Positions 1 through 64,000 of a DNA stretch of 64,000 nt are shown here, piece by piece. The first letter of the stretch is position 1. The number at the start of each line of letters is the position of its first letter. Both the position numbers and the translations under genes were made by a program. The stretch lies in the NCBI GenBank assembly GCA_024742665.1, contig JANSYA010000001.1:1068425-1132424 (forward strand). Direction: 5' to 3'. The notes beneath the pieces are model-generated. The model saw only the letters and a program-made list of their open reading frames with translations. It did not search any database and was not told where the DNA came from. The stretch comes from a bacterium. Lineage in GTDB: Bacteria; Spirochaetota; Leptospiria; Leptospirales; Leptonemataceae.

Positions 1-1759
1 CGTCGGCGTCCAGCCCCGCGCGATAGCCCCGCGAAAGCGCCATCATCAGTCCGGTCGGTCGAAAGACGAAACCGCCGATGATTAAGATCGCGCCGATCGC
101 AATGATTGCGAAGTGCAGGGGCGGCCATTCGTACCAGGCGACGCGGTGAAAGGTCATGATCGCAATATCGTTAACGAGGAGTGAAGCGACTTCGCCGGAT
201 GCATTGCGCAAAAATACGAAGCGCTTGTGGCCCTCGCGTTCCTGAAATACGTCGGGCGCGATCGCAACGAAGTCCAGCAATTCGCCCGAGAAAAAATCGC
301 GAATCAGCAGACCGTCGCCGGTCTCATTCAGCTTTACGTTGATGCTCATAAAAAGCGCGATGACTTTCGTGAAATCCGTTTCGGAGCGGCGATTGGTCGT
401 ATAAAATCCGGGGTAGGCGTCCAGGTCGATCGGCGCGACTGTCTGGAATTCTTGCGCGAGGACCTGCCCTGTCGGCGCCGGAAAGAAGGTGTCCAGAAAT
501 TCCGCTCGGAGCTCCCAGACGGGGAGCGTGCCCGTGGCGGAATTCGTGGAGATAAAAAAGCCGAGATCCTGTTCCGGCATTATTCCCGCCAGGCTGTGAA
601 AGAAAATCGTATCGCCGCTGTGGCCGATGATCCGTTGCCCGTGGCTGTCCAGTTCCATAAAGCCGTGCGCGAAACCGTTGCCCAGGGCGTGGGGGCGAAA
701 GAGCGTCGAGTGCATTTGCCGGGCTGTCGCCGGCGATAGCAGTGCTCCGGAGCGACCGCCCTGATGGTGGGCGAGGTGCGTCGCGAGAAAGCGGCCTAAA
801 TCATCGGCGGTCGTACTCAGGCCGCCGGCCGATGTGCCCTGGATGATTTCGAAAACCTGAGCTTCGAATTTCGCCGGATCGATCGCGATCGTCTCCGGCT
901 CTGCATCGGCCTCTGGCATTTCACCGGTATACAGGAAACCGTCCGAGAGCTTTGCTGCGAGCGCCGCGGGCAGGGGCTGGCGAAAACTGGAGCTCCGCAT
1001 ATTCAGCGGCGCGAAAATATTTTTTTCAACATAGTCTTCGAAGCTTTCGCCGCTCACCTGCTCGACGATGTACCCGGCCAGGATGGCTCCGTAATTCGAG
1101 TAAGCGATTTCCTGGCCGGCCGGCAGGACTCGCTGCGGCGGCAATACTTCGACGGCTTCGCGCAGGTTCTGGGCCCGGGCGGGATCATCCGCGAAGAGAT
1201 TGATCGCGCGGTCTTCAAAACCCGTCGTATGGACGAGCAGGTCCCGGACAAGAACGGGACGTTGGTCGGCGAGTTCCGGAATGCGAAACAGAATTTCGCC
1301 GCTGTCGGGGTCGCGACGCTGCACGTATTCGTTTACGTCGGCGTCCAAATCCACGCGCCCTTGCTCAATCAATTGCATCAGGGCGGTGAATGTGAACAGC
1401 TTCGAAATTGAGGCGACGCGAAAGAGGGTTCGCTGCGGATCGACGCTTTCGCAGGCCTGTTCCGGTGTGATGCGGGCGCAGCCGAAACCGCCGCTGTAAA
1501 CGACGCGGCCCTTGTGTACAACGGCGACGACGGCCCCCGCGACGGCGTGTTCGTCCAGCTTCGCGGGAACGCGCTCTTCGAAGAAGCGCGCGAAATTCTG
1601 CGCCGTGCGGGGCGATCCTGTTATCGCGTTCGGATCTGTTTCATCGGCGCTCAGAGTCGCGCCGGTCGAAAGATACAGTGCGAAAACCGCGCAGGCGAAG
1701 AGACGCACTGCGATTTTGAGGAGACGAATCGGGCTTGCTTTCGAAATCCGTAGCTGCAT
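1..1759 (-). CDS. Serine hydrolase, beta-lactamase/PBP-like family (partial, runs off left edge)
   Basis: My reverse-strand translation begins at an ATG at 1759 and stays open to the window edge, at least 586 residues. A hydrophobic signal-like segment lies near residues 10-30. The penicillin-binding/class C beta-lactamase motifs are visible: S-I-S-K (nucleophile Ser117, Lys120), Y-S-N at about 220-222, and H-S-G-D-T near 379, in place of the K-T-G box. After the hydrolase domain comes a non-catalytic stretch and then a hydrophobic segment near 545-566, so this is the long membrane-anchored form of the family. Such proteins are extracytoplasmic serine hydrolases (D,D-peptidase, esterase or beta-lactamase-like); the substrate cannot be told from sequence. 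The C-terminus is missing. A terminator hairpin separates it from fabG upstream, so it is probably transcribed on its own. Confidence 0.85.
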   Translation of the reverse strand, partial: MQLRISKASPIRLLKIAVRLFACAVFALYLSTGATLSADETDPNAITGSPRTAQNFARFFEERVPAKLDEHAVAGAVVAVVHKGRVVYSGGFGCARITPEQACESVDPQRTLFRVASISKLFTFTALMQLIEQGRVDLDADVNEYVQRRDPDSGEILFRIPELADQRPVLVRDLLVHTTGFEDRAINLFADDPARAQNLREAVEVLPPQRVLPAGQEIAYSNYGAILAGYIVEQVSGESFEDYVEKNIFAPLNMRSSSFRQPLPAALAAKLSDGFLYTGEMPEADAEPETIAIDPAKFEAQVFEIIQGTSAGGLSTTADDLGRFLATHLAHHQGGRSGALLSPATARQMHSTLFRPHALGNGFAHGFMELDSHGQRIIGHSGDTIFFHSLAGIMPEQDLGFFISTNSATGTLPVWELRAEFLDTFFPAPTGQVLAQEFQTVAPIDLDAYPGFYTTNRRSETDFTKVIALFMSINVKLNETGDGLLIRDFFSGELLDFVAIAPDVFQEREGHKRFVFLRNASGEVASLLVNDIAIMTFHRVAWYEWPPLHFAIIAIGAILIIGGFVFRPTGLMMALSRGYRAGLDAD

Positions 1760-1830
1760 GCGAACGGTTTCTGAAAGGGGAGCGGTCAGGGCCAGTAAAT
1801 TTCGCGCGGTGCGAAGGGCATCATGCCAAT

Positions 1831-1863
1831 AAAAAAGGCGGCCCTTTTTACAGAACCGCCTTT
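1831..1863 (-). terminator. Rho-independent terminator of fabG
   Basis: AAAGGCGG (1834-1841) pairs with CCGCCTTT (1856-1863). Read on the minus strand, the stem is followed at once by a run of T (1831-1836). It lies about 75 bases past the fabG stop and before the serine hydrolase start, as expected for the end of the fabG transcript. Confidence 0.65.
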
Positions 1864-1936
1864 CAAGACGCGCGAAAAATCGTGTAGACGATTGCTTACG
1901 CGAAATCACTCGAACGAGAATTCGTTCTTCAAGTGA

Positions 1937-2686
1937 TCAGTAAACTCCGCCGTTGACGTCGATGATCGCGCCGTTGACGTAGCTGGAGAGCTGTGATGCC
2001 AAAAACAGGATCGGACCGGCGATGTCGTCCGGCTCGCCTTCGCGGCGCAGCGGAATGCTCTTGATCATTTCTTCGCGCAGCTTGTCGGGAATCGCGTCGG
2101 TCAGACGGGTTTCTACGAAGCCCGGAGCGATGCAGTTCACGCGAATGCCCATGGAACCGATTTCTTTCGCCAGGGCCTTCGTAAAACCGATTACGCCCGC
2201 TTTCGCCGCGGAGTAGTTGACCTGACCGGGGTTACCGGTGCGAGACAGCGAGGAGAGATTGATGATGCTGCCTTTTTTGGCTTTGCGCATCACGTTCACC
2301 GCAGCGTGGGTGCAGTGATAGGTGCCGTTCAAGTTTACGTCGATCGCGAAATTCCACTGATCGGGTTTCATGCGCAGAAACAAACCGTCTTTGGTTACGC
2401 CCGCGTTGTTTACGAGGGTGTCGATCTTGCCCCACTTCTCAACGGTTTTGTCCATCATCGCGTCGACTTCTTCGCGCTTGGTGATGTTGGCGACGATCGG
2501 CAGAACTTCCGCGCCGCTGCGGCCGATTTCTTCGGCGGCTTCTTTACAGACGCCCTCGTCAATGTCGGAAACGACGACTTTAGCGCCGTGGTCCGCGAAC
2601 ATTTGCGCGGTCGCCTTGCCGATTCCACGACCGGAACCCGTTACAATTACTACTGTGTCTTTGATATCTTCGAATGCGTATTTCAC
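1937..2686 (-). CDS. fabG: 3-oxoacyl-ACP reductase, FabG-type short-chain dehydrogenase
   Basis: A 249-residue classical SDR. It has the N-terminal cofactor motif T-G-S-G-R-G-I-G, the N-N-A-G motif, the catalytic serine in N-L-S-S, the catalytic Y-S-A-A-K, and a C-terminal end (DVNGGVY) typical of FabG. It reduces 3-oxoacyl-ACP with NADPH in fatty acid elongation, in the cytoplasm. The frame is open further upstream to a TTG at 2740, but I chose the GTG at 2686 because GAGGAGG lies five bases before it and the resulting N-terminus has the usual FabG length. The gene is followed by a clear terminator. A fabG paralogue serving another pathway (polyhydroxyalkanoate or secondary metabolism) cannot be excluded, because no other fab gene is adjacent. 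Confidence 0.93.
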   Translation of the reverse strand: MKYAFEDIKDTVVIVTGSGRGIGKATAQMFADHGAKVVVSDIDEGVCKEAAEEIGRSGAEVLPIVANITKREEVDAMMDKTVEKWGKIDTLVNNAGVTKDGLFLRMKPDQWNFAIDVNLNGTYHCTHAAVNVMRKAKKGSIINLSSLSRTGNPGQVNYSAAKAGVIGFTKALAKEIGSMGIRVNCIAPGFVETRLTDAIPDKLREEMIKSIPLRREGEPDDIAGPILFLASQLSSYVNGAIIDVNGGVY

Positions 2687-2883
2687 CCAAACCTCCTCGG
2701 AATTGGTAGGCAGGATTTTCGCAGCGGCTCGTTTCGACAATGAGATTCTGTTTTCGCGATTCGATTTGCTCCCGAACCGAAACGGCTTCGAAGGAAGTGG
2801 CCAGGCCCGCTGCGGAAACGGCCTTTATGTCGCATGCCGGTGAATTCCGGACAGGCTGCCGGTCCGGGAATCGGCGCGGTCTC

Positions 2884-4107
2884 TCAGAAGTGCTGAAACC
2901 ACTGCGGCCTGTCCCGCGTTTCGAATGCGGAGTTTCGGAGCAGGACTCTTTCTTCGGCGTCGGCATCGGCGGCCTGGCGCGCGCCCGGACTCTCACTCGG
3001 ACTCGGACTTGAATCCAGGGCTGTGACCCGGCCGATTTCCGCGCAGGGGAAAGCGAAGTCGAGGCCCGGCTTCGCGCTGAACAGCAATTCTAATTCTTCT
3101 CCGCTGCCGAGCGCCAGCCGCTGCAGGTCGGCTGCGGTGCAGGCCCCGGCGTCGAGCAGGGTCCGCCAGGCCGATCGGATTTCGCGCCCATCGCTGTAGG
3201 AGTCCGAGGAGTCTGACGAGTCCAGGGAGCCCGGGGAATTCGAAACGTCCGGCACTCCGACTCCCGGTAGCGGCAGGCGATCGCAATCGATCGTGTAGCG
3301 CAGCCCTGGATTGGCTTCGGCCAGGCGGAGCAGATCCGCGTACAGGCCGTCGCTCAGATCCAGCATGCTCCGCACCAGCGGATTTGATCGCAGGGATCGG
3401 GATTCCGCCAGGCGGGCGCGCGGGCGCAGATGGCGTTCGACCGCGGCGCGATAGAGCGCACTCGCGTCAGGATGATTTGAGCCGCGCCGGGCGGATTGCT
3501 CCCGGAGGGCTTGCGCGATGTTTGATAATCCGATATCTGAGTTTTGCGTCGTCTTTGCCGCCCGGGATGCGCCCGACGAATTTCGGGCGTCTGCGCCGAG
3601 CAGAAGTTCGTAGCCCAGAAGCGAGAGTCCTGGTGCGCCGGTCACGTAGATCGCGTCGCCGGGCGCCCCGCCGGCCCGGTCGAGATAGCGATAGTCCGTG
3701 GCTTCGTCGGACCGCCAGAGCGATCCGGCCAGAGTTAAGGACAGCGTGATCTGTGACGAACGAAAGGTGTCGCCGCCGACCAGGCGGCCGCCGTCGCGTT
3801 CGCATTCGCGGCGGAATTGGCGCGCGAAGGCTCGCAGCCAGTCGTCGCCGATGTTCGCGGGCAGTCCCAGATTCAAGAGACACCAGTCCGGATCGCCGCC
3901 GCTGGCCGCGATGTCGGACAGGTTTACGTTCCAGAGTTTGATTGCAAGATCTTCGGGCCCGGACCAGTCCCGACGAAAGTGCGTGCCTTCGACGACGGCG
4001 TCGGTCGTTACGATGTGCTGCGCGTCGATGCGCGCGCAGTCGTCTTGCGGAACGCCGGAGCGATCGGCGCGCGAAAAGAACAGGGCGATGATGTCGGACT
4101 CGCGCAT
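2884..4107 (-). CDS. thiL: Thiamine-monophosphate kinase
   Basis: ATP-dependent kinase making thiamine diphosphate from thiamine monophosphate, cytoplasmic. The ThiL motifs are in order: T-T-D-A-V-V-E-G-T-H-F near residue 30, N-V-N-L-S-D-I-A-A-S-G-G near 55, G-G-D-T, and the metal-binding L-D-L-S-D-G-L in the C-terminal half. At 407 residues it is longer than the usual 310-340; the extra length sits in a polar insert after G-A-D-A-R (around residues 165-215), a Ser/Asp-rich stretch (about 285-300) and a Ser/Pro tail. The ATG at 4107 is chosen over an upstream in-frame extension because the extension overlaps the crotonase gene and reads as its shadow. It starts 40 bases after the crotonase stop, so the two are probably co-transcribed. 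Confidence 0.9.
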   Translation of the reverse strand: MRESDIIALFFSRADRSGVPQDDCARIDAQHIVTTDAVVEGTHFRRDWSGPEDLAIKLWNVNLSDIAASGGDPDWCLLNLGLPANIGDDWLRAFARQFRRECERDGGRLVGGDTFRSSQITLSLTLAGSLWRSDEATDYRYLDRAGGAPGDAIYVTGAPGLSLLGYELLLGADARNSSGASRAAKTTQNSDIGLSNIAQALREQSARRGSNHPDASALYRAAVERHLRPRARLAESRSLRSNPLVRSMLDLSDGLYADLLRLAEANPGLRYTIDCDRLPLPGVGVPDVSNSPGSLDSSDSSDSYSDGREIRSAWRTLLDAGACTAADLQRLALGSGEELELLFSAKPGLDFAFPCAEIGRVTALDSSPSPSESPGARQAADADAEERVLLRNSAFETRDRPQWFQHF

Positions 4108-4147
4108 AAGTCGCTCGTTCGCTTGTTTGATTGGCCGTTCGCCGCGA

Positions 4148-4957
4148 TTATTTCCCGCGATAGACCGGCTTGCGTTTCTCGATGAAACTCTGCACGCCTT
4201 CGTGGGCGTCTTCGGTTTCCATGAGTTCCAGCGCCTTCGGCTGTAATTTTTCCGCGGCCGCTCCGGCGCCTTCGCGCTCCGCCACGCGCGCCATCTCAAT
4301 CGAGGCCTGCACGCCCAGGGGCGCCTGCTCGGCGACGCGGGTGGCGAGTTCAAAGGCGCGATTGCGCAGCTCCGCTTTGTCGACGATCTCCTGGACCAGA
4401 CCGATGCGCAGCGCTTCGTTTTCATCGAAGGTGTCGCCGGTTAAAATATAGCGCATCGCGTTGCCCCAGCCGCTCAGGGCGGGGAAGCGTGTCGTCGCGC
4501 CGCCAAAGGGCAGCAGTCCGCGCTGAACTTCGATCTGTCCGAAGGCGCTCCGCGGCGCGCACAGACGAATGTCCGCCGCGAGCATCAGTTCGATACCGAG
4601 AGTGATGCACATGCCATGCGATGCGACGATGATCGGAGTCGTGCGCACCGGCCCGCGGATCCCCCAGGGATCCAGATTGCCGTCCGGCAGCGGCACGCGT
4701 CCCTCTCTACGCATCGTCGCCGAGACGTCGGGCAAATCCAATCCCAGGGTGAACTGCTTGCCTTCGGCGTAGACGATGCCGCAGCGCAGCTCCGGATCGC
4801 GGTCGAGGGTTGTATAGGCGTTGCTCAGGGCGATCAGCATTTCAGTGTTGAAAGCGTTGCGTTCTTTGGGACGGTTGAAGCCGATCCAGAGCACGTGGCC
4901 TTCGCGCCTGGTTGTAATTAATTCGCTTTGCGATGCGTTGTCTGTGCCGGTGGTCAT
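4148..4957 (-). CDS. Enoyl-CoA hydratase/isomerase (crotonase) family protein
   Basis: A 269-residue crotonase. The N-terminal part holds the substrate pocket (K-E-R-N-A-F-N). The oxyanion-hole region reads G-M-C-I-T-L-G-I-E-L, and Q-I-E-V follows, placing glutamates at both positions used by hydratases (Glu144/Glu164 in rat liver numbering). Hydratase activity on enoyl-CoA is therefore plausible, but the family also includes isomerases and hydrolases. The ATG at 4957 follows an AGAGGA sequence. thiL lies 40 bases downstream; there is no beta-oxidation partner in the window, so the pathway is open. Confidence 0.85.
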   Translation of the reverse strand: MTTGTDNASQSELITTRREGHVLWIGFNRPKERNAFNTEMLIALSNAYTTLDRDPELRCGIVYAEGKQFTLGLDLPDVSATMRREGRVPLPDGNLDPWGIRGPVRTTPIIVASHGMCITLGIELMLAADIRLCAPRSAFGQIEVQRGLLPFGGATTRFPALSGWGNAMRYILTGDTFDENEALRIGLVQEIVDKAELRNRAFELATRVAEQAPLGVQASIEMARVAEREGAGAAAEKLQPKALELMETEDAHEGVQSFIEKRKPVYRGK

Positions 4958-5018
4958 AGGGGGTCCTCTTGTTGTTTGTTGCCTGAATATTGATTTCGAT
5001 TTGTTGGCGTTTCTTCTA

Positions 5019-6056
5019 TTAACGATCGTTCAGGATCGCGCCGCGGCCGTCCTGATTCGCCAGCCGTTCGTACAGCCAGAGAAAGGGCTGGATTCGCCGA
5101 TAAGCCTTTAACTGCTGCTGATGCGGTTCTAAGAGCGGCGCTGTTTCGCGCAATTTAATCTGTGGACGATAGAGCAGTTCGTCGAGCGTGCGCGCCATCG
5201 GCGGGGTGCTCGCGAAGGCCGAGCCGATCAAGGGCGCATCCGGACCGGCGCTGCTTGCTGCGTCGCCGGAATTCACGGGGGCCAGGAAGAGCGCTTCGAG
5301 CAATGCCAGAGCGGCTTCGCGCGGATGAAAGATGCGCGCGACGTGGGGCCGCAGTGAAGATTCAATCGTGCGCACGTCCAATCCGGGCCGCTGGAAATTT
5401 TTCGTGATCATTACGCGCGGTCCGCGACCGGGATGCTTTTTTAAGAAACGATCCAGGCGATGAAAGAAAGCGGGAATGTCCATGCGCTCCGTATCCAGGC
5501 TGGCCAGAATCAAAGCGGGCAGGGGCGCGTCGGAGTCTGCGAAAGCGTCGGGAGCTTCGAGCAGTTCCAGGCTCTGCTGATCGGCGCGCACGTCATGGCC
5601 GGCGAAGTACAGCATCTGCCGGTACAAACTGCGATAGGTCGGATCGTCTTCGATCAAAAAAACGGGCCCGGCGCGGCGGGAGCGGGGCAGGGCCGGAAAC
5701 AAAATCGGATCGCCCGGAGCGGGCAAACGCCAGCAGGCGGCGATGCCCGTCTCGAAAAGCTCTGTCTCGGCCGGCGAGCGCTGCACACTCCGACCCGCCA
5801 GGACCAGCAGGGGGCGGTAGCAGCCGAGCAGCTCCCGGCGATCCTGAGCCTGGCTGTTCGGGAAATAGTTGAGGCCCCGGTGCAGACGTCCCGGCTGGAG
5901 GTCGCCCGCCGACCAGCGACGCAGCTGTGGCCCGGCCGCCCCCAGCCAGTATTCGATCAGGGACTGCTCGGCCTCGTCCAGGCCCAGACCGGCGACCAGG
6001 GGAAAGTCGGTTGTTTGAAATTCCGTAAATTGCGGTTGCGGCGCAGGGGAAGCCAT
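5019..6056 (-). CDS. Protein with a degenerate receiver-like domain, function unknown
   Basis: A 345-residue cytoplasmic protein without membrane segments. The middle (about residues 130-255) has the pattern of a response regulator receiver: V-F-L-I-E-D-D-P at the start, where the acidic pair belongs, then alternating helices and strands. The strand that should end in the phospho-acceptor reads L-I-L-A-S-L-D, with Ser at the expected Asp. A lysine occurs near the usual position (I-T-K-N-F). The N-terminal 120 and C-terminal 90 residues match nothing I recognise. It probably works as a phosphorylation-independent scaffold. Its start is divergent from the namZ gene, with overlapping 5' regions. 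Confidence 0.6.
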   Translation of the reverse strand: MASPAPQPQFTEFQTTDFPLVAGLGLDEAEQSLIEYWLGAAGPQLRRWSAGDLQPGRLHRGLNYFPNSQAQDRRELLGCYRPLLVLAGRSVQRSPAETELFETGIAACWRLPAPGDPILFPALPRSRRAGPVFLIEDDPTYRSLYRQMLYFAGHDVRADQQSLELLEAPDAFADSDAPLPALILASLDTERMDIPAFFHRLDRFLKKHPGRGPRVMITKNFQRPGLDVRTIESSLRPHVARIFHPREAALALLEALFLAPVNSGDAASSAGPDAPLIGSAFASTPPMARTLDELLYRPQIKLRETAPLLEPHQQQLKAYRRIQPFLWLYERLANQDGRGAILNDR

Positions 6057-6144
6057 GCGGCATCATTGTTTTCGAGCGGCCTGCGCGGCGAAAATCAAAA
6101 AACTACGCAGGCGTGCGCTTTCTTCTAATATAAGACTCCAAAAT

Positions 6145-7584
6145 ATGCTGCCAAATATAAGATCCGCCGCTCTGCCGGGCCCAGGCCCGACCCCCGGCAT
6201 CCCTTCCCGCCTGATTCCGGTTTCGCTGCTCTCGCTCCTGCTGATGTTGCCCGCCTGCTGCACGACCTCCGAAATCGGACTGGATCAGGCCGGCCGGCCG
6301 GTGCGGACGATCCTCGGAATCGAAAAGCGGGCCGAAGGCCGCATCACTCTGTACGACCTGCCGTCGAGCTGCTGGCCCGACGCCCCGGATCGAGGCGACC
6401 ACGGGGACGGGGAGCTATTGCCCACGCGCTCGGAAGATCCGCTGTTCAGCGGCCTGGATGCGGTTTCGATCGATCACTTTGCGCTGCTCAAGAATCGCCG
6501 CTTCGCTCTTTTGACCAACGCCACGGGACTCGACCGGAATCTGGATCGCGGCCTGGAGCTGATGCTGGAGGCCGGCGTGCGTCCCGAGCTGGTCTTTGAA
6601 CCGGAGCACGGTCTGTACGGCTATCTGGACGAGCCCGGCCCCGATGGTTTTCAGCGGGATCGCAAGCACGGCCTGCGCGTCCTCAGCCTGTACTCGAAGC
6701 GGCGTAAGCCGGCGCCGGAACATCTGGCCGGAATCGATTTGATCGTCGTCGACATTGCGAATCTGCCGGTGCGCTGCTATACCTATGTTTCGACTCTGAC
6801 CTATCTGATGGAAGCGGCTGAAGAGAATGGCATCGAGCTGCTGATTTTCGACCGGCCCAATCCCTACGGCTTCTGGCAGGCCCAGGGATCCTTTTTACAA
6901 GAAGGTTATACCTCGTTCGTCAGCGAAGCGCCGGTGCCCTTTCTGTACAGCATGACGCCGGGCGAGTACGCCAACTATATGGCGGACTTACGTTTTCATG
7001 ACCTGAAGTTAAGCGTCGTGCAGGTCGCGGGCTATCGCCGGGTGGAAATCGACGCGCCCCTGCGCAAGAGCTGGATCAATCCCAGTCCGAATATTCCTTC
7101 GCTGGAATCGGCCCTGGTCTATCCGGGCATGGTGTTTTTCGAAGCGGTGCCTTTCAGCCTGGGACGCGGCACGACCCGGCCTTTCGTGTATTCGGGAGCG
7201 CCCTGGCTTGAGGCCGAGTTGATCGTGGAAGGTTTACGCGAATTGAATTTGCCCGGAGTCGAGATCAGCGAGGTTTCGTTTCGACCGACCGCTTCGGTGT
7301 ATAAAAACCAGACCTGCCTGGGAGTGCAGCTGACGCCCGTGTCTTCGCGCTTCGATCCGCTGCGCACCGGCTACGAATATATGCGGCTCGTGCGCAAGCT
7401 GCATCCGGACCGCTTTCGCCTGCGCAAAGATCGGCAGGGGCGTCACTTCATCGATAAGCTCTGGGGCGGCCCCGCCTATCGCGAAGCGATCGAAGCGGAT
7501 ATTCCGTACGATCGCTTTCGCCGAACCTGGTTTCGCGAGGCCGAGATCTTCGAAGAGATCGTCGAACGCTATCGCCTGTATTGA
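6145..7584 (+). CDS. Exo-beta-N-acetylmuramidase NamZ family (DUF1343) lipoprotein
   Basis: A 479-residue DUF1343 protein. Characterised members (Bacillus NamZ/YbbC) remove terminal N-acetylmuramic acid from peptidoglycan fragments. Family motifs visible: F-E-P-E-H-G-L-Y-G, D-I-A-N-L-P-V-R-C-Y-T-Y and I-F-D-R-P-N-P. The N-terminus has a hydrophobic stretch ending L-M-L-P-A-C-C, a plausible lipobox, so it is probably an envelope lipoprotein. The frame opens at 6055, but an AT-rich TATAAG at about 6130 and the signal peptide favour the ATG at 6145. The last 30 residues are duplicated at 11429-11526 with three synonymous base changes. No other cell wall recycling gene is adjacent. Confidence 0.85.
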   Translation: MLPNIRSAALPGPGPTPGIPSRLIPVSLLSLLLMLPACCTTSEIGLDQAGRPVRTILGIEKRAEGRITLYDLPSSCWPDAPDRGDHGDGELLPTRSEDPLFSGLDAVSIDHFALLKNRRFALLTNATGLDRNLDRGLELMLEAGVRPELVFEPEHGLYGYLDEPGPDGFQRDRKHGLRVLSLYSKRRKPAPEHLAGIDLIVVDIANLPVRCYTYVSTLTYLMEAAEENGIELLIFDRPNPYGFWQAQGSFLQEGYTSFVSEAPVPFLYSMTPGEYANYMADLRFHDLKLSVVQVAGYRRVEIDAPLRKSWINPSPNIPSLESALVYPGMVFFEAVPFSLGRGTTRPFVYSGAPWLEAELIVEGLRELNLPGVEISEVSFRPTASVYKNQTCLGVQLTPVSSRFDPLRTGYEYMRLVRKLHPDRFRLRKDRQGRHFIDKLWGGPAYREAIEADIPYDRFRRTWFREAEIFEEIVERYRLY

Positions 7585-7651
7585 TCGCGACCAAACGCGC
7601 AACCCATCACGATTGTTTACGGCGCGGCTTACGCTTCTATTGTAGGCCTTC

Positions 7652-7680
7652 CCCGGGAACGCCCTGAGCTCCCGGGATTT
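7652..7680 (+). terminator. Putative terminator after namZ
   Basis: CCCGGGA (7652-7658) and TCCCGGG (7670-7676) form a GC-rich stem with an 11-base loop, followed on the plus strand by ATTTTA. The T tract is short. It lies between the convergent namZ and HXXEE genes and could act on both strands. Confidence 0.4.
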
Positions 7681-7718
7681 TAGCACCGCGACGTGATGTG
7701 TTGCTACAGCAGATGCGG

Positions 7719-8318
7719 TCAGCCCGGCCGGTTCAAGGTTTTGCCTGCCAGAAACTCATGCGAACGCTCATAAGGTTTTGATTGGACGGCGCTTTCATTT
7801 TTTTTCGCTTCTATTCCAATCCAGATATAAGTCGCAGCCAGCGTCGCGAACATGGGGAAGGGTCCGACCGCTTCAAAGGCCCAGAATATAAGGCCTCCCA
7901 GTACGAATAGGACGGCCAGGGAGCGCGGAGTAAGCCACTTTTCCTGAAGCGCTTTATACACGATAAACGCGTTCACCGGCAGATACAGTAAAACGCCCGT
8001 ATACAGGCCAGGGCTGAAATGCCAGAAATACAGGGTGCCACCGGCATGGAAGATCACGTTGTGCACTTGCGACGCCATAAAAAACAAAATGGCTGATTGT
8101 GCGCTGGCCTTATTCTCAAGGATTTGATGCAGGATAATATATACGAGGGTGATCGCCGTTAGAATCAAAAAAACCACTTCAGTAGAAAGCGGGTTATTGT
8201 CCGCAAAATACTGCAGGCGCCATTCCCTGAAATTAAAAATGACGTGTTCTTCAAAATGATGAATCGTGTAGGCGAGCGGCGCGAACAACAAGCTTATTGC
8301 AAAAGGGATTTTCTTCAC
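7719..8318 (-). CDS. HXXEE domain integral membrane protein
   Basis: About 199 residues, mostly hydrophobic, with five or so membrane segments. The signature H-H-F-E-E-H near the N-terminus gives the family its name, and a second His cluster (Q-V-H-N-V-I-F-H) follows in the middle. The conserved His/Glu residues within membrane segments suggest metal or quinone binding, but no function is established for the family. I chose the GTG at 8318 because GGAGA lies six bases upstream; an ATG at 8354 in the same frame lacks such a site. It is the last gene of the TetR-led minus-strand group. Confidence 0.75.
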   Translation of the reverse strand: MKKIPFAISLLFAPLAYTIHHFEEHVIFNFREWRLQYFADNNPLSTEVVFLILTAITLVYIILHQILENKASAQSAILFFMASQVHNVIFHAGGTLYFWHFSPGLYTGVLLYLPVNAFIVYKALQEKWLTPRSLAVLFVLGGLIFWAFEAVGPFPMFATLAATYIWIGIEAKKNESAVQSKPYERSHEFLAGKTLNRPG

Positions 8319-8416
8319 TGGACTTCTCCGATTTAAGTTCTCTATGTATTTCATGCGTGGGAAGCCGGGGCGGAAGCTCGTCGGCCCGGCTTCTTCGCTG
8401 AATAGGGCTGACTGAT

Positions 8417-9460
8417 TTATTCCAGCAGCTTGATTCGCATGCCGTCGCGGGCCACGACGATCTCGCCATCGTAGATTTTATCCATGCCCTTGATGAAAGC
8501 GCCTTCAATAAAACCGAGGGCCGGGATGGGCGGGATCAGGTGAGTCAGCACGAGTCGCTCGACGCCGGCTTTGGCCGCGGCTGTCGCGACTTCGTTGGTC
8601 GGAGTATGAGTGGTTCGGATCCGCTCGATTCTTTTGGGGTCGACATTGCCGCCGTGCTTCGCCACAGCTTTTGTGATGGTTCGCATCATCTCCAGATTCA
8701 CCGCCTCATGAATTAAAAGATCTGCATCGCGGGCGTGCGTAACGATCGCCGGGGTGTAGCGCGTATCGCCGCTGACCACGACAGTTTTGCCGCCGTACTC
8801 AATCTTATAGCCGTAGGCGAAGTCCCAGGCTGGATGGTCGACTCGAAATGCGCTGATTAGGACTCCGTTTTCGCTATAAACAGGGATCGCGCCGTCGCCT
8901 TCGATTTTAAGATCGCGCGCCTTCGCCATATCGAGGTGCGAGCCGTCGGGTTTGATTCCGACGATCCGCTGTCGTTCGTGCATGTCGTCTTCAAAGGATT
9001 GTCGCACGCCGTTCAAAAACTTCGTCGTGCCGGGCGGGCCGACAAGATTTACCTGATTTCGTCGGCCGTACAGCCAGCCGTTGTGCAGAACGTCTCCCAC
9101 GCCGGAGATATGATCGGAATGCAGATGCGTGAGATACACCGCATCGAGGCTTAGAATAGGAGCTCCGACAGCGTGGAGCTGGCGCGATGCGCCCTGGCCC
9201 GCGTCGAAGAGAAAAAAACGACCGCCGGCGACGACTCCAAGGCATGGCTGCGCGCGATCCGGTTGATACAAAGGCGATCCGGTGCCGCAGAAAACGATTT
9301 CGAAACGCCTGTCCGTCACGGTCTGTTGCTGCAGTGTCGATGGGACCTTGCGCTCGATATACGATCGCATCAAGGCCATCGAGTTCATTCGAAGCGTGAT
9401 AAATGCTGCGGTTCCGACTACCGCTGCGATCGCCAGGATTAAAGCCAATTTTTTTAACAT
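8417..9460 (-). CDS. Metallo-beta-lactamase fold hydrolase, RNase Z/arylsulfatase-like, secreted or membrane-anchored
   Basis: A 347-residue protein with an N-terminal hydrophobic segment (about residues 4-22), then an MBL fold. The metal motif L-T-H-L-H-S-D-H-I-S-G gives HxHxDH; further ligands are in V-V-S-G-D-T-R and in the C-terminal L-T-H-L-I-P. The start of the domain (F-C-G-T-G-S-P) is like RNase Z and AtsA-type arylsulfatases. With an export signal, a role on small molecules (ester, sulfate or lactone cleavage) is more likely than tRNA processing. The gene begins 18 bases after the DAPG-hydrolase-like gene, so the two are in one transcript and may act on the same compound. Confidence 0.85.
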   Translation of the reverse strand: MLKKLALILAIAAVVGTAAFITLRMNSMALMRSYIERKVPSTLQQQTVTDRRFEIVFCGTGSPLYQPDRAQPCLGVVAGGRFFLFDAGQGASRQLHAVGAPILSLDAVYLTHLHSDHISGVGDVLHNGWLYGRRNQVNLVGPPGTTKFLNGVRQSFEDDMHERQRIVGIKPDGSHLDMAKARDLKIEGDGAIPVYSENGVLISAFRVDHPAWDFAYGYKIEYGGKTVVVSGDTRYTPAIVTHARDADLLIHEAVNLEMMRTITKAVAKHGGNVDPKRIERIRTTHTPTNEVATAAAKAGVERLVLTHLIPPIPALGFIEGAFIKGMDKIYDGEIVVARDGMRIKLLE

Positions 9461-9478
9461 GTTATCATGAACCTTTTT

Positions 9479-10207
9479 TTAAAGCGTACTTCGCCAGTCC
9501 GCTCGATAGATCTCCGGCAGGAATCCCCCGAGAATGGACATTTCGGTTTTACAGTGCTCTTCCAGGTCGGTCGCCAGGGAACGACGAAGAGCCATAAAGC
9601 GGATTGCGGGCAGATTGGCCAGCGCGGCCAATCGAAACACTCCGGACGTTTCTCCGCGCCCGGCCACTTGACCGAGCCAGAAGCGCGAGTGCATGACAGC
9701 TCCGCCTGGAACATTCCGAACGATGTGACACATGCGACCGGTATCGACCGGCAGTTCGAGCTCCCCCACGATGGCGCAGACGACGAATGTTTCTTCATTG
9801 TTGGGGTCGGTCTGAAAAAAGCGAGCGGGATCCACGAAATGAATCCTGAGCTTCATCAAGTCCGGTCCGATATTTTCGTGAACCAAATGACTGGCCCCGA
9901 CGATTCTGCCGGGGCGTTTGGCTTCCCAGTCCATCCAGAAGTGGGCGCCGGGGTACCAGCGTTTGTAATGCTCGGTGGTCTGGAGATATGCAGCGAACCA
10001 GAAGCGGACCATGTCCGCCGTAACTCCCGGCAGCGAGGTTTTTACCGACACCTGATAGGTGCCGTCCAGGAAGCGCTCCGATCCGGTTCTGAACTTGCCT
10101 TCGAGCAAGCCATCCGTCGGAGCCTGAGTCGGCAAATATGCGAATGCCGCATTCAGCCCGCAAAAAAGAGCGACAAGAATAATAAAGGATGCACCGCTTC
10201 GCTTCAT
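9479..10207 (-). CDS. DAPG hydrolase (PhlG/phloretin hydrolase) family protein with signal peptide
   Basis: About 242 residues. After a signal peptide (M-K-R start, hydrophobic core, A-F-A end) comes the PhlG-type domain. Typical features are F-W-F-A-A-Y-L-Q-T-T-E-H-Y-K-R-W followed by P-G-A-H-F-W, A-S-H-L-V-H-E-N, and late E-E-H-C-K-T-E. These His/Glu residues correspond to the zinc ligands of PhlG, which cleaves a carbon-carbon bond in acylphloroglucinols. A signal peptide is unusual for this family. The ATG at 10207 is preferred for the signal peptide; 10225 is an alternative. A near-perfect palindrome lies about 50 bases upstream, and a TetR gene precedes it. The substrate is not known. 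Confidence 0.7.
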   Translation of the reverse strand: MKRSGASFIILVALFCGLNAAFAYLPTQAPTDGLLEGKFRTGSERFLDGTYQVSVKTSLPGVTADMVRFWFAAYLQTTEHYKRWYPGAHFWMDWEAKRPGRIVGASHLVHENIGPDLMKLRIHFVDPARFFQTDPNNEETFVVCAIVGELELPVDTGRMCHIVRNVPGGAVMHSRFWLGQVAGRGETSGVFRLAALANLPAIRFMALRRSLATDLEEHCKTEMSILGGFLPEIYRADWRSTL

Positions 10208-10253
10208 GACAGTCTCGGACGCCATGCAGCGAACTCAGAATCGAAGCGTCAAC

Positions 10254-10277
10254 AAAATTAGAACATGTTCTAGTTTT
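10254..10277. promoter_or_regulatory. Palindromic operator, probable TetR binding site
   Basis: A 14-base perfect palindrome (TAGAACATGTTCTA, 10259-10272) lies within a 24-base dyad whose outer AAAA and TTTT arms also pair; only one base pair mismatches. It sits between the TetR stop (10317) and the first structural gene (10207), where a local repressor would act. The core fits the general TnnAACnnGTTnnA pattern of several TetR-family operators. That this TetR binds it is inference. Confidence 0.65.
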
Positions 10278-10316
10278 AAAACCCGTTCCGATTGTTCCGA
10301 AATCTCCGGGTGGGGG

Positions 10317-10949
10317 CTACCCTGGCCGGACGGGCAAATCCAATTTCCGGAGCGCACGATTGAGGCCCCGCTGAATTCTTTCGGGCGGGACTCCGAGGAT
10401 TCCCAGGCAGTGAGCCAGCAGTTGCGGTGAAACTGCGAGGATCTGAAACTCTGCGTCTTCCAATCTTGCGCCGACTGTATCCTGCAAAAGGCCTTTGACG
10501 GCCAGGGAACGAAAATAAAAGTCTTCGCAGTTCCACTCGGGATGGAACTGGCCGAACAGCTCCTGATTTCGTTCGGCTGCGTTTTCCATCAGCAGTTTCG
10601 TGATCGAATGTGAATGATAGGCGACCCGATAGAGCTCGGCGACGGGCCGGTTTCGGGCGATGACTTTGATTTGCAGTCCGATTTCCAGAGCGAAACGAAA
10701 CACCACGTCTTCGGTCTTGCCCGCCAGATGGTCCGCGCGGTCGGCGGAACTCTGAAAGACCTCCCGCACGATGAACTTCAGGATCTCTTCTTTGTTCTTA
10801 AAGAAATGATACAGGCTTCCGGTCGTGATTTTCGCCGACGAGATGATCTGACGGATCGTCGTATTCGCGAAGCCTCTGGCGATGAATAGCCTGCGCGCCG
10901 CGAAAATAATCCGGCCGCGGACTTCTTCTTCGTGTTGCTGACGTTTCAT
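10317..10949 (-). CDS. TetR/AcrR family transcriptional regulator
   Basis: A 210-residue protein. The N-terminal helix-turn-helix reads A-A-R-R-L-F-I-A-R-G-F, T-T-I-R-Q-I, I-T-T-G-S-L-Y-H-F-F, the standard TetR DNA-binding domain. The C-terminal ligand domain is not recognisable by family. The ATG at 10949 is chosen over a TTG two codons upstream. It is the first gene of a four-gene minus-strand group with the DAPG-hydrolase-like, MBL-fold and HXXEE genes. The palindrome at 10254-10277 is its most likely target. No matching copy of the palindrome is visible before its own start. Confidence 0.9.
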   Translation of the reverse strand: MKRQQHEEEVRGRIIFAARRLFIARGFANTTIRQIISSAKITTGSLYHFFKNKEEILKFIVREVFQSSADRADHLAGKTEDVVFRFALEIGLQIKVIARNRPVAELYRVAYHSHSITKLLMENAAERNQELFGQFHPEWNCEDFYFRSLAVKGLLQDTVGARLEDAEFQILAVSPQLLAHCLGILGVPPERIQRGLNRALRKLDLPVRPG

Positions 10950-11040
10950 GGACAAAAAAGCGGCGCTGCTTTGCGCTGGTTCCCCTCGGTAGCTTCTGAT
11001 TTCGAAAACAATTCGCCGCGAGCGACAGAGGGCAAGTCAA

Positions 11041-11526
11041 TATCTTGAGAAATTATCTTGCTGCATCTATGCGAAACGATTTTATTTTTCCGGCGATTGG
11101 TGGATTCAGATCGCTTTTAAGATCAAAAACTACAAAGCTGACGATACCGGGCTCGAGTGCATTGGAACCGGGAGGCAGCAAATCGGCGACGGTGGTTTCA
11201 TCGCTCAGATTAAAGATAAAAAGACGGGCTCCATTCTGGCCGTAACGAACAGTGCCTTACGCTGTATGGTTCTTCATCGTGCGCCTCTGAACGAAGCATG
11301 TGCTGAAGAAGCGAAGCCCACAGCGGGAGAGAGGAGATTGCCAGTTCACCGAATTTGCAGAGCCTCAGCGATGGGTTCAGCCTGATTTCGATCACAGCTC
11401 CTGGCCACATGCCACGGTGTATTCGGCTGAAGCGGATATCCCCTACGATCGCTTTCGCCGAACCTGGTTTCGCGAGGCCGAGATCTTCGAAGAGATCGTC
11501 GAACGCTATCGCCTGTACTGATCGCG
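11041..11526 (+). pseudogene. Frameshifted, chimeric gene remnant joined to a copy of the namZ 3' end
   Basis: From about 11041 the plus strand reads a protein-like frame (Y-F-S-G-D-W-W-I-Q-I, then I-G-D-G-G-F-I-A-Q-I-K-D-K-K-T-G, L-A-V-T-N-S). After a GA-rich run near 11326-11336 the sense continues in the +1 frame (Q-F-T-E-F-A-E-P, P-D-F-D-H-S-S-W-P-H-A-T-V-Y-S), then at 11429 it runs into the last 30 residues of NamZ. The first part resembles secreted proteins with a carbohydrate-binding-like F-D-x-S-S-W-P motif, but I cannot name the family. No start codon or ribosome site is clear, and the frame is broken, so it is a remnant. The rest of 10950-11751 holds only GC-rich inverted repeats. 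Confidence 0.6.
11429..11526 (+). repeat. Direct repeat of the namZ 3' end (partner 7492-7589)
   Basis: These 98 bases match 7492-7589 except at three positions. All three are third codon positions that leave the protein unchanged (Ile, Pro and Tyr codons). The match stops just after the stop codon (TGATCGCG). The two copies flank about 3.8 kb containing the TetR-led gene group. Confidence 0.9.
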
Positions 11527-11551
11527 TCAACTTTGTCTAAAACCGTACACA

Positions 11552-11620
11552 GCCCCGCCCCCTTTGTGGGCGGATCCATGGAGGCGGGGAAAGTGTTTAT
11601 CCCGCGCAAGCGGGCGGGGC
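11552..11620. repeat. GC-rich inverted repeats between the remnant and the DUF2330 gene
   Basis: GCCCCGCC (11552-11559) can pair with GGCGGGG at 11583-11589 or GGCGGGGC at 11613-11620, and CCCGC/GCGGG (11601-11605, 11610-11614) forms a small inner hairpin. There is no T run. It could be an old terminator of the remnant or simply GC-rich filler. Confidence 0.35.
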
Positions 11621-11751
11621 GCTGCCTGCCTTACGGCTCTTGCCGGTCGCCGACAGTCTAGCACGAAAAAAACAGACAAGCAAGGCCGAAAAAAGTCACA
11701 CTGGCATGCTATGCTATCATCGGCCCAATCCGCGCGGATCAAGCCCGGCAA

Positions 11752-13170
11752 TCACCAGAGCTGCTCCCACCATTTCTTTTTCGCGGGATATGGGTTCGAC
11801 GATTTCGCGGTGACGCCCATCTTCTGGCGAATGTCGTTGATATTCCAGCCGGTCAGGCCGGCCAGGCTCTGGGCTTCTTTTTCGTAGCGGGCCGGCAGGC
11901 TGCGGCGATAGCTGTCGGCCGCGCTGCAGCTGGAGCCGCCTTTATACGCGTGGCGCAGAACATAGCGTCCCTGAAAATTCGCGCGGTCGGCTGTTTCCTG
12001 AAAGACCAGATCTTCGGGAAAGGTTTCGCCGGTATATCGCACGTGCAGTCGGGTCACGAAAGCGTTTTGCGCGCCGCCGGGGCCCGGGGCGATGCGCGAG
12101 CCGTTCGGATCGCGGGTATTCGGCGCGTCGATCCAGAAGACTCCCAGTTTGCGCAGCTGTTCCGCTGATAAAGGATCGGCGGCGCAGGGATCGCACCAGC
12201 GCATGTCCCAGGCGTATTCTAAAAAGACCGCGCGCATATTTTCTTTTTGTACGGCGCGCGAGAACATATCGCGATAGAAATCGCTGAACTCGTTTTTGAC
12301 GTAGGCCGGGATCTGCTGGCCCGTCGGCATGCGCACGGTGCGATAGTTACTGGTTTCAACGCGGCCGTTTTTGGTCAGAGCGAAAACGAAGAGATCCTGC
12401 GGGCCTTTCGCGTTCAGCGTGCCCAGGCGAATCGGCAGCATGAACTTCGGCGATTCGTATGCGACCTGCAACGGGCGCAGATAGCTGAAGCCGTTCTTCG
12501 ACTGCTTTTCCAGATTGACCTTCGCGACGAAGAATCGCATGTCCTGTTTGATGTAGCTGCCCAGAACGCGCGATGCGCCGTTCGGGATCTTGTAGCCGCT
12601 GACCGTCAGCCAGCGTTCGAGTCCGTTGCTTTCTTTCGCCGAAAGAATTACGATGTCGTATTCGTCCACCTGGTATTGGGCTTCGACCGTCACGCCGGTG
12701 CTTTTTTCCAGATCGCTTTCGCCCGCGCCGCTTGTCGGAGCGGACTTTGATTCGTCCCTCATCTGCATGCGTTCGTAGCGTCGAATATTACACGGGTCCT
12801 CGTCGAAGTACTCGACGAGGCGCGGCGCGCTGTAGGCGTCGAGATGGTCGATCAGCGACGGATCGGCGACGTTGATCTGGCCGCGTTCGATAAAGGTCGG
12901 CACGGGTACGACCAGCGCGAAGTCTTTGGGTTCGCCCTGGTAGTCGTTAGCCATCGTGAGGACCGTGCGGTCGCCGTCGCGGACAAGTACGACGCGCGAA
13001 GCCTGATTGTACAGCTTCGTATCGGCGCGCGCCACGTAGAAGCCGCAAAAAGCGCGCACCTCTTCGTGAAAGACGCCGGCCAATAAGACGGCGAAGGTCG
13101 CGGGGATCAGCGCGGCGCGCGCGAATCGCTTGCGCAGGCTCGGTGAAGGTTTCGTATTTGCAGATTTCAT
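11752..13170 (-). CDS. DUF2330 domain-containing secreted protein
   Basis: A 472-residue protein. A basic N-terminus and hydrophobic core end at V-R-A, followed by F-C-G-F-Y-V-A-R-A, the hallmark start of mature DUF2330 proteins. The next conserved stretch is V-V-L-V-R-D-G-D-R-T-V-L-T-M-A-N-D-Y-Q-G. The C-terminal part has paired cysteines (W-C-D-P-C and S-S-C) that may form disulfides. It is likely periplasmic or surface exposed; function is unknown for the family. The ATG at 13170 overlaps the stop of the RnfD-like gene by 4 bases, so the two are translationally coupled and probably act together. Confidence 0.85.
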   Translation of the reverse strand: MKSANTKPSPSLRKRFARAALIPATFAVLLAGVFHEEVRAFCGFYVARADTKLYNQASRVVLVRDGDRTVLTMANDYQGEPKDFALVVPVPTFIERGQINVADPSLIDHLDAYSAPRLVEYFDEDPCNIRRYERMQMRDESKSAPTSGAGESDLEKSTGVTVEAQYQVDEYDIVILSAKESNGLERWLTVSGYKIPNGASRVLGSYIKQDMRFFVAKVNLEKQSKNGFSYLRPLQVAYESPKFMLPIRLGTLNAKGPQDLFVFALTKNGRVETSNYRTVRMPTGQQIPAYVKNEFSDFYRDMFSRAVQKENMRAVFLEYAWDMRWCDPCAADPLSAEQLRKLGVFWIDAPNTRDPNGSRIAPGPGGAQNAFVTRLHVRYTGETFPEDLVFQETADRANFQGRYVLRHAYKGGSSCSAADSYRRSLPARYEKEAQSLAGLTGWNINDIRQKMGVTAKSSNPYPAKKKWWEQLW

Positions 13171-14150
13171 TTTCCAGCTCCAGATAGAATGGGGGCGACC
13201 GTCGGTCGTTCGCCTGGTGTCGTTTGGCTTTCGCGTGTCAGGGCGAAAGGATTTTGCGCGAAGAGTCGCGTTCGCTTGCTGACGCGATCGATGAGAGGCA
13301 CGCTAAAGGCGCACCAGAATAACGACCAGAGCAGGCCGTTGCTGTTATACAGTCCGAATTGGATCGCGAAGGCCACGGCTGCGGTCAGGGCGGCGAAGAC
13401 GATGCGGCCGATGCGCGCATCGGGCGTGCTTTTGGGATCCGAGATCATAAAGAAAGCGAAAATCAAAAGCGCGCCGCTCGAAAGTTGATTTATGACGATC
13501 GGCCAGGGATCGCCCAGCCAGGTCGCCCGAAGCAGAACGAGGCCGCCGTACATTCCGAGAAAGGCCAGGGTGATGTCGCTGCGCAGCGCGCGAAAGAGTA
13601 CGAAGCCGCCGGCGCAGGCCACGAAAAAGAGCAGCAGGCCTTCGCGCCCCCACTGACCGGGTGAAACCCAGGCGTCGCCCGAAAAGATAGCGAGCACCGC
13701 AATAATGCCGAACAGAGACGGATTGAAGACGTGTTTGCCGTTTACGCGAATCAGAAATTTGCTGCCGATGGCCAGCGCGCCGGCCAGGGCCGTGATCCAC
13801 AGTTCGTTTGTGCGCAGAAGCAATGCGAGAGAGAGCGCGCTGATAGCCGGGGAACGCCAGTCGAAACCGATGCGCACGGGATTGGTTTTTTTGCGCAGGG
13901 CGATTACGCCGAGCACTTGCGCAAACAAGCAGGCGGCGAGTACGACGGGGATGTGTTCGATATAACGCGAAAACTCCAGAAACTTCAGCCCGTAACATAA
14001 GATTACGATCTGACAGAAGAGCTGGTACAGGCGCGGATCGCTGCGCGAAGACCATGCGGCTTTCGCCGGCCCATTCGATGCAGCCGGCATAGCCGGACTT
14101 GATGGCGCCGCCATGCTCGATGACGAATTTTGAAACGCTGCCGATTTCAC
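13167..14150 (-). CDS. Stand-alone RnfD/NqrB-like membrane protein
   Basis: A 327-residue polytopic protein with about nine membrane segments. The stretches V-F-N-P-S-L-F-G-I and S-G-A-L-L-I-F-A-F-F-M-I-S-D-P-K are the conserved pieces of the NQR2/RnfD/RnfE family, subunit D of Rnf electron transport complexes. No other Rnf subunit is present in the window, and I do not see the S-G-A-T type motif used for covalent flavin attachment. It may therefore be a transport or anchoring relative rather than part of a real Rnf pump. A GTG at 14150 or an ATG at 14114 could be the start. It is coupled to the DUF2330 gene by a 4-base overlap. Confidence 0.75.
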   Translation of the reverse strand: MKSAAFQNSSSSMAAPSSPAMPAASNGPAKAAWSSRSDPRLYQLFCQIVILCYGLKFLEFSRYIEHIPVVLAACLFAQVLGVIALRKKTNPVRIGFDWRSPAISALSLALLLRTNELWITALAGALAIGSKFLIRVNGKHVFNPSLFGIIAVLAIFSGDAWVSPGQWGREGLLLFFVACAGGFVLFRALRSDITLAFLGMYGGLVLLRATWLGDPWPIVINQLSSGALLIFAFFMISDPKSTPDARIGRIVFAALTAAVAFAIQFGLYNSNGLLWSLFWCAFSVPLIDRVSKRTRLFAQNPFALTRESQTTPGERPTVAPILSGAGK

Positions 14151-14248
14151 GCACGTTGGACGTAAGCCCTGGCGGGGATGTTCGCGGCCGGACGCGGTCG
14201 AGGCTCGAAAAAATCGCGCGGACGGGCGCGCGATTTTTCACTGGAAAA

Positions 14249-15913
14249 CTAATTCGAGAGATTGAGAGCGATGACCTCGACGGGGTCGCGTTTGCCCCGC
14301 AGCACGACCGGATTCGGACTGTGGACTTCGACGCCGCGCATGCGGTTGCAGTGATCTACAAAACCGTCGCGCGTAATCAGAATCGGTTGGTCCAGTTCTT
14401 TCGTCGCCGCTTCTAAACGACTGGCGACGTTGACCGTATCGCCCATCACCGTTAGTTCGCGCCGGGATTCGGAGCCGATATTTCCGCGGATGACCGGCCC
14501 GCAGGCCATACCGATGCCGATGCGCAGCGGCGAAAATCCCAGGCGTCCGATCTCGGCGTTGGTTTCTTCCATACCTTTGATGATTTCGATCGCCGCGCAC
14601 AGGGACAGCAGGTGATGCTGGTTGTCGCAAAACTCGGCGTCGAAGACCGCCATCACCGCGTCGCCGATAAATTTATCGACGAAGCCGTTATAGCCCGTAA
14701 CCGACGAAACGATACGCGAAAAGTGAATATTGAGAATGCGCACCACGTCTTCGGCGGAGTGCTCTTCCATCATGCCGGTGAAGCTGCGCACGTCGGAAAA
14801 GAGCACGACCGCTTCTAAACGTTCGCCGCCGTCGGTTTTGACTTTACCGTTCAGGATCAGGTCGCGGATTTCCGGAGATACATAGTGGCCGAAGAGGGTT
14901 TTCATCATCTCCATGCGGCCGAGCTGTTCGCTCATTTGATTCAGAGTCCGTTGCAGGCGTCCGAATTGATCGTCGCTCTGCACGACGACGCGCGCCGAAA
15001 AATTATGATTCGCGATTTGCCGCGTCGCTTCTTCCATATGCTGGATCGGCATCGTAAAAGTATAAGCCGTAAGCCAGGTCAAAACGAAACCGAAGCCCAG
15101 AAAGAGCGCGCCGACGATGCTTGCGGCGACCAGGGCCCGGCCGATTTCGCCGGGATCGTGAGGACCGTAAAAATAAGCGATGGCGATGACGCCGGCCATG
15201 GCCAGAGCCGGGAAAACTCCGTTTACGAGAAAGAGATCCATAAAACGCCATGAAAGCGTCGGTCGCCAGAATTTGCGTTTCGCGCGAATGGGGCTGTCCC
15301 CGAACCAGTCGGGAATAAAAAACACGCGATTCATTAAGTCGGCGGCGTGATAGGCGATGATCGCGTTGACCATCGTCGCGAGAAAGCCGACGGCGATGGC
15401 CGGAGCGGCGGGCAGCCCCTCGGGAATGTACGAATAGTAGATGAACATACCCACGCCCCAGAGAGCGTAGGTCGCGCCGACGAGAAAGGCCGGGAACTGA
15501 AAGATGCGGTTTCGCGCGCGAATCAGCTGAGTCGTCGTCAACTCTTCGCCGCGCCGCCGCAGGCGATGGGCGATGAAGACCGGCCACAGATAAAAAATCA
15601 TCAGCGCCCAGTAGACGCCTTCCAGGGCGCCGAGCCAGAAAATCGACGCGTTGTGAACGGGGACTTCCTGTAAGAGATAACGGATGATGACGGCGTCGGC
15701 CGCCAGCACCACCGAAACTTCAATGGCTTCCGCCAGCAGGGCCGGTCCGATCAGCATAAAGTACGGAGCGTAGCGCCGCACGAAATCCGCGACGCGTCCT
15801 GTGACGAAGCCGTACGGAACGGCGGCCTGAGCCGATGTTTGAGTCTGCGCGGCGCTGTGCGCAGTCTGAATTTCGCGGGAGCCCGCTGCTTCGTCCTTAT
15901 GTCCTGCTGACAT
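14249..15913 (-). CDS. Membrane-bound class III adenylate cyclase with HAMP domain
   Basis: A 554-residue protein. The N-terminal half carries about six membrane segments, then a HAMP-like linker (residues about 280-330), then a class III cyclase domain (about 365-520). Both metal-binding aspartates are present (L-F-S-D-V-R-S-F and I-G-D-A-V-M-A-V-F). The purine-specifying residues are Lys in V-D-K-F-I-G-D and Asp in V-M-G-D-T-V-N-V, which points to ATP and so cAMP as product. It starts 12 bases after the stop of the Mla-type auxiliary lipoprotein gene and looks like the last gene of that transcript. Confidence 0.88.
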   Translation of the reverse strand: MSAGHKDEAAGSREIQTAHSAAQTQTSAQAAVPYGFVTGRVADFVRRYAPYFMLIGPALLAEAIEVSVVLAADAVIIRYLLQEVPVHNASIFWLGALEGVYWALMIFYLWPVFIAHRLRRRGEELTTTQLIRARNRIFQFPAFLVGATYALWGVGMFIYYSYIPEGLPAAPAIAVGFLATMVNAIIAYHAADLMNRVFFIPDWFGDSPIRAKRKFWRPTLSWRFMDLFLVNGVFPALAMAGVIAIAYFYGPHDPGEIGRALVAASIVGALFLGFGFVLTWLTAYTFTMPIQHMEEATRQIANHNFSARVVVQSDDQFGRLQRTLNQMSEQLGRMEMMKTLFGHYVSPEIRDLILNGKVKTDGGERLEAVVLFSDVRSFTGMMEEHSAEDVVRILNIHFSRIVSSVTGYNGFVDKFIGDAVMAVFDAEFCDNQHHLLSLCAAIEIIKGMEETNAEIGRLGFSPLRIGIGMACGPVIRGNIGSESRRELTVMGDTVNVASRLEAATKELDQPILITRDGFVDHCNRMRGVEVHSPNPVVLRGKRDPVEVIALNLSN

Positions 15914-15925
15914 TATGCGAATCTC

Positions 15926-16690
15926 TCAGGAATCCGGCCCGGTCGCTTCGTCCGCGTCTTTTGCGGGCTCGTTAATATCGTCGGCGTCGGCGTTGCAATT
16001 CGGGAGCTGGAGCTGCTTCAAATCGTTTTCCAATTTGCCCAGAATCGTGACCAGATTCTGATTGTGGGCCCGCACCAGGGCCGCGCCGTCGCTGGAAGCC
16101 GCTCCGGCGTTCGCGGCGTAGCTGCGTTCGAACATGACGGCCTCGCCGTACCGCAGTAGAATAAACTGAACGTCGATTACGGAAGCAGGTTGGTCCTGAC
16201 GAAGATCGGCGTAGATTTCGTTGACCTGCGCTTCCAGAATATAACACGCATCGACCTGGCTGGAAAGATCCACGACTCGCGCGAATATGCCGCTCTTCGA
16301 AAGCCAGCGCCGGGTTTCTTCGGTGATATTCACCGCGGCGCCGGTCAGAAATTCATTATAGAAATCTGTTTCGTAGCTCACGTCGCTGCGGCGATAAACG
16401 AGTCCGCGGCTGGCGAAGCGCGGCGAGACGCGAAAGCGTCCGATCTTCAGAGCGTCGGCGAACATCGAAGCTTCGAGAGTGGATCGCTGCTGCACGCTGG
16501 ATTCCGCGCTCAGGGCGAAGAATCTTTTTTCCGGATACTCTTTCTCGAGACTGCCGAGGCAGGCGGCCGTCGTGAAGGCGGTCAGCGCCGCGATCGCGAG
16601 TGCGGCCGCCGGTAGAACTCGCCGCCGTTTCAGAATTCGTCGGCCAGGATTTCTGGATTCGTAGTGCATGGATTGAAAACCGGCCCTCAT
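15926..16690 (-). CDS. ABC-type transport auxiliary lipoprotein (PqiC/Mce-associated)
   Basis: A 254-residue protein. The N-terminus has twin basic clusters, a hydrophobic core and L-T-A-F-T-T-A-A-C, a lipobox. The following region (R-F-F-A-L, R-F-R-V-S-P-R-F, L-V-Y-R-R-S-D) is characteristic of the auxiliary lipoprotein family found with MlaD/Mce transporters. Such lipoproteins contact the MCE protein at the outer membrane and help move phospholipid between membranes. The start overlaps the MCE gene stop by 4 bases (ATGA). The C-terminus is acidic (D-A-D-D and similar). An alternative start lies at Met8. Confidence 0.8.
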   Translation of the reverse strand: MRAGFQSMHYESRNPGRRILKRRRVLPAAALAIAALTAFTTAACLGSLEKEYPEKRFFALSAESSVQQRSTLEASMFADALKIGRFRVSPRFASRGLVYRRSDVSYETDFYNEFLTGAAVNITEETRRWLSKSGIFARVVDLSSQVDACYILEAQVNEIYADLRQDQPASVIDVQFILLRYGEAVMFERSYAANAGAASSDGAALVRAHNQNLVTILGKLENDLKQLQLPNCNADADDINEPAKDADEATGPDS

Positions 16691-17613
16691 TGATTTTGAC
16701 CGGCCTGTCCGGGCGGTTCGCCGAAGAAAATCAGAGAAGGATACTGTCGCGCGTTCGCGGTGAGCTCTTTCATATCCTGCGAAACCTGGCGCAGATTTTC
16801 GACGGCTTCGGTGACGCCGCCCTGGTTGCCGGCGATCAGCGTATCGAGTCGTCGCGTCGTCCGGCGAATGTCGGTAACGGTCGCGCTGAGCTCGCCCGGA
16901 ATCTTTTTCATCTGGGGGTCTTCAGTGAAAGCCCGCAACGATTCGTTGGTCTTACGCAGCTCGGCGATCAGCCCTTCGGTTTCGCGACTCAGGCGATCTA
17001 CCCGCGCTTCTTCGATCGCGCTGGTCATCACGACGACCAGCCGGTCGATATTGCGAGCGATCTTTTCGACTTCGGCCTGCTGCATCTCTTCGATGAAATC
17101 ATCGACGGCGGAACCGATGCGGGCGAAGGCGCTGGTCGCCGAAGGTATATAAAGGTTTTCGGGATCCCAGGAGATATCGAGGGGCGGATTCTTTTCCGGT
17201 TCGAGATAATCGACTTCCAGAAAGAGCTGACCGGTGATGCCGGCCGCGACCAGGCGTACGCGAAGCCCGCGCGCGATTTCCGAGTTCAGGCGATCGGGCT
17301 GGAATTTCCCTTTGGCCGGCAGGCTCATTTTTACGACGACGTAGCGGCCGAAATTTTTGGGATCGTTTTCGGCGGTCAGCGCGTAGCTGTTCCGCGCGAA
17401 ATCGATCTCTTTGACGATGCCGATCTGTACGCCGCGTTCTTTCACCGGGCTGCCGACGCTGAGGCCCTGGACCGATTCGTCCAGATAGGTTTCGAGATCG
17501 ATCGTATCGCGCATTAAAGCGCCCGCTCCCAGGACCAGAATGCCCGCCACGCCCAGCAGGACGGCGCCCAATACGAAGAGGCCAAGTTTGAAATACGAAG
17601 ATTTTGCGTTCAT
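16687..17613 (-). CDS. MlaD/MCE family lipid-binding protein
   Basis: A 308-residue protein with one N-terminal membrane segment (about residues 8-28), then an MCE domain (about 38-115) marked by Y-L-D-E-S-V-Q-G-L-S-V-G-S-P-V-K and G-V-Q-I-G-I-V. The remainder is a long helical region, as in MlaD/PqiB-type proteins, that likely forms part of a periplasmic channel. It is the substrate-binding part of a phospholipid ABC transporter with the MlaF and MlaE homologues upstream. A gap of 190 bases separates it from the ATPase gene; nothing convincing is coded there. It is translationally coupled to the lipoprotein gene downstream. Confidence 0.9.
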   Translation of the reverse strand: MNAKSSYFKLGLFVLGAVLLGVAGILVLGAGALMRDTIDLETYLDESVQGLSVGSPVKERGVQIGIVKEIDFARNSYALTAENDPKNFGRYVVVKMSLPAKGKFQPDRLNSEIARGLRVRLVAAGITGQLFLEVDYLEPEKNPPLDISWDPENLYIPSATSAFARIGSAVDDFIEEMQQAEVEKIARNIDRLVVVMTSAIEEARVDRLSRETEGLIAELRKTNESLRAFTEDPQMKKIPGELSATVTDIRRTTRRLDTLIAGNQGGVTEAVENLRQVSQDMKELTANARQYPSLIFFGEPPGQAGQNQ

Positions 17614-17803
17614 AGATTGCGGCGGGTCCCGCCTGATTTGACGAAATTCACAGCCGGCCTGTTCTCATAAGAGGCGGTGCTGCTGAAAATCCATCGCCTG
17701 TTTTCAGAGGAGACGGCGACCCGTAGACCCTTATCGCATCGACACGAGTCGCGATCAACTCCGATTTGAAAACCCGCAGCTTCCTCGCGAGACATAAGTC
17801 GAA

Positions 17804-18619
17804 TCATTCGAAGATGTTCGGCAGCGGATCGCGATTGAAAAACTGTCGGACCCAGGGGTTGTCGCTCGTATCGCGCAGGTCCGCGGGGTCTCCTTCGGCG
17901 ACGATGCCTTTCGTGCGTTTGTCGAGCATGATTACCCGGTCGGCGATCGAGAAGATGCTCGGCAATTCGTGCGTTACGACGACGAAAGTGATCTTGAGGT
18001 TGTGGGCCAGGTTTACGATCAGGTGATCCAATTCCGCCGAAGTGATCGGATCCAGACCGGCGGAGGGTTCGTCCAAAAATACAATCGAAGGATCGAGGGC
18101 CATGGCCCGGGCGATGGCCGCGCGCTTTTTCATGCCGCCCGAGAGTTCGTCCGGTTTGCGATCCGCGAAGCTGTCCAGGCCGACCAGTTTGAGTTTCATT
18201 CGCGCGATCAGCTCGATCGCATCGTCCGGCAGATCGGTGAATTCTTTCAGCGGCAAACATACGTTGCCCAGCACCGTAAGATTGCCGAAGAGCGCGCCCA
18301 TTTGATACATCACGCCGAAGCGCCGCAGAATCGCGCGGCGTTCGTCGCCCGTCGCGGATACGATGTCGTCGCCTTCGATTAAGATCCGGCCGGCGATCGG
18401 TTCGATTAAACCGATCATTTGTTTGAGCAGCGTGCTCTTGCCGCAGCCGGAGCCGCCGAGAATTACAAAGACTTCGCCGCGAAAGACGTGAAAGCTTACG
18501 CCGTCCAGAATCACCGTGCTGCCGTAGCCGGCTTTCAAATTGTCGACTTCGATGATGGTCTCCGGCGGCATGCCGGAGGTTACCAGGTGAGATTCTGTTA
18601 GATAATTCGAGTCGGTCAT
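17804..18619 (-). CDS. ABC transporter ATP-binding protein, MlaF type
   Basis: A 271-residue ATPase with Walker A G-G-S-G-C-G-K-S-T, signature L-S-G-G-M-K-K-R, Walker B I-V-F-L-D-E-P-S-A-G-L-D and switch His in V-V-T-H-E. The M-K-K-R-A form of the signature is typical of MlaF/Ttg2A lipid-transport ATPases. It powers the MlaE permease in the inner membrane. The ATG at 18619 has GGAAG five bases before it and is preferred over a TTG four codons upstream. The mlaE-like gene ends about 30 bases upstream, so the genes form an operon. Confidence 0.92.
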   Translation of the reverse strand: MTDSNYLTESHLVTSGMPPETIIEVDNLKAGYGSTVILDGVSFHVFRGEVFVILGGSGCGKSTLLKQMIGLIEPIAGRILIEGDDIVSATGDERRAILRRFGVMYQMGALFGNLTVLGNVCLPLKEFTDLPDDAIELIARMKLKLVGLDSFADRKPDELSGGMKKRAAIARAMALDPSIVFLDEPSAGLDPITSAELDHLIVNLAHNLKITFVVVTHELPSIFSIADRVIMLDKRTKGIVAEGDPADLRDTSDNPWVRQFFNRDPLPNIFE

Positions 18620-18650
18620 GGCGGCTTCCAAATCGTTGCGTTTGCCTGGT

Positions 18651-19883
18651 CTATATATCCAGCAGATAAAAGATCACGGCGAAGATGCCGTCGACGACCG
18701 CGATGGCGATGATGCCGCTGACCACCGCGCGCGTCGTCGATTCGCCAACCGCGCCGGCACCGCTTTTCGTATGCAGTCCCATATAGCAGCCGATGCCCGC
18801 GACCAGCGCGCCGAAGACCGTGGATTTCAAAAGGCCGCTCATCAGGTCGGTCATATCGACGGCCGATAGCACCTGATTATAATAGACGACCAGCGGATAG
18901 CCGAAGGACTTCAGCACCGTAAAACCGCCGATCAATCCAGAGATATTAAAAAACAAAGTCAGCAGCGGCACCATCGCGACCGCCGCGACGATGCGCGGGA
19001 GCACGAGAAATCGCATCGGCTCGACGCCCATCGTGGTCATGGCGTCGATCTCTTCGTTGATTTTCATCGTGCCCAGCTCGGCGGCGAAAGACGAACCGGT
19101 CCGTCCCGCGAGAATGACGGCGGTAATCAGCGGGCCCAGTTCGCGCAGCAGCGAAAGGCCGACTAAGTTCGCGACGAAAATTTCCGCGCCATAAATGCGC
19201 ATAGGAATCGCCGACTGAAAGGCCATGATCAGTCCGAGTAAAAAGCCGATCAGAATAATAATCGGCAGCGCGTTTACGCCGACCTTTTCGGCGACCTGCA
19301 GGGTTTCGCCCCAGCGCAGAGAGAAGGGCTTGAGCAGGGCCCGCAAGGCGTAATAAAAAAATTCGCCCAGGAAAATCGTGCGCTGGCGAAATTTCTCTTC
19401 GAAGATTTCCAGCGTCGCCCGGCCGATGGAATCCGGTAGATTAGAATAAATGACTTCGTGTTTTTCGAGGCGCTCGAAATCGGCCGAGCCGTACATTTCG
19501 ATGAGAGCGTTCAGGTCTTCGCTGGCTCCGATCAATTCGAAGGGCGCATCGCTTTTTCGTTCGCCGGCATCGCTTTGGGTTTCGACGGTGCTTTCGATCC
19601 GGGTCGTCGTTGCCGCCACGTCGGCATTCGGCGGCGTTCCCATTCGGCGCCGGCATTCGGCGATATAGCCGACTCCCGCTCCGTCGCAGTACATCAGCCG
19701 GCTGGCGTCCAGGCGCAGGCGGGCCGGCTTCAGAGTATTCAACAGCCGCAGGGTCTGGCGCCAGGCTCCGCCAACGGATTCCACATTCAACTGCCCCATC
19801 AGGCGCAGGGTCAGCACGCCGTCGATGTGTTCGGATTCGAAGACGAGCTGTCCCGAAGTTTGTTGGCTCTGGTGTGCTGGCAA
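18651..19883 (-). CDS. STAS domain-MlaE permease fusion
   Basis: A 410-residue protein. Residues about 10-110 form a STAS-like domain (G-V-L-T-L-R-L-M-G-Q-L-N, C-D-G-A-G-V-G-Y); residues about 165-410 are the MlaE permease with conserved I-I-L-I-G-F-L-L-G and the loop E-L-G-T-M-K-I-N-E-E-I-D-A. In proteobacteria the STAS partner (MlaB) is a separate protein; here it is fused to the permease, a known alternative. It forms the membrane part of the phospholipid transporter. The start is a TTG at 19883; no ATG is suitably placed. Confidence 0.9.
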   Translation of the reverse strand: MPAHQSQQTSGQLVFESEHIDGVLTLRLMGQLNVESVGGAWRQTLRLLNTLKPARLRLDASRLMYCDGAGVGYIAECRRRMGTPPNADVAATTTRIESTVETQSDAGERKSDAPFELIGASEDLNALIEMYGSADFERLEKHEVIYSNLPDSIGRATLEIFEEKFRQRTIFLGEFFYYALRALLKPFSLRWGETLQVAEKVGVNALPIIILIGFLLGLIMAFQSAIPMRIYGAEIFVANLVGLSLLRELGPLITAVILAGRTGSSFAAELGTMKINEEIDAMTTMGVEPMRFLVLPRIVAAVAMVPLLTLFFNISGLIGGFTVLKSFGYPLVVYYNQVLSAVDMTDLMSGLLKSTVFGALVAGIGCYMGLHTKSGAGAVGESTTRAVVSGIIAIAVVDGIFAVIFYLLDI

Positions 19884-19998
19884 ATCGAATCCCCGCGGCG
19901 GCGAGCTACTGGGAGCGTCGTCGCCGGTGAATGGAGGTTGTGAGCCCTGGCGTTCCGCGTGGCAAGCAATTTCGGTTCGCTATAATGCAGCCGCTGCT

Positions 19999-20781
19999 TC
20001 AGACCGTCGCGGGCGTTCCGTACAGCATCTCGTGCACCCGGGCGCGGGATGCTGGCGTATAACGATCGGCGGTGATGTCGGCGATCAGGCGGCCCTGCTT
20101 TAAGAATACGTAGCGGCTCGCGGTCTCGCGAAAAAAATCTTCGTCGTGGGTGGTGATCAACGCCGCGCCGCCGCGGGCCGCGAAGTCCCGGAGCAATTCG
20201 CGCATGGCCTGAGCGCCTTCACGGTCCAGTCCGGTGAGGGGTTCGTCTAACAGCACCAGATCGGGCTGCGTTAAGAAGACGCGACACAGGCCCAGTCTCT
20301 GCTGCATTCCGCGGGAGTAGGTGCGCACGCGATCGTCGCGTCTCCCGGCGAGTCCGGTGCGAGTCAGCAGCTCGTCGACGCGCTTTCTGTATTCGGATGC
20401 GTCACGCTTGCGGGCAGTGTACCGGCGATCGTTGATGCTCAGAAAGAAGCTCAGATTTTCGGCGGCGGTCATATCCAAAAAGAGACCCGGCTCGTGTCCG
20501 AGAAAGCCGATGCCCGCGAGAAATGCGCGCCGCTCTTCGATCGTGCGAACCGGCCGGTCCTGAAAAAAGATTTCGCCGCCGTCGGGCGGATTGCGCGAAG
20601 TCAAAGCCGAGAGCAGCGTCGACTTGCCCGCGCCGTTCGGTCCGAGCAGGCATACGATTTCCCCCGCGGCCAGATCGAGCTCAACGTCGATCAGAGCGCG
20701 CCGGTAGCCGTAGCGTTTCGTCAGCCCCGCCAGGCGCAGGCCGCCGCCTTCCGGATTCGATAGTCCCTCTTCGGCCTTCAC
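19999..20781 (-). CDS. ccmA: ABC transporter ATP-binding protein, CcmA-like (heme exporter)
   Basis: A 260-residue ATPase with Walker A G-P-N-G-A-G-K-S-T, signature Y-S-R-G-M-Q-Q-R and Walker B L-V-L-L-D-E-P-L-T-G-L-D. The signature and compact size fit CcmA, which drives release of heme-loaded CcmE in cytochrome c maturation. The GTG start lies 6 bases after the stop of the CcmI-like gene, within a set of cytochrome c maturation genes. CcmB and CcmC, its usual membrane partners, are not found downstream; the MlaE gene follows instead. A role with another transporter is therefore possible, but context favours CcmA. Confidence 0.75.
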   Translation of the reverse strand: MKAEEGLSNPEGGGLRLAGLTKRYGYRRALIDVELDLAAGEIVCLLGPNGAGKSTLLSALTSRNPPDGGEIFFQDRPVRTIEERRAFLAGIGFLGHEPGLFLDMTAAENLSFFLSINDRRYTARKRDASEYRKRVDELLTRTGLAGRRDDRVRTYSRGMQQRLGLCRVFLTQPDLVLLDEPLTGLDREGAQAMRELLRDFAARGGAALITTHDEDFFRETASRYVFLKQGRLIADITADRYTPASRARVHEMLYGTPATV

Positions 20782-20787
20782 AAAGCT

Positions 20788-22467
20788 TTAACTCTTACGG
20801 CCGCCCGAAACGAGACGCAGCCCGGAGCCGCCGATCAGCGAAGCGATTAAGAACAGCACGCAGATGCCGGCGATCACCCCGACCGTCGTTTCGAGACCTG
20901 TATTAAAGAGCGGGTTCTCGTCGGACTGCAGCGGATTTTCGACGAAGACGCCGCCGGCCGAGAAATCGTATTTCACGAGCGGCTCAGCGCTGCCCGGCCC
21001 CGGATAGACGACGCGTAGAGCTTCGCCGATATTCGGAATCGTAATCGCTTCGGCTTGCGCGCCTTCAATTTCAGGGCGGGCGTTCGCCGGCTGCCAGAAG
21101 ACGATGCGAAAGTGATGCGGACTACTGGCGAGCGGTCCGGCGCTGCCCGGAGCGTTTTCGCGGGGCGCGCGGGCCGGCGGCAAACCGGAGCGGCCTTCTT
21201 CCTGCGGTAAAGCGTCTGCGAATTGCAAATCGGGCAGCAGATAGTCGATGACCAGCTGCGAATTGCCGGGGCGCACGCCGCGGTCAATGCGATAGCGGTT
21301 TTCTTTGCCTGATACCGCGTCCATCGTCAGAGGAATCGGGACGCGGGTGCTTTCGTGCTGCAAACTCGCACGAATCGCTTCGGCGCCCGGGGGAATATAG
21401 ACATGGTAGCCGCGGGGATCATAGCTGCGCGGCGGCGAACTTTCGTTCGTGATCACCATGTACTGCTGGATGGCCAGGCCGCCCGCTTTGAGTTTCGTTA
21501 CGCGCATGGCGCCGGTGATCTGAACGGAGCTTCGATCGGCGCCGCTCTCGAAGATCGTAATCGCCTGGGGCTTCGAATAAAAATTCGGGGCGGGCGGCAC
21601 CATCGTCGAATAGCGTTCGCCGCGAAAGGTCGCGCGAATCAAATGGGGGGCTTTCGGCCGGGGAATCGGCGCGAAGGCGAAGCGCGGACCGGCGTTCGTT
21701 AAGGTCTGCACAGTTTGCATTACGCCGTCGCCAAGCTGAATCAGTTCGAGGGTTTCGACCGTGGCCGGAGCTCCGCCGCGGGTCCCGTTCGCGATGAGGC
21801 CCTGCAGCACGATTCGATCGCCCGCTCCGCCGGTCTGCTGGCCCGGCGCCTGGGCATGCATCGCGGAGGGCGTTAGAAGCAGCGCGCCGACTGCAAAAGC
21901 GCCGCCCAGAAACAGCAGGAGCGCGCTCGCGCCCGTGCTGGAATTCGCGTCTGAATTCGATCGGGCGTCGCTGACATCGCCGGTCTTTGAGCTGTTTTCG
22001 CCGGCGGGCAGATCCCATTCAATTTGTGCCGGGCGGCCGCACTGAATGCAGCTCGCGTTTTTCAAATCCGGCTCGGCTTCCCGGGAGGCGTGGTTCAGAT
22101 TTCCGCAGTCCGGACAGAACCATCCCAGGCGGTTGCGACGGACGCCCTTCGAACTCGCGGCGGCGCCGCGACTGTTCAGACGTCCCTCGACGGCTTCCAA
22201 TTCGCCGAACAGCGGCTGGGCCATCGCGGCGTATTCAGTCGGAGAGAGCTTCCCGAAATCGCGCTCGATTTGAATATCGCGCAGGTTTTCGAGCAGCACC
22301 CGTCGCCGGATCAGCAGATCGGCGGTGCCGGCCTGTTTGTTGCCGGGGCCGCCGCCCCCGTTCGTAAAAAAGATCAGGGGGTTGGGCACTCCCCGCAGCA
22401 GCGGCCAGAATAGCGATAAAACCGTCGCGATGCACGCGATGCTGAGAACAGTAACTGTGATTGTCAT
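20788..22467 (-). CDS. CcmI-like N-terminus fused to zinc ribbon and large extracytoplasmic domain
   Basis: A 559-residue protein. It starts with a membrane segment (3-22) and a helical stretch at 55-95 (R-R-R-V-L-L-E-N-L-R-D-I-Q-I-E-R-D, G-K-L-S-P-T-E-Y) like the first part of CcmI. A zinc ribbon follows (Cys118, Cys121, Cys140, Cys143), then a membrane segment (about 181-202), a beta-rich domain of some 320 residues, and a C-terminal membrane segment. Only the first part resembles a known cytochrome c maturation protein; the rest I do not recognise. It lies 4 bases after ccmH and 6 before ccmA, so it likely takes the place of CcmI in presenting apocytochrome. Confidence 0.65.
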   Translation of the reverse strand: MTITVTVLSIACIATVLSLFWPLLRGVPNPLIFFTNGGGGPGNKQAGTADLLIRRRVLLENLRDIQIERDFGKLSPTEYAAMAQPLFGELEAVEGRLNSRGAAASSKGVRRNRLGWFCPDCGNLNHASREAEPDLKNASCIQCGRPAQIEWDLPAGENSSKTGDVSDARSNSDANSSTGASALLLFLGGAFAVGALLLTPSAMHAQAPGQQTGGAGDRIVLQGLIANGTRGGAPATVETLELIQLGDGVMQTVQTLTNAGPRFAFAPIPRPKAPHLIRATFRGERYSTMVPPAPNFYSKPQAITIFESGADRSSVQITGAMRVTKLKAGGLAIQQYMVITNESSPPRSYDPRGYHVYIPPGAEAIRASLQHESTRVPIPLTMDAVSGKENRYRIDRGVRPGNSQLVIDYLLPDLQFADALPQEEGRSGLPPARAPRENAPGSAGPLASSPHHFRIVFWQPANARPEIEGAQAEAITIPNIGEALRVVYPGPGSAEPLVKYDFSAGGVFVENPLQSDENPLFNTGLETTVGVIAGICVLFLIASLIGGSGLRLVSGGRKS

Positions 22468-22471
22468 AATG

Positions 22472-23176
22472 TTAACGATCGAGATCGCGCAGTCGCGTTT
22501 CCCATTCCTCGTCGCCTTCGCTGGCGGCCTGCTTCTTGTCTGCGGCGTCTTTGCCGGAATCGTCCCCGGAGTTATTTCTGGAGTTGTCTCTGGAATCGTT
22601 TCCCGGTGATTCTTGCGCCCCCGGCGACGTGGGCCGCTGCTTGCCGCGATTCCGTTTCCACCAGTACGAAAATAACAGCGAAGCGGTGATCGCCGTGAAT
22701 AGTAGAATCGCGATTAAGCCGAAGGGCGACGCGTGAGCCGAGACTCCCGGCCCGTAACCGCGTTCGAGTCCCGTGATGACGTCTTCGCGCCCTTCTTTTA
22801 GATAGCGCTGCACGAGGGGGTATTCGCGAATTTCCGGTCCGAAGCCGGTTTCCATCTTCGCGAGAATTTCTTTCGCCGACATGCCTTCCTGGATTTTGAT
22901 TTCCATGAAGCGTCGAACGGGAATGCCCCAGGGACACTCGACGTGCGGACAGGAGCTCAAAACGAAATGACAGCCGCACTGACAGATCAGGCCGTCGGAG
23001 ACCTCGGTGAATACGCGAATCTGTTCCGGGTCGGTGAGATCCGTATAAACTTCCTGGGCGTGCAGGTGGTGGCCGGAGTCGCCGGGTTCAAGCAGCGGCA
23101 GCACGGTTGGAAATGCCAGCCAGCCGAGGAGCACGAGCAGCGCCGCGTGGGGTAGATAGTGTAGGATTCGTTTCAT
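22472..23176 (-). CDS. ccmH: Cytochrome c maturation protein CcmH, multi-cysteine type
   Basis: A 234-residue protein with an N-terminal signal/anchor, a CcmH domain (about 45-145) and a second membrane segment (about 150-170) before a polar tail. Instead of the proteobacterial L-R-C-x-x-C, the motif is L-I-C-Q-C-G-C-H (Cys65, 67, 69), with further cysteines at 76 and 81. This C-x-C-G-C form is known in several non-proteobacterial phyla. CcmH reduces apocytochrome cysteines before heme attachment by CcmF. It is in line with CcmI-like, ccmA and ccmF genes. Confidence 0.85.
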   Translation of the reverse strand: MKRILHYLPHAALLVLLGWLAFPTVLPLLEPGDSGHHLHAQEVYTDLTDPEQIRVFTEVSDGLICQCGCHFVLSSCPHVECPWGIPVRRFMEIKIQEGMSAKEILAKMETGFGPEIREYPLVQRYLKEGREDVITGLERGYGPGVSAHASPFGLIAILLFTAITASLLFSYWWKRNRGKQRPTSPGAQESPGNDSRDNSRNNSGDDSGKDAADKKQAASEGDEEWETRLRDLDR

Positions 23177-23206
23177 AAATATTTAGAATTTTCGGCGGTC
23201 GTTTTT

Positions 23207-24025
23207 TTAGCGGCCGGCGTTCAGCTTTTCGCCCGGGTCAAAGAATCTGTCGCCGTTTTTGTCGAGATATTGAACTTCGACGCCGTCCCGGAATTCGGTT
23301 TTGCGTTCGGCGAAGCCGTCCTGATCGGCATCTTCCAGGCGCAGTCGCAGATTTCCGTTGCGGTCATACTCATTAATGATTTCGTAAACGCCGTCCGTGT
23401 CGCGGTCGTGAATTACGGTGACAAGTTTCTCCCGGGCGCCGTAATAGAAGATCGAATCGGGAACGCCGTCGCCGTTTGAGTCGCAGTACTTCGCGCTCAT
23501 TAATTTGGTTTCAATCCACCGTTCGATTTCGCAGCCGGTCTTCTCTTCGAAGCGACCGTAGTGAAAGACCGTGCGCCATTCCCCGTCGCCGCTTTCTTCC
23601 GCGATTCGATTGCGATTGCTCATGAAGCCGAGCAAGACCGTCGTGCCGAAAAACAACACGGCGGCGGCCTTCCAGAGCCACGAGCTTTCGCCGCTCGCCC
23701 CGGTGGAGGAACGATTTCTGGCGGTGGAATCATCGTGCTGCGCGCGGGATGTGGATGCGCTGCGTGAATCGCTCGCGAAAGAGGGTCGCGCCGGGATGGA
23801 ATCGACGCCTGGTTCGTCCTGGCCTTCAATAATCCCGCGGGCTTTTTGAAAGTCGTCTTCGGCGACCCACAGCGTTGGCTGCGCTTCGCCGAAGGGGATT
23901 TCGCCGGCCAGGGGATTCAGATCGCCGCCGCGCAGTTCTGAGTTTATGCCGTGCTCGTCCAGTAGAGCCTGGATCGCTCCGGCCTCCGGATAATTCGCGG
24001 CGCTGTAAACTTCAACCATTCGCAT
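23207..24025 (-). CDS. DUF2007 domain, membrane segment and calcium-loop repeats
   Basis: A 272-residue protein. Residues 1-70 match DUF2007, a small domain thought to be signal-related (V-Y-S-A-A-N-Y-P-E-A, W-V-A-E-D-D-F-Q-K-A). A membrane segment spans about 117-135. The part beyond it contains four acidic loops of EF-hand or dockerin type: D-S-N-G-D-G-V-P-D (182), D-R-D-T-D-G-V-Y-E (207), D-A-D-Q-D-G-F-A-E (232) and D-K-N-G-D-R-F-F-D (255). The layout places DUF2007 in the cytoplasm and the loops outside. It lies between ccmF and ccmH with about 30-base gaps, so it belongs to the same transcript. A direct role in cytochrome assembly is not known. Confidence 0.75.
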   Translation of the reverse strand: MRMVEVYSAANYPEAGAIQALLDEHGINSELRGGDLNPLAGEIPFGEAQPTLWVAEDDFQKARGIIEGQDEPGVDSIPARPSFASDSRSASTSRAQHDDSTARNRSSTGASGESSWLWKAAAVLFFGTTVLLGFMSNRNRIAEESGDGEWRTVFHYGRFEEKTGCEIERWIETKLMSAKYCDSNGDGVPDSIFYYGAREKLVTVIHDRDTDGVYEIINEYDRNGNLRLRLEDADQDGFAERKTEFRDGVEVQYLDKNGDRFFDPGEKLNAGR

Positions 24026-24055
24026 ATTAGCAACTTCGACGCCGAAGCGGCCCGC

Positions 24056-26653
<2,598 letters not shown>

Positions 26654-26850
26654 CCAGGCTCCCCCGGCGCACGGCCCTTACAACGAAAAAATATGCCGGC
26701 CGCTTCCGCGATCGGGCGGTCGGAGCCGCCGTCCAGGGCCTGGACGGAAGCCGCGTCCGGAATGTATTGGCGGCTCCCGCTCTTGCGATTCAAAATGACC
26801 ACGCGTTTTTTTCTTGCAAAGACTCGAATGTGATTTGCATCATAGAAAGG

Positions 26851-27927
26851 ATGATGGCTGCCAACTCCTCTTCCGACGATTCCACTGGTGGTGCCGGCGA
26901 CGCCGCTGCAGATGGAGATGATTCGTTTCCGTCGAAGGGGCGCGTTACCGTCGACGGCGCTGAGTCTTCCACGCCCCCGCAGGACATTCTGGTCATCGAC
27001 GACGAGGAGGCCTATCGCCAGCTAATCGGCGCGATCCTTTCGGCGCGCGGCTATCGCATTCACCTGGCCGAGAACTGTCAGCAGGCCCACGAGTTTTTAC
27101 AGAGCCGCACGGAGCTGCCGCCGCTCGTTATCACCGACTGGAATATGCCCGACGGCGAAGGCATCGATCTGGTCCGACGGATCAAGCGCGATCCCCGCTG
27201 GCGTTATTTACCCGTGATCATGTGCACCGGTCGCACGCAGCCTGAAGAGATTCAACGCGGTATCGACGCCGGCGCGTTCTTCTATATTACCAAACCGATC
27301 GACGGTCGGGTCCTGACGACGGCCGTCGCCGCGGCGGTGCGTTCGTACGAACCGATCCTGCGCCATATCGCCGAAGAGGTGCACGACGTATCCGAAGTTC
27401 TGCCGCACATCCAGGAGCTGAGCCTGGAATTTCGCATGGTCGAAGAGGCCATGAACATCGCGCGGTGGACCAGTCGCTTTTTTCCAGACCCAGAGGGCGC
27501 GCGTCTGGGAATTCAGGAGCTGCTGTATAACGCCATCGAACACGGCAATCTCGGCATCAGCTACGAAGAGAAGAGTCGCATGCTGGAAAACGCCGCGGGC
27601 TTTCACAATGAAATTCTGCGGCGCCTGGAGCTCGACGAGTTTCGATCGAAGCAGGTCAAGCTGAGTATTCGGAGTCGCCCTGACTTCGTCGAGTGTTTGA
27701 TTGAGGACGCGGGCGTCGGCTTCGACTTTCGTCAATTCCTGAAGCTGACTCCCGATCGCGCCCTGGACATGCACGGCAAAGGCATCGCCATCGCGAACAA
27801 TATCGTCTTCGACGAGTTGGAATATATCGAACCCGGAAACAAAGTTCGCGCGCGCATCTATCGCGAAAACGCGTCGCGCTCCGGCGACAGCGCCACGCTG
27901 GTCGGCGACGAAGCTACGGCCGTTTGA
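26851..27927 (+). CDS. Response regulator with C-terminal anti-sigma-type ATPase domain
   Basis: A 358-residue protein. The receiver (about 45-165) has the acidic pair in V-I-D-D-E-E, phospho-acceptor Asp96 in I-T-D-W-N-M-P, and Lys148 in I-T-K-P. The C-terminal part (about 215-345) is a GHKL ATPase of RsbW type: N-box E-L-L-Y-N-A-I-E-H-G-N and G-box D-A-G-V-G-F. There is no DHp domain, so it is not a classical kinase. It may phosphorylate or release a STAS partner, as in partner-switching systems. The frame extends upstream to a TTG at 26767, but the ATG pair at 26851/26854 follows AGAAAGG. It lies on the opposite strand within the ccm region. Confidence 0.85.
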   Translation: MMAANSSSDDSTGGAGDAAADGDDSFPSKGRVTVDGAESSTPPQDILVIDDEEAYRQLIGAILSARGYRIHLAENCQQAHEFLQSRTELPPLVITDWNMPDGEGIDLVRRIKRDPRWRYLPVIMCTGRTQPEEIQRGIDAGAFFYITKPIDGRVLTTAVAAAVRSYEPILRHIAEEVHDVSEVLPHIQELSLEFRMVEEAMNIARWTSRFFPDPEGARLGIQELLYNAIEHGNLGISYEEKSRMLENAAGFHNEILRRLELDEFRSKQVKLSIRSRPDFVECLIEDAGVGFDFRQFLKLTPDRALDMHGKGIAIANNIVFDELEYIEPGNKVRARIYRENASRSGDSATLVGDEATAV

Positions 27928-28011
27928 TCGGGTTTCCCTGTTGTGATTCGCGACGCCGCGCGATTCTGTCTCAGGTGCCCTGGATCGTTCGTTCGCGCGG
28001 AAGCGCCGGGC

Positions 28012-28530
28012 TCAATAGTCGGCTCTGGCCCGCGCGTTGGTCGCGGGGTTGGTGCTGATCTTTACCGGCTTCGCTGAATTCATGGGAATCGCATCGGGAT
28101 GCAGGGGCGCCGTCGCCGGTCGAGCGCCTTCGGCGTAGTCGGCTTCGTACTTCGAGGCGCATTTCGCTTCGACTTTCGTCGCCAGCAATTTCGGATTGGC
28201 TCCGCTTTCCAGGAGCTGACCGTCGACGCGGACCGGCGCGCCATCGGCGAAGGTATCGGGCAGGATCGTATCGCCGTTGAAGTGCACGGGAATTTCGCTG
28301 CCTTCCTGTTCGACGATGAAGTCGGCTTTGTTGCCGTAACGCAGAATACTGCCGGTCTTAACGAAGCCCCGCATGCGCAGCTCCTCCCCCGTGTACTTCG
28401 CAGGAGTGGCGGCGACCTTGATCGTGTCGACGACGATGATACTGTCGCGTTTGCCGTCGCCCGTGTTGAGCATGAGCGCGAGCACGGAAGCGACGAGGAC
28501 GCCGGAGATGATTAAAAAGCGAGTTTTCAT
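28012..28530 (-). CDS. ccmE: Cytochrome c maturation protein CcmE, Cys-type heme chaperone
   Basis: A 172-residue protein with one N-terminal membrane anchor (about 4-21) and an OB-fold domain (G-F-V-K-T-G-S-I, V-H-F-N-G-D-T, P-D-T-F-A-D-G-A-P-V). Where proteobacterial CcmE has the heme-binding H-D-E-N-Y, this one reads C-A-S-K-Y (Cys124, Tyr128). The C-x-x-x-Y form is known from Desulfovibrio and archaea. The ATG at 28530 is chosen over an upstream extension because it gives the standard membrane anchor. It is cut off from ccmF by the opposite-strand regulator gene, though still in the same neighbourhood. Confidence 0.85.
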   Translation of the reverse strand: MKTRFLIISGVLVASVLALMLNTGDGKRDSIIVVDTIKVAATPAKYTGEELRMRGFVKTGSILRYGNKADFIVEQEGSEIPVHFNGDTILPDTFADGAPVRVDGQLLESGANPKLLATKVEAKCASKYEADYAEGARPATAPLHPDAIPMNSAKPVKISTNPATNARARADY

Positions 28531-28685
28531 GCGGATGGCCTGAATCCAGTTTGCGGGACTTCGCGGGTGCGAAAGTCTCGATGCGGATAAGATACCGGGA
28601 AACCCTGGCCGGGGCCTCCAGAAAATCAAGCCAATTTCAGGGAATTGGGCGGGGAGTGGAAGGCGATGCGAGAGTGCGCACGCCG

Positions 28686-28718
28686 CGCCTCTCCGCTAAC
28701 GGCGTTAGCGGAGAGGCG
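28686..28718. terminator. Perfect 15-bp hairpin after the lipoprotein pair
   Basis: CGCCTCTCCGCTAAC (28686-28700) and its exact reverse complement (28704-28718) are separated by only GGC. The hairpin begins 9 bases beyond the stop of the lipoprotein gene at 28727. There is no T run on either strand, so it may be a U-less terminator or a block to exonucleases protecting the transcript 3' end. Confidence 0.55.
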
Positions 28719-28726
28719 GATTCGAT

Positions 28727-29113
28727 TCAGCGTTCGATGTTGGCTCGCGCCGGATATCCTCTCATTACCGCGCAGTAGCGGCCGAACATCAGTCCGGCGA
28801 AGAGCGGAAACGAGGTTTCCATCTCAGCACTCATGAACCCGGTGGTGCCTTCCGGCGCCCGAGACATCGCGTCCGCGAAAGCTGCGTTATAGCTCTGTTC
28901 GCCGACCGGAACAAAGAAGATGTGCTGGCGACAGCCTCTGCCTTCTATTTTTTCTTCCGAGAGTCGTTCCAGTTTGCTGTCCGGCAACTCCTGGGTTGCG
29001 ATGAATTTACCGGTTCCCAGAGTGCTCTTGCAATTTGCGGTCGCAAGCAGAAGTATGATCACGGCCAAACCGAGTCCGCTCTTCGAAACGCTTTTATAAA
29101 TGGGATTTTTCAT
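28727..29113 (-). CDS. Small lipoprotein, function unknown
   Basis: A 128-residue protein. The N-terminus has lysines, a hydrophobic core and L-L-L-A-T-A-N-C, a lipobox-like site, so it is probably lipidated. The mature part has two further cysteines (G-R-G-C-R-Q, R-Y-C-A-V) and a central F-F-V-P-V-G-E-Q-S-Y-N-A-A-F-A-D-A stretch seen in small surface lipoproteins; I cannot assign a family. The ATG at 29113 has GAGGTGG four bases before it and overlaps the stop of the other lipoprotein gene by 4 bases. Confidence 0.7.
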   Translation of the reverse strand: MKNPIYKSVSKSGLGLAVIILLLATANCKSTLGTGKFIATQELPDSKLERLSEEKIEGRGCRQHIFFVPVGEQSYNAAFADAMSRAPEGTTGFMSAEMETSFPLFAGLMFGRYCAVMRGYPARANIER

Positions 29114-29412
29114 TTTACCACCTCGCCGCGAATATTGAAGCAAGACTTGCCGTAAATCTCGAAGTCCTTGAGGCCGGTCGCACCGGGGTTGTTGTTCACG
29201 ACCTTGTTCATTTCAGTCGTGTATTGCGGAAGGGTCAGCCCGCATAATTTCTGATTGTAGGTATTCGGCCGAATGTCCGGATATTCTTTTAGTTCGGCGT
29301 CGAATTCGATGTATTTTACAGCGCCGTGCCGAAGTGTTGCGCACGCTCCCATTGCCGTAAGGCAAAGGGCGAGCGTCAACAGGCGCATCGCTGTTTTGCA
29401 TTGTTGATGCAT
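29110..29412 (-). CDS. Small lipoprotein, coupled to the next one
   Basis: A 100-residue protein with a signal peptide ending L-T-A-M-G-A-C (lipobox) and a mature part of about 75 residues that has two more cysteines (L-C-G-L, K-S-C-F-N). Function unknown. AGGAG lies five bases before the ATG. The 4-base overlap with the following lipoprotein gene means the two are made together in similar amounts, which suggests a complex in the outer membrane or periplasm. Confidence 0.7.
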   Translation of the reverse strand: MHQQCKTAMRLLTLALCLTAMGACATLRHGAVKYIEFDAELKEYPDIRPNTYNQKLCGLTLPQYTTEMNKVVNNNPGATGLKDFEIYGKSCFNIRGEVVK

Positions 29413-29628
29413 GTAGTCTCCTGATATTATCTTAATTTAGGTTTTTCTCTGCATTGATGGATATATTGAAGCTTGTATGTATGTGGACTCCAGAGCTCCA
29501 GTTGGCGGATATTAATTCAATAAATTTTAGGAAATCATTTAAGAAAAACCGAAAACCGCGGTGCGAATCGCCGAATCTGCTCGCCTGATCCCCCTTGACG
29601 CCTGTCGGCTCTAAGGCGAACTGGAGCG
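29413..29628. promoter_or_regulatory. AT-rich divergent promoter region
   Basis: These 216 bases are strikingly AT-rich compared with the GC-rich coding sequence on each side and separate two divergent genes. They contain several TATAAT-like hexamers on both strands (for example GATAAT reading toward the lipoproteins), but I cannot assign -35/-10 pairs with confidence. Confidence 0.5.
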
Positions 29629-31455
29629 ATGTCCCTTTCGCGCAAAGACTTCTTAAAATACGCCGGCGGGGCCGTGGGCGCGGGGGTCGCGGCCGGCGTC
29701 GGCTATCCGCTGGCAGTCAAGGGCCGCTATCATAGCGAGACTCCGGTAGTGCCGGGCAATTCCGCGGACCTGAAACCGAACGGGCAGAGCGTTTTGATTC
29801 TGGGCGGCGGCCTGGCCGGACTCCAGGCCGGCTGCGAGCTGGCGGACCGCGGATTCAAAGTTACGATTCTGGAAAAGTCCGCGGTGCCGGGCGGCAAACT
29901 CAAGGTCTGGAAAGACAACCACTTCGCGAAGAAGTATTTTCCCGACGGTTACCATCGCGAGCACGGCATGCACGCGATCTGGGGCTTTTACAAAAACCTG
30001 CGCGAGTTTATGGGTCGCCACGGCTACGGCATCGAGCGCATGGACGATAATAAGTCCTTCTATACTTTTATAAATCGCGAAGGCATCTACGACTATCAGT
30101 CGAAGACCCAGGTCGCGACCTGGCTGCATCCCTTCGACCGCCTGCAGATGTTTTTTCAGCAGGGCCTGTTCATTCCTTCGAAGTTCAATCCGGGCGCCCC
30201 GCAGCCGAGTATGACCGCCGGCAACGCGCGGGCGATCAGCAAGCTCTGGGGTTTCAACTGGTACGACGACAGCGAACGCAAATTTCTCGACAGCATTACC
30301 TTTTACGACTGGGCCCGCCGCTGCGGCATGGATCGCCAGTACCTGAAGCACTATTTCGACGGCGTGGCGGAGATGGGATATTTCATGACCACCCGGGAAG
30401 TCTCCGCCCTGGGTATCGCGAATTTCATGAAGCTGGCGAGCATTCCCCGGGACGCCCGGGTCGATCACTTCAAGTGGCCGCCGGACGATACCTTTTTGTA
30501 TCCGATGGTGAAGCGCATTGAAAGCAAGGGCGGGCGGATTCTGTACATGACCGAAGCTTCGGGCGTCGTCATGGATAGCAATGGCCGCATCGCCGGCATT
30601 CAAACGAATCAGAATCTACCGGCCGGTCGGCGCGTGCGTCGCTGCAGAGCCTGCGGCGAATTGATCATCGGCGATACGAAGCACGATCACTGTCCCTTTT
30701 GCGGCGCGCATCCCGAGATGTTCGAAGACCTCACCGGCGAAGCCCGCGCTCCGGGCACATTCAAAGCCGACCACTACGTCGTCGCGATGGATATACCGGG
30801 CGCGCGAAAGTTTATCGCGAATTCGCAGCTGCCGGCGAAGCCGTATTTCAAACGCATCATGGATCTATCGACGGCGACGATTCTATGCGTGAATTTATTG
30901 TACGAGAATACGGACGCCTGGGAACAGCGTTTCCCGGAGCGGGCTTCGGTCGACGCGGATGATTTTTTCCCGACGGGCTTTAAGGTGATCGGCTGGACCC
31001 AGAACTGGTCGCGCTTTCAAATTCCGCATCTGCGTAAAAAGCGCGTCGATCTGATTGAAGTACAGGTTTCCCAGTGGCACCAATTCGCCGGCAGTTCTTT
31101 TAAAGAGATCGCGCGAGCGGTGCACGAAGAACTCAAGACCGTAATCCCGAAGCTGCCCGAACCCTCCGATTTCTATATCAACCGCTGGGATAACTATACC
31201 GGCTGGCGTCCAGGCGACGAACAGAACCGCCCCGGCGTCCAGTCGCCCGTCGAAAACCTGATGTTCATCGGCGACTGGGTCTATGTGCCGCAGCAGAGCG
31301 TATTCATGGAGCGCACGAATGTGACCGCGAAGATGCTCACGAATCACCTGTTGAAAAAGGTCGGCCAGAAAGACGGCAAGATTGAAATTCTGAATAGCGG
31401 CACGCCCGACTGGATGACGGGTTTGATTGGTAAATTTACGACGGTAAAGATCTAA
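29629..31455 (+). CDS. FAD-dependent oxidoreductase, carotenoid desaturase-like, with inserted zinc ribbon
   Basis: A 608-residue protein. After a Tat-like leader (S-R-K-D-F-L-K, Ala/Gly-rich core) comes an FAD-binding Rossmann motif (I-L-G-G-G-L-A-G-L-Q-A-G), then a body like the phytoene/zeta-carotene desaturase and amine oxidase group (E-H-G-M-H, M-F-I-G-D-W near the end). A four-cysteine zinc ribbon or rubredoxin-like insert lies at 339-358 (C-R-A-C, C-P-F-C). Substrate unknown; the neighbouring steroid reductase-like gene, 3 bases downstream, points to a hydrophobic terpenoid or sterol-like compound. Expression is probably from the AT-rich promoter region. Confidence 0.8.
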   Translation: MSLSRKDFLKYAGGAVGAGVAAGVGYPLAVKGRYHSETPVVPGNSADLKPNGQSVLILGGGLAGLQAGCELADRGFKVTILEKSAVPGGKLKVWKDNHFAKKYFPDGYHREHGMHAIWGFYKNLREFMGRHGYGIERMDDNKSFYTFINREGIYDYQSKTQVATWLHPFDRLQMFFQQGLFIPSKFNPGAPQPSMTAGNARAISKLWGFNWYDDSERKFLDSITFYDWARRCGMDRQYLKHYFDGVAEMGYFMTTREVSALGIANFMKLASIPRDARVDHFKWPPDDTFLYPMVKRIESKGGRILYMTEASGVVMDSNGRIAGIQTNQNLPAGRRVRRCRACGELIIGDTKHDHCPFCGAHPEMFEDLTGEARAPGTFKADHYVVAMDIPGARKFIANSQLPAKPYFKRIMDLSTATILCVNLLYENTDAWEQRFPERASVDADDFFPTGFKVIGWTQNWSRFQIPHLRKKRVDLIEVQVSQWHQFAGSSFKEIARAVHEELKTVIPKLPEPSDFYINRWDNYTGWRPGDEQNRPGVQSPVENLMFIGDWVYVPQQSVFMERTNVTAKMLTNHLLKKVGQKDGKIEILNSGTPDWMTGLIGKFTTVKI

Positions 31456-31458
31456 GAC

Positions 31459-32244
31459 ATGGAACCAATTCCCAACGCCTATTTTCTAATTTCGCCGGCT
31501 CCCGCGTGGGGCTGGTTTTTCGCGCAGCTGCTGATCGCAGCCTTCGTCTTCTGGGGCGAAGGCACCGATCGCTTTCACCTGGCCTATTCGAAGTTTCGTT
31601 CGAAGGCCGGCGGCATCTCGACGCGAGCGGGTATGTTGATCATCTACGGCCTGCCGCTGCTGGTCGTGCTGCTCGGATACAACGCGGTTCAGCGCCCCGA
31701 CACTCCGTACCATATCGTGCTCTTTCTGGCGCTGGCGATCCACTTCGGCAAACGCTGCCTCGAAGTGATCTTCGTGCATCGCTATTCGCGCCCGATGGGC
31801 ATTCCCACGGCGCTGCTGATCGCCGTTCTGTACAGCCACGTTGCGATGGCGGCCCACGTCGGTCAGAATATCGAAGTCTCGCGATTGATGGGCGACTCTC
31901 TGCCGCTGCTCCCCCTGATTCTGGGCGGGCTGATCTTTTTGGCGGGCCAGGCGGGCAATCTATATCACCATCTGCTGCTGCGCAATTTGCGTCGCCCGGG
32001 GGAAAGCGGCTACGTCATTCCCCGGGGCGGCCTGTTCGGAGCGGTGACCGCGCCGCATTATTTGTTTGAAATTATCGCCTGGATCGGTTACGCCGTAATG
32101 GCGCGGAACCTGGGACTGTGGGGCATCACTTTTATTATCGCCGGCTATCTGGCCGGCCGCGCGAAACAAACCCGCGAATGGTATCTCAAATCGGTGCCCG
32201 GCTATCCCGAAGAACGCAAGGCTTTGATTCCGGGCGTCTGGTGA
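31459..32244 (+). CDS. Steroid 5-alpha-reductase-like membrane enzyme
   Basis: A 261-residue protein with about six membrane segments. The C-terminal third carries the 3-oxo-5-alpha-steroid 4-dehydrogenase signature: G-N-L-Y-H-H-L-L-L, Y-V-I-P-R-G-G-L-F, A-P-H-Y-L-F-E-I and the final W-Y-L-K with Y-P-E-E-R-K-A-L-I-P. This family reduces a conjugated double bond in a sterol, polyprenol or enoyl lipid with NADPH; the family also shades into isoprenylcysteine methyltransferases. It starts 3 bases after the FAD enzyme, so the two are surely co-translated and likely act in sequence on a lipid. Confidence 0.85.
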   Translation: MEPIPNAYFLISPAPAWGWFFAQLLIAAFVFWGEGTDRFHLAYSKFRSKAGGISTRAGMLIIYGLPLLVVLLGYNAVQRPDTPYHIVLFLALAIHFGKRCLEVIFVHRYSRPMGIPTALLIAVLYSHVAMAAHVGQNIEVSRLMGDSLPLLPLILGGLIFLAGQAGNLYHHLLLRNLRRPGESGYVIPRGGLFGAVTAPHYLFEIIAWIGYAVMARNLGLWGITFIIAGYLAGRAKQTREWYLKSVPGYPEERKALIPGVW

Positions 32245-32275
32245 GATCCGGCCTGATTGCTTAACCGTTACGATT

Positions 32276-32491
32276 ATGAAGTTTAATGGAGCAATGGTAA
32301 AGGAGCTGCGCGAAAAGCACAGCTGGACGCAGCTTGAAGTCGCGGTCAAACTCGCGGCCACGGGGAAATTCAAGGGCCAGACCCGCCAGCGCATCCATCA
32401 AATCGAATCCGGCAATCATGCGAGCGCGAAAACCATCTGCGCCCTGTGCGAAGTATTCGAAGTCAGCCCGGACGTGCTCTTTGAAGATTGA
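32276..32491 (+). CDS. Small XRE-family helix-turn-helix regulator
   Basis: A 71-residue protein that is almost only an HTH domain (L-R-E-K-H-S-W-T-Q-L-E-V-A, Q-R-I-H-Q-I-E-S-G). It binds DNA, probably as a dimer, and may regulate its own operon. It starts 31 bases after the reductase gene and its stop is 4 bases before the next start, so it sits inside the plus-strand transcript. Confidence 0.8.
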   Translation: MKFNGAMVKELREKHSWTQLEVAVKLAATGKFKGQTRQRIHQIESGNHASAKTICALCEVFEVSPDVLFED

Positions 32492-32495
32492 TCGA

Positions 32496-33857
32496 ATGCA
32501 AATATTTACGAATCTGCGATCGTCACGCCGCGGGCGCCGGAATTTCGGGCTGTCAGTCATGGTCATCAGCGCCGCGCTGGCCTTGCCCGGCGTTTTCGGA
32601 CTGTGCGAAACAGCGGGAACGCTGAATGCCGAAACGCGATCCTCGGACGAGGTCTTCAAGAAGTGGCTCACCTGGCAGCGCGTTTACGAAGACGTGGACC
32701 TGGGCGACGTCGACTATCTCGACGAAAAAGCCGCCGGCGAACTGGCCGGCAGTCTGCCCGCGGCGATTCGTCCCCAGCTGAAGTACTTAGAACCGCCGGC
32801 CTCGACCCAGGACCGGGCGGCCCTGAAAGGCTTCGCCGCGAATCTGCGCGAAACCCTGGCCGCCTTTGCGTCCCCCGGCGACATCGAAGACTGGCTGGCC
32901 GAGCTGGCGAAGCCGAAAACGGGTTTTACCAGTTCCGCGCAGAACACAGCCGAGCGCGAAAGCAAGTTTCGTAAGATTACGGCGAAGTATCGCGAATTCC
33001 TGGAATGGATTTCCGGCGCCGGCGAAGAGCGAGCGGTCGAAGTTCGGCGCTTCGCCATCGCCAATCGGTTTTTCGAATACTGTTTTTCGCCTGCGACCCA
33101 CGCGCAGTTTCGCAGCTTTATCGATACGCCCGCTCTGCGCCCCATCGCGCGCATGCTGTACGCGAATATCTGGTACAATCTTTCGGGCAACGGCTGGCGC
33201 TACTGGCACGCCGACGCCCTGGCGGCCCTGCGCGAACGTTCCCGGGCCGGCGGCGAGATCGTCTATATCGCGGGCGGTTCGGATATCCTGCTGCCGATTC
33301 GCAACGGCATTTATAATATTCGCATTATAGATCCGATGTTCCCGTCCCAGACGAAGTACTACTCCGAAGGCTGGGAATTTTTAATTCGCGGCCGGGGGCC
33401 AGGCGGCGGTCGCGGCGATACGATCGATTTCGGCGGCGACGGCGAATCCGGCGGAATTGTGATGCGGCGTATGAGCTATCGCGAATTCGGCCGCTTCGAA
33501 ACCGGCGAGCTCTCCGACGGCAAAAAGCTGACCCTGCCGAAGAGCGAAAGCGTCTGGGAACTCCGCGATCGCAAGGGCGCGCACCTGGGGCGCTTCACGT
33601 TGGAGCGGCGTTTCGTAAGCCAGGCGGACTTTCATACCCGCGGCAAGCGCAGTCTGCTGATTTCATTTAACGAGCTGTATTATATTACGGCCAGCGGGAG
33701 CTCCGGCTGGGGCATCGACCCCCGGAAATTTTCCGACGGCGTCGAGATCTTCGTCAAGCAGCTGCGCAAGCCCGTCGATCGCGCGGCCATGATCCACATG
33801 CGCGAAACCAACGAAGCCGACTTCTATTATATCAAGCTGGGAACGTCAGTCGATTGA
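32496..33857 (+). CDS. Predicted secreted protein, function unknown
   Basis: A 453-residue protein. After a basic N-terminus and a hydrophobic segment (about 18-35) the rest is soluble, so it is probably exported. The first part is helical; the second contains Y-I-A-G-G-S-D-I-L-L-P-I-R-N-G-I-Y and D-P-M-F-P-S-Q, then beta-rich sequence. I recognise no family. The ATG at 32496 is chosen because the longer frame runs through the XRE gene. The downstream ligase-like gene begins within its stop codon region (TTG overlapping TGA), implying coupling and maybe a role in surface polysaccharide. Confidence 0.65.
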   Translation: MQIFTNLRSSRRGRRNFGLSVMVISAALALPGVFGLCETAGTLNAETRSSDEVFKKWLTWQRVYEDVDLGDVDYLDEKAAGELAGSLPAAIRPQLKYLEPPASTQDRAALKGFAANLRETLAAFASPGDIEDWLAELAKPKTGFTSSAQNTAERESKFRKITAKYREFLEWISGAGEERAVEVRRFAIANRFFEYCFSPATHAQFRSFIDTPALRPIARMLYANIWYNLSGNGWRYWHADALAALRERSRAGGEIVYIAGGSDILLPIRNGIYNIRIIDPMFPSQTKYYSEGWEFLIRGRGPGGGRGDTIDFGGDGESGGIVMRRMSYREFGRFETGELSDGKKLTLPKSESVWELRDRKGAHLGRFTLERRFVSQADFHTRGKRSLLISFNELYYITASGSSGWGIDPRKFSDGVEIFVKQLRKPVDRAAMIHMRETNEADFYYIKLGTSVD

Positions 33858-35722
33858 ACCTGGAGCGCTCCGGCGATCGGCGGGCGCCGCTGTCTTCGGC
33901 GCGGGGCATATACGCGCTGATTGTTCTGCAGCTGATCGCCCTCGGTCTCTGGTTGGCCTTCGCCCAGGTCGCCCACTACGGATACCGCAACTATTTTATT
34001 CTGATGGCTCTGGCCTGGGCCGGCGGCGCGGCGCTGAGCGGCCTCACGCCGGGCCTGCGCTGGTTCTGGTTCGCTCTCATCGGCCTGGCCCTGCCGCGCA
34101 TCGCGGGCATCATCCTGCAGGCGCCGACTCATAATCTGGTATTTCCCTGGCTGGCGGGTCTGGCCCTCGGCCTGCTGCTGCGTTTGCTGTTGCCAGCGGG
34201 GCTGGCCGTCCTGCGTCGATCCCCGGCGGTCGGCGCGGAAACATCGTTGCCGGTCGTGCCGCAAGAGTCCCGCCCGCTCGCGCTGAGGGCCGGCCCGGGC
34301 CTGAGCCTTGCGATCTTCGGCGCCTTTCTGATGGTCGGAGCGCTGCGTGCTTTCTTTGAAGCGTACTCGCCCTATGTGCTGCTGGGGCTGCCGGTGATGG
34401 ATCTGGAAATGGCGCCGGGAGTCAGCGCGAACTACGGCTTCGCTCTCAGTATGCTGCTGATCCTGAATCTGACGGGACCGCTGCTGTTTTATTTCGCGAG
34501 TCATATTTACGCGCGCGCCGGCTGCGAGAAGGCCAGCGGTACGCCGCCGATCGCGTGGCAGCTGCTGGCGGGGATCGCCTGTGCCGCTCTGATTCATCTG
34601 TGCGCTCTGGTATCGGAGTCCTTCGGTTTTACCTGGCTGGCCGCCGGTGCCGGAGACTTCTGGCAGCAGGCCGGTCGCCTGCCGGGGATTTTGACCGACT
34701 CGGGGAGCTCGGCCCTGCTGACTCCGCTCTTGATCGCGAGCCTGGCCTTCGCCTGTTATCACGCAAGCGTGGCCTGGCAAAACCCGGGCGGCGCGTCGCC
34801 GCTCCGGCGCTACGGACTGCCGGGCCTGATCGCCGGGGCTCTGAGCCTGGCCGTGTTATTTCCATTGAGTTACTGGCATGGCCGGGCCTTCTTTATTAAT
34901 ACGGCTGCGGTCTTCGCCTTCGCTCTTTTGGTGTTCTTCGCGCTGTGGATGCGCAGCCGACGAGCTCGCGAAGAGTCGTCCGTTAACGCAGGATCGAGTC
35001 GCGTGCGTTTCGTCCTCGCATCCGGTGCGCTGCTTGTCGTCGCGGGGCTGGGCCTCTACTGGTTCTATCGCACCAGCGAGGTGCCGGCGATTGTATCTCT
35101 GCGTGCGGGTGTCTATCATATGCTCCCGCGGCTGGTCCAGGGAGAATGGTTCGCGGCCTTTGCTTTGCTCGATCCGGCCCGGACGGATTATTTTCGTTTC
35201 GGCGTGCGCTTGATTCAAGAGAGTCCCTGGATCGGCCACGGTTTGAATAGCTTTCAGGTCGAGCTGACGCGCTTCGTATCGGAAGCGCCGGAGATGATGA
35301 TCGACAATCCCGGCAGCCTGCCTCTGGGGCTGCTGAGCGACAGCGGCCTGTTCGGGGCGGCTCTGTTTGGAATGCTCGCCGTCTGGGTCGGTCTCGGCTT
35401 CGCGCGGCTCTGGCGCGCCGGCGATAGCATCAGCCTGTGGCTCGCCGGCCTGCCGCTCGCTCTGGCACCCGCGATGCTGCTGGGCTATCATCTGGTCCTG
35501 AGCGAATTCTGCGTGATAATGTTTATTCCGTTTTTCTTATTCGAAGCGGCGAGCGTCGGCGCTCTGCGTACGCGATGGGCATCAGTGCTGCATACGCTTG
35601 CGGCGATGCTTGCCGCGCTGTGGCTGTTCGGGGTCGTCGCGCACTTCGCGTCTACGAGCGGTGGACCGGAACTCTGGCGATCTTCCAAAATCGGCGGGCC
35701 GCAACCCGCGCTCAGCCGCTAG
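33854..35722 (+). CDS. O-antigen ligase/polymerase-like membrane protein
   Basis: A 622-residue polytopic membrane protein with twelve or more membrane segments. The large loop near the C-terminal third reads I-G-H-G-L-N-S-F-Q-V-E-L then I-D-N-P-G-S-L-P-L-G-L-L-S-D-S-G-L-F-G, the pattern of Wzy_C-type O-antigen ligases and polymerases. Such proteins join or polymerise lipid-linked sugar chains in the periplasm. The start is a TTG at 33854 overlapping the previous stop, consistent with translational coupling. No other polysaccharide gene lies nearby. Confidence 0.7.
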   Translation: MNLERSGDRRAPLSSARGIYALIVLQLIALGLWLAFAQVAHYGYRNYFILMALAWAGGAALSGLTPGLRWFWFALIGLALPRIAGIILQAPTHNLVFPWLAGLALGLLLRLLLPAGLAVLRRSPAVGAETSLPVVPQESRPLALRAGPGLSLAIFGAFLMVGALRAFFEAYSPYVLLGLPVMDLEMAPGVSANYGFALSMLLILNLTGPLLFYFASHIYARAGCEKASGTPPIAWQLLAGIACAALIHLCALVSESFGFTWLAAGAGDFWQQAGRLPGILTDSGSSALLTPLLIASLAFACYHASVAWQNPGGASPLRRYGLPGLIAGALSLAVLFPLSYWHGRAFFINTAAVFAFALLVFFALWMRSRRAREESSVNAGSSRVRFVLASGALLVVAGLGLYWFYRTSEVPAIVSLRAGVYHMLPRLVQGEWFAAFALLDPARTDYFRFGVRLIQESPWIGHGLNSFQVELTRFVSEAPEMMIDNPGSLPLGLLSDSGLFGAALFGMLAVWVGLGFARLWRAGDSISLWLAGLPLALAPAMLLGYHLVLSEFCVIMFIPFFLFEAASVGALRTRWASVLHTLAAMLAALWLFGVVAHFASTSGGPELWRSSKIGGPQPALSR

Positions 35723-35844
35723 TCGATGAGACTATGGTGCAAACTGTTACAAAAATGCCTGAAAAATCCGCCATTTCAGGCTGAAAGCGGTAAGTCGATA
35801 AAATAATTGATTGATCAATCCGGCGAAGCGTAGAAATTCGCTGT

Positions 35845-36531
35845 ATGGCTACCAAAAAGAAGTCCAAATCCGTTAGCAAAAAGAAAAAAGCCGCTTCCAA
35901 GAAGAGCAAGAGCGCTCCGTCTAAAAAGACGTCGAAGAAAACGGCCAAGAAGACCGCACGGAAAACGACGAAAAAGTCCACCAGCACATCTTCCGCATCA
36001 GGATCTGCATCTACCGAAGCCCCCGCTTCCGATTCTTATATGGATCAGGAATTCGCCGCGGCTTCCAGCGCGAGCGCATCGTCCTATGGCGCCGGTTCAT
36101 CCTACGGCTCCGGCTCGAATGAAGACGAAGGCAAAGGCTCGCTGTTTCGCCTGGGCGCACTCGTCGTCCTGGCGGTCGTGCTGATCGTCCTGCTCTTTAT
36201 GATGTTCTCCGGTGGTGATTCGAAAGATGTCGCGGACAACAACCAGGCTCCGGCGATCGAAGAGGCCGAGAAACCGGCGGAATCGGAAACCCCGGCTTCC
36301 GCTGAAGAAGACGAAGCTCCGGCTGAAGTCGTCGAAGAGGAAACTCCCGCACCGGCTCCCGCTCCGAGCGGCGACGCGAAAACCTATACGGTCAAAGCGG
36401 GCGACACCCTCTGGGGCGTGGCTCAGTCGCAAATGGGCAACGGCAATCTCTGGCAGAAGATCTACGACGCGAATAAGCTCACGAGTCGCAGTCTCGAAGC
36501 AGGTCAGAAGCTGACCATTCCCGCACAGTAA
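35845..36531 (+). CDS. LysM protein with histone H1-like cytoplasmic tail
   Basis: A 228-residue protein. Residues 1-45 are very rich in Lys with Ser/Ala/Thr, like histone H1 tails; 46-95 are Ser-rich; a membrane segment spans 101-121; 122-178 is an acidic, Pro/Ala-rich spacer; 180-226 is a LysM domain (V-K-A-G-D-T-L-W-G-V). Positive-inside orientation puts the basic tail in the cytoplasm and LysM in the periplasm, bound to peptidoglycan. The tail may contact DNA or anionic lipid; this is inference. A strong terminator follows. There is no evident Shine-Dalgarno before the ATG. Confidence 0.85.
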   Translation: MATKKKSKSVSKKKKAASKKSKSAPSKKTSKKTAKKTARKTTKKSTSTSSASGSASTEAPASDSYMDQEFAAASSASASSYGAGSSYGSGSNEDEGKGSLFRLGALVVLAVVLIVLLFMMFSGGDSKDVADNNQAPAIEEAEKPAESETPASAEEDEAPAEVVEEETPAPAPAPSGDAKTYTVKAGDTLWGVAQSQMGNGNLWQKIYDANKLTSRSLEAGQKLTIPAQ

Positions 36532-36596
36532 TCAGGCAGCGTAAAATAAGCGGATCGATTCGCTGCGACGCCTGTCGCGCAATTCGATTCGATGTG

Positions 36597-36645
36597 AAAA
36601 GCCCCGGCGCCGCGAAGTCCAATTCGCACGGCGCCGGGGTTTTTT
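36597..36645. terminator. Strong bidirectional terminator
   Basis: CCCCGGCGCCG (36602-36612) pairs with CGGCGCCGGGG (36629-36639). It is followed on the plus strand by six T and on the minus strand by TTTT (AAAA at 36597-36600). It ends both the LysM gene and the convergent binding-protein gene. Confidence 0.9.
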
Positions 36646-36677
36646 CATGCCCGCCTGCCAGGCGTCTCGCGCCTTTT

Positions 36678-37499
36678 CTAGACCGTTTGGACTCCGGCGA
36701 TGATCGCTTCGAGGGCCGGCAGGCCGTCCGTAAACAGCGCCGGTCCTGGCTGCAAAATGATCGCGCTGTCGATTTCATGCAGGCGATCGTCGAGCTGCAG
36801 CGCGGGCGTATCGAGCCAGGCCTGCTGCCTGCGAATCCACTCGTAGTCTACGGCTTTGCCGCACCACGATCCCACGATTAAGTCCGGACGCCGCGCCGCC
36901 ACCGTCTCGACGTTCGTAATGCGATCTTTCGCAAGCGACGCGTTTTGTAATTCCGCGAAGCAGTCTTCGCCGCCGGCGATTTCCACCAGCTCCGAAACCC
37001 AGCGAATGCCGGTGATCAGCGGCTCGTCCCACTCCTGAAAGAAGACGCGCGGCCGGCGTGATCCGGGCCTTTGCGCCAGGCGGGCCGCGACGCGCTCGCG
37101 GCAGTCGTCCAGATTTCGGCGCCACTGTGTAATCAAGGCGGCGGTATCGGGACCGCGCCCGACGGTGTTGCCGAGCATCTGCATGGCCTGGAAAATCTCC
37201 GCCAGGGAACGCTGGTTTAAGATCAGCACGTTCAGCCCCTCTTTGATCAGATCCCGGGCCAGATCCGCCTGGATATCCGAAAAGCCGATGACGAGATCCG
37301 GTTCCAGAGCCTTAATCTTCGCAATGCTGCCGGAAATAAAAGCCGATACGACCGGTTTCTCGACCTTCGCGCGCTCCGGCCGCACCGTATACGCCGAAAT
37401 GCCGACAATGCGCCGCTCCTCGCCCAAAAGATACAAGAGCTCGGTGCTCTCTTCGGTCAGGCAGACGATCCGCTCGGGCAGGTTTTCGGAGATACTCAC
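36678..37499 (-). CDS. Cobalamin/Fe-siderophore-type periplasmic binding domain protein, no signal peptide
   Basis: A 273-residue protein of the BtuF/FecB fold: R-I-V-C-L-T-E-E-S-T-E-L-L-Y at the start, E-P-D-L-V-I-G-F in the first lobe, R-R-P-D-L-I-V-G in the second. No signal peptide is visible, as in the stand-alone cobalamin-binding proteins annotated in many genomes; these may act in the cytoplasm. No ABC transporter gene is adjacent. The start is a GTG at 37499 without a clear ribosome site. The gene ends at the bidirectional terminator. Confidence 0.8.
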   Translation of the reverse strand: MSISENLPERIVCLTEESTELLYLLGEERRIVGISAYTVRPERAKVEKPVVSAFISGSIAKIKALEPDLVIGFSDIQADLARDLIKEGLNVLILNQRSLAEIFQAMQMLGNTVGRGPDTAALITQWRRNLDDCRERVAARLAQRPGSRRPRVFFQEWDEPLITGIRWVSELVEIAGGEDCFAELQNASLAKDRITNVETVAARRPDLIVGSWCGKAVDYEWIRRQQAWLDTPALQLDDRLHEIDSAIILQPGPALFTDGLPALEAIIAGVQTV

Positions 37500-37570
37500 G
37501 CAGTCAGCATAGGAGCGGCGGGCATTTTCGCCATGGATTTTGTGGACATGATCGACGCTGTTCGCGCACT

Positions 37571-39724
37571 TCAGGCCAGGGCTTGCAGGGGTTCCGGTTC
37601 GTGCAGCCAGTAGCCCTGGGCGTAGTCGATGCCGATCTCTTTGAGCATCGTAAGGATCTCTTCGTTTTCCACGAACTCGGCGACGGTCTTGATCTTCATC
37701 GAAGAGGCCAGGCTGTGAATCGATTGGACCATGGAGTGGTCGATGCGATCCTGGTGAATGCGGCGCACGAAGCTGCCGTCGATTTTCAAAAGGTCAATCG
37801 GCAGATTGCGCAAATACCCGAACGACGCGAGCCCCGATCCGAAGTCGTCCAGAGCGAAGCGAATGCCCAGACGGCGCAGCTCGTTTATAAATTTCAGGGT
37901 CTGACCGGGATTCGCGACCGCGGCCGTCTCGGTGATTTCGAAGCGCAGCTTGCGAAAGGGCACGGAAACTTCGGCGAAGAAGCGGCGGCAATAGGATTGA
38001 AAGCGTTCGTCGCCCAGAGACTTTCCGGACAGGTTGATCGTTAGAAAATCGATGCCTTCGCTCAGGCGCGGGTGCGCCTCCAGCCAGCCGAGGGCGTTGC
38101 GGACCACCCAGCGATCAATGCGGCCCATCAGATCGTAGCGTTCCGCGGCCGCAATCATCGCGCCGGTGTTGCGGGCTTTCCCGTCCGGTCCCATCAGGCG
38201 CAGCAGCAGCTCGAAGCGAATGCCGGGTTCCGGACTTCCCAGGGGCACAATCTTTTGAAAGTACAGCTGAAAGGCGTCTTCGGCGTCGAGGGCTTCGGAA
38301 AGCTCGCTGACGCTCAGCATTTCCCCGCGACGGTCGTTCAGGCGATCATCGTCAGGACGAAAGAGATGCACCTGGTTGCGCCCGGAGTCCTTCGCCGCGA
38401 AGCAGGCGAAGTCGGCGTCTTTCAAGACCTCATCGAAAACCAGATTGTGTTCGTCGATCATGGCGATGCCGATGCTCACACCGATTCGAAATGAATGCCC
38501 TTCGAAAGCGAAACGAAATTGCTCGATCAGGGTGCGCAGGGCCTGAGCCTGCTGCACGGCGTCTTCGCTGTTCGTATCCAATAGGATGACGCCGAACTCG
38601 TCTCCGCCCAGCCGGGCGATGACGCCGTTCTCCGGCAATCCCAGACTGAGCTCGCCGGCCAGCTGCTTCAGGAGTCGGTCGCCGGCGATATGGCCGCAGG
38701 TGTCATTTACGATCTTGAACTGGTCGAGATCCATATAGAGCAGAGCGTGGGCGCAGCCGCTTCGCCGCGCGGATTCGATGGCGCGGCCGGCTTCGCGTTC
38801 AAATTGAAAACGATTGGCCAGCATAGTCAGGGAGTCGTGGGTCGCCTGGAATTCCAGGCTTTCGTTGAGTTCTTGAAGGCGGGTGATATCCGTCGCGATC
38901 GATGCCAGCTGGACCTCGCCCTGTTGCTCCGTGCGCCAGACCACGTTGCGAAAGTGCATGCGTCTTTCGCCGACGATGATCGTATTTTCGTATTCCGCCG
39001 GTTCGCCGGTGGCGATCACCCGCTCCAGCCGGGCGCGAACTTCGGCGTGTTCCGCCGGCGGATGAAAGTCATAGATGCTCGCGCCGATCACGTCGTCCAA
39101 CTGCATGCCGGCCGCGACCTGGTTGACGAAAACGATTTCGCCGTCGGCGCGATAGCGAACCAGGTAGTGCGGAAAATTTTTGATCAAATTCGAAAGAGCG
39201 CCTTCCTGTCGCCGCAGTTCCAGCAGACTCTCTTTTTCGTTTGTGACGTCCAGGAAAGTGACCATCGCCCCCGCCACCTGACCGTCGCCGGGATCGCGCA
39301 CGGGCGTCGCGCGGAACACCGCCCAGAAGAGTTTGCCGTCGGGACGCTGCACGCCGATCGTCGCGGGAGGCTGGGTTTGCCCCGTCGCCAGAGCGCGGCT
39401 GACCGGATATTCTTCGATCGGAAAAGGCGTGCCGTCTTCGCGAATCGTCGCGGGCGACCAGTCGACGGTGTAGCGCTTCGTTAGCTCATCGTAGCTATAG
39501 CCGAGCATGCGCCGGGCTTCCTGGTTCGCGTACAGAATCGCGCCGTCCGCCGAAACGTGAACTACGCCGCCGGGCATCACTTCCAGCAGGCTGTGGTGCA
39601 TCGCCTCGGCGCGGCGGGCCTCGGCCAGGGCGCGTTCCTGCGTCTCGCCGTCCGCCTTCGAAGCGTCATGATCTGACTGTAAACTATTTTTAGTAGTTTT
39701 GGTGCTTTCGGATTCTGGCTGCAT
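37571..39724 (-). CDS. PAS-PAS-GGDEF-EAL cyclic-di-GMP protein
   Basis: A 717-residue protein. Two PAS domains (about 40-165 and 175-290; Y-A-N-Q-E-A-R-R-M-L-G-Y in the first) are followed by GGDEF (about 300-460, R-L-G-G-D-E-F-G-V, intact) and EAL (about 470-715, with F-E-L-L-L-R as the E-x-L motif and L-D-D-F-G-S-G-L-A-S). Both catalytic sites look preserved, so it could make and break cyclic-di-GMP under the control of PAS signals. There is no membrane segment, so it senses cytoplasmic cues. It is followed by the B12-binding gene about 70 bases on. Confidence 0.9.
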   Translation of the reverse strand: MQPESESTKTTKNSLQSDHDASKADGETQERALAEARRAEAMHHSLLEVMPGGVVHVSADGAILYANQEARRMLGYSYDELTKRYTVDWSPATIREDGTPFPIEEYPVSRALATGQTQPPATIGVQRPDGKLFWAVFRATPVRDPGDGQVAGAMVTFLDVTNEKESLLELRRQEGALSNLIKNFPHYLVRYRADGEIVFVNQVAAGMQLDDVIGASIYDFHPPAEHAEVRARLERVIATGEPAEYENTIIVGERRMHFRNVVWRTEQQGEVQLASIATDITRLQELNESLEFQATHDSLTMLANRFQFEREAGRAIESARRSGCAHALLYMDLDQFKIVNDTCGHIAGDRLLKQLAGELSLGLPENGVIARLGGDEFGVILLDTNSEDAVQQAQALRTLIEQFRFAFEGHSFRIGVSIGIAMIDEHNLVFDEVLKDADFACFAAKDSGRNQVHLFRPDDDRLNDRRGEMLSVSELSEALDAEDAFQLYFQKIVPLGSPEPGIRFELLLRLMGPDGKARNTGAMIAAAERYDLMGRIDRWVVRNALGWLEAHPRLSEGIDFLTINLSGKSLGDERFQSYCRRFFAEVSVPFRKLRFEITETAAVANPGQTLKFINELRRLGIRFALDDFGSGLASFGYLRNLPIDLLKIDGSFVRRIHQDRIDHSMVQSIHSLASSMKIKTVAEFVENEEILTMLKEIGIDYAQGYWLHEPEPLQALA

Positions 39725-39906
39725 GGTTTGCGGACGGCCGTCGTTTTAACGGTGCCATGTCTACATCTGCGTCGAAATATTGTCGAGGGAATTACGCTCG
39801 TTTCGAAGGATTCCCTGGCGAATAATCGCGGGCTTTTCGCGGATTTCCGTTTTGCGTCGCTGTCTTTTTTTTGCGACGATCAAGAGTAACTCGTGCCGCT
39901 ACTGGT

Positions 39907-41169
39907 TCAGGGACGCACTGCCGCCTGGAGCGCGATCAGGCGCGCGGATTTGCCGTCGCGAACCACGTCCGCGGCCAAATAGGCGCCGACCGCCAGCAGA
40001 TCGCAGAAGGGCCGCCCGGCTTTGACGCGCAGGCGTTCATTGTCTCCGTAGAGATCGTCAAGAACGAAGCGATCACCGCTGATCAATGACACGGCTCCCT
40101 CGATATGTAAAATCTCCGCGGCGAAATCCGTACGATTGTCCCCGGTCCCTTCGGCCTTTGCCAGCGCCGCATTGAGTTCGTCGAGGTACGCGCTGTTCGC
40201 TGTGTGCTCCGCGAAGATCAGTCGAACGCGTTCGCTTTGGGACGGCGGAATCCAGTTCCCGGCGGACGTCCACTCCAGAAAATCGCGAACCTTCGCCGCG
40301 ATCGCTTTGAGCTGCCCTGGCGAAGCCAGAACTTTGCGCGGCAAAAACCACTCCAGAAATTGCGAGAGCGGCGCGCTCATCGCGCCCGCGGAATGTCCCG
40401 CGCAAAAGCCTTCGTTTTTCGAAGCCGTTCCGGTCCGCAGGGCGCGCTCGTCTTCGTCTAACAGGGATTGGTGCGCGTACTGGTCGAGATAATCGAACCA
40501 GAGGTCAAGGTCGGGATCGTCGCCGTTGGTCCGAACGTAGATTCGTTGCAGGTCGCGGATCGAGGGCGACGCGGCGCTTGCGCTGGCCGGGGCGTCCGAT
40601 TGAATCGGCGAAAGTTGCCGGCGGGATTCTGTGTCCGCCGGCAGCCCGAGCTCGTCCCGGAGCGCGTCGACCGAAAGCGTCCGGGGTAATTGCAGGTGGG
40701 GGAGCTCCAGCAAGTCTTCGACCGATGCGGCGAGGCAGGCTTCAAAATCCGCCGAGAGGGCCGCGTCGGTGAAGCGGTCCAACTGACTCTCCAACTGAAA
40801 GATAATGTCGTTGGCTTTGCCGGTCAGGCGGCGATCGGGATTTTTCGAGAATTCGATCCGCGCTTCGTCGTCTTCAAAGGCGGGCAAATGTTCCGGCGAA
40901 AGAGCGGTCGGGCCCCAGGCGGAGCGCAGGGCCTGTACGAAGCCGGCCGTTATATCGAATTTACCTTTTTTATAAGTCGCCAGGCAAAAATAGGTGCGGG
41001 CTTCGATGAACAGCACGACCTTTCGCCGCCGGTGCGAAAAGATCGACGCGTGCCAGTCCGTCAGCACCGGCCGTTCGTCGTTGGCTTCGCAGGGAGCCAG
41101 ATCTCCCGGGCGCAGACGTAATTCTTTGCGCAGCTTTTCCGTGGTTCGCAGGCGGATGAGCGTAGACAT
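39907..41169 (-). CDS. DUF6933-like N-terminus, otherwise unknown protein
   Basis: A 420-residue soluble protein. The first 130 residues (L-I-R-L-R-T-T-E-K-L, L-T-D-W-H-A-S-I-F, R-R-R-K-V-V-L-F-I-E) resemble DUF6933, found alone in many bacteria. The remaining part contains F-C-A-G-H-S-A-G-A and a C-terminal section with no motif I know. It lies 18 bases after acetyl-CoA synthetase, so the two share a transcript, but no functional link is known. Confidence 0.65.
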   Translation of the reverse strand: MSTLIRLRTTEKLRKELRLRPGDLAPCEANDERPVLTDWHASIFSHRRRKVVLFIEARTYFCLATYKKGKFDITAGFVQALRSAWGPTALSPEHLPAFEDDEARIEFSKNPDRRLTGKANDIIFQLESQLDRFTDAALSADFEACLAASVEDLLELPHLQLPRTLSVDALRDELGLPADTESRRQLSPIQSDAPASASAASPSIRDLQRIYVRTNGDDPDLDLWFDYLDQYAHQSLLDEDERALRTGTASKNEGFCAGHSAGAMSAPLSQFLEWFLPRKVLASPGQLKAIAAKVRDFLEWTSAGNWIPPSQSERVRLIFAEHTANSAYLDELNAALAKAEGTGDNRTDFAAEILHIEGAVSLISGDRFVLDDLYGDNERLRVKAGRPFCDLLAVGAYLAADVVRDGKSARLIALQAAVRP

Positions 41170-41187
41170 AGAGATTCGCGCACGCCC

Positions 41188-43155
41188 TCAGCTATGATAC
41201 TTTTTCTTATCCGCGATCAGCGACTCGACCACTGACGGGTCCGCGAGAGTCGTCACGTCGCCCAAAGCGCCGAATTCGCCCTCGGCGATCTTACGTAAAA
41301 TGCGGCGCATGATTTTTCCGGAGCGAGTCTTGGGCAATCCCGGAGCCCAGTGGATGACGTCGGGCCGCGCGATCTTGCCGATCTTTTCGACGACGATGTC
41401 GATCGCTTCTTTCTTGAGGGCGTCGCCGGCCTGCTGTCCGGTTTTGAGAGTTACATAGGCGTAAATGCCCTGGCCTTTGATATCGTGGGGATAGCCGACC
41501 ACAGCCGCTTCGGCGACCGCCTGGTGTTCGACCAGTGCGCTTTCGACTTCCGCCGAACCGATGCGATGACCGGATACGTTCAGCACGTCGTCGACCCGGC
41601 CGGTGATCCAGAAGTAGCCGTCTTTATCGCGCTTCGCGCCGTCGCCGGTGAAATAGTATCCCGGGAACTGCGAAAAGTACGTATTAAAAAAGCGTTCGTC
41701 GTCGCCGTAGACCGTTCGCATCATCGAAGGCCAGGGATGTTTGATACACAGATTGCCCTGGATCTCGTCGCCTTTGTTCCAGCGGATTTCTTTGCCGTCG
41801 TTGTCGACCAGCACCGGCTGCACGCCAAAAAATGGAACGGTCGCCGAGCCGGGTTTCGTGGCGGTCGCGCCGGGCAGGGGCGTAATCAAAATCGAACCGG
41901 TTTCAGTCTGCCACCAGGTGTCGACGATCGGACACTTCGACTTGCCGATCTCTTTATGATACCACTCCCAGGCTTCGGGATTGATCGGCTCGCCGACCGT
42001 GCCCAGCAGGCGCAGTGACTTGAGCGAATATTTTTCGACCGGGCCGGTGCCCTCTTTCATTAACGCGCGGATCGCCGTCGGCGCCGTATAAAAGATATTC
42101 ACCTGATATTTATCGACGACGTCCCAGAAGCGTCCGGCGTCGGGATAGGTCGGCACGCCTTCGAACATAATCGATGTCGCGCCGTTCGTGAGCGGTCCGT
42201 ATAAAATATAGCTGTGCCCGGTGATCCAGCCGATGTCCGCCGTACACCAGTACGTATCGTCGGCCTTATGATCGAAGACGTAGCTGTGAGTCAGACTCGC
42301 GCCCAAAAGATAGCCGCCGGTCGTATGCAGCACGCCTTTGGGTTTGCCCGTCGAGCCGCTGGTGTATAAAATAAACAGCGGATCTTCGGCGTCCATTTCC
42401 TCGGCGGGGCACTCGGCCGACTGCTCGCGAATCAGATCGTGCCACCATTTATCGCGATCGGCGTTCCAGCCAATGTGATGGCTTTCGCCGACCCGGCGCA
42501 CTACAATCTGCGAAGCGACTTTGTGTTTGGTCCGTTCCAGAGCCGCGTCCACGTTGGCCTTCATGTCGATGACTTTGCCGCCGCGAAAGCCGGCGTCGGA
42601 CGTGACGATCAGTTTGGGCGTGCAGTCTTCGATGCGCCCGAGCAGAGACTCCGGCGAAAAGCCGCCGAAGACGACCGAGTGCACGGCGCCGATGCGCGTG
42701 CAGGCCAGGGCCGTAAAGGCCAGCTCCGGAATCATGGGCAGATAGATAATGACGCGGTCGCCTTTTTGCACGCCCTGGGACTTGAGCAAATTCGCGGCCC
42801 GCCCGACTTCGCGGTGCAACTGCTGGTACGTAAAAGTCCGCGAAGCTTCGTTCGGATTGTCCGGTTCCCAGATAATGGCGGCTTTGTTCTTGAGATCGCC
42901 GTTCAGATGGCGATCCAGGCAGTTGTGGGCTACGTTCAGCTTGCCGCCGACGAACCACTTCACTTTCGCTTTCGCAAAATCCTGTTCGAGCACGCGGTCC
43001 CATTTCTTGAACCAGGTCAGGCGTTCGGCCTGCGCGCCCCAGAAGGTCTCCGGATCCGAGACGGACTCAGCGTACAGCTTTTGATAAGCGGCTTCGTCCA
43101 GATTGGCGGCCTGCGAAAAGTCCGCCGGGGGCGGAATCAAACGGGATTCGAACAT
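41188..43155 (-). CDS. acs: Acetyl-CoA synthetase (acetate-CoA ligase)
   Basis: A 655-residue enzyme making acetyl-CoA from acetate, CoA and ATP by way of acetyl-AMP. Visible motifs are the P-loop [25 protein letters not shown], and the C-terminal lysine motif T-R-S-G-K-I-M-R-R, whose lysine is the regulatory acetylation site in this family. Length and motifs are full and canonical. It is divergent from the fecR-like gene. Confidence 0.97.
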
Positions 43156-43227
43156 GTCGATTGTTTGCGTTGTCAGTGCCGCTCAGGGCAAGCATTTCCT
43201 GAGGAATTCGGGCATAAAAGTAACAAC

Positions 43228-43257
43228 TTTACATTTCCGGCGGCCGTCTGATATGCT
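43228..43257 (+). promoter_or_regulatory. Putative sigma-70 promoter of the FecR-domain gene
   Basis: TTTACA (43228-43233), an 18-base spacer and TATGCT (43252-43257) form a reasonable -35/-10 pair. The -10 abuts the annotated ATG (43258), so initiation would fall at about 43264 and translation may begin at the ATG of 43267, making the mRNA leaderless. Confidence 0.35.
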
Positions 43258-44088
43258 ATGTCCCGCATGCAAGCCCACATCAAAAATCGCCATCCCGGAG
43301 GAAGTCGTCGCGCCGGCGGCCTTGTATTCCTGCTGAGCGTCGGGTGCGTCCTTGCGATGTTCGCGTCGCCGCTACTGGCCGGTTCAGAATCGCGCGCGCT
43401 GGTGCTGGCCGTTCGCGGAGACGTGCAGGCCAGCGGGGCTTCGCTCCAGGCCGCCCGGAATCTGAAACAGAATTCGACCGTGCCCGCCGGCGTAGAGATT
43501 CGCACGGGTGCTAAGTCCTCGGCGACGCTCCAGCTTTCGCCGACCCTGCTGTGCCGGATCGGCGCGAACTCTGTCGTGCGACTGGAAGCTCTGTCGGGCG
43601 CTGCTGGAACGACTCGTCTACAGCTGGCCAGCGGCAGCGTCGGCGCGGAGGTGCAGCCGAACTCGGGAACGAAAATGGAAGTTGTAACGCCGACTGCCAT
43701 TGCGGGAGTGCGGGGCACGCAGTTCATCGTGGAGACGGATGCGCCGCTGCCGCCGCAGGCGGGCGGTGAATCGAATCCCGCCGCCGGCACCGGCGACGCG
43801 ACTTCGGATGCGACTCAAAAATCCACGGTATTCGTCAGCGAAGGCACCGTGGCCGTCGGAACTCCCGGCGAAGAGAGCGCGACCCGGGACGTGGAAGCCG
43901 GGAATAAAATCGTTTCGGACGGCGAAACTCTGAAGCTTTCGATCCTGGAAAAATTCGAGGAGCAAAAGTTTGCGATCTTCGAAGCCTTCGGCGATCTCAA
44001 AAAGAAAAACTTTGAGTCTTTCATGGAGCAGGTCCGCCGCAACGAAGAGCTGAAAGAGCAGATGGAGCGCATGAAAGAGATGCCCTAA
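43258..44088 (+). CDS. FecR-domain periplasmic protein with C-terminal coiled coil
   Basis: A 276-residue protein: signal peptide or anchor (about 18-42), FecR domain (about 45-160; V-R-G-D-V-Q-A-S-G, L-A-S-G-S-V-G-A-E-V, I-A-G-V-R-G-T-Q-F), a variable segment, and a charged helical C-terminus (about 220-276) likely to form a coiled coil. Stand-alone FecR-domain proteins occur widely in diderms and probably serve as scaffolds. Starts at Met1 and Met4 are both possible. Its stop overlaps the convergent gene by 4 bases. Confidence 0.85.
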   Translation: MSRMQAHIKNRHPGGSRRAGGLVFLLSVGCVLAMFASPLLAGSESRALVLAVRGDVQASGASLQAARNLKQNSTVPAGVEIRTGAKSSATLQLSPTLLCRIGANSVVRLEALSGAAGTTRLQLASGSVGAEVQPNSGTKMEVVTPTAIAGVRGTQFIVETDAPLPPQAGGESNPAAGTGDATSDATQKSTVFVSEGTVAVGTPGEESATRDVEAGNKIVSDGETLKLSILEKFEEQKFAIFEAFGDLKKKNFESFMEQVRRNEELKEQMERMKEMP

Positions 44089-45080
44089 TTCGCGCGGCGA
44101 AGCCAGACTAAAAAGTCTGCTCGTAGTTTTCGCCGGCCCTCCGGCGTCTCGGGCGTAAGGCCCGCAGGGAAGAGCTCCCGCCAGGCGAATTCGCCGGTTC
44201 GGAGCGCGCCGCGCAATCCTGTCGCCAGGTCGCTGCCTGGCTGGCGAGGATCGCCCGGACTACCTTGCTCGCTCAAATAGGCGCACAACCAGGCGGCCGT
44301 CGGTCCGGCCAGCGCGCCGGGCGGTCTTTCTTGCAGGAGATCCGCGAGACCCCGACCCTGTACGTGCCGAATCACCCTTTCCCGCAGCGCGCCGATACGC
44401 CGGGGCAGGCGCGCCGCCCGCGTAAGATCTTCGGTTTCTTCTAATAAAAGGGCCAGTCCCTCGTGCAGCCAGAACGGCAGATCGCCGCGGCGATCAAACA
44501 GAATCGCATGGGTCCATTCGTGCCGCCAGTCGGCGGGATCGGCGGCGGCCGGTAGATGCAGCGATCGAGTGCGGCTGTCGTAGCGGCTGCGGCTTTGCGG
44601 TAGCAGTCCGGACTGGCGGCGGGCATGCCGATCGTACTCTGCCGCTGTCGCGTACAGCACCAGGCGAAAGGGCTGCGCCTGATCGGCGGGCGAGTTCGAA
44701 GAATTCGAAGGCGGCGCTTTAGACGAAAGTGGATTCGCCGGAAGTGCGAGGGCCCGGTGCACGCGAATATAGGCCCGCCGGGCCCGGGCCGCGGCCGCCC
44801 GGGCGTTCTCGTCGCTCAGTCCAGACGAGGCGCGAATCAAAATCGGGGGCGCGGATTCCGGCGATTCTGATTGCGTCCCGGCCGGGGCTGGATCGACGAC
44901 TGTGCGAAATCCCGCCGGATATTCTGCGGCCTTCGGATCGCCTGGATGCGATCCGGGCAGCTGGCAGGCGCCGATGAAGAGCAATGCAAGTGGTGTCGCG
45001 GAGCGGAGGAGCAGCGACGAGATTCGCGACGTCGCGCAGGTCAGCCGGACCGGCGAAGCGAGGCCGCCGGGAATTTTCAT
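44085..45080 (-). CDS. Lipoprotein with HExxH metallopeptidase-like motif
   Basis: A 331-residue protein. The N-terminus ends in L-L-F-I-G-A-C (Cys39), a lipobox. A gluzincin-type motif H187-E-W-T-H191 is followed by L-P-F-W-L-H-E-G-L-A, with Glu207 in the position of the third zinc ligand, as in the peptidase MA group. The enzyme may cleave envelope proteins; the substrate is unknown. Its ATG overlaps the STAS gene stop by 4 bases, so the two are co-expressed. It converges on the FecR-domain gene. Confidence 0.75.
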   Translation of the reverse strand: MKIPGGLASPVRLTCATSRISSLLLRSATPLALLFIGACQLPGSHPGDPKAAEYPAGFRTVVDPAPAGTQSESPESAPPILIRASSGLSDENARAAAARARRAYIRVHRALALPANPLSSKAPPSNSSNSPADQAQPFRLVLYATAAEYDRHARRQSGLLPQSRSRYDSRTRSLHLPAAADPADWRHEWTHAILFDRRGDLPFWLHEGLALLLEETEDLTRAARLPRRIGALRERVIRHVQGRGLADLLQERPPGALAGPTAAWLCAYLSEQGSPGDPRQPGSDLATGLRGALRTGEFAWRELFPAGLTPETPEGRRKLRADFLVWLRRAN

Positions 45081-45403
45081 TCCTCTTTGAGTCGCACGTC
45101 GGCGATCTTGTGCATTTCCACCAGGTCCAGAATCGCGTTGACTTTACGGTCCACGTTCACCAGGCGCAGTCGGGTCTGGCCGTCGGTCACGTCTTGAATG
45201 CGCCGGTGGATGCCCACAAATTCGGTGATTCCCAGGGAGTTGAGGTGTTCAACATTGACCAGATCGATTTCGATGGCTTCCAGATCGGTCTGAAAGAAAT
45301 TGCCCTCCGACAGGGATCTTAGAATATAATTCTCCCCGTCGATGCGCGGATATTTGACCAGGACGTAAACCACCTGATCGCGTTTTTCGATATGAACCGG
45401 CAT
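45077..45403 (-). CDS. STAS domain protein (anti-sigma factor antagonist-like)
   Basis: A 108-residue single STAS domain: E-I-D-L-V-N-V-E-H-L-N-S-L-G-I-T-E-F, where the serine after N corresponds to the phosphorylation site in SpoIIAA/RsbV. It may be a partner of a GHKL kinase such as the one at 26851, though that gene is far away. It is coupled to the HExxH lipoprotein gene and divergent from the gene at 45433. Confidence 0.85.
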   Translation of the reverse strand: MPVHIEKRDQVVYVLVKYPRIDGENYILRSLSEGNFFQTDLEAIEIDLVNVEHLNSLGITEFVGIHRRIQDVTDGQTRLRLVNVDRKVNAILDLVEMHKIADVRLKEE

Positions 45404-45432
45404 ACGAATCTCAGGCCCACCATCGTAGCTTC

Positions 45433-46584
45433 TTGAAGTATATCAACCACAACAATCTGCTTTTTTTGCGCGAAGTCTTCGCCTCGGGCGTGGAGCAAAT
45501 CCGTCTCGCTCTCAGGCTCGCGGCCCGCTATCCGGAGTGGCCCCTGAGCGCCGCGGCCGGGGCTTTTTATCTGCATCAGCTGGAGCATCTGCCGCTGCTC
45601 TGGCGGCTTTTATTCGCTGCGGTCGGCGTCGCTTTCACCTGGGGCTTAATCTATGCAGGGCGCATCTGGCTGCGCCAACGGCTCGCGCAGTCAGAGCTCA
45701 GACTGGGGCCGGAACTCGTGGTCGCGGGAATCCTGGTCGCCGGCGTTTACTGGACGGACTTCGTGCGCGAAAGCTGGCAGGTCGTGATTTTGCCGATCGC
45801 CTTCTGGCTCTGGCTGCTCTGGCTTTCCTGGCGCGGGCGCGTCGGGGCTTTTTACGCGGGATTCGTCGGCTTGCTTTTATTCGTTCTGGCTGTGAGCGCG
45901 TATCGCGTGCTCTTCGTGCAGGAATGGCTGTACGGCTATGCCGCGTACTATTCGCAGCGACAGGCCGCCGTGGCGGAGTTGGAGCAGCGCCATCGATGGG
46001 AGCAGTCTGACGGCGGGCGGACTCTGTATCGTTCGGACAACGCGGTGTTACGCGTGCCCGAGCTGCCGGGCGTCTGGTTTCACGATTCGCGATTGATCTC
46101 TTTTATTTACGGAGTTCCGGAGCCGGGCGTCGGCATCTGCTATCTGTCCGCCAGCGAACAGGACCCCTTCGCCGTGCCGGCGGTCGCCGTCTTCCAGGCG
46201 AATCGTTTGTTGAATGCGACCGGACGCGAGGTCTTCTCGAAATCCGCGGCTCCGGAACTGAGCGAGTCCGCGATCGAGTTTCTGCGCGATACAGTCGAGC
46301 GGGCCATGCTTTTGCGGCGTCGCAACGGTGAAATCGAAAGTCTGGAATATCGCGGGCCGACGCGGCTGCCGGCCTTTCTGAAGCTAAAAGATTTAAACGA
46401 ATCGCCCGGCATTCTGTACACGTATCGAGATCGACTGCTCGACGAAGACGCGCGGCTGATCATGTATCTTACGCCGGACCGCCGCTATATCGTAGTCGTC
46501 AACGACGCGCCCGACCCGGGGCTGTTATTTGAACCGACGAGCCTGGCGATCCTGCGGGGTATCCGCCTGCCTGACTCTCGCTGA
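45433..46584 (+). CDS. Membrane protein with C-terminal soluble domain, unknown
   Basis: A 383-residue protein. The first half has four or five membrane segments (about residues 35-165). The second half is soluble and reads like a sensor or enzyme domain, but I do not recognise it. The start is a TTG at 45433, 29 bases from the divergent STAS gene, without a good ribosome site; a start further in is possible. It converges on the M23 peptidase gene. Confidence 0.6.
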   Translation: MKYINHNNLLFLREVFASGVEQIRLALRLAARYPEWPLSAAAGAFYLHQLEHLPLLWRLLFAAVGVAFTWGLIYAGRIWLRQRLAQSELRLGPELVVAGILVAGVYWTDFVRESWQVVILPIAFWLWLLWLSWRGRVGAFYAGFVGLLLFVLAVSAYRVLFVQEWLYGYAAYYSQRQAAVAELEQRHRWEQSDGGRTLYRSDNAVLRVPELPGVWFHDSRLISFIYGVPEPGVGICYLSASEQDPFAVPAVAVFQANRLLNATGREVFSKSAAPELSESAIEFLRDTVERAMLLRRRNGEIESLEYRGPTRLPAFLKLKDLNESPGILYTYRDRLLDEDARLIMYLTPDRRYIVVVNDAPDPGLLFEPTSLAILRGIRLPDSR

Positions 46585-46658
46585 TTTGTCCGGCCATTCG
46601 ATGCGGGCGTAATAACACCGTTCCAGTGCTGCGGTTCAAGGGACCTCTGCGCCTGAAC

Positions 46659-47849
46659 TCAGTCGCGGACCGGCAGCGCCAGAAACGAGAGCGGTTCGAC
46701 GGGCACCCGACGCACATACACTGCGATGTGCAGATGCGCTCCGGTCACCGCGCCGGTCGCGCCGGCCTTGCCGATTTCCTGACCGGCCTGCACGGTCTGC
46801 CCGGGTTGTACATTCAACGCGCTCTGGTGCATATAGATCGACATCACGCCCTGACCGTGATCGAGCATCGTAAATTTGCCTTCGTAGTACATCGCCTCGG
46901 CGACCGCCACCGTACCCTTCGCCAGGGCGTGGATCGGCGCGCCGGTCACCGCCCGCAGATCCAATCCGCCGTGGGTGCTTGTCTTCGGTTTGAGATTCAC
47001 GCGTTTGCCGTTTTTCATTTTAAAGCGGCTGACGACGCGCTTCGCCCAGAAGGGCGAAGTGATTTTATGCAGATCCCGGGGATGCGAAAGGCGATCGTCG
47101 ATCTGATTGGCTGTGCGCAGATTGAAGGCGCGATTCTTTTTTGCGCGCCCCGCCTGGATGTTTTTAATCTGCGCCTTTGTGAGTGGTTTGGATTTATCCG
47201 AGAATTTCCCCAGATTCATAGCGGAGCGGTACACCGGGAATTTGCTTTTCGCGATTTTGACTGTGTGGCGGCCGGTTTTGACGCCGCCCGGCGCGGTTCC
47301 CGCCGTCACGGCGAAGACGCTGTTGCCGACGGCCGCGTACGGCGCGATGCCGATGAATCCCCGGTAGCCGAAGGAGTGCCGGCTCAGAGGCACTGACTTC
47401 TTATTATGGATCAGCGCGGCCTGGAAATTTTTCGGCGCGGCCGAAGTGCCGTCCGGCGGCAATATTTCGACGTAGACCGCGCGGCCCTGGGCGAACTCCT
47501 GCGCGTACAGGCGCAGCTGGTAGGTGGGGCTTTGAAATAATTTCCTCTGCGGCCGGGGCGGCGAGTAGCCGTCGGGCAGGGCGATGCGCGTTTCCCCCCG
47601 GGCGTGCCAGCGTCGGATGCCGCTTTCGATCTTCTGTTGGGCGGCCGGGGCGGCCTGGGGCCCGGCGACGATTGGCGCGCTCGCAGCCGGGAAGAGCGCC
47701 AGATACAGCAGCCCGCCCAAAAAGAGGGCGGCGGCGGGGAGCAAGCGTCGGAAGGGCCCTGTTTTTGAGCGGGTGTTATTATAGTGCCGGGAGCGCCGCG
47801 CGAGTGCAATCGCCCGAAACCGGGCTGATTTTGTGAACGATGTCCGCAT
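46659..47849 (-). CDS. M23 family peptidase (LytM-type)
   Basis: A 396-residue protein with an N-terminal membrane anchor or signal (about 36-54), a beta-rich middle domain, and a C-terminal M23 domain. The zinc motif is present: H-G-G-L-D-L-R, and G-A-H-L-H-I-A near the end (HxH), so it is probably an active peptidoglycan endopeptidase. The ATG at 47849 has GAGG six bases before it and is preferred over an upstream start at 47894. Confidence 0.88.
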   Translation of the reverse strand: MRTSFTKSARFRAIALARRSRHYNNTRSKTGPFRRLLPAAALFLGGLLYLALFPAASAPIVAGPQAAPAAQQKIESGIRRWHARGETRIALPDGYSPPRPQRKLFQSPTYQLRLYAQEFAQGRAVYVEILPPDGTSAAPKNFQAALIHNKKSVPLSRHSFGYRGFIGIAPYAAVGNSVFAVTAGTAPGGVKTGRHTVKIAKSKFPVYRSAMNLGKFSDKSKPLTKAQIKNIQAGRAKKNRAFNLRTANQIDDRLSHPRDLHKITSPFWAKRVVSRFKMKNGKRVNLKPKTSTHGGLDLRAVTGAPIHALAKGTVAVAEAMYYEGKFTMLDHGQGVMSIYMHQSALNVQPGQTVQAGQEIGKAGATGAVTGAHLHIAVYVRRVPVEPLSFLALPVRD

Positions 47850-48044
47850 CTTTTTCCTCTGAAACTGGTCTGAGCGCCCGCCTGGCCGGAGCACTTCGGC
47901 TGCAAGGCCTCGAAATACAGGTCCTGGATGACGATAATAAAACGATGATCGACGTGCAGGGCGCGCCTCTACAATCGTAGAATCGTCCGTTTTCGTTGTT
48001 CATCAGACGCAAAAATTTTAGACCTGTTCGGATTGAAATCGATC

Positions 48045-49565
48045 ATGAAGCCACTTGCCTTTTTCCACTCTATTATGATTCAAATCAGCGGAGCCTCGCG
48101 CTCGAAGTCCCGCGCGGGAAGCGCAGGGCGACAGCTGCGCGCCGTACTGACCATCGCCTGCCTGGCGAGCCTGATGGGAGTTGCACCGCTGGCCGCCGAT
48201 TTTGAAGAGCTGACTGGCAGCGGCGACGCCCGCGCCGAATATCTGGCGGAAGGTTCTCAAAACTCCGCCGCCGATTCCTTGAAACGAGCCGGTAAGGAAA
48301 TCGAAGCGGAGGCCGAAGAGATCGTCGAAGAAGCCGCTGAAGATCTGATCGAAGCAGTCTTCGGTTCGGACGGCGATGATTCGAAGAGTGATGATTCAAA
48401 GAGCGCCGGCCAGGGCAGCTTCGCCCAATTCGAAGCAAGCGGCGCGTTGATTTACTATCATACGGATCTAAAAGATGCCGTGGCGAAAATCGAAGAACCG
48501 ATCCAGCGCGGGCTGGCTTTAATCCAGAGCGAATTGGAAAGCCCGGGTCTGCCGCGTTCGCCGCAGTTCTGGCTGGTCGCCAACGAAGCGCAGCTCGCTG
48601 CTTTGCTGACGGAAAAATTTCCGCAGATGAAACCCGAAACGCTCAAAGCCGCCGCGTCGGCGCGAGCCTATGTCAAAGACGATGCGTTTTTCCTGGTGTA
48701 TAAATCCAGAATTGCCCGGCAGCGATTGATCCGATTGATCTATAATGAATTCGCGCTGCTGCATTTGAATGTGCTCGCCGCGGGCGGACCCGATAAGCGC
48801 GTCGCCTGGTTTCACTCCGGCATGGCCGCGTACATGGCCTGGATTTCCGAGGCGGAGCTCGCCGGCACCGGTATCAAAGACGTCGAAAAAAAGATGATTC
48901 AGTATTATGTACGCAACTTCGATCCGGCGAAGGCCCGTTCGTTAAAGCAGCTGGAGCAGCCCGCCGCCTGGGCCGAGGCGATCCGGACTGATCACAAAGC
49001 CGTATACGCCCAGGCCGCGCTGACCTGGATGTATTTGGTGCGCCGTTCTTCTCTGAGCGCCGGGCCGCTGATCCTGCGCAGCATGGCCACCGGCGAAAGC
49101 TTCGCCGACGCCTTCTTAAACGCGACCGATTTGCGCCTGGGCCGCTTCGAACGCGACGTGCGCGACAGCTTCTATCCGGAGCTGAAGGCCGCGCGCAAAA
49201 AAGTGCGTCAGGCGAATGCGGAAACCGTCGCGGACGAACAAGCCCGGGAAAAAGAAAATCAGGCAAAGGAACCGGCTAACGAAGCCAGCCCGGCGAATGC
49301 CGGTGACGATGCGAAAGAGACCGAGCCTGAGCCTGAGCCTGAACCGAAGGTGAAGGCGAAGTCTGACTCTGAACCGAAGGTGAAGGCGAAGTCGGAAGCG
49401 AACCCCGAAGCGAAAGCGAAAACAAACTCCGAGGCTAAAGCGAAGTCTGAGACGAAAGCGAAACCGGAGGGCGGTTCTGGTGGAGCTTCGCAGGCGAAAC
49501 CCAATAGCGACAAAGCGACGGACTCCGACAACACCGGCCGATCCAGAAGAGGTCCCCGCGCCTGA
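48045..49565 (+). CDS. Secreted protein, degenerate peptidase MA-like, with Lys/Glu repeat tail
   Basis: A 506-residue protein with a signal peptide (about 30-51). Residues 130-400 have the shape of a gluzincin peptidase: I-Y-N-E-F-A-L-L-H stands where HExxH should be (His to Asn, second His to Leu), and W-F-H-S-G-M-A-A-Y where the family has W-x-x-E-G-x-A. All metal ligands are lost, so it is probably a non-catalytic relative of the lipoprotein at 44085. The tail (about 400-506) is low complexity with E-P-K-V-K-A-K repeats. The ATG at 48045 is preferred over a TTG four codons upstream. Confidence 0.6.
   Translation: MKPLAFFHSIMIQISGASRSKSRAGSAGRQLRAVLTIACLASLMGVAPLAADFEELTGSGDARAEYLAEGSQNSAADSLKRAGKEIEAEAEEIVEEAAEDLIEAVFGSDGDDSKSDDSKSAGQGSFAQFEASGALIYYHTDLKDAVAKIEEPIQRGLALIQSELESPGLPRSPQFWLVANEAQLAALLTEKFPQMKPETLKAAASARAYVKDDAFFLVYKSRIARQRLIRLIYNEFALLHLNVLAAGGPDKRVAWFHSGMAAYMAWISEAELAGTGIKDVEKKMIQYYVRNFDPAKARSLKQLEQPAAWAEAIRTDHKAVYAQAALTWMYLVRRSSLSAGPLILRSMATGESFADAFLNATDLRLGRFERDVRDSFYPELKAARKKVRQANAETVADEQAREKENQAKEPANEASPANAGDDAKETEPEPEPEPKVKAKSDSEPKVKAKSEANPEAKAKTNSEAKAKSETKAKPEGGSGGASQAKPNSDKATDSDNTGRSRRGPRA
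49341..49400 (+). repeat. 30-bp tandem repeat in the Lys/Glu tail
   Basis: Two adjacent 30-base units begin with the same 23 bases and encode E-P-K-V-K-A-K-S. The repeat keeps frame, so changes in copy number would only alter tail length. Short GAGCCT repeats lie just before it. Confidence 0.8.
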
Positions 49566-49629
49566 GGGCCGCAATTTTTAGCTATCGCGCATTGATTTCA
49601 CGTAACCATCTCGGACGATTTCGTTCTGA

Positions 49630-50454
49630 ATGCATATGAGCGAAGTCCCCGGTCAGAATAACGCGGAGCGGGAAGCGCGCGCGATCGGCGAAGCTGCCCG
49701 GGAATCGGATTCCGGGCAGCGCGCCGGATTTCGCGGCCGTCTGATTGTCGCGACTCTGCTGGCGCTCGGTCTGACGGCGGTTCTCGCGAGCTGGCTGGCG
49801 TCGGCCTTCGGCGCGCAGCTGGACCCCGTGCAGTTTCGCGTGTACCTGTGGGAAAACGCGCTCTACTTTCTGTACTTTCCAGCGGCTTTCTTGATCTTCG
49901 TACTCGCGCGCTTGCTGACCGGATATGGATACCTGCGGCGTGGGCCGGCCTGCCTGGCCGGGTGGGGCGTGGCGGCCGGTCTGCTCTGCGCATCCCTGTG
50001 GGGCTTTCAGATCGTACGGCCCGAAGCCATCGTGTGGACTGAGCTTTCTGTCGGCGGCGGGTCGGCGGCGGGCGAAAGTCTGTGGCTGCCGCAGCGAGTC
50101 GCAAAGGCGCGCGCCCTGGGCCTGCGGGAACAGCGGCCGGTTCTGTATTATCTACACGCGGACTGGTGTCATTCCTGCGAAGATTTCGAAAGCTACGTTC
50201 TGGGCAGTCCGTATCTGCAGCGGGATCTGGAGCCATTTATTAAGGTCCGCCTGGACGTGACCGACATCCATCGCTGGCAGGATTATCTGGATCGGAAGCT
50301 GGGAGTCAGCGCCGTTCCCTCTCTGATTGTGCGGGATCGCGCCGGGCGCTTGATTCCGCGCCCCGTAATTGGAGAAAATGTGTCGTTACGGGCGGTTCGC
50401 AGCGTTTTAGAGGCTGCATCGGTCGAATTGCCGACGAAAGCGGCCGTTCGTTAG
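49630..50454 (+). CDS. Thioredoxin-fold membrane protein (DsbD C-terminal-like)
   Basis: A 274-residue protein with three membrane segments (about 40-145) followed by a thioredoxin domain with the active site W-C-H-S-C and V-S-A-V-P-S-L for the cis-proline loop. This layout is similar to the last part of DsbD: it passes reducing power to periplasmic targets, possibly including the cytochrome maturation system encoded elsewhere in the window, which lacks its own CcmG here. Starts at Met1 and Met3 are both possible. bioD follows 120 bases later. Confidence 0.75.
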   Translation: MHMSEVPGQNNAEREARAIGEAARESDSGQRAGFRGRLIVATLLALGLTAVLASWLASAFGAQLDPVQFRVYLWENALYFLYFPAAFLIFVLARLLTGYGYLRRGPACLAGWGVAAGLLCASLWGFQIVRPEAIVWTELSVGGGSAAGESLWLPQRVAKARALGLREQRPVLYYLHADWCHSCEDFESYVLGSPYLQRDLEPFIKVRLDVTDIHRWQDYLDRKLGVSAVPSLIVRDRAGRLIPRPVIGENVSLRAVRSVLEAASVELPTKAAVR

Positions 50455-50574
50455 GCCTGCGGGCGCTTGCGCGTCATGGGGCGCTGAAGCGCTTTCCCGG
50501 CGGCGTGTAAAAATTTTCCGGATTATAATTTGCCAGACCGCGCCGGCTCGTTACCTTTAACCAGGAACGCAGCC

Positions 50575-51213
50575 ATGTCCGTCTTCGTTTGTGGAACAGA
50601 TACCGGGGTCGGAAAGACCATCACTTCAGCTGCGCTGATGCGAAGCTATCGGGACGTCCCGGGCCTGTGCTACTGGAAGCCGGTCCAGACCGGCGATGAC
50701 GATGATCGCCGGACCGTTCAGACTCTGTCCGGAGTCGATGGCGATCGCCTGTATCCGAACTCGTATCACTTCGCCGAACCGCTCAGTCCCCATCGTGCGG
50801 CCGAGCTTGAGGATGATCACATCGTGATGGATCGACTGCTGGAAGACCTGGCCCGCTACCGTAGTTCCGGTCCCCTGATCGTCGAAGGCGCGGGCGGTCT
50901 GCTGGTTCCTTTGAATCGCCGTACGACCTGGCTTGATTTCTTAAAGCTCGCGCAGTTGCCGGTAGTGATCGTTGCGCGCACGGCCCTGGGAACGATCAAC
51001 CACAGTCTGCTGACGGCGCGCATTCTAAAAGACGCCGGGCTGCCCGTCGTCGGCTTCGTTTTCTGCGGCCCGGATAATCCGGACAATGTGCGCACGATTA
51101 TGGAGTTCACCGATCTACCGGCGCTCGTTCAGTTCGAGTACACGGACGGCGATCCGATCACGACGAACGTGGACCCCGCCGGCCTGTTGCTGCGATTGTG
51201 GTCGAAGCGATAG
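50575..51213 (+). CDS. bioD: Dethiobiotin synthetase
   Basis: A 212-residue enzyme. P-loop G-T-D-T-G-V-G-K-T, then Y-W-K-P-V-Q-T-G and E-G-A-G-G-L-L-V-P, all BioD signatures. It forms dethiobiotin from 7,8-diaminopelargonate, CO2 and ATP. The ATG at 50575 follows AGGA; an in-frame upstream start adds only non-conserved residues. A TATAAT at 50524-50529 may be the -10 of its promoter, though no -35 is clear. bioA follows 89 bases later. Confidence 0.95.
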   Translation: MSVFVCGTDTGVGKTITSAALMRSYRDVPGLCYWKPVQTGDDDDRRTVQTLSGVDGDRLYPNSYHFAEPLSPHRAAELEDDHIVMDRLLEDLARYRSSGPLIVEGAGGLLVPLNRRTTWLDFLKLAQLPVVIVARTALGTINHSLLTARILKDAGLPVVGFVFCGPDNPDNVRTIMEFTDLPALVQFEYTDGDPITTNVDPAGLLLRLWSKR

Positions 51214-51302
51214 CGCCGCTCGACTGCGTTTGAAGGCCCCGGCGAGCGCGAAGCCGCGAAAAATTTCGTTTGCCCGTCTTCGCGATCCCCGGAGCCTGCG
51301 TT

Positions 51303-52688
51303 ATGCCCGCTGAGTCCCCCGAATCCATCCGCAGCGATGCCCGCGAATATTCGCTCGATGAACTGCTCGAATACCATCGCCGACACGCCTGGCAGCCCTT
51401 CACCCAGATGAAGCTCGCGCCCGACCCGCTGTTTATCGAGCGGGGGAAGGGCTCGCTGCTGTATACCACAGACGGGCGATCGCTGATCGACGCGATCGGA
51501 TCCTGGTGGGTCAACGTGCACGGCCACAGCAATCCGTACATCAACCAGGCGATCGCCGAACAGATGGAACGCGTCGAACACGTGATCTATGCCGGGCTTT
51601 CCCACGAGCCGGCGACGGTGCTCGCGAAACGTTTGAGCGCATCGACCGGCGATCGATTGCCGCGCGCCTTTTACAGCGATAACGGTTCCACCGCCGTCGA
51701 GATCGGCTTAAAGATGGCCTTTCAATATTATGCGAACGCGGGCGCCACCGAGCGGCGCGAATTCGTCGCGCTCGGCGACGGCTATCACGGCGATACGATC
51801 GGAACGATGTCCGTCGGAGCGCGCAGCGTCTTTCATGAAATGTACTCGCCGCTGCTCTTTCCGTGCCATCTTCTGCCGGCGCCGCGCGCGCCCTTCGAAG
51901 TTTTCGGCGACGACGATCGCGCCCTGGAACATCTCGCGCCGGTCCTTGAATCTCTGGAAAAACTACTGCAAGAACGCGGCGATAAAATCTGCGGACTCAT
52001 TTTAGAGCCGATCGTGCAGGGCGCTTCCGCCGGCTTTAATATGTATCCGCCCGTGCTTTTGAAACGAGTGCGGGAACTGTGCGACGCCCACGGCGTCTTC
52101 TGGATCAGCGACGAAGTCTTTACCGGCTGCGGACGCACCGGAAAGTTTTATGCGAGCGAATACGCGGACGTCTGGCCCGATATCGTCTGTATTTCGAAGG
52201 CGCTGGCGGGAGGTTATCTGCCTTTCGCCGCGACCCTGGCGACGGAAAAAGTCTACGCGGGCTTTTACAGCGACGAGCGCCGCCATACACTCTTTCACGG
52301 CCACAGTATGACCGCCAATCCCCTGGGCTGCGCCGCGGCGCTCGCGAGTCTTGATTTAATCGAGGCGGATCAGAAGCAGGGATTCGCGGGAGTGCTTAAA
52401 ATCGAAGCGGCACACCGGGCGCATCTCAAGCAGTTGCTCGACTCGCCGATCGGCAAACAGATCCGCGAAACGCGCTGCCTGGGATCCATCGCCGCGGTCG
52501 AACTTGACTTGCCCGCGAATTATACTGCGGACTTCGGCTGGCGTCTGATGTCCGCGGCGATCGAGCGCGGAGCGCTGCTGCGACCGCTGGGCAACGTGGT
52601 GTACTTAACGCCGGCCTATACGATTCAGCCGGCAGAACTCGATCGAGCCTATCAGGTGCTGCAGGCTTGCCTGCAGGAACTCCTGTAA
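51303..52688 (+). CDS. bioA: Adenosylmethionine-8-amino-7-oxononanoate aminotransferase
   Basis: A 461-residue class III aminotransferase. The PLP lysine is Lys299 in I-S-K-A-L-A-G-G-Y; W-Q-P-F-T-Q-M-K and F-Y-S-D-N-G-S-T-A-V-E are typical of BioA. It transaminates 7-keto-8-aminopelargonate with S-adenosylmethionine as amino donor. Start ATG at 51303. It lies after bioD; bioB lies 5.3 kb further on and bioF is not in the window. Confidence 0.95.
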   Translation: MPAESPESIRSDAREYSLDELLEYHRRHAWQPFTQMKLAPDPLFIERGKGSLLYTTDGRSLIDAIGSWWVNVHGHSNPYINQAIAEQMERVEHVIYAGLSHEPATVLAKRLSASTGDRLPRAFYSDNGSTAVEIGLKMAFQYYANAGATERREFVALGDGYHGDTIGTMSVGARSVFHEMYSPLLFPCHLLPAPRAPFEVFGDDDRALEHLAPVLESLEKLLQERGDKICGLILEPIVQGASAGFNMYPPVLLKRVRELCDAHGVFWISDEVFTGCGRTGKFYASEYADVWPDIVCISKALAGGYLPFAATLATEKVYAGFYSDERRHTLFHGHSMTANPLGCAAALASLDLIEADQKQGFAGVLKIEAAHRAHLKQLLDSPIGKQIRETRCLGSIAAVELDLPANYTADFGWRLMSAAIERGALLRPLGNVVYLTPAYTIQPAELDRAYQVLQACLQELL

Positions 52689-52843
52689 GGGCGAAAGCGG
52701 GCTGAGTCGCGCTTGCTGGAATTGCTCTTCCCGGAGGATTGCCGTGCTTTGGTTCCCCGAAAAAGGCCCCTCATTCCCGCGGCTTTGACCGTCTGTCCCG
52801 GATGTGCTAAAACCAGCGATATCCGAAGGGAGAGGGTGCCGCC

Positions 52844-53725
52844 GTGCGTGATTATCAATATCCGGAAGTTTTTGAATCGTTCTCAATGAAGGCGGCGCCG
52901 TCCGGGGTATTGCTCGGCGTCGTGCTGGGAATCTTGATCGCGCTGATCGCGGCCGGCTGGCGGACTCTGGCCGCCGCCCCCGGAGATAGAGATGGAGATG
53001 CGCGACCGCTCCGCGAGTCCGCTGATGGCGCGGTCGATCCGCTCTGGGCGAAAGCCGTCGCGATCGCCGGTCGCAACGATCGCTGGGTCGCGCGTCGCTT
53101 TTCGGAAGAGCGTCGCGTATACAACGCCGCGGGCGAGCTGAAAGAAACGACGCAGAGTACATTCGCCGTCTCGGGCGCGGAAAAAAGCGATCTGGCCGTG
53201 CGGGTCTTAACTTCTCTGAAAGACGGGGCGGACTATCGCGCGGCAAAGGCGGCGGAGCTTGCGAAATCCCGCGAACGCGAAAAGCGCCGCTCCGGCGGGG
53301 ACGGTAAAAAAGAAGCGGAGAATCCTTTTGCGCCGGAAAATCAAGCGCGGGTTCAGGCGCGGCCCCTCGGGGCGGAGCGAACGATAACAATCGCCGGGCG
53401 TAGCTTTCGCGCCTTCGCATTTACGCAAAAGACGGCCACGGGCCCGTGGGACGGCGTCGCCTATCTGGACGCGCAGACCGGCGCTCCCGGACGATTGATC
53501 AGCACGGCGCGAGTTGCGACGCTGCCCCCGTCGGACGATGCGGCCTTCGAGCTGCGCGGATTGCGCGTGCGTATAAACTTCGCTTTCGCCGAGCTGGATC
53601 GCTGGCAGGCCAGGACTGTGCGCCTCGACCTGAAAATTCGCTATCGAGTAGCGCCCCTCTTGACCTTCGAGGGGCGCGTGCGAAACACGTATCGTTTCAG
53701 TCAGTTCGAACGACTGGGCGGTTGA
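52844..53725 (+). CDS. Unknown membrane-anchored protein preceding RND gene
   Basis: A 293-residue protein with one membrane segment near residues 20-42 and a soluble remainder rich in charged residues (residues 120-160) and then a beta-rich portion. I recognise no family. The start is a GTG with GGGAGAGGG upstream. It ends 5 bases before the RND gene, so it is probably an accessory or export component for that transporter, perhaps in the place of an adaptor or a substrate. Confidence 0.65.
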   Translation: MRDYQYPEVFESFSMKAAPSGVLLGVVLGILIALIAAGWRTLAAAPGDRDGDARPLRESADGAVDPLWAKAVAIAGRNDRWVARRFSEERRVYNAAGELKETTQSTFAVSGAEKSDLAVRVLTSLKDGADYRAAKAAELAKSREREKRRSGGDGKKEAENPFAPENQARVQARPLGAERTITIAGRSFRAFAFTQKTATGPWDGVAYLDAQTGAPGRLISTARVATLPPSDDAAFELRGLRVRINFAFAELDRWQARTVRLDLKIRYRVAPLLTFEGRVRNTYRFSQFERLGG

Positions 53726-53730
53726 TTCAG

Positions 53731-56700
53731 ATGATACGCTTCTTTCATTTTTTCGCTTCGCGGCATCTGCTGGCCAATCTGCTCACCGGGATGTTCCTGC
53801 TCGCGGGAGTCGGAACCCTGTTTACGATCAATCGCGACCTCTTTCCCCGCGTCGAACTGGACCAGGTCGTGATTCGCACGCTCTTTCCCGGGGCTTCGGC
53901 GGAAGACGTCGAGTTAAACGTCACCAATAAGATCGAAGCCGAGCTGGTCGGCATTACCGGCGTGGATCGCGTCTATTCGACTTCCGCCGAAGACGTTTCG
54001 GTCATTACGGTCTTACTCGATAACAATTTGAGCCGCGCCAATATCGACGCGACGATCCAGGACATTCGCGAAGCGACCGGCCGCGCGCGGAATCTACCCC
54101 GGGATTTGCCGGCCCCGCCGATCGTCAGCCGCCTGCGGGCCAGCGAGATTCCGATCCTGGAAGTGGGCTTCGAGGCGCCCGAGCTGAGCTATTCGGAACT
54201 GCGCGAACGCGTGCGGGTGATCGAAAAGAAAATGCGCGAAATTCGCGGCGTCGCGAAAATCGAGATGTTCGGTTTTCGCGCCCGGGAAGTGCGCATCGAA
54301 GTCAGTCCCGACGCCTTGAAGCGCTACGACATTCCTCTGACCGAAATCGCGCGTATGGTTCAGGCCCGCAATATTCGCGGCACCGCCGGCACGCTTGAGT
54401 CTTATACCAGCGAACGCAATCTGGTGACGACCGCTCAGTTCGAACACCCCTTAGAAGTCGGCGAGGTGATCGTGCGCGGAAACTTCGCAGGCTACGGCGT
54501 TCGCGTAAAGGACATGGCGACGATCAAAGACGATTATGAACGCGAAATCGTCCGTCCGCGCATGAACGGCCGGGAAATGATCGTCTTCAGCGTTTCGAAA
54601 AAAGAGTCGGCGGATATTATTCGCACCGTCGAGCGGATCAAAGAATTCGCCCGCGTCGAACAGGAGCGGGATTCGCGCCTCTTTCGCGGACTTTCGGTCG
54701 CCTATAGCAACGATCTTTCGCGCTACGTGCGGGCGAGCTTCGGCGTTGTGGCGACGAACGGAGCCCTGGGCTTTCTGTTAGTCGTAATCGTCCTGACCGT
54801 GTTCTTGAATTTTCGCACCTCCCTCTGGGTGGCGATCGGCATTCCGGTTTCGCTTTTGGGAACGATCGCGGTCATGCCGATCTTCGGCGTCTATCTCGAC
54901 GTGGTAACGCTCACGGCCATGATTCTCGTGCTGGGCATCATCGTCGATGACGCGATTATCGTTTCGGAAACTGTATACCGCGAGTGGCAGAAGGGGCTCA
55001 GTCCCGTGGACGCCGCCGCCGAGGGCGTGCGCAGAGTCTGGCTGCCCGTTCTGACGACCATCGCCACGACGATCCTGGCGTTTTTGCCGATGTTTTTTAT
55101 TCCGGGGGAGATCGGAAAATTTATTATCGTAATCCCGATCGTAATTACGATCGCGCTTTTGATTTCGCTCTTCGAAGGACTGATCGCCCTGCCGGCCCAC
55201 GTGGCTCAGGCCCTCACGAAGACGGAGCAGCGCGCCGCAGCGGAAAAAAATATTTCTGGAACGGCGGCGAATGCCGGAGCAGGCGCGGTTGACGAACGCG
55301 GCAACTGGTTCGGCCCCTTTCGCGACCGCTTCGAAGTCTGGCTTGAAAATATGCTGCGCTATCGTCTGTCTTTGATCGGCGGCTTCACGGCCTTTCTGAC
55401 GGCGACGCTTGTATACGCGGTCGCCGCTATGCCGATCGAAATCTTTCCCTCGGACGGCGCGGAGCACTTCACGGTCTTCGTCGAGACGCCGGTCGGCACC
55501 TCCCTCGAAGGCACCGCGGCGGCCGTGAGTCGTGTGGAGGCCTTGATCGACGAGCTCCCGAAAAGCGAAATCGACTCGTACTTTACGTTGATCGGAACCC
55601 ACGGCGGCTTTCTGACCCAGGATCACTTAGCCGTCATTTATGTGAACTTAACGCCGTACTCCGGCCGCGATCGGCGGGCCGAGGAGATCGTCGAGGCCCT
55701 GCGGCCTGTCGCGGAACGCGTCGAAGGCCTCGAAAGGATCACGCTGGACGTCAAAGACAGCGGGCCTTCGCCGGAGAAGTCGGTGTCTTTGCGGATCATA
55801 GGCACCGAAGACGAACCCCGGGAAAGACTGGCTGAAGACATCGCTTCGTATCTGAGCAGCATAGACGGCATCACCGACGTGGATTCCGGAATCAAGCGCG
55901 GCAAGCGCCAGGTGCAGCTGCGCCTGGACTATCCGGCCCTCGCGCGCCTGGGCCTTTCGGCGGCGGAAATCGCGCGGACGGTGCGCATCGCCTACGACGG
56001 AGAAGAAGTCACGCGGGTGCAGTACGGCGAAGACGAAATCGAATTTCGCCTGACCATGCCGGCGTCGGCGAAAACGGATCTGGCGACTCTGGGCGAACTC
56101 CTCGTTCCAAACGCGCTGGGAAATCTTGTGCCCCTCAAACACGTCGCCTCGTTTAAGGACACGCCTGAGACTTCGGCTTATATCCCACACTTTAACGGCG
56201 AACGCAGCGTGAATGTGCAGGCCAATACCGACAAAGAAATTTTGAAACCGGAAGCCGTGCCGGCGATGGTCTTGAAAGAATTCGATCTGGCGAAATACCC
56301 CGGAACACGAATTCGCATTGAGGGCGCGGCGAAAACTCAGGACGATAACATTGGCCACGCGCTGCGCACATTTGTAATGGCGGTCGCCGGAATTTATTGT
56401 CTGTTGGTGCTGCTGTTTAATTCGTTTCGGCAGCCTTTCTATGTGATGACCGCCGTGCCCTTCGGCATCTCCGGGGTGATCGTAACATTCGCCATCCATT
56501 CGTTTCCGCTCAGTTTCATGGCGATGCTCGGCATCATCAGCCTGAGCGGCGTGGTCGTGAACGACAGCCTGGTGCTCGTGGATCATGTCAACGGCCTGCG
56601 CCGGGAGCATCCGGATACGCCGCTGCGGGCCGTCGTCGCCAGGGCGGCGGCGGATCGATTGCGCGCGATCTTGATGACGACCGTCACGACCGTGGCCGGA

Positions 56701-56940
56701 CTGCTGCCTCTCGCGTACGGCGTCGGCGGCGAAGATCCTGCGAATGCGCCGATGGCTCTGGCCCTCGGCTGGGGCTTATTGTTCGCCACCGGTCTGGTGC
56801 TGGTGCTCGTGCCCGCGCTGTATTTAACCGGCGAGGAGTGGAAGGCCCGCAGCGAAGAACGGCGGCGTATACGCCTCGAAGCCCCGGGGCGCCTGGCACG
56901 GCTGATAGCGAATATCCGCGGCCGTTTTGCTCGAAGCTGA
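53731..56940 (+). CDS. RND family efflux transporter (AcrB/CzcA-like)
   Basis: A 1069-residue inner membrane transporter with the usual repeat of two membrane halves and two large periplasmic loops. N-terminal features: N-R-D-L-F-P-R-V and P-G-A-S-A-E-D-V-E. TM4 reads V-L-G-I-I-V-D-D-A-I-I-V, with the pair of acidic residues that carry protons in RND pumps. The ATG at 53731 is chosen because the long upstream frame overlaps the preceding gene. There is no membrane-fusion protein or TolC gene next to it, unlike most RND systems. Confidence 0.93.
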   Translation: MIRFFHFFASRHLLANLLTGMFLLAGVGTLFTINRDLFPRVELDQVVIRTLFPGASAEDVELNVTNKIEAELVGITGVDRVYSTSAEDVSVITVLLDNNLSRANIDATIQDIREATGRARNLPRDLPAPPIVSRLRASEIPILEVGFEAPELSYSELRERVRVIEKKMREIRGVAKIEMFGFRAREVRIEVSPDALKRYDIPLTEIARMVQARNIRGTAGTLESYTSERNLVTTAQFEHPLEVGEVIVRGNFAGYGVRVKDMATIKDDYEREIVRPRMNGREMIVFSVSKKESADIIRTVERIKEFARVEQERDSRLFRGLSVAYSNDLSRYVRASFGVVATNGALGFLLVVIVLTVFLNFRTSLWVAIGIPVSLLGTIAVMPIFGVYLDVVTLTAMILVLGIIVDDAIIVSETVYREWQKGLSPVDAAAEGVRRVWLPVLTTIATTILAFLPMFFIPGEIGKFIIVIPIVITIALLISLFEGLIALPAHVAQALTKTEQRAAAEKNISGTAANAGAGAVDERGNWFGPFRDRFEVWLENMLRYRLSLIGGFTAFLTATLVYAVAAMPIEIFPSDGAEHFTVFVETPVGTSLEGTAAAVSRVEALIDELPKSEIDSYFTLIGTHGGFLTQDHLAVIYVNLTPYSGRDRRAEEIVEALRPVAERVEGLERITLDVKDSGPSPEKSVSLRIIGTEDEPRERLAEDIASYLSSIDGITDVDSGIKRGKRQVQLRLDYPALARLGLSAAEIARTVRIAYDGEEVTRVQYGEDEIEFRLTMPASAKTDLATLGELLVPNALGNLVPLKHVASFKDTPETSAYIPHFNGERSVNVQANTDKEILKPEAVPAMVLKEFDLAKYPGTRIRIEGAAKTQDDNIGHALRTFVMAVAGIYCLLVLLFNSFRQPFYVMTAVPFGISGVIVTFAIHSFPLSFMAMLGIISLSGVVVNDSLVLVDHVNGLRREHPDTPLRAVVARAAADRLRAILMTTVTTVAGLLPLAYGVGGEDPANAPMALALGWGLLFATGLVLVLVPALYLTGEEWKARSEERRRIRLEAPGRLARLIANIRGRFARS

Positions 56941-57063
56941 GCTTCGCCTGCATTGCAAATATGTTTCAATTCCCCACCGGATTTTAACCCGGCTCTCATA
57001 CGGGGTGCGTTTTTGTGATGGACGAACCGGCGAGGCAAGGGCTGTCTTTCCGGGAGCGGGCGC

Positions 57064-57906
57064 ATGAACGATTTCCAGACGACAACCCTCTATAAACTGC
57101 TCGGTCAAAAGCTGCCGCCGATCCATCAGATCGAACAGGAGCTGGGGACCATCGACGCCGGCATTGTCGCGGACATGGTCGCGTCGGAGCCCGAGATCGT
57201 TTTCATCGTCGATTATTATTTTCGCCTGCTGGATCCAAAGATCGGCGCGCGCATCGTCAGCTCCGAGAGCTTCGCCGTCGGCGCCGCCCTGGAGCTGTTC
57301 AACTGCCAGATCCTGCGCTACCAGCGCAGTCATCTCGCCGGCGAAGAAGGCTATGATTTCGCGTACGCATCGATGCTGGAATCGTACTGGCGCGAAGTCG
57401 ACAATACAAAGCTGACGCTGATCTTTCAGGAACTGCTGCGCCTGGGAAAAAGCAATCACTTCGCCGCGATGTTGATCTTGCAGCAGATGAATCTCGACAA
57501 TCTAATCTTCATGCAGGCGGACGCGAATTTTCGTTCGCCGGCTATGCTCGCGCTCTTTAAGAATCTGGGCGGAAACGTGCAGAAGCTGATCTCGGAAAAT
57601 CTGGACCTCTTTGATTTCGTCTATCGCCTGGCCTCGGATTTGAAAGACGAAGACTATCTGACTTTTCTCGATGAATTCACCGGCTTCGTCATGGAGATTC
57701 GCATCGGTCGTACATTGGCCGACGACGCGGCGCAGCACCTGGACGAACACGGCAAAGTCCCCCTCAATACCGTCGTGCATTTGCTGGAAGGCATCCCGGA
57801 CGAGTCGCGGCGTATCACGCTGGAGATTATGCGCCAGCGCGGACACATCGATCCCGGCCTGATGGAAGGTTTGATGGCGCTCCAGGCCGAACTCGGAATT
57901 CGTTGA
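57064..57906 (+). CDS. All-helical cytoplasmic protein, unknown
   Basis: A 280-residue protein with no signal or membrane segment. The sequence is rich in Leu, Asp, Glu and Ala and looks like repeated helices (for example I-V-F-I-V-D-Y-Y-F-R-L-L, N-L-D-L-F-D-F-V-Y-R-L). No motif suggests an enzyme. A GGGAG-type site precedes the ATG. It lies between the RND gene and bioB, about 90 bases from bioB, and could be in the same transcript as either. Confidence 0.65.
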   Translation: MNDFQTTTLYKLLGQKLPPIHQIEQELGTIDAGIVADMVASEPEIVFIVDYYFRLLDPKIGARIVSSESFAVGAALELFNCQILRYQRSHLAGEEGYDFAYASMLESYWREVDNTKLTLIFQELLRLGKSNHFAAMLILQQMNLDNLIFMQADANFRSPAMLALFKNLGGNVQKLISENLDLFDFVYRLASDLKDEDYLTFLDEFTGFVMEIRIGRTLADDAAQHLDEHGKVPLNTVVHLLEGIPDESRRITLEIMRQRGHIDPGLMEGLMALQAELGIR

Positions 57907-57998
57907 TCGCCCTGGAATGCGCGAAATCCGCCTGACCCGGCGCGAATCGTTCACGAAAACGCCTTGCCCGAAATCACCGGGACCCCGGAATAGTCTCT

Positions 57999-59228
57999 AT
58001 GGCCCAATCCGCGACCGAATATCTAAGAGATCTCCGCGACCGTGTCCAGGCTGCCGTTGACTCCGCCCGCGACGGCGATGTTCCTGAATCCCTGCTGAGC
58101 GCGGACGAGGCTCTGCGGATTCTGACGGACCGCGAACTCGATACCGAGAGCCTGCTGGCGATCGGCGCGCTGCCTCGCGAGCGTTTCTACGGTCGCGGCG
58201 TGCAACTGCATATTCTGAATAATGTTCGCAACGGCCACTGCCCGGAAGACTGCGGCTACTGCGCCCAGAGAAAAGTCGGACCGGATCAGGAAGCCAGCGC
58301 CGATCCCGGTCAGCCGATCGCGAGCTATCCCACGAAAACCGACGCCGAGATATTAGAAGAGGCCCGCGTGGCCTACGAGTCCGGCGCCTTTCGTTATTGC
58401 ATGGTGACGGCGGGCCGCGGTCCGAACGAACGCAGCATCGAACGCTTCGCCGATTTGATTCGCGAGATTAAGTCGAAGTATCCCCTGCAGATCTGCCTTT
58501 CCGCGGGTCTGGTCACGCGTCCTGAGTACGCGCAAAAGCTGGCGGAAGCCGGCTTAGATCGATATAATCATAACTTAAACACCTCCGAGAAGCATTACGG
58601 CGAAATCTGTTCGACCCACGATTATCAGGATCGCATGCAGACTCTCGATACGGTAACCGGCGCGGGCATCTCGCTGTGCAGCGGCGTCATCGCCGGCATG
58701 GGCGAAAGCGCGGCGGATCTGGTCGAAGTCGCTTTCGATTTGCGCAAACGCGCGGTGCCTTCGATCCCGGTGAACTTCTTTATTCCGGTGCCGGGCCACG
58801 CTCTGAAAAACGTCACGCCCATGACCGCGGATTATGGTCTGCGAATCCTGAGCCTCTTTCGCCTGGTGAATCCCGCCGCGGAAATTCGCCTGGCGGCCGG
58901 CCGCGAAATTCACTTCGGCAAAGACAATGCTCAGGCCCGGGCCTTAAGCGTCGCGAGTTCGATGTTTGTGTCGGGCTATCTCAACGTGCGCGGCTCCGAC
59001 GCCGAAGCCACGATTCGCATGATCTATGACGCGGGTTATACCGTCGACGCGCAGCACTCCGATTTCCCGGCGCAGCTGAAAGAATTGCTGGGTGAGGGCG
59101 ATGCGGCTGCGGTCGGCTCCGGTCGTGGAGATCAAGGCGAAGACGCTGAGGCCGTTGCGGCGGGCGCGGTCGTACTGAAGGCGAAGGCCGACCTGCGGCC
59201 GTTTGAATCCACGATCGCCGGCGATTAG
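57999..59228 (+). CDS. bioB: Biotin synthase
   Basis: A 409-residue radical SAM enzyme. The cluster motif is G-H-C-P-E-D-C-G-Y-C (Cys81, Cys85, Cys88), followed by Q-R-K and the N-H-N-L-N-T-S motif. It inserts sulfur into dethiobiotin. The length exceeds the usual 320-350 because of a tail of about 50 residues (G-E-D-A-E-A-V and similar) without known function and an N-terminal extension of about 30. It completes bioD/bioA in this window. Confidence 0.95.
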   Translation: MAQSATEYLRDLRDRVQAAVDSARDGDVPESLLSADEALRILTDRELDTESLLAIGALPRERFYGRGVQLHILNNVRNGHCPEDCGYCAQRKVGPDQEASADPGQPIASYPTKTDAEILEEARVAYESGAFRYCMVTAGRGPNERSIERFADLIREIKSKYPLQICLSAGLVTRPEYAQKLAEAGLDRYNHNLNTSEKHYGEICSTHDYQDRMQTLDTVTGAGISLCSGVIAGMGESAADLVEVAFDLRKRAVPSIPVNFFIPVPGHALKNVTPMTADYGLRILSLFRLVNPAAEIRLAAGREIHFGKDNAQARALSVASSMFVSGYLNVRGSDAEATIRMIYDAGYTVDAQHSDFPAQLKELLGEGDAAAVGSGRGDQGEDAEAVAAGAVVLKAKADLRPFESTIAGD

Positions 59229-59309
59229 GCCCCCCGAAACAGGGGGTTTCCGGGAATATCCTGCTTAATTCGCTTGCGCGCGCAAATCGCCCGGCGTTGA
59301 ATAAGCGGC

Positions 59310-59957
59310 ATGAGCACTTCGCAGGCGCTGCCGACAGCCCGCATCGGCATTGTGGAAAACGATCTCGAGTTTCGCGAAGAGGTCGTGCGTCGTCTGGAAG
59401 CGCTCGACTTTGTCCGCGCGCCGGTCCTGAACTGGGCTTCCGCCGAACAGTTCCTGCGCGAAAAACCGGCTCCGCGCCTGGATTTGATGTTCGTCGACAT
59501 CATGCTTTCGGGGATCAATGGAATCGAGCTCATAAAGATACTCAAGCAGCAAAAGCGCGATCTAAAGGCGGTGATGCTGACGAATATGAATTCCGACGAG
59601 CTGATCTTCGAATCGATCAAGCACGGCACGCTCGGTTATATATTAAAGAGCGAGCTGGGCGATCTGGAGCACGCGGTGCGCACCGTTTTGTCGGGGGGAG
59701 CCATGATCACGCCGACGATCGCGCTGCGGGTTTTCTCCAGCTTTCAAAAAAAGGCGAAGTCCGCGCCGGACTTAACGGATCGCGAGCGTCAGGTGCTGGA
59801 GTTGATGGTGAGGGGTAAGACTGCGAAGGCGGTCGCGGAATTCCTGGGCCTCAGTCCGCATACGATTCACGACTATACGAAACAAATCTACAAGAAGCTG
59901 GAAGTTCACAATCGCAGCGAGTTGATTCTCAAGGCGCAGGAACTTTCGTTGATGTGA
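59310..59957 (+). CDS. LuxR/NarL-type response regulator
   Basis: A 215-residue protein: receiver (about 10-130; phospho-acceptor in F-V-D-I-M-L, Thr in M-L-T-N, Lys in Y-I-L-K) and a LuxR helix-turn-helix (about 150-212; L-T-D-R-E-R-Q-V-L-E-L, S-P-H-T-I-H-D-Y). Its stop overlaps the GTG start of the kinase gene (ATGTGA), so they form a coupled two-component pair. Confidence 0.93.
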   Translation: MSTSQALPTARIGIVENDLEFREEVVRRLEALDFVRAPVLNWASAEQFLREKPAPRLDLMFVDIMLSGINGIELIKILKQQKRDLKAVMLTNMNSDELIFESIKHGTLGYILKSELGDLEHAVRTVLSGGAMITPTIALRVFSSFQKKAKSAPDLTDRERQVLELMVRGKTAKAVAEFLGLSPHTIHDYTKQIYKKLEVHNRSELILKAQELSLM

Positions 59958-62080
59958 GCGAAATCCGATCTCAAAGAGCCGCCGCACGTTCCGCGCCGGG
60001 CTGTGCGCGAAGACTGCGCGTCGGCGGTTTCTTGTATGTGATTTGTGCGATGCTTTTTGTTTCAGCGGCCTGTGCTCGCATGGCCGAGCCGGGACCGGTT
60101 CCGGGCCGGGCCTACGCCGGCGCTGCGGTTACAAACGATTCCGATTCCGATTCCGAATTCGACTCGGACTCGGACTCGGACTCGGAATCGGAATCGGAAT
60201 CGGACGCCGCCAGATCCGCGACTGTCAATTTACGTCACGTTGATTTCGCCGGCGGCGAAGTTGTGCTCGTACCCACGCGCTGGGAGTTTTACTGGCGGCG
60301 CTATCTAAAACCGGAGGATTTTCGCGCGGTCCGGCGACCCGCCCTCGACGCGACCGTCGTCGGTATGAAACCATGGGGCGAGATCGGTCCGATTGATTCG
60401 CTCGGATCTTCGCCGCCCGGCGTGGGCTTTGCGACGTATCGCCTGCGCTTGCTTGTGCCGCCCGTCGCTGCCGGCCGCGAATACGGATTTCGCATTCAGC
60501 AGCAGCTAACTTCGTATCGCGTGTACGCCAACGGAGAACTGAAACTCACGGCGGGGCGAGTCGGTCGCGACAGGGCAAGCAGCGAACCTGAGCGCATGCA
60601 GCATAGTTTTTTCGTGCGACCCGATGCCGACGGCGAAATCGAGCTGATCCTGCACGTCGCGAATTTTCATATTTTTCGCGGCGGGCTGCGCGGGGTGCTT
60701 GCACTCGGCGAACGAAGTCCCCTGGAAGTTTATACGAATCGTAAGATCGCCTTCGACTTTATACTGTTGGGATTATTCGCCGCGGTCTGTCTGTACCACC
60801 TGGCTCTGTTTTTGATGCATCCGGGCGAATCGTCCTTTCTCTGGTTTACGCTGCTGTGCCTTTCGTTCGCCTTGCGCGTGCCGTTCATGAGCGAAAAAAC
60901 CGTAAACCTGGTTTTTCACGATTTGTCATGGGAGTTCAGCCTGCGGCTTATCGGTTCGATCAATATCCTTTCGCCGGCGATGATGATGTTTTTTTTACGT
61001 TCGGCTTTCCCCGCGGCTGTTTCGCTGCGAGCAGTCGCGCCGTATCTGATCGTATCTTTACCTTTCCTCGGACTGCATTTCTTCGATATCAAATATTTTG
61101 CGCCGATCATGTTTGGCCTGTATCTCTTTGCGATCGTGCCGATGCTTTCCCACGCCGCTTATGTGACTTTGCGCATGGGTTTGCGCGGCAGCGTGGGCGC
61201 CCGGATCATGTCGATCGGCGTATTGCTCTGCGTGGTCTTCGGCTTTTACGCTATGTATCTGAACTGGAAGGCGGAAGATGCCGCTCCCGTGGCGCTGCTC
61301 GCTTTCGCCGGCCTGGTTATGTTTCAATCGGTCGGCCTCGGGCAGAGCTATCGAGATCAACTCGACGCCCGGGAAAGGCTGCGTATGGGGCTGGCCCGCA
61401 GCCGCGAAGCTCTCGCGGCGCAACGCAAAGATCTGGAGATCAACCTGCACGACAGTCTCGGCGGCGCGCTTACGGATCTGCAGGTGCTCGTCGATCGTCG
61501 TCTTGAAGACGTGGAGAAGAGCGTCGCCTTCGACGCGCGGGAAATGCTGCATTCCGCGCGCGAACGTCTGGATACAATGGGGCGAATGTTTCGCGGCCAG
61601 CTGCTGTTCATGGAAGATCTGGAACTCACCGCCCGGGATCCGATCATCGGCCTGCGGATGGTGCTCCTGCGGCGTTATACGGACGCGCAGCGCGAAATCG
61701 ATTTCAACATCACCGATGACGCCGTGCCGGCCCTCAAGCACGCTATGGCCGACGATCGCTGGCGCATGGATCTCGTGCAGCTCACGCGGGAGCTCTGCAC
61801 AAACGATTTGAAGTACGGCGCCGGGGAGAGCTACTGGCGATTCACACTCGATAAAGATCGAGGCGCTTCCATTCAGCTTGTGCAGTCGAACGCGCTTTTG
61901 CCGGAGCGCTCCGATCCCGTCGAAGAGGAGCGACCTGGAGAACAGGCAGGCGATCAGGACATTCGCGTTTCGCGCGCTCGCGAGCGGGTCCTGAATATGG
62001 GCGGCGAAATCCGAACCCGCTGTACAGACGGGCGATTCAGCGCTGTGATTTCGCTGCCCCGCCATTCTTCGCCATCTTAA
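59954..62080 (+). CDS. 7TM-DISM histidine kinase
   Basis: A 708-residue protein: a signal segment (about 24-42) ending in S-A-A-C-A; a Ser/Asp repeat (about 62-84); a 7TMR-DISM extracellular beta-jelly roll (about 95-255); seven membrane segments (about 270-470); then a HisKA_3-like kinase core with E-I-N-L-H-D-S-L-G-G (His499) and an N-box-like R-E-L-C-T-N-D-L-K. The later ATPase boxes are short and weak. It senses an external ligand and passes phosphate to the regulator just upstream. GTG start overlapping the regulator's stop. Confidence 0.85.
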   Translation: MSEIRSQRAAARSAPGCARRLRVGGFLYVICAMLFVSAACARMAEPGPVPGRAYAGAAVTNDSDSDSEFDSDSDSDSESESESDAARSATVNLRHVDFAGGEVVLVPTRWEFYWRRYLKPEDFRAVRRPALDATVVGMKPWGEIGPIDSLGSSPPGVGFATYRLRLLVPPVAAGREYGFRIQQQLTSYRVYANGELKLTAGRVGRDRASSEPERMQHSFFVRPDADGEIELILHVANFHIFRGGLRGVLALGERSPLEVYTNRKIAFDFILLGLFAAVCLYHLALFLMHPGESSFLWFTLLCLSFALRVPFMSEKTVNLVFHDLSWEFSLRLIGSINILSPAMMMFFLRSAFPAAVSLRAVAPYLIVSLPFLGLHFFDIKYFAPIMFGLYLFAIVPMLSHAAYVTLRMGLRGSVGARIMSIGVLLCVVFGFYAMYLNWKAEDAAPVALLAFAGLVMFQSVGLGQSYRDQLDARERLRMGLARSREALAAQRKDLEINLHDSLGGALTDLQVLVDRRLEDVEKSVAFDAREMLHSARERLDTMGRMFRGQLLFMEDLELTARDPIIGLRMVLLRRYTDAQREIDFNITDDAVPALKHAMADDRWRMDLVQLTRELCTNDLKYGAGESYWRFTLDKDRGASIQLVQSNALLPERSDPVEEERPGEQAGDQDIRVSRARERVLNMGGEIRTRCTDGRFSAVISLPRHSSPS
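60137..60204 (+). repeat. Hexanucleotide repeat coding for Ser/Asp/Glu run
   Basis: Three kinds of six-base unit follow one another (GATTCC, GACTCG, GAATCG), each repeated about three to four times. They encode an alternating Ser-Asp/Ser-Glu run in the periplasmic part of the kinase. Unit length is a multiple of three, so length changes keep frame. Confidence 0.85.
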
Positions 62081-62220
62081 GTCCTGCGCCCGCGTCGGGA
62101 TCCTGCTTTTAGCGCTCGTGAGCAGGGCTACTTCAGTAGACAAATTTCCGCGGGGTGAGGATAGCTACCCCACGATATACGTGAGCCCGCGTCGTAGAAC
62201 CGTCGCAGGCTGGAGCGCCC

Positions 62221-63654
62221 ATGGTACTGGATTTTAGAAAGATTCGAGAACGAGGATTGAACCTGCGTCTGCTGTGGGACCTGTTCATGATCTTTATCGC
62301 GGTCATAAACGTTCTGTTGATCGTATTCGATTGGAGCTATTTCTACGCGCGCCCCTATTTATTTCAGTACGCTCCCGCCCTGACCCGGGCCTACGATCCG
62401 ATCAAGGCCGTAGAAGACGACGCCCAAACTACCGCTTATCTTGAGTTAAGTGAAAAATTTTTCGCGTCGTCCGGAGCGCCCGAACGGGAAGCGCTCGCCG
62501 GCGAGCTGGTCGAGCTATCCCGGGAAATGGCCGCCGACAATCCTCTGACGGAATCCGGGCAGAGCGTGAATCTCTATCGGGCCGCCCGGAGTCTGGCGAA
62601 TTTTATGGCTGTCGGGGAATCCCGGCAAAGCGGAGACGCAGCCGCGCAGGAGACCGCCGAAGACCTGCTGCTGAATCTGCCGCGGCCTGGCGAGCTGCGC
62701 GGCGATCGGACTTTCGAAACGGTTCCGGCTTTTGCGGCCGCGGCGGAAGCCTTCTGGAGCGCGGGCTTCACCGGGGACGTGGATTCTCAGGACGCCGAAC
62801 AGTTCTTTGAAACGGAGATACGCCCGCTCTTTGAAGTCAACTTCAATCGCCGGCGCGGGCTGGACGGCAGCTACGAAGACTATTTTCTTTTAATCGACGG
62901 TCCCTTTCTGATCTTGTTCTTTATCGAATTTATGGCACGCTGGTTTCTCGCAATTCGCCGTCGCGAGCTGGTGCGCTGGTGGCTCTTTCCCGTCTACAAT
63001 TGGTACGACGTGCTGGGTCTGATTCCTTTCGCGGAGTTTCGGGTCTTCCGTTTATTTCGCGTGCTGTCGATTTACGTGCGACTTCATCGCAGCGATCTCA
63101 CCAGCATCGGCGACGATTTTGTCAGCCGGACGATCAAGCGTTACTCCGCTATTTTGACGGAAGAAGTCTCCGACCGGGTCGCCGCCCGCATTCTCACGGA
63201 GATGCAGGACGAAATTCAGCGCGGCGCTTCGATCGATATTTTTCTAAACGCTCTCGAACCCCGACGCGAGGCGATCAAGAAATTGATCGTCGGCAATGTG
63301 CGGCGTTTCGCCGAGCGCCGTCCGGGCGAGCCGACCACTCGCGAACTGCTGGCGGTGAGCCTGGAAGAAGCGGCGCGCAACGTGCCTTCGCTGCAGCTCG
63401 TGCCGGATTTCGTCAAAGAACGACTGACTCGCGAAATCGGCGTGGCGGTTTTCGACGGCATCAATGCGACTCTGGCCCAGGCGGTGCAGGGCGAACGCGG
63501 CGAAGAGATCGTCGGCGAAATCGTTGACATGGTTATGGACGACGTTCTGCGCGAAGGGCAGGGCAGTCCGGTCGACGAGCTGTATCGCGCGATCAGTATG
63601 GACGTTCTGGAAAATATGAAGACGGCTGTGAGTCAGAAAAAGTGGGCGCGTTGA
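62221..63654 (+). CDS. Voltage-sensor-like membrane protein without obvious pore
   Basis: A 477-residue protein. One membrane segment at about 18-40 is followed by about 180 residues outside, then a second segment (about 224-245) and a helical hairpin. The stretch F-R-V-F-R-L-F-R-V-L-S-I-Y-V-R-L (about 272-292) has arginine at every third place, like the S4 helix of ion channels. The C-terminal 180 residues are soluble and helical. I see no selectivity filter. Such genes are often called ion transporter, but function is open. It ends 4 bases before the TetR gene. Confidence 0.6.
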   Translation: MVLDFRKIRERGLNLRLLWDLFMIFIAVINVLLIVFDWSYFYARPYLFQYAPALTRAYDPIKAVEDDAQTTAYLELSEKFFASSGAPEREALAGELVELSREMAADNPLTESGQSVNLYRAARSLANFMAVGESRQSGDAAAQETAEDLLLNLPRPGELRGDRTFETVPAFAAAAEAFWSAGFTGDVDSQDAEQFFETEIRPLFEVNFNRRRGLDGSYEDYFLLIDGPFLILFFIEFMARWFLAIRRRELVRWWLFPVYNWYDVLGLIPFAEFRVFRLFRVLSIYVRLHRSDLTSIGDDFVSRTIKRYSAILTEEVSDRVAARILTEMQDEIQRGASIDIFLNALEPRREAIKKLIVGNVRRFAERRPGEPTTRELLAVSLEEAARNVPSLQLVPDFVKERLTREIGVAVFDGINATLAQAVQGERGEEIVGEIVDMVMDDVLREGQGSPVDELYRAISMDVLENMKTAVSQKKWAR

Positions 63655-63658
63655 TTGC

Positions 63659-64000
63659 ATGAAGTCGCCGGAACATCGGGTAAGTCGCCGGGCCGCGATT
63701 CTGGACCGACTCGCCGACCACGTTTTAGCGGAGGGGCTGGCGGCTTCCAGCCTGCGCTCCCTGGCCGACGCGGCCGATACCAGCGATCGCATGCTGCTGT
63801 ATTATTTTAAGGATAAGGCGGAAGTCATGAGCGCGACGATCGAATGCATCGCCGGACGCCTGACGAAAATTCTTGAAGAGCAGAACGGATCCGAATCGCT
63901 GGCCTTCGAGCCTTTGCGGGCGAAGATCTGGGAGATTGTCAGCGCGGACGAACTCTGGCCCTTCATGCGACTCTGGTTGGAAATCGCGAGCAGATCGGCC
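63659..64000 (+). CDS. TetR family regulator (partial, runs off right edge)
   Basis: The ATG at 63659 opens a frame to the end of the window (114 codons). Its N-terminal HTH reads A-A-I-L-D-R-L-A-D-H-V, S-S-L-R-S-L-A-D-A-A-D, and M-L-L-Y-Y-F-K-D-K, a TetR DNA-binding domain. The ligand domain is mostly missing. It starts 4 bases after the voltage-sensor-like gene, so it may regulate that gene. Confidence 0.85.
   Translation, partial: MKSPEHRVSRRAAILDRLADHVLAEGLAASSLRSLADAADTSDRMLLYYFKDKAEVMSATIECIAGRLTKILEEQNGSESLAFEPLRAKIWEIVSADELWPFMRLWLEIASRSA

Follow-up and report, generated by a model that had tools for sequence, protein, structure and literature searches.

What event left a second copy of the 3' end of namZ, fused to unrelated DNA, 3.8 kb beyond the gene itself? 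The 64,000-nucleotide stretch analysed here (the window) contains namZ, encoding an exo-beta-N-acetylmuramidase, at full length (6055..7584, plus strand; assigned by Pfam NamZ_N and NamZ_C and by gene order). An earlier note on this DNA had described a gene island bounded by two copies of the end of this gene, at 7492-7589 and 11429-11526, and had proposed origins for it.

The repeated end of namZ

The repeat proved to be exactly as described in the earlier note, with 95 of 98 bases identical between the left copy (7492..7589, plus strand) and the right copy (11429..11526, plus strand), the latter also found in a genome-wide search. The repeat runs from the final 30 codons of namZ through its stop codon to 5 bases beyond, and the similarity has sharp edges without extension on either side. 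The right copy, a namZ 3' stub, seems to have no function. The three differences (ATT/ATC, CCG/CCC and TAT/TAC) bear out the claim that all are synonymous, and two of them fall in the first 15 bases of the repeat. Under neutrality, the probability that three of three changes are synonymous is about 0.01 with equal rates to 0.02 with transition bias, but with a mere three changes, two of them no more than 15 bases from the joint, this evidence is weak. Synonymous-only differences would thus modestly favour two alleles that were each once functional. The proposal that the second copy came from a working paralogue agrees with them to the same modest extent, given that most of these few changes cluster at the joint.

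The repeat occurs at just two places in the whole 6.03 Mb genome, the second copy being found with E = 6.5e-41. A chance repeat is ruled out by that value and the two places, and a widespread repeat family by the copy number; the earlier note had named a widespread, unrelated sequence as its refutation, and none is present. The contig is 1.69 Mb long, and its first 1.6 Mb was used for self-comparison. Here the other listed repeat pairs less than 60 kb apart are mostly tandem (spacing less than 200 bases), apart from a 1.2 kb pair, 5.8 kb apart and 81% identical, which is probably two paralogous genes, and a weak 64-base pair 56 kb apart. No other short dispersed pair like the namZ repeat was found in this 1.6 Mb.

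The DNA between namZ and ccmA

The order thiL, response-regulator-like gene, namZ is common to eight relatives of the family, so the full-length namZ sits in its ancestral place. The closest genomes compared belong to other genera of the family, and their namZ genes are about 45-62% identical. A second full-length namZ of the same kind is absent from the genome; the other homologue is 32% identical and lies on a different contig. No copy of the namZ tail was found near namZ in 19 relatives, none of the relatives compared has two namZ genes of the same type at the locus, and the namZ homologues from a contig scan for named relatives were all remote. An enoyl-CoA hydratase gene (window 4148-4957) separates thiL from the response-regulator-like gene and was not found there in the relatives compared; it is possibly a second insertion upstream of namZ.

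In one relative (G007), namZ and a ccmA-like ABC gene stand head-on, their reading frames overlapping by a few bases with no DNA between, and past the ccmA-like gene follows a gene series that matches 20.0-28.5 kb of the window. In another (G018), the same series is present, but 3.8 kb of unrelated genes are inserted between namZ and ccmA. This insert (L047 7092-9875) encodes a protein with cysteine-rich repeats and a sensor of 7TM/PAS/kinase-like type. In a third relative (G009), part of the series is inverted and lies further from namZ, which places a rearrangement breakpoint behind namZ there too. When this locus (L032) was compared with window 20-37.5 kb, the genes of window 22-37.5 kb lay inverted behind namZ. 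In the window, the ccmA-like ABC ATPase gene (19999..20781, minus strand), which follows namZ downstream in both G007 and G018, is separated from namZ by 12.4 kb (7590-19998). The native right-hand neighbour of namZ would therefore be ccmA at 19999, 8.5 kb beyond the second repeat copy. The DNA immediately right of that copy is ruled out as the native flank, since ccmA neighbours namZ in G007 and, beyond the insert, in G018. With a namZ-ccmA gap of 0 in G007, 3.8 kb in G018 and 12.4 kb here, the interval takes up unrelated DNA; made at family level, this comparison tells which DNA is extra against G007 and G018 and does not recover the arrangement that directly preceded the event. The earlier note had called for close relatives to be aligned in search of an empty site; G007, a family-level relative in which namZ abuts ccmA, supports an insertion behind namZ but falls short of a true empty site. 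Its island of 3.8 kb is only the left part of the 12.4 kb of extra DNA, which also includes 11527-19998 (block B).

The left part up to the joint with the stub, 7590-11428 (block A), contains four genes, all on the minus strand. Its GC content, which the earlier note had proposed to compare with the flanks, is 54.0%, and only 1.9% of equal contig windows are as low, compared with 58.4%, near the contig mean, in block B. The HXXEE gene ranks among the 0.3% of genes with the lowest GC, and the other three are just mildly low. In order along the window, the four genes encode an HXXEE-motif membrane protein (7719..8354; Pfam PF13787; 47.5% GC), whose homologues in relatives are all weak; an MBL-fold hydrolase of an RNase Z-like branch (8417..9460), which scores below all named cut-offs and has a near full-length homologue in a single relative (G025, 33%); a PhlG/phloretin-hydrolase-like enzyme (9479..10225; Pfam PF18089, E = 9e-39), with a homologue in 1 of 40 relatives (29%); and a TetR-family regulator (10317..10955; Pfam PF00440), which is first in the four-gene group. 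Between the converging namZ and HXXEE genes, a GC-rich inverted repeat at 7651-7683 (CCCGGGA...TCCCGGG) is followed by TTTT and looks like an intrinsic terminator.

Solved structures related to the PhlG-like enzyme are 5xey and 3hwp. In an alignment with the phloretin hydrolase 5xey, four positions (H, E, H and H) match, which we take to be metal ligands. The enzyme scores 54 bits against the 600 of the PhlG equivalog cut-off, and its substrate is therefore not assignable from the family. Judged from its gene families, block A most probably forms a small operon under TetR control for hydrolysis of a phloroglucinol- or phloretin-type aromatic ketone, and its role is likely to be detoxifying or catabolic; this cargo role has no bearing on the repeat. 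When named plasmids and phages were searched, the nearest PhlG-like homologues among the matches listed were on Sulfitobacter plasmids (46-48%), and no named phage record carries a match. Genes similar to those of block A and to the gene relic at its right border sit on alphaproteobacterial plasmids, and within the family block A has the look of foreign DNA, which also supports an insertion. A Pfam profile search found no integrase gene in block A, nor a recognisable remnant of one, and a defence island was rejected, as PADLOC gave no hit.

Block B has ordinary codon use. It contains a DUF2330 gene with an RnfD-like gene (11752..14150, minus strand), a pair that stays together, and a nucleotide cyclase gene with an Mla-type operon for a lipoprotein, MlaD, an ATPase and MlaE (14249..19883, minus strand). 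In relatives, the pair and the Mla-type operon are found at other sites, not adjoining one another. Judged from sequence, block B is lineage-type DNA moved beside namZ by rearrangement or transfer. GC-rich runs at 11540-11640 (CCGCCCCC...GGCGGGG...GCGGGCGGGGCGC), between the namZ stub and the DUF2330 gene, are possibly a hairpin or terminator remnant.

The relic at the right border of block A (11080..11428, plus strand) is that of a PEBP-family gene, 51% identical to a Loktanella PEBP family protein. The identity of about 51% to Loktanella plasmid proteins extends over residues 62-175 of 215. The 5' part (the first ~61 residues) is unrecognisable, one frameshift lies near 11320, and the 3' part is missing, the relic ending exactly where the namZ stub starts (11428/11429). 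A homologue of it was found neither in the rest of the genome nor in any of 40 relatives. A broken foreign gene thus runs straight into the second copy, which marks the joint as non-homologous. Near the joint, the relic reads TCG GCT GAA GCG GAT at a point at which its homologues have the residues S-A-A-D or S-E-R-Q, and a GAAGCG-type microhomology at the joint is possible. Neither a tRNA nor a known RNA was found at the joint, and the 33-base core of the stub has no match in viral contigs. A viral origin was rejected, as no viral contig carries the stub core and no phage record a PhlG-like gene.

The earlier note had seen no integrase or transposase, which holds for the island. Genome-wide, a search with PF00589 gave just two matches, both Xer-like (XerC/D-looking) and far from the locus, and no PF00239 resolvase was found in the genome. 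A ComEC-type gene is present; it is compatible with DNA uptake and no proof of competence.

Origin of the second copy

We give a probability of about one half to the reading that the second namZ 3' end is the scar of one-sided homologous recombination, by which DNA was captured from a close relative. The DNA that entered the cell would have come from a genome with block A and a PEBP-family gene already in place behind namZ. One end of the fragment (namZ end, block A, truncated PEBP gene) would have recombined with the resident namZ by homology, and the other end, inside the PEBP gene, would have been ligated to a non-homologous site in the resident namZ, some 90 bases short of the end of that gene. 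Alternatively, the fragment may first have circularised there, with a single crossover then integrating the circle. The tail of the resident namZ, block B and the ccm genes would have been pushed downstream, and namZ would have stayed whole, its 3' end being supplied by the incoming copy. We infer the donor, the order of events and the enzymes used.

The anatomy of the locus is a continuous namZ at the left border and a truncated PEBP gene fused to a namZ tail at the right. Capture is favoured as the simplest account, since a single event would leave namZ intact, produce the stub, truncate the PEBP gene and need no integrase. It is favoured as well by the position of the joint (11428/11429) inside a broken PEBP gene without its 3' part, by the low GC of 7590-11428 and the absence or rarity of block A and the relic in relatives, and by a namZ-ccmA interval that varies among G007, G018 and this genome. 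Synonymous-only differences are expected of two functional alleles, and the two Xer-like PF00589 matches, the lack of PF00239 and the ComEC-type gene point the same way. Against capture, neither the donor arrangement (namZ followed by block A) nor the recipient one (namZ followed by block B) was seen in the relatives compared, which are of other genera; the two mismatches near the joint may reflect the joint and not allelic divergence, and the deletion of recipient DNA that is typical of one-homologous-end integration is not visible here. The same product would also result from an integrase acting on an element with a captured namZ tail, or from the loss of most of a second namZ.

The loss of a second namZ would have begun with a duplication of namZ or of its end, with block A and the PEBP gene coming to lie between the copies; a deletion from within the PEBP gene into the second namZ would then have spared just the final 98 bases of the latter. 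We consider this unlikely, though it deserves more weight than the other alternatives. A deletion would cut the PEBP gene and the second namZ at the same joint, as is found, and synonymous-only changes fit a formerly working copy. It requires three steps (duplication, insertion of block A, deletion), and the relatives show neither two such namZ genes at the locus nor a tail fragment. The collapse of a tandem namZ duplication, as the earlier note had put it, is possible but unsupported, given the lack of a second full-length namZ and of a tail copy in 19 relatives. More doubtful is a site-specific integration of a small element into namZ, in which the element's own namZ 3' end became the left copy and displaced that of the host to the right, the integrase having been lost or having acted in trans. 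A gene 3' end at both borders with the frame kept, homology that stops 5 bases past the stop codon and differences that are synonymous only would all suit such an event. The insertion behind namZ, as far as the earlier note had proposed integration at a gene 3' end, is supported; the truncated, frameshifted PEBP gene at the inner border, in place of an element end, argues against a clean integration of this kind. Block A lacks an integrase gene or remnant in a genome with Xer-like tyrosine recombinases only and no PF00239, no other gene-3'-end repeat of such kind was found in 1.6 Mb of contig, and the stub is without a match in viral contigs.

An assembly artefact, with two strains or loci misjoined at the repeat, is very improbable. 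The genome is in draft form, at 93% completeness and 3.8% contamination, but the joint between PEBP gene and namZ is not at shared sequence and would not be created by repeat confusion, and the contig is long, with flanks that follow the gene order of relatives. We give still less credence to the idea that small islands without an integrase use the namZ 3' end as their attachment site and are mobilised in trans, perhaps by the Xer recombinases; if it were true, islands would carry a copy of the end of their target gene and the host gene would stay intact.

With one-sided capture as the preferred reading, the locus is clearly an ordinary kind of recombination scar, well preserved, and nothing in it points to a dedicated mobile element. 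The namZ-ccmA junction is then an example of foreign-gene uptake without such an element. The signature of the joint, a gene-end stub fused to a truncated unrelated gene, could serve as a search pattern for counting events of this kind across genomes.

Comparison with known systems

Prophages 21 and e14 in icd restore the 3' end of the host gene. Like these prophages of E. coli, the namZ locus has inserted DNA flanked by two copies of a gene 3' end, and the reading frame is preserved; unlike them, it has no integrase or phage genes, and its inner border is a truncated gene. Insertion in icd is described for lambdoid prophages (PMC12803456).

Displacement of old 3' ends by one-homologous-end integration has been modelled at T6SS and Rhs loci (PMC5361080). 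Like the orphan 3' ends of these loci, the stub and the genes downstream would have been shifted by a new module behind a conserved gene part, and the model likewise combines one homologous end with an illegitimate join at the opposite end. The 3' ends at Rhs/T6SS loci differ, whereas both copies here encode the same residues, and the shifted piece there keeps a selected immunity gene, whereas the stub here seems useless.

Integration with one homologous end, known as homology-facilitated illegitimate recombination (HFIR), and circularisation followed by a single crossover have both been described; HFIR was rare in experiments, and recipient DNA was usually deleted (PMC3240628). Like HFIR, the namZ locus combines one homologous with one non-homologous joint. 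In the HFIR experiments the deletion was of similar size, whereas the product here looks additive, and is thus closer to circularisation and then a single crossover than to experimental HFIR.
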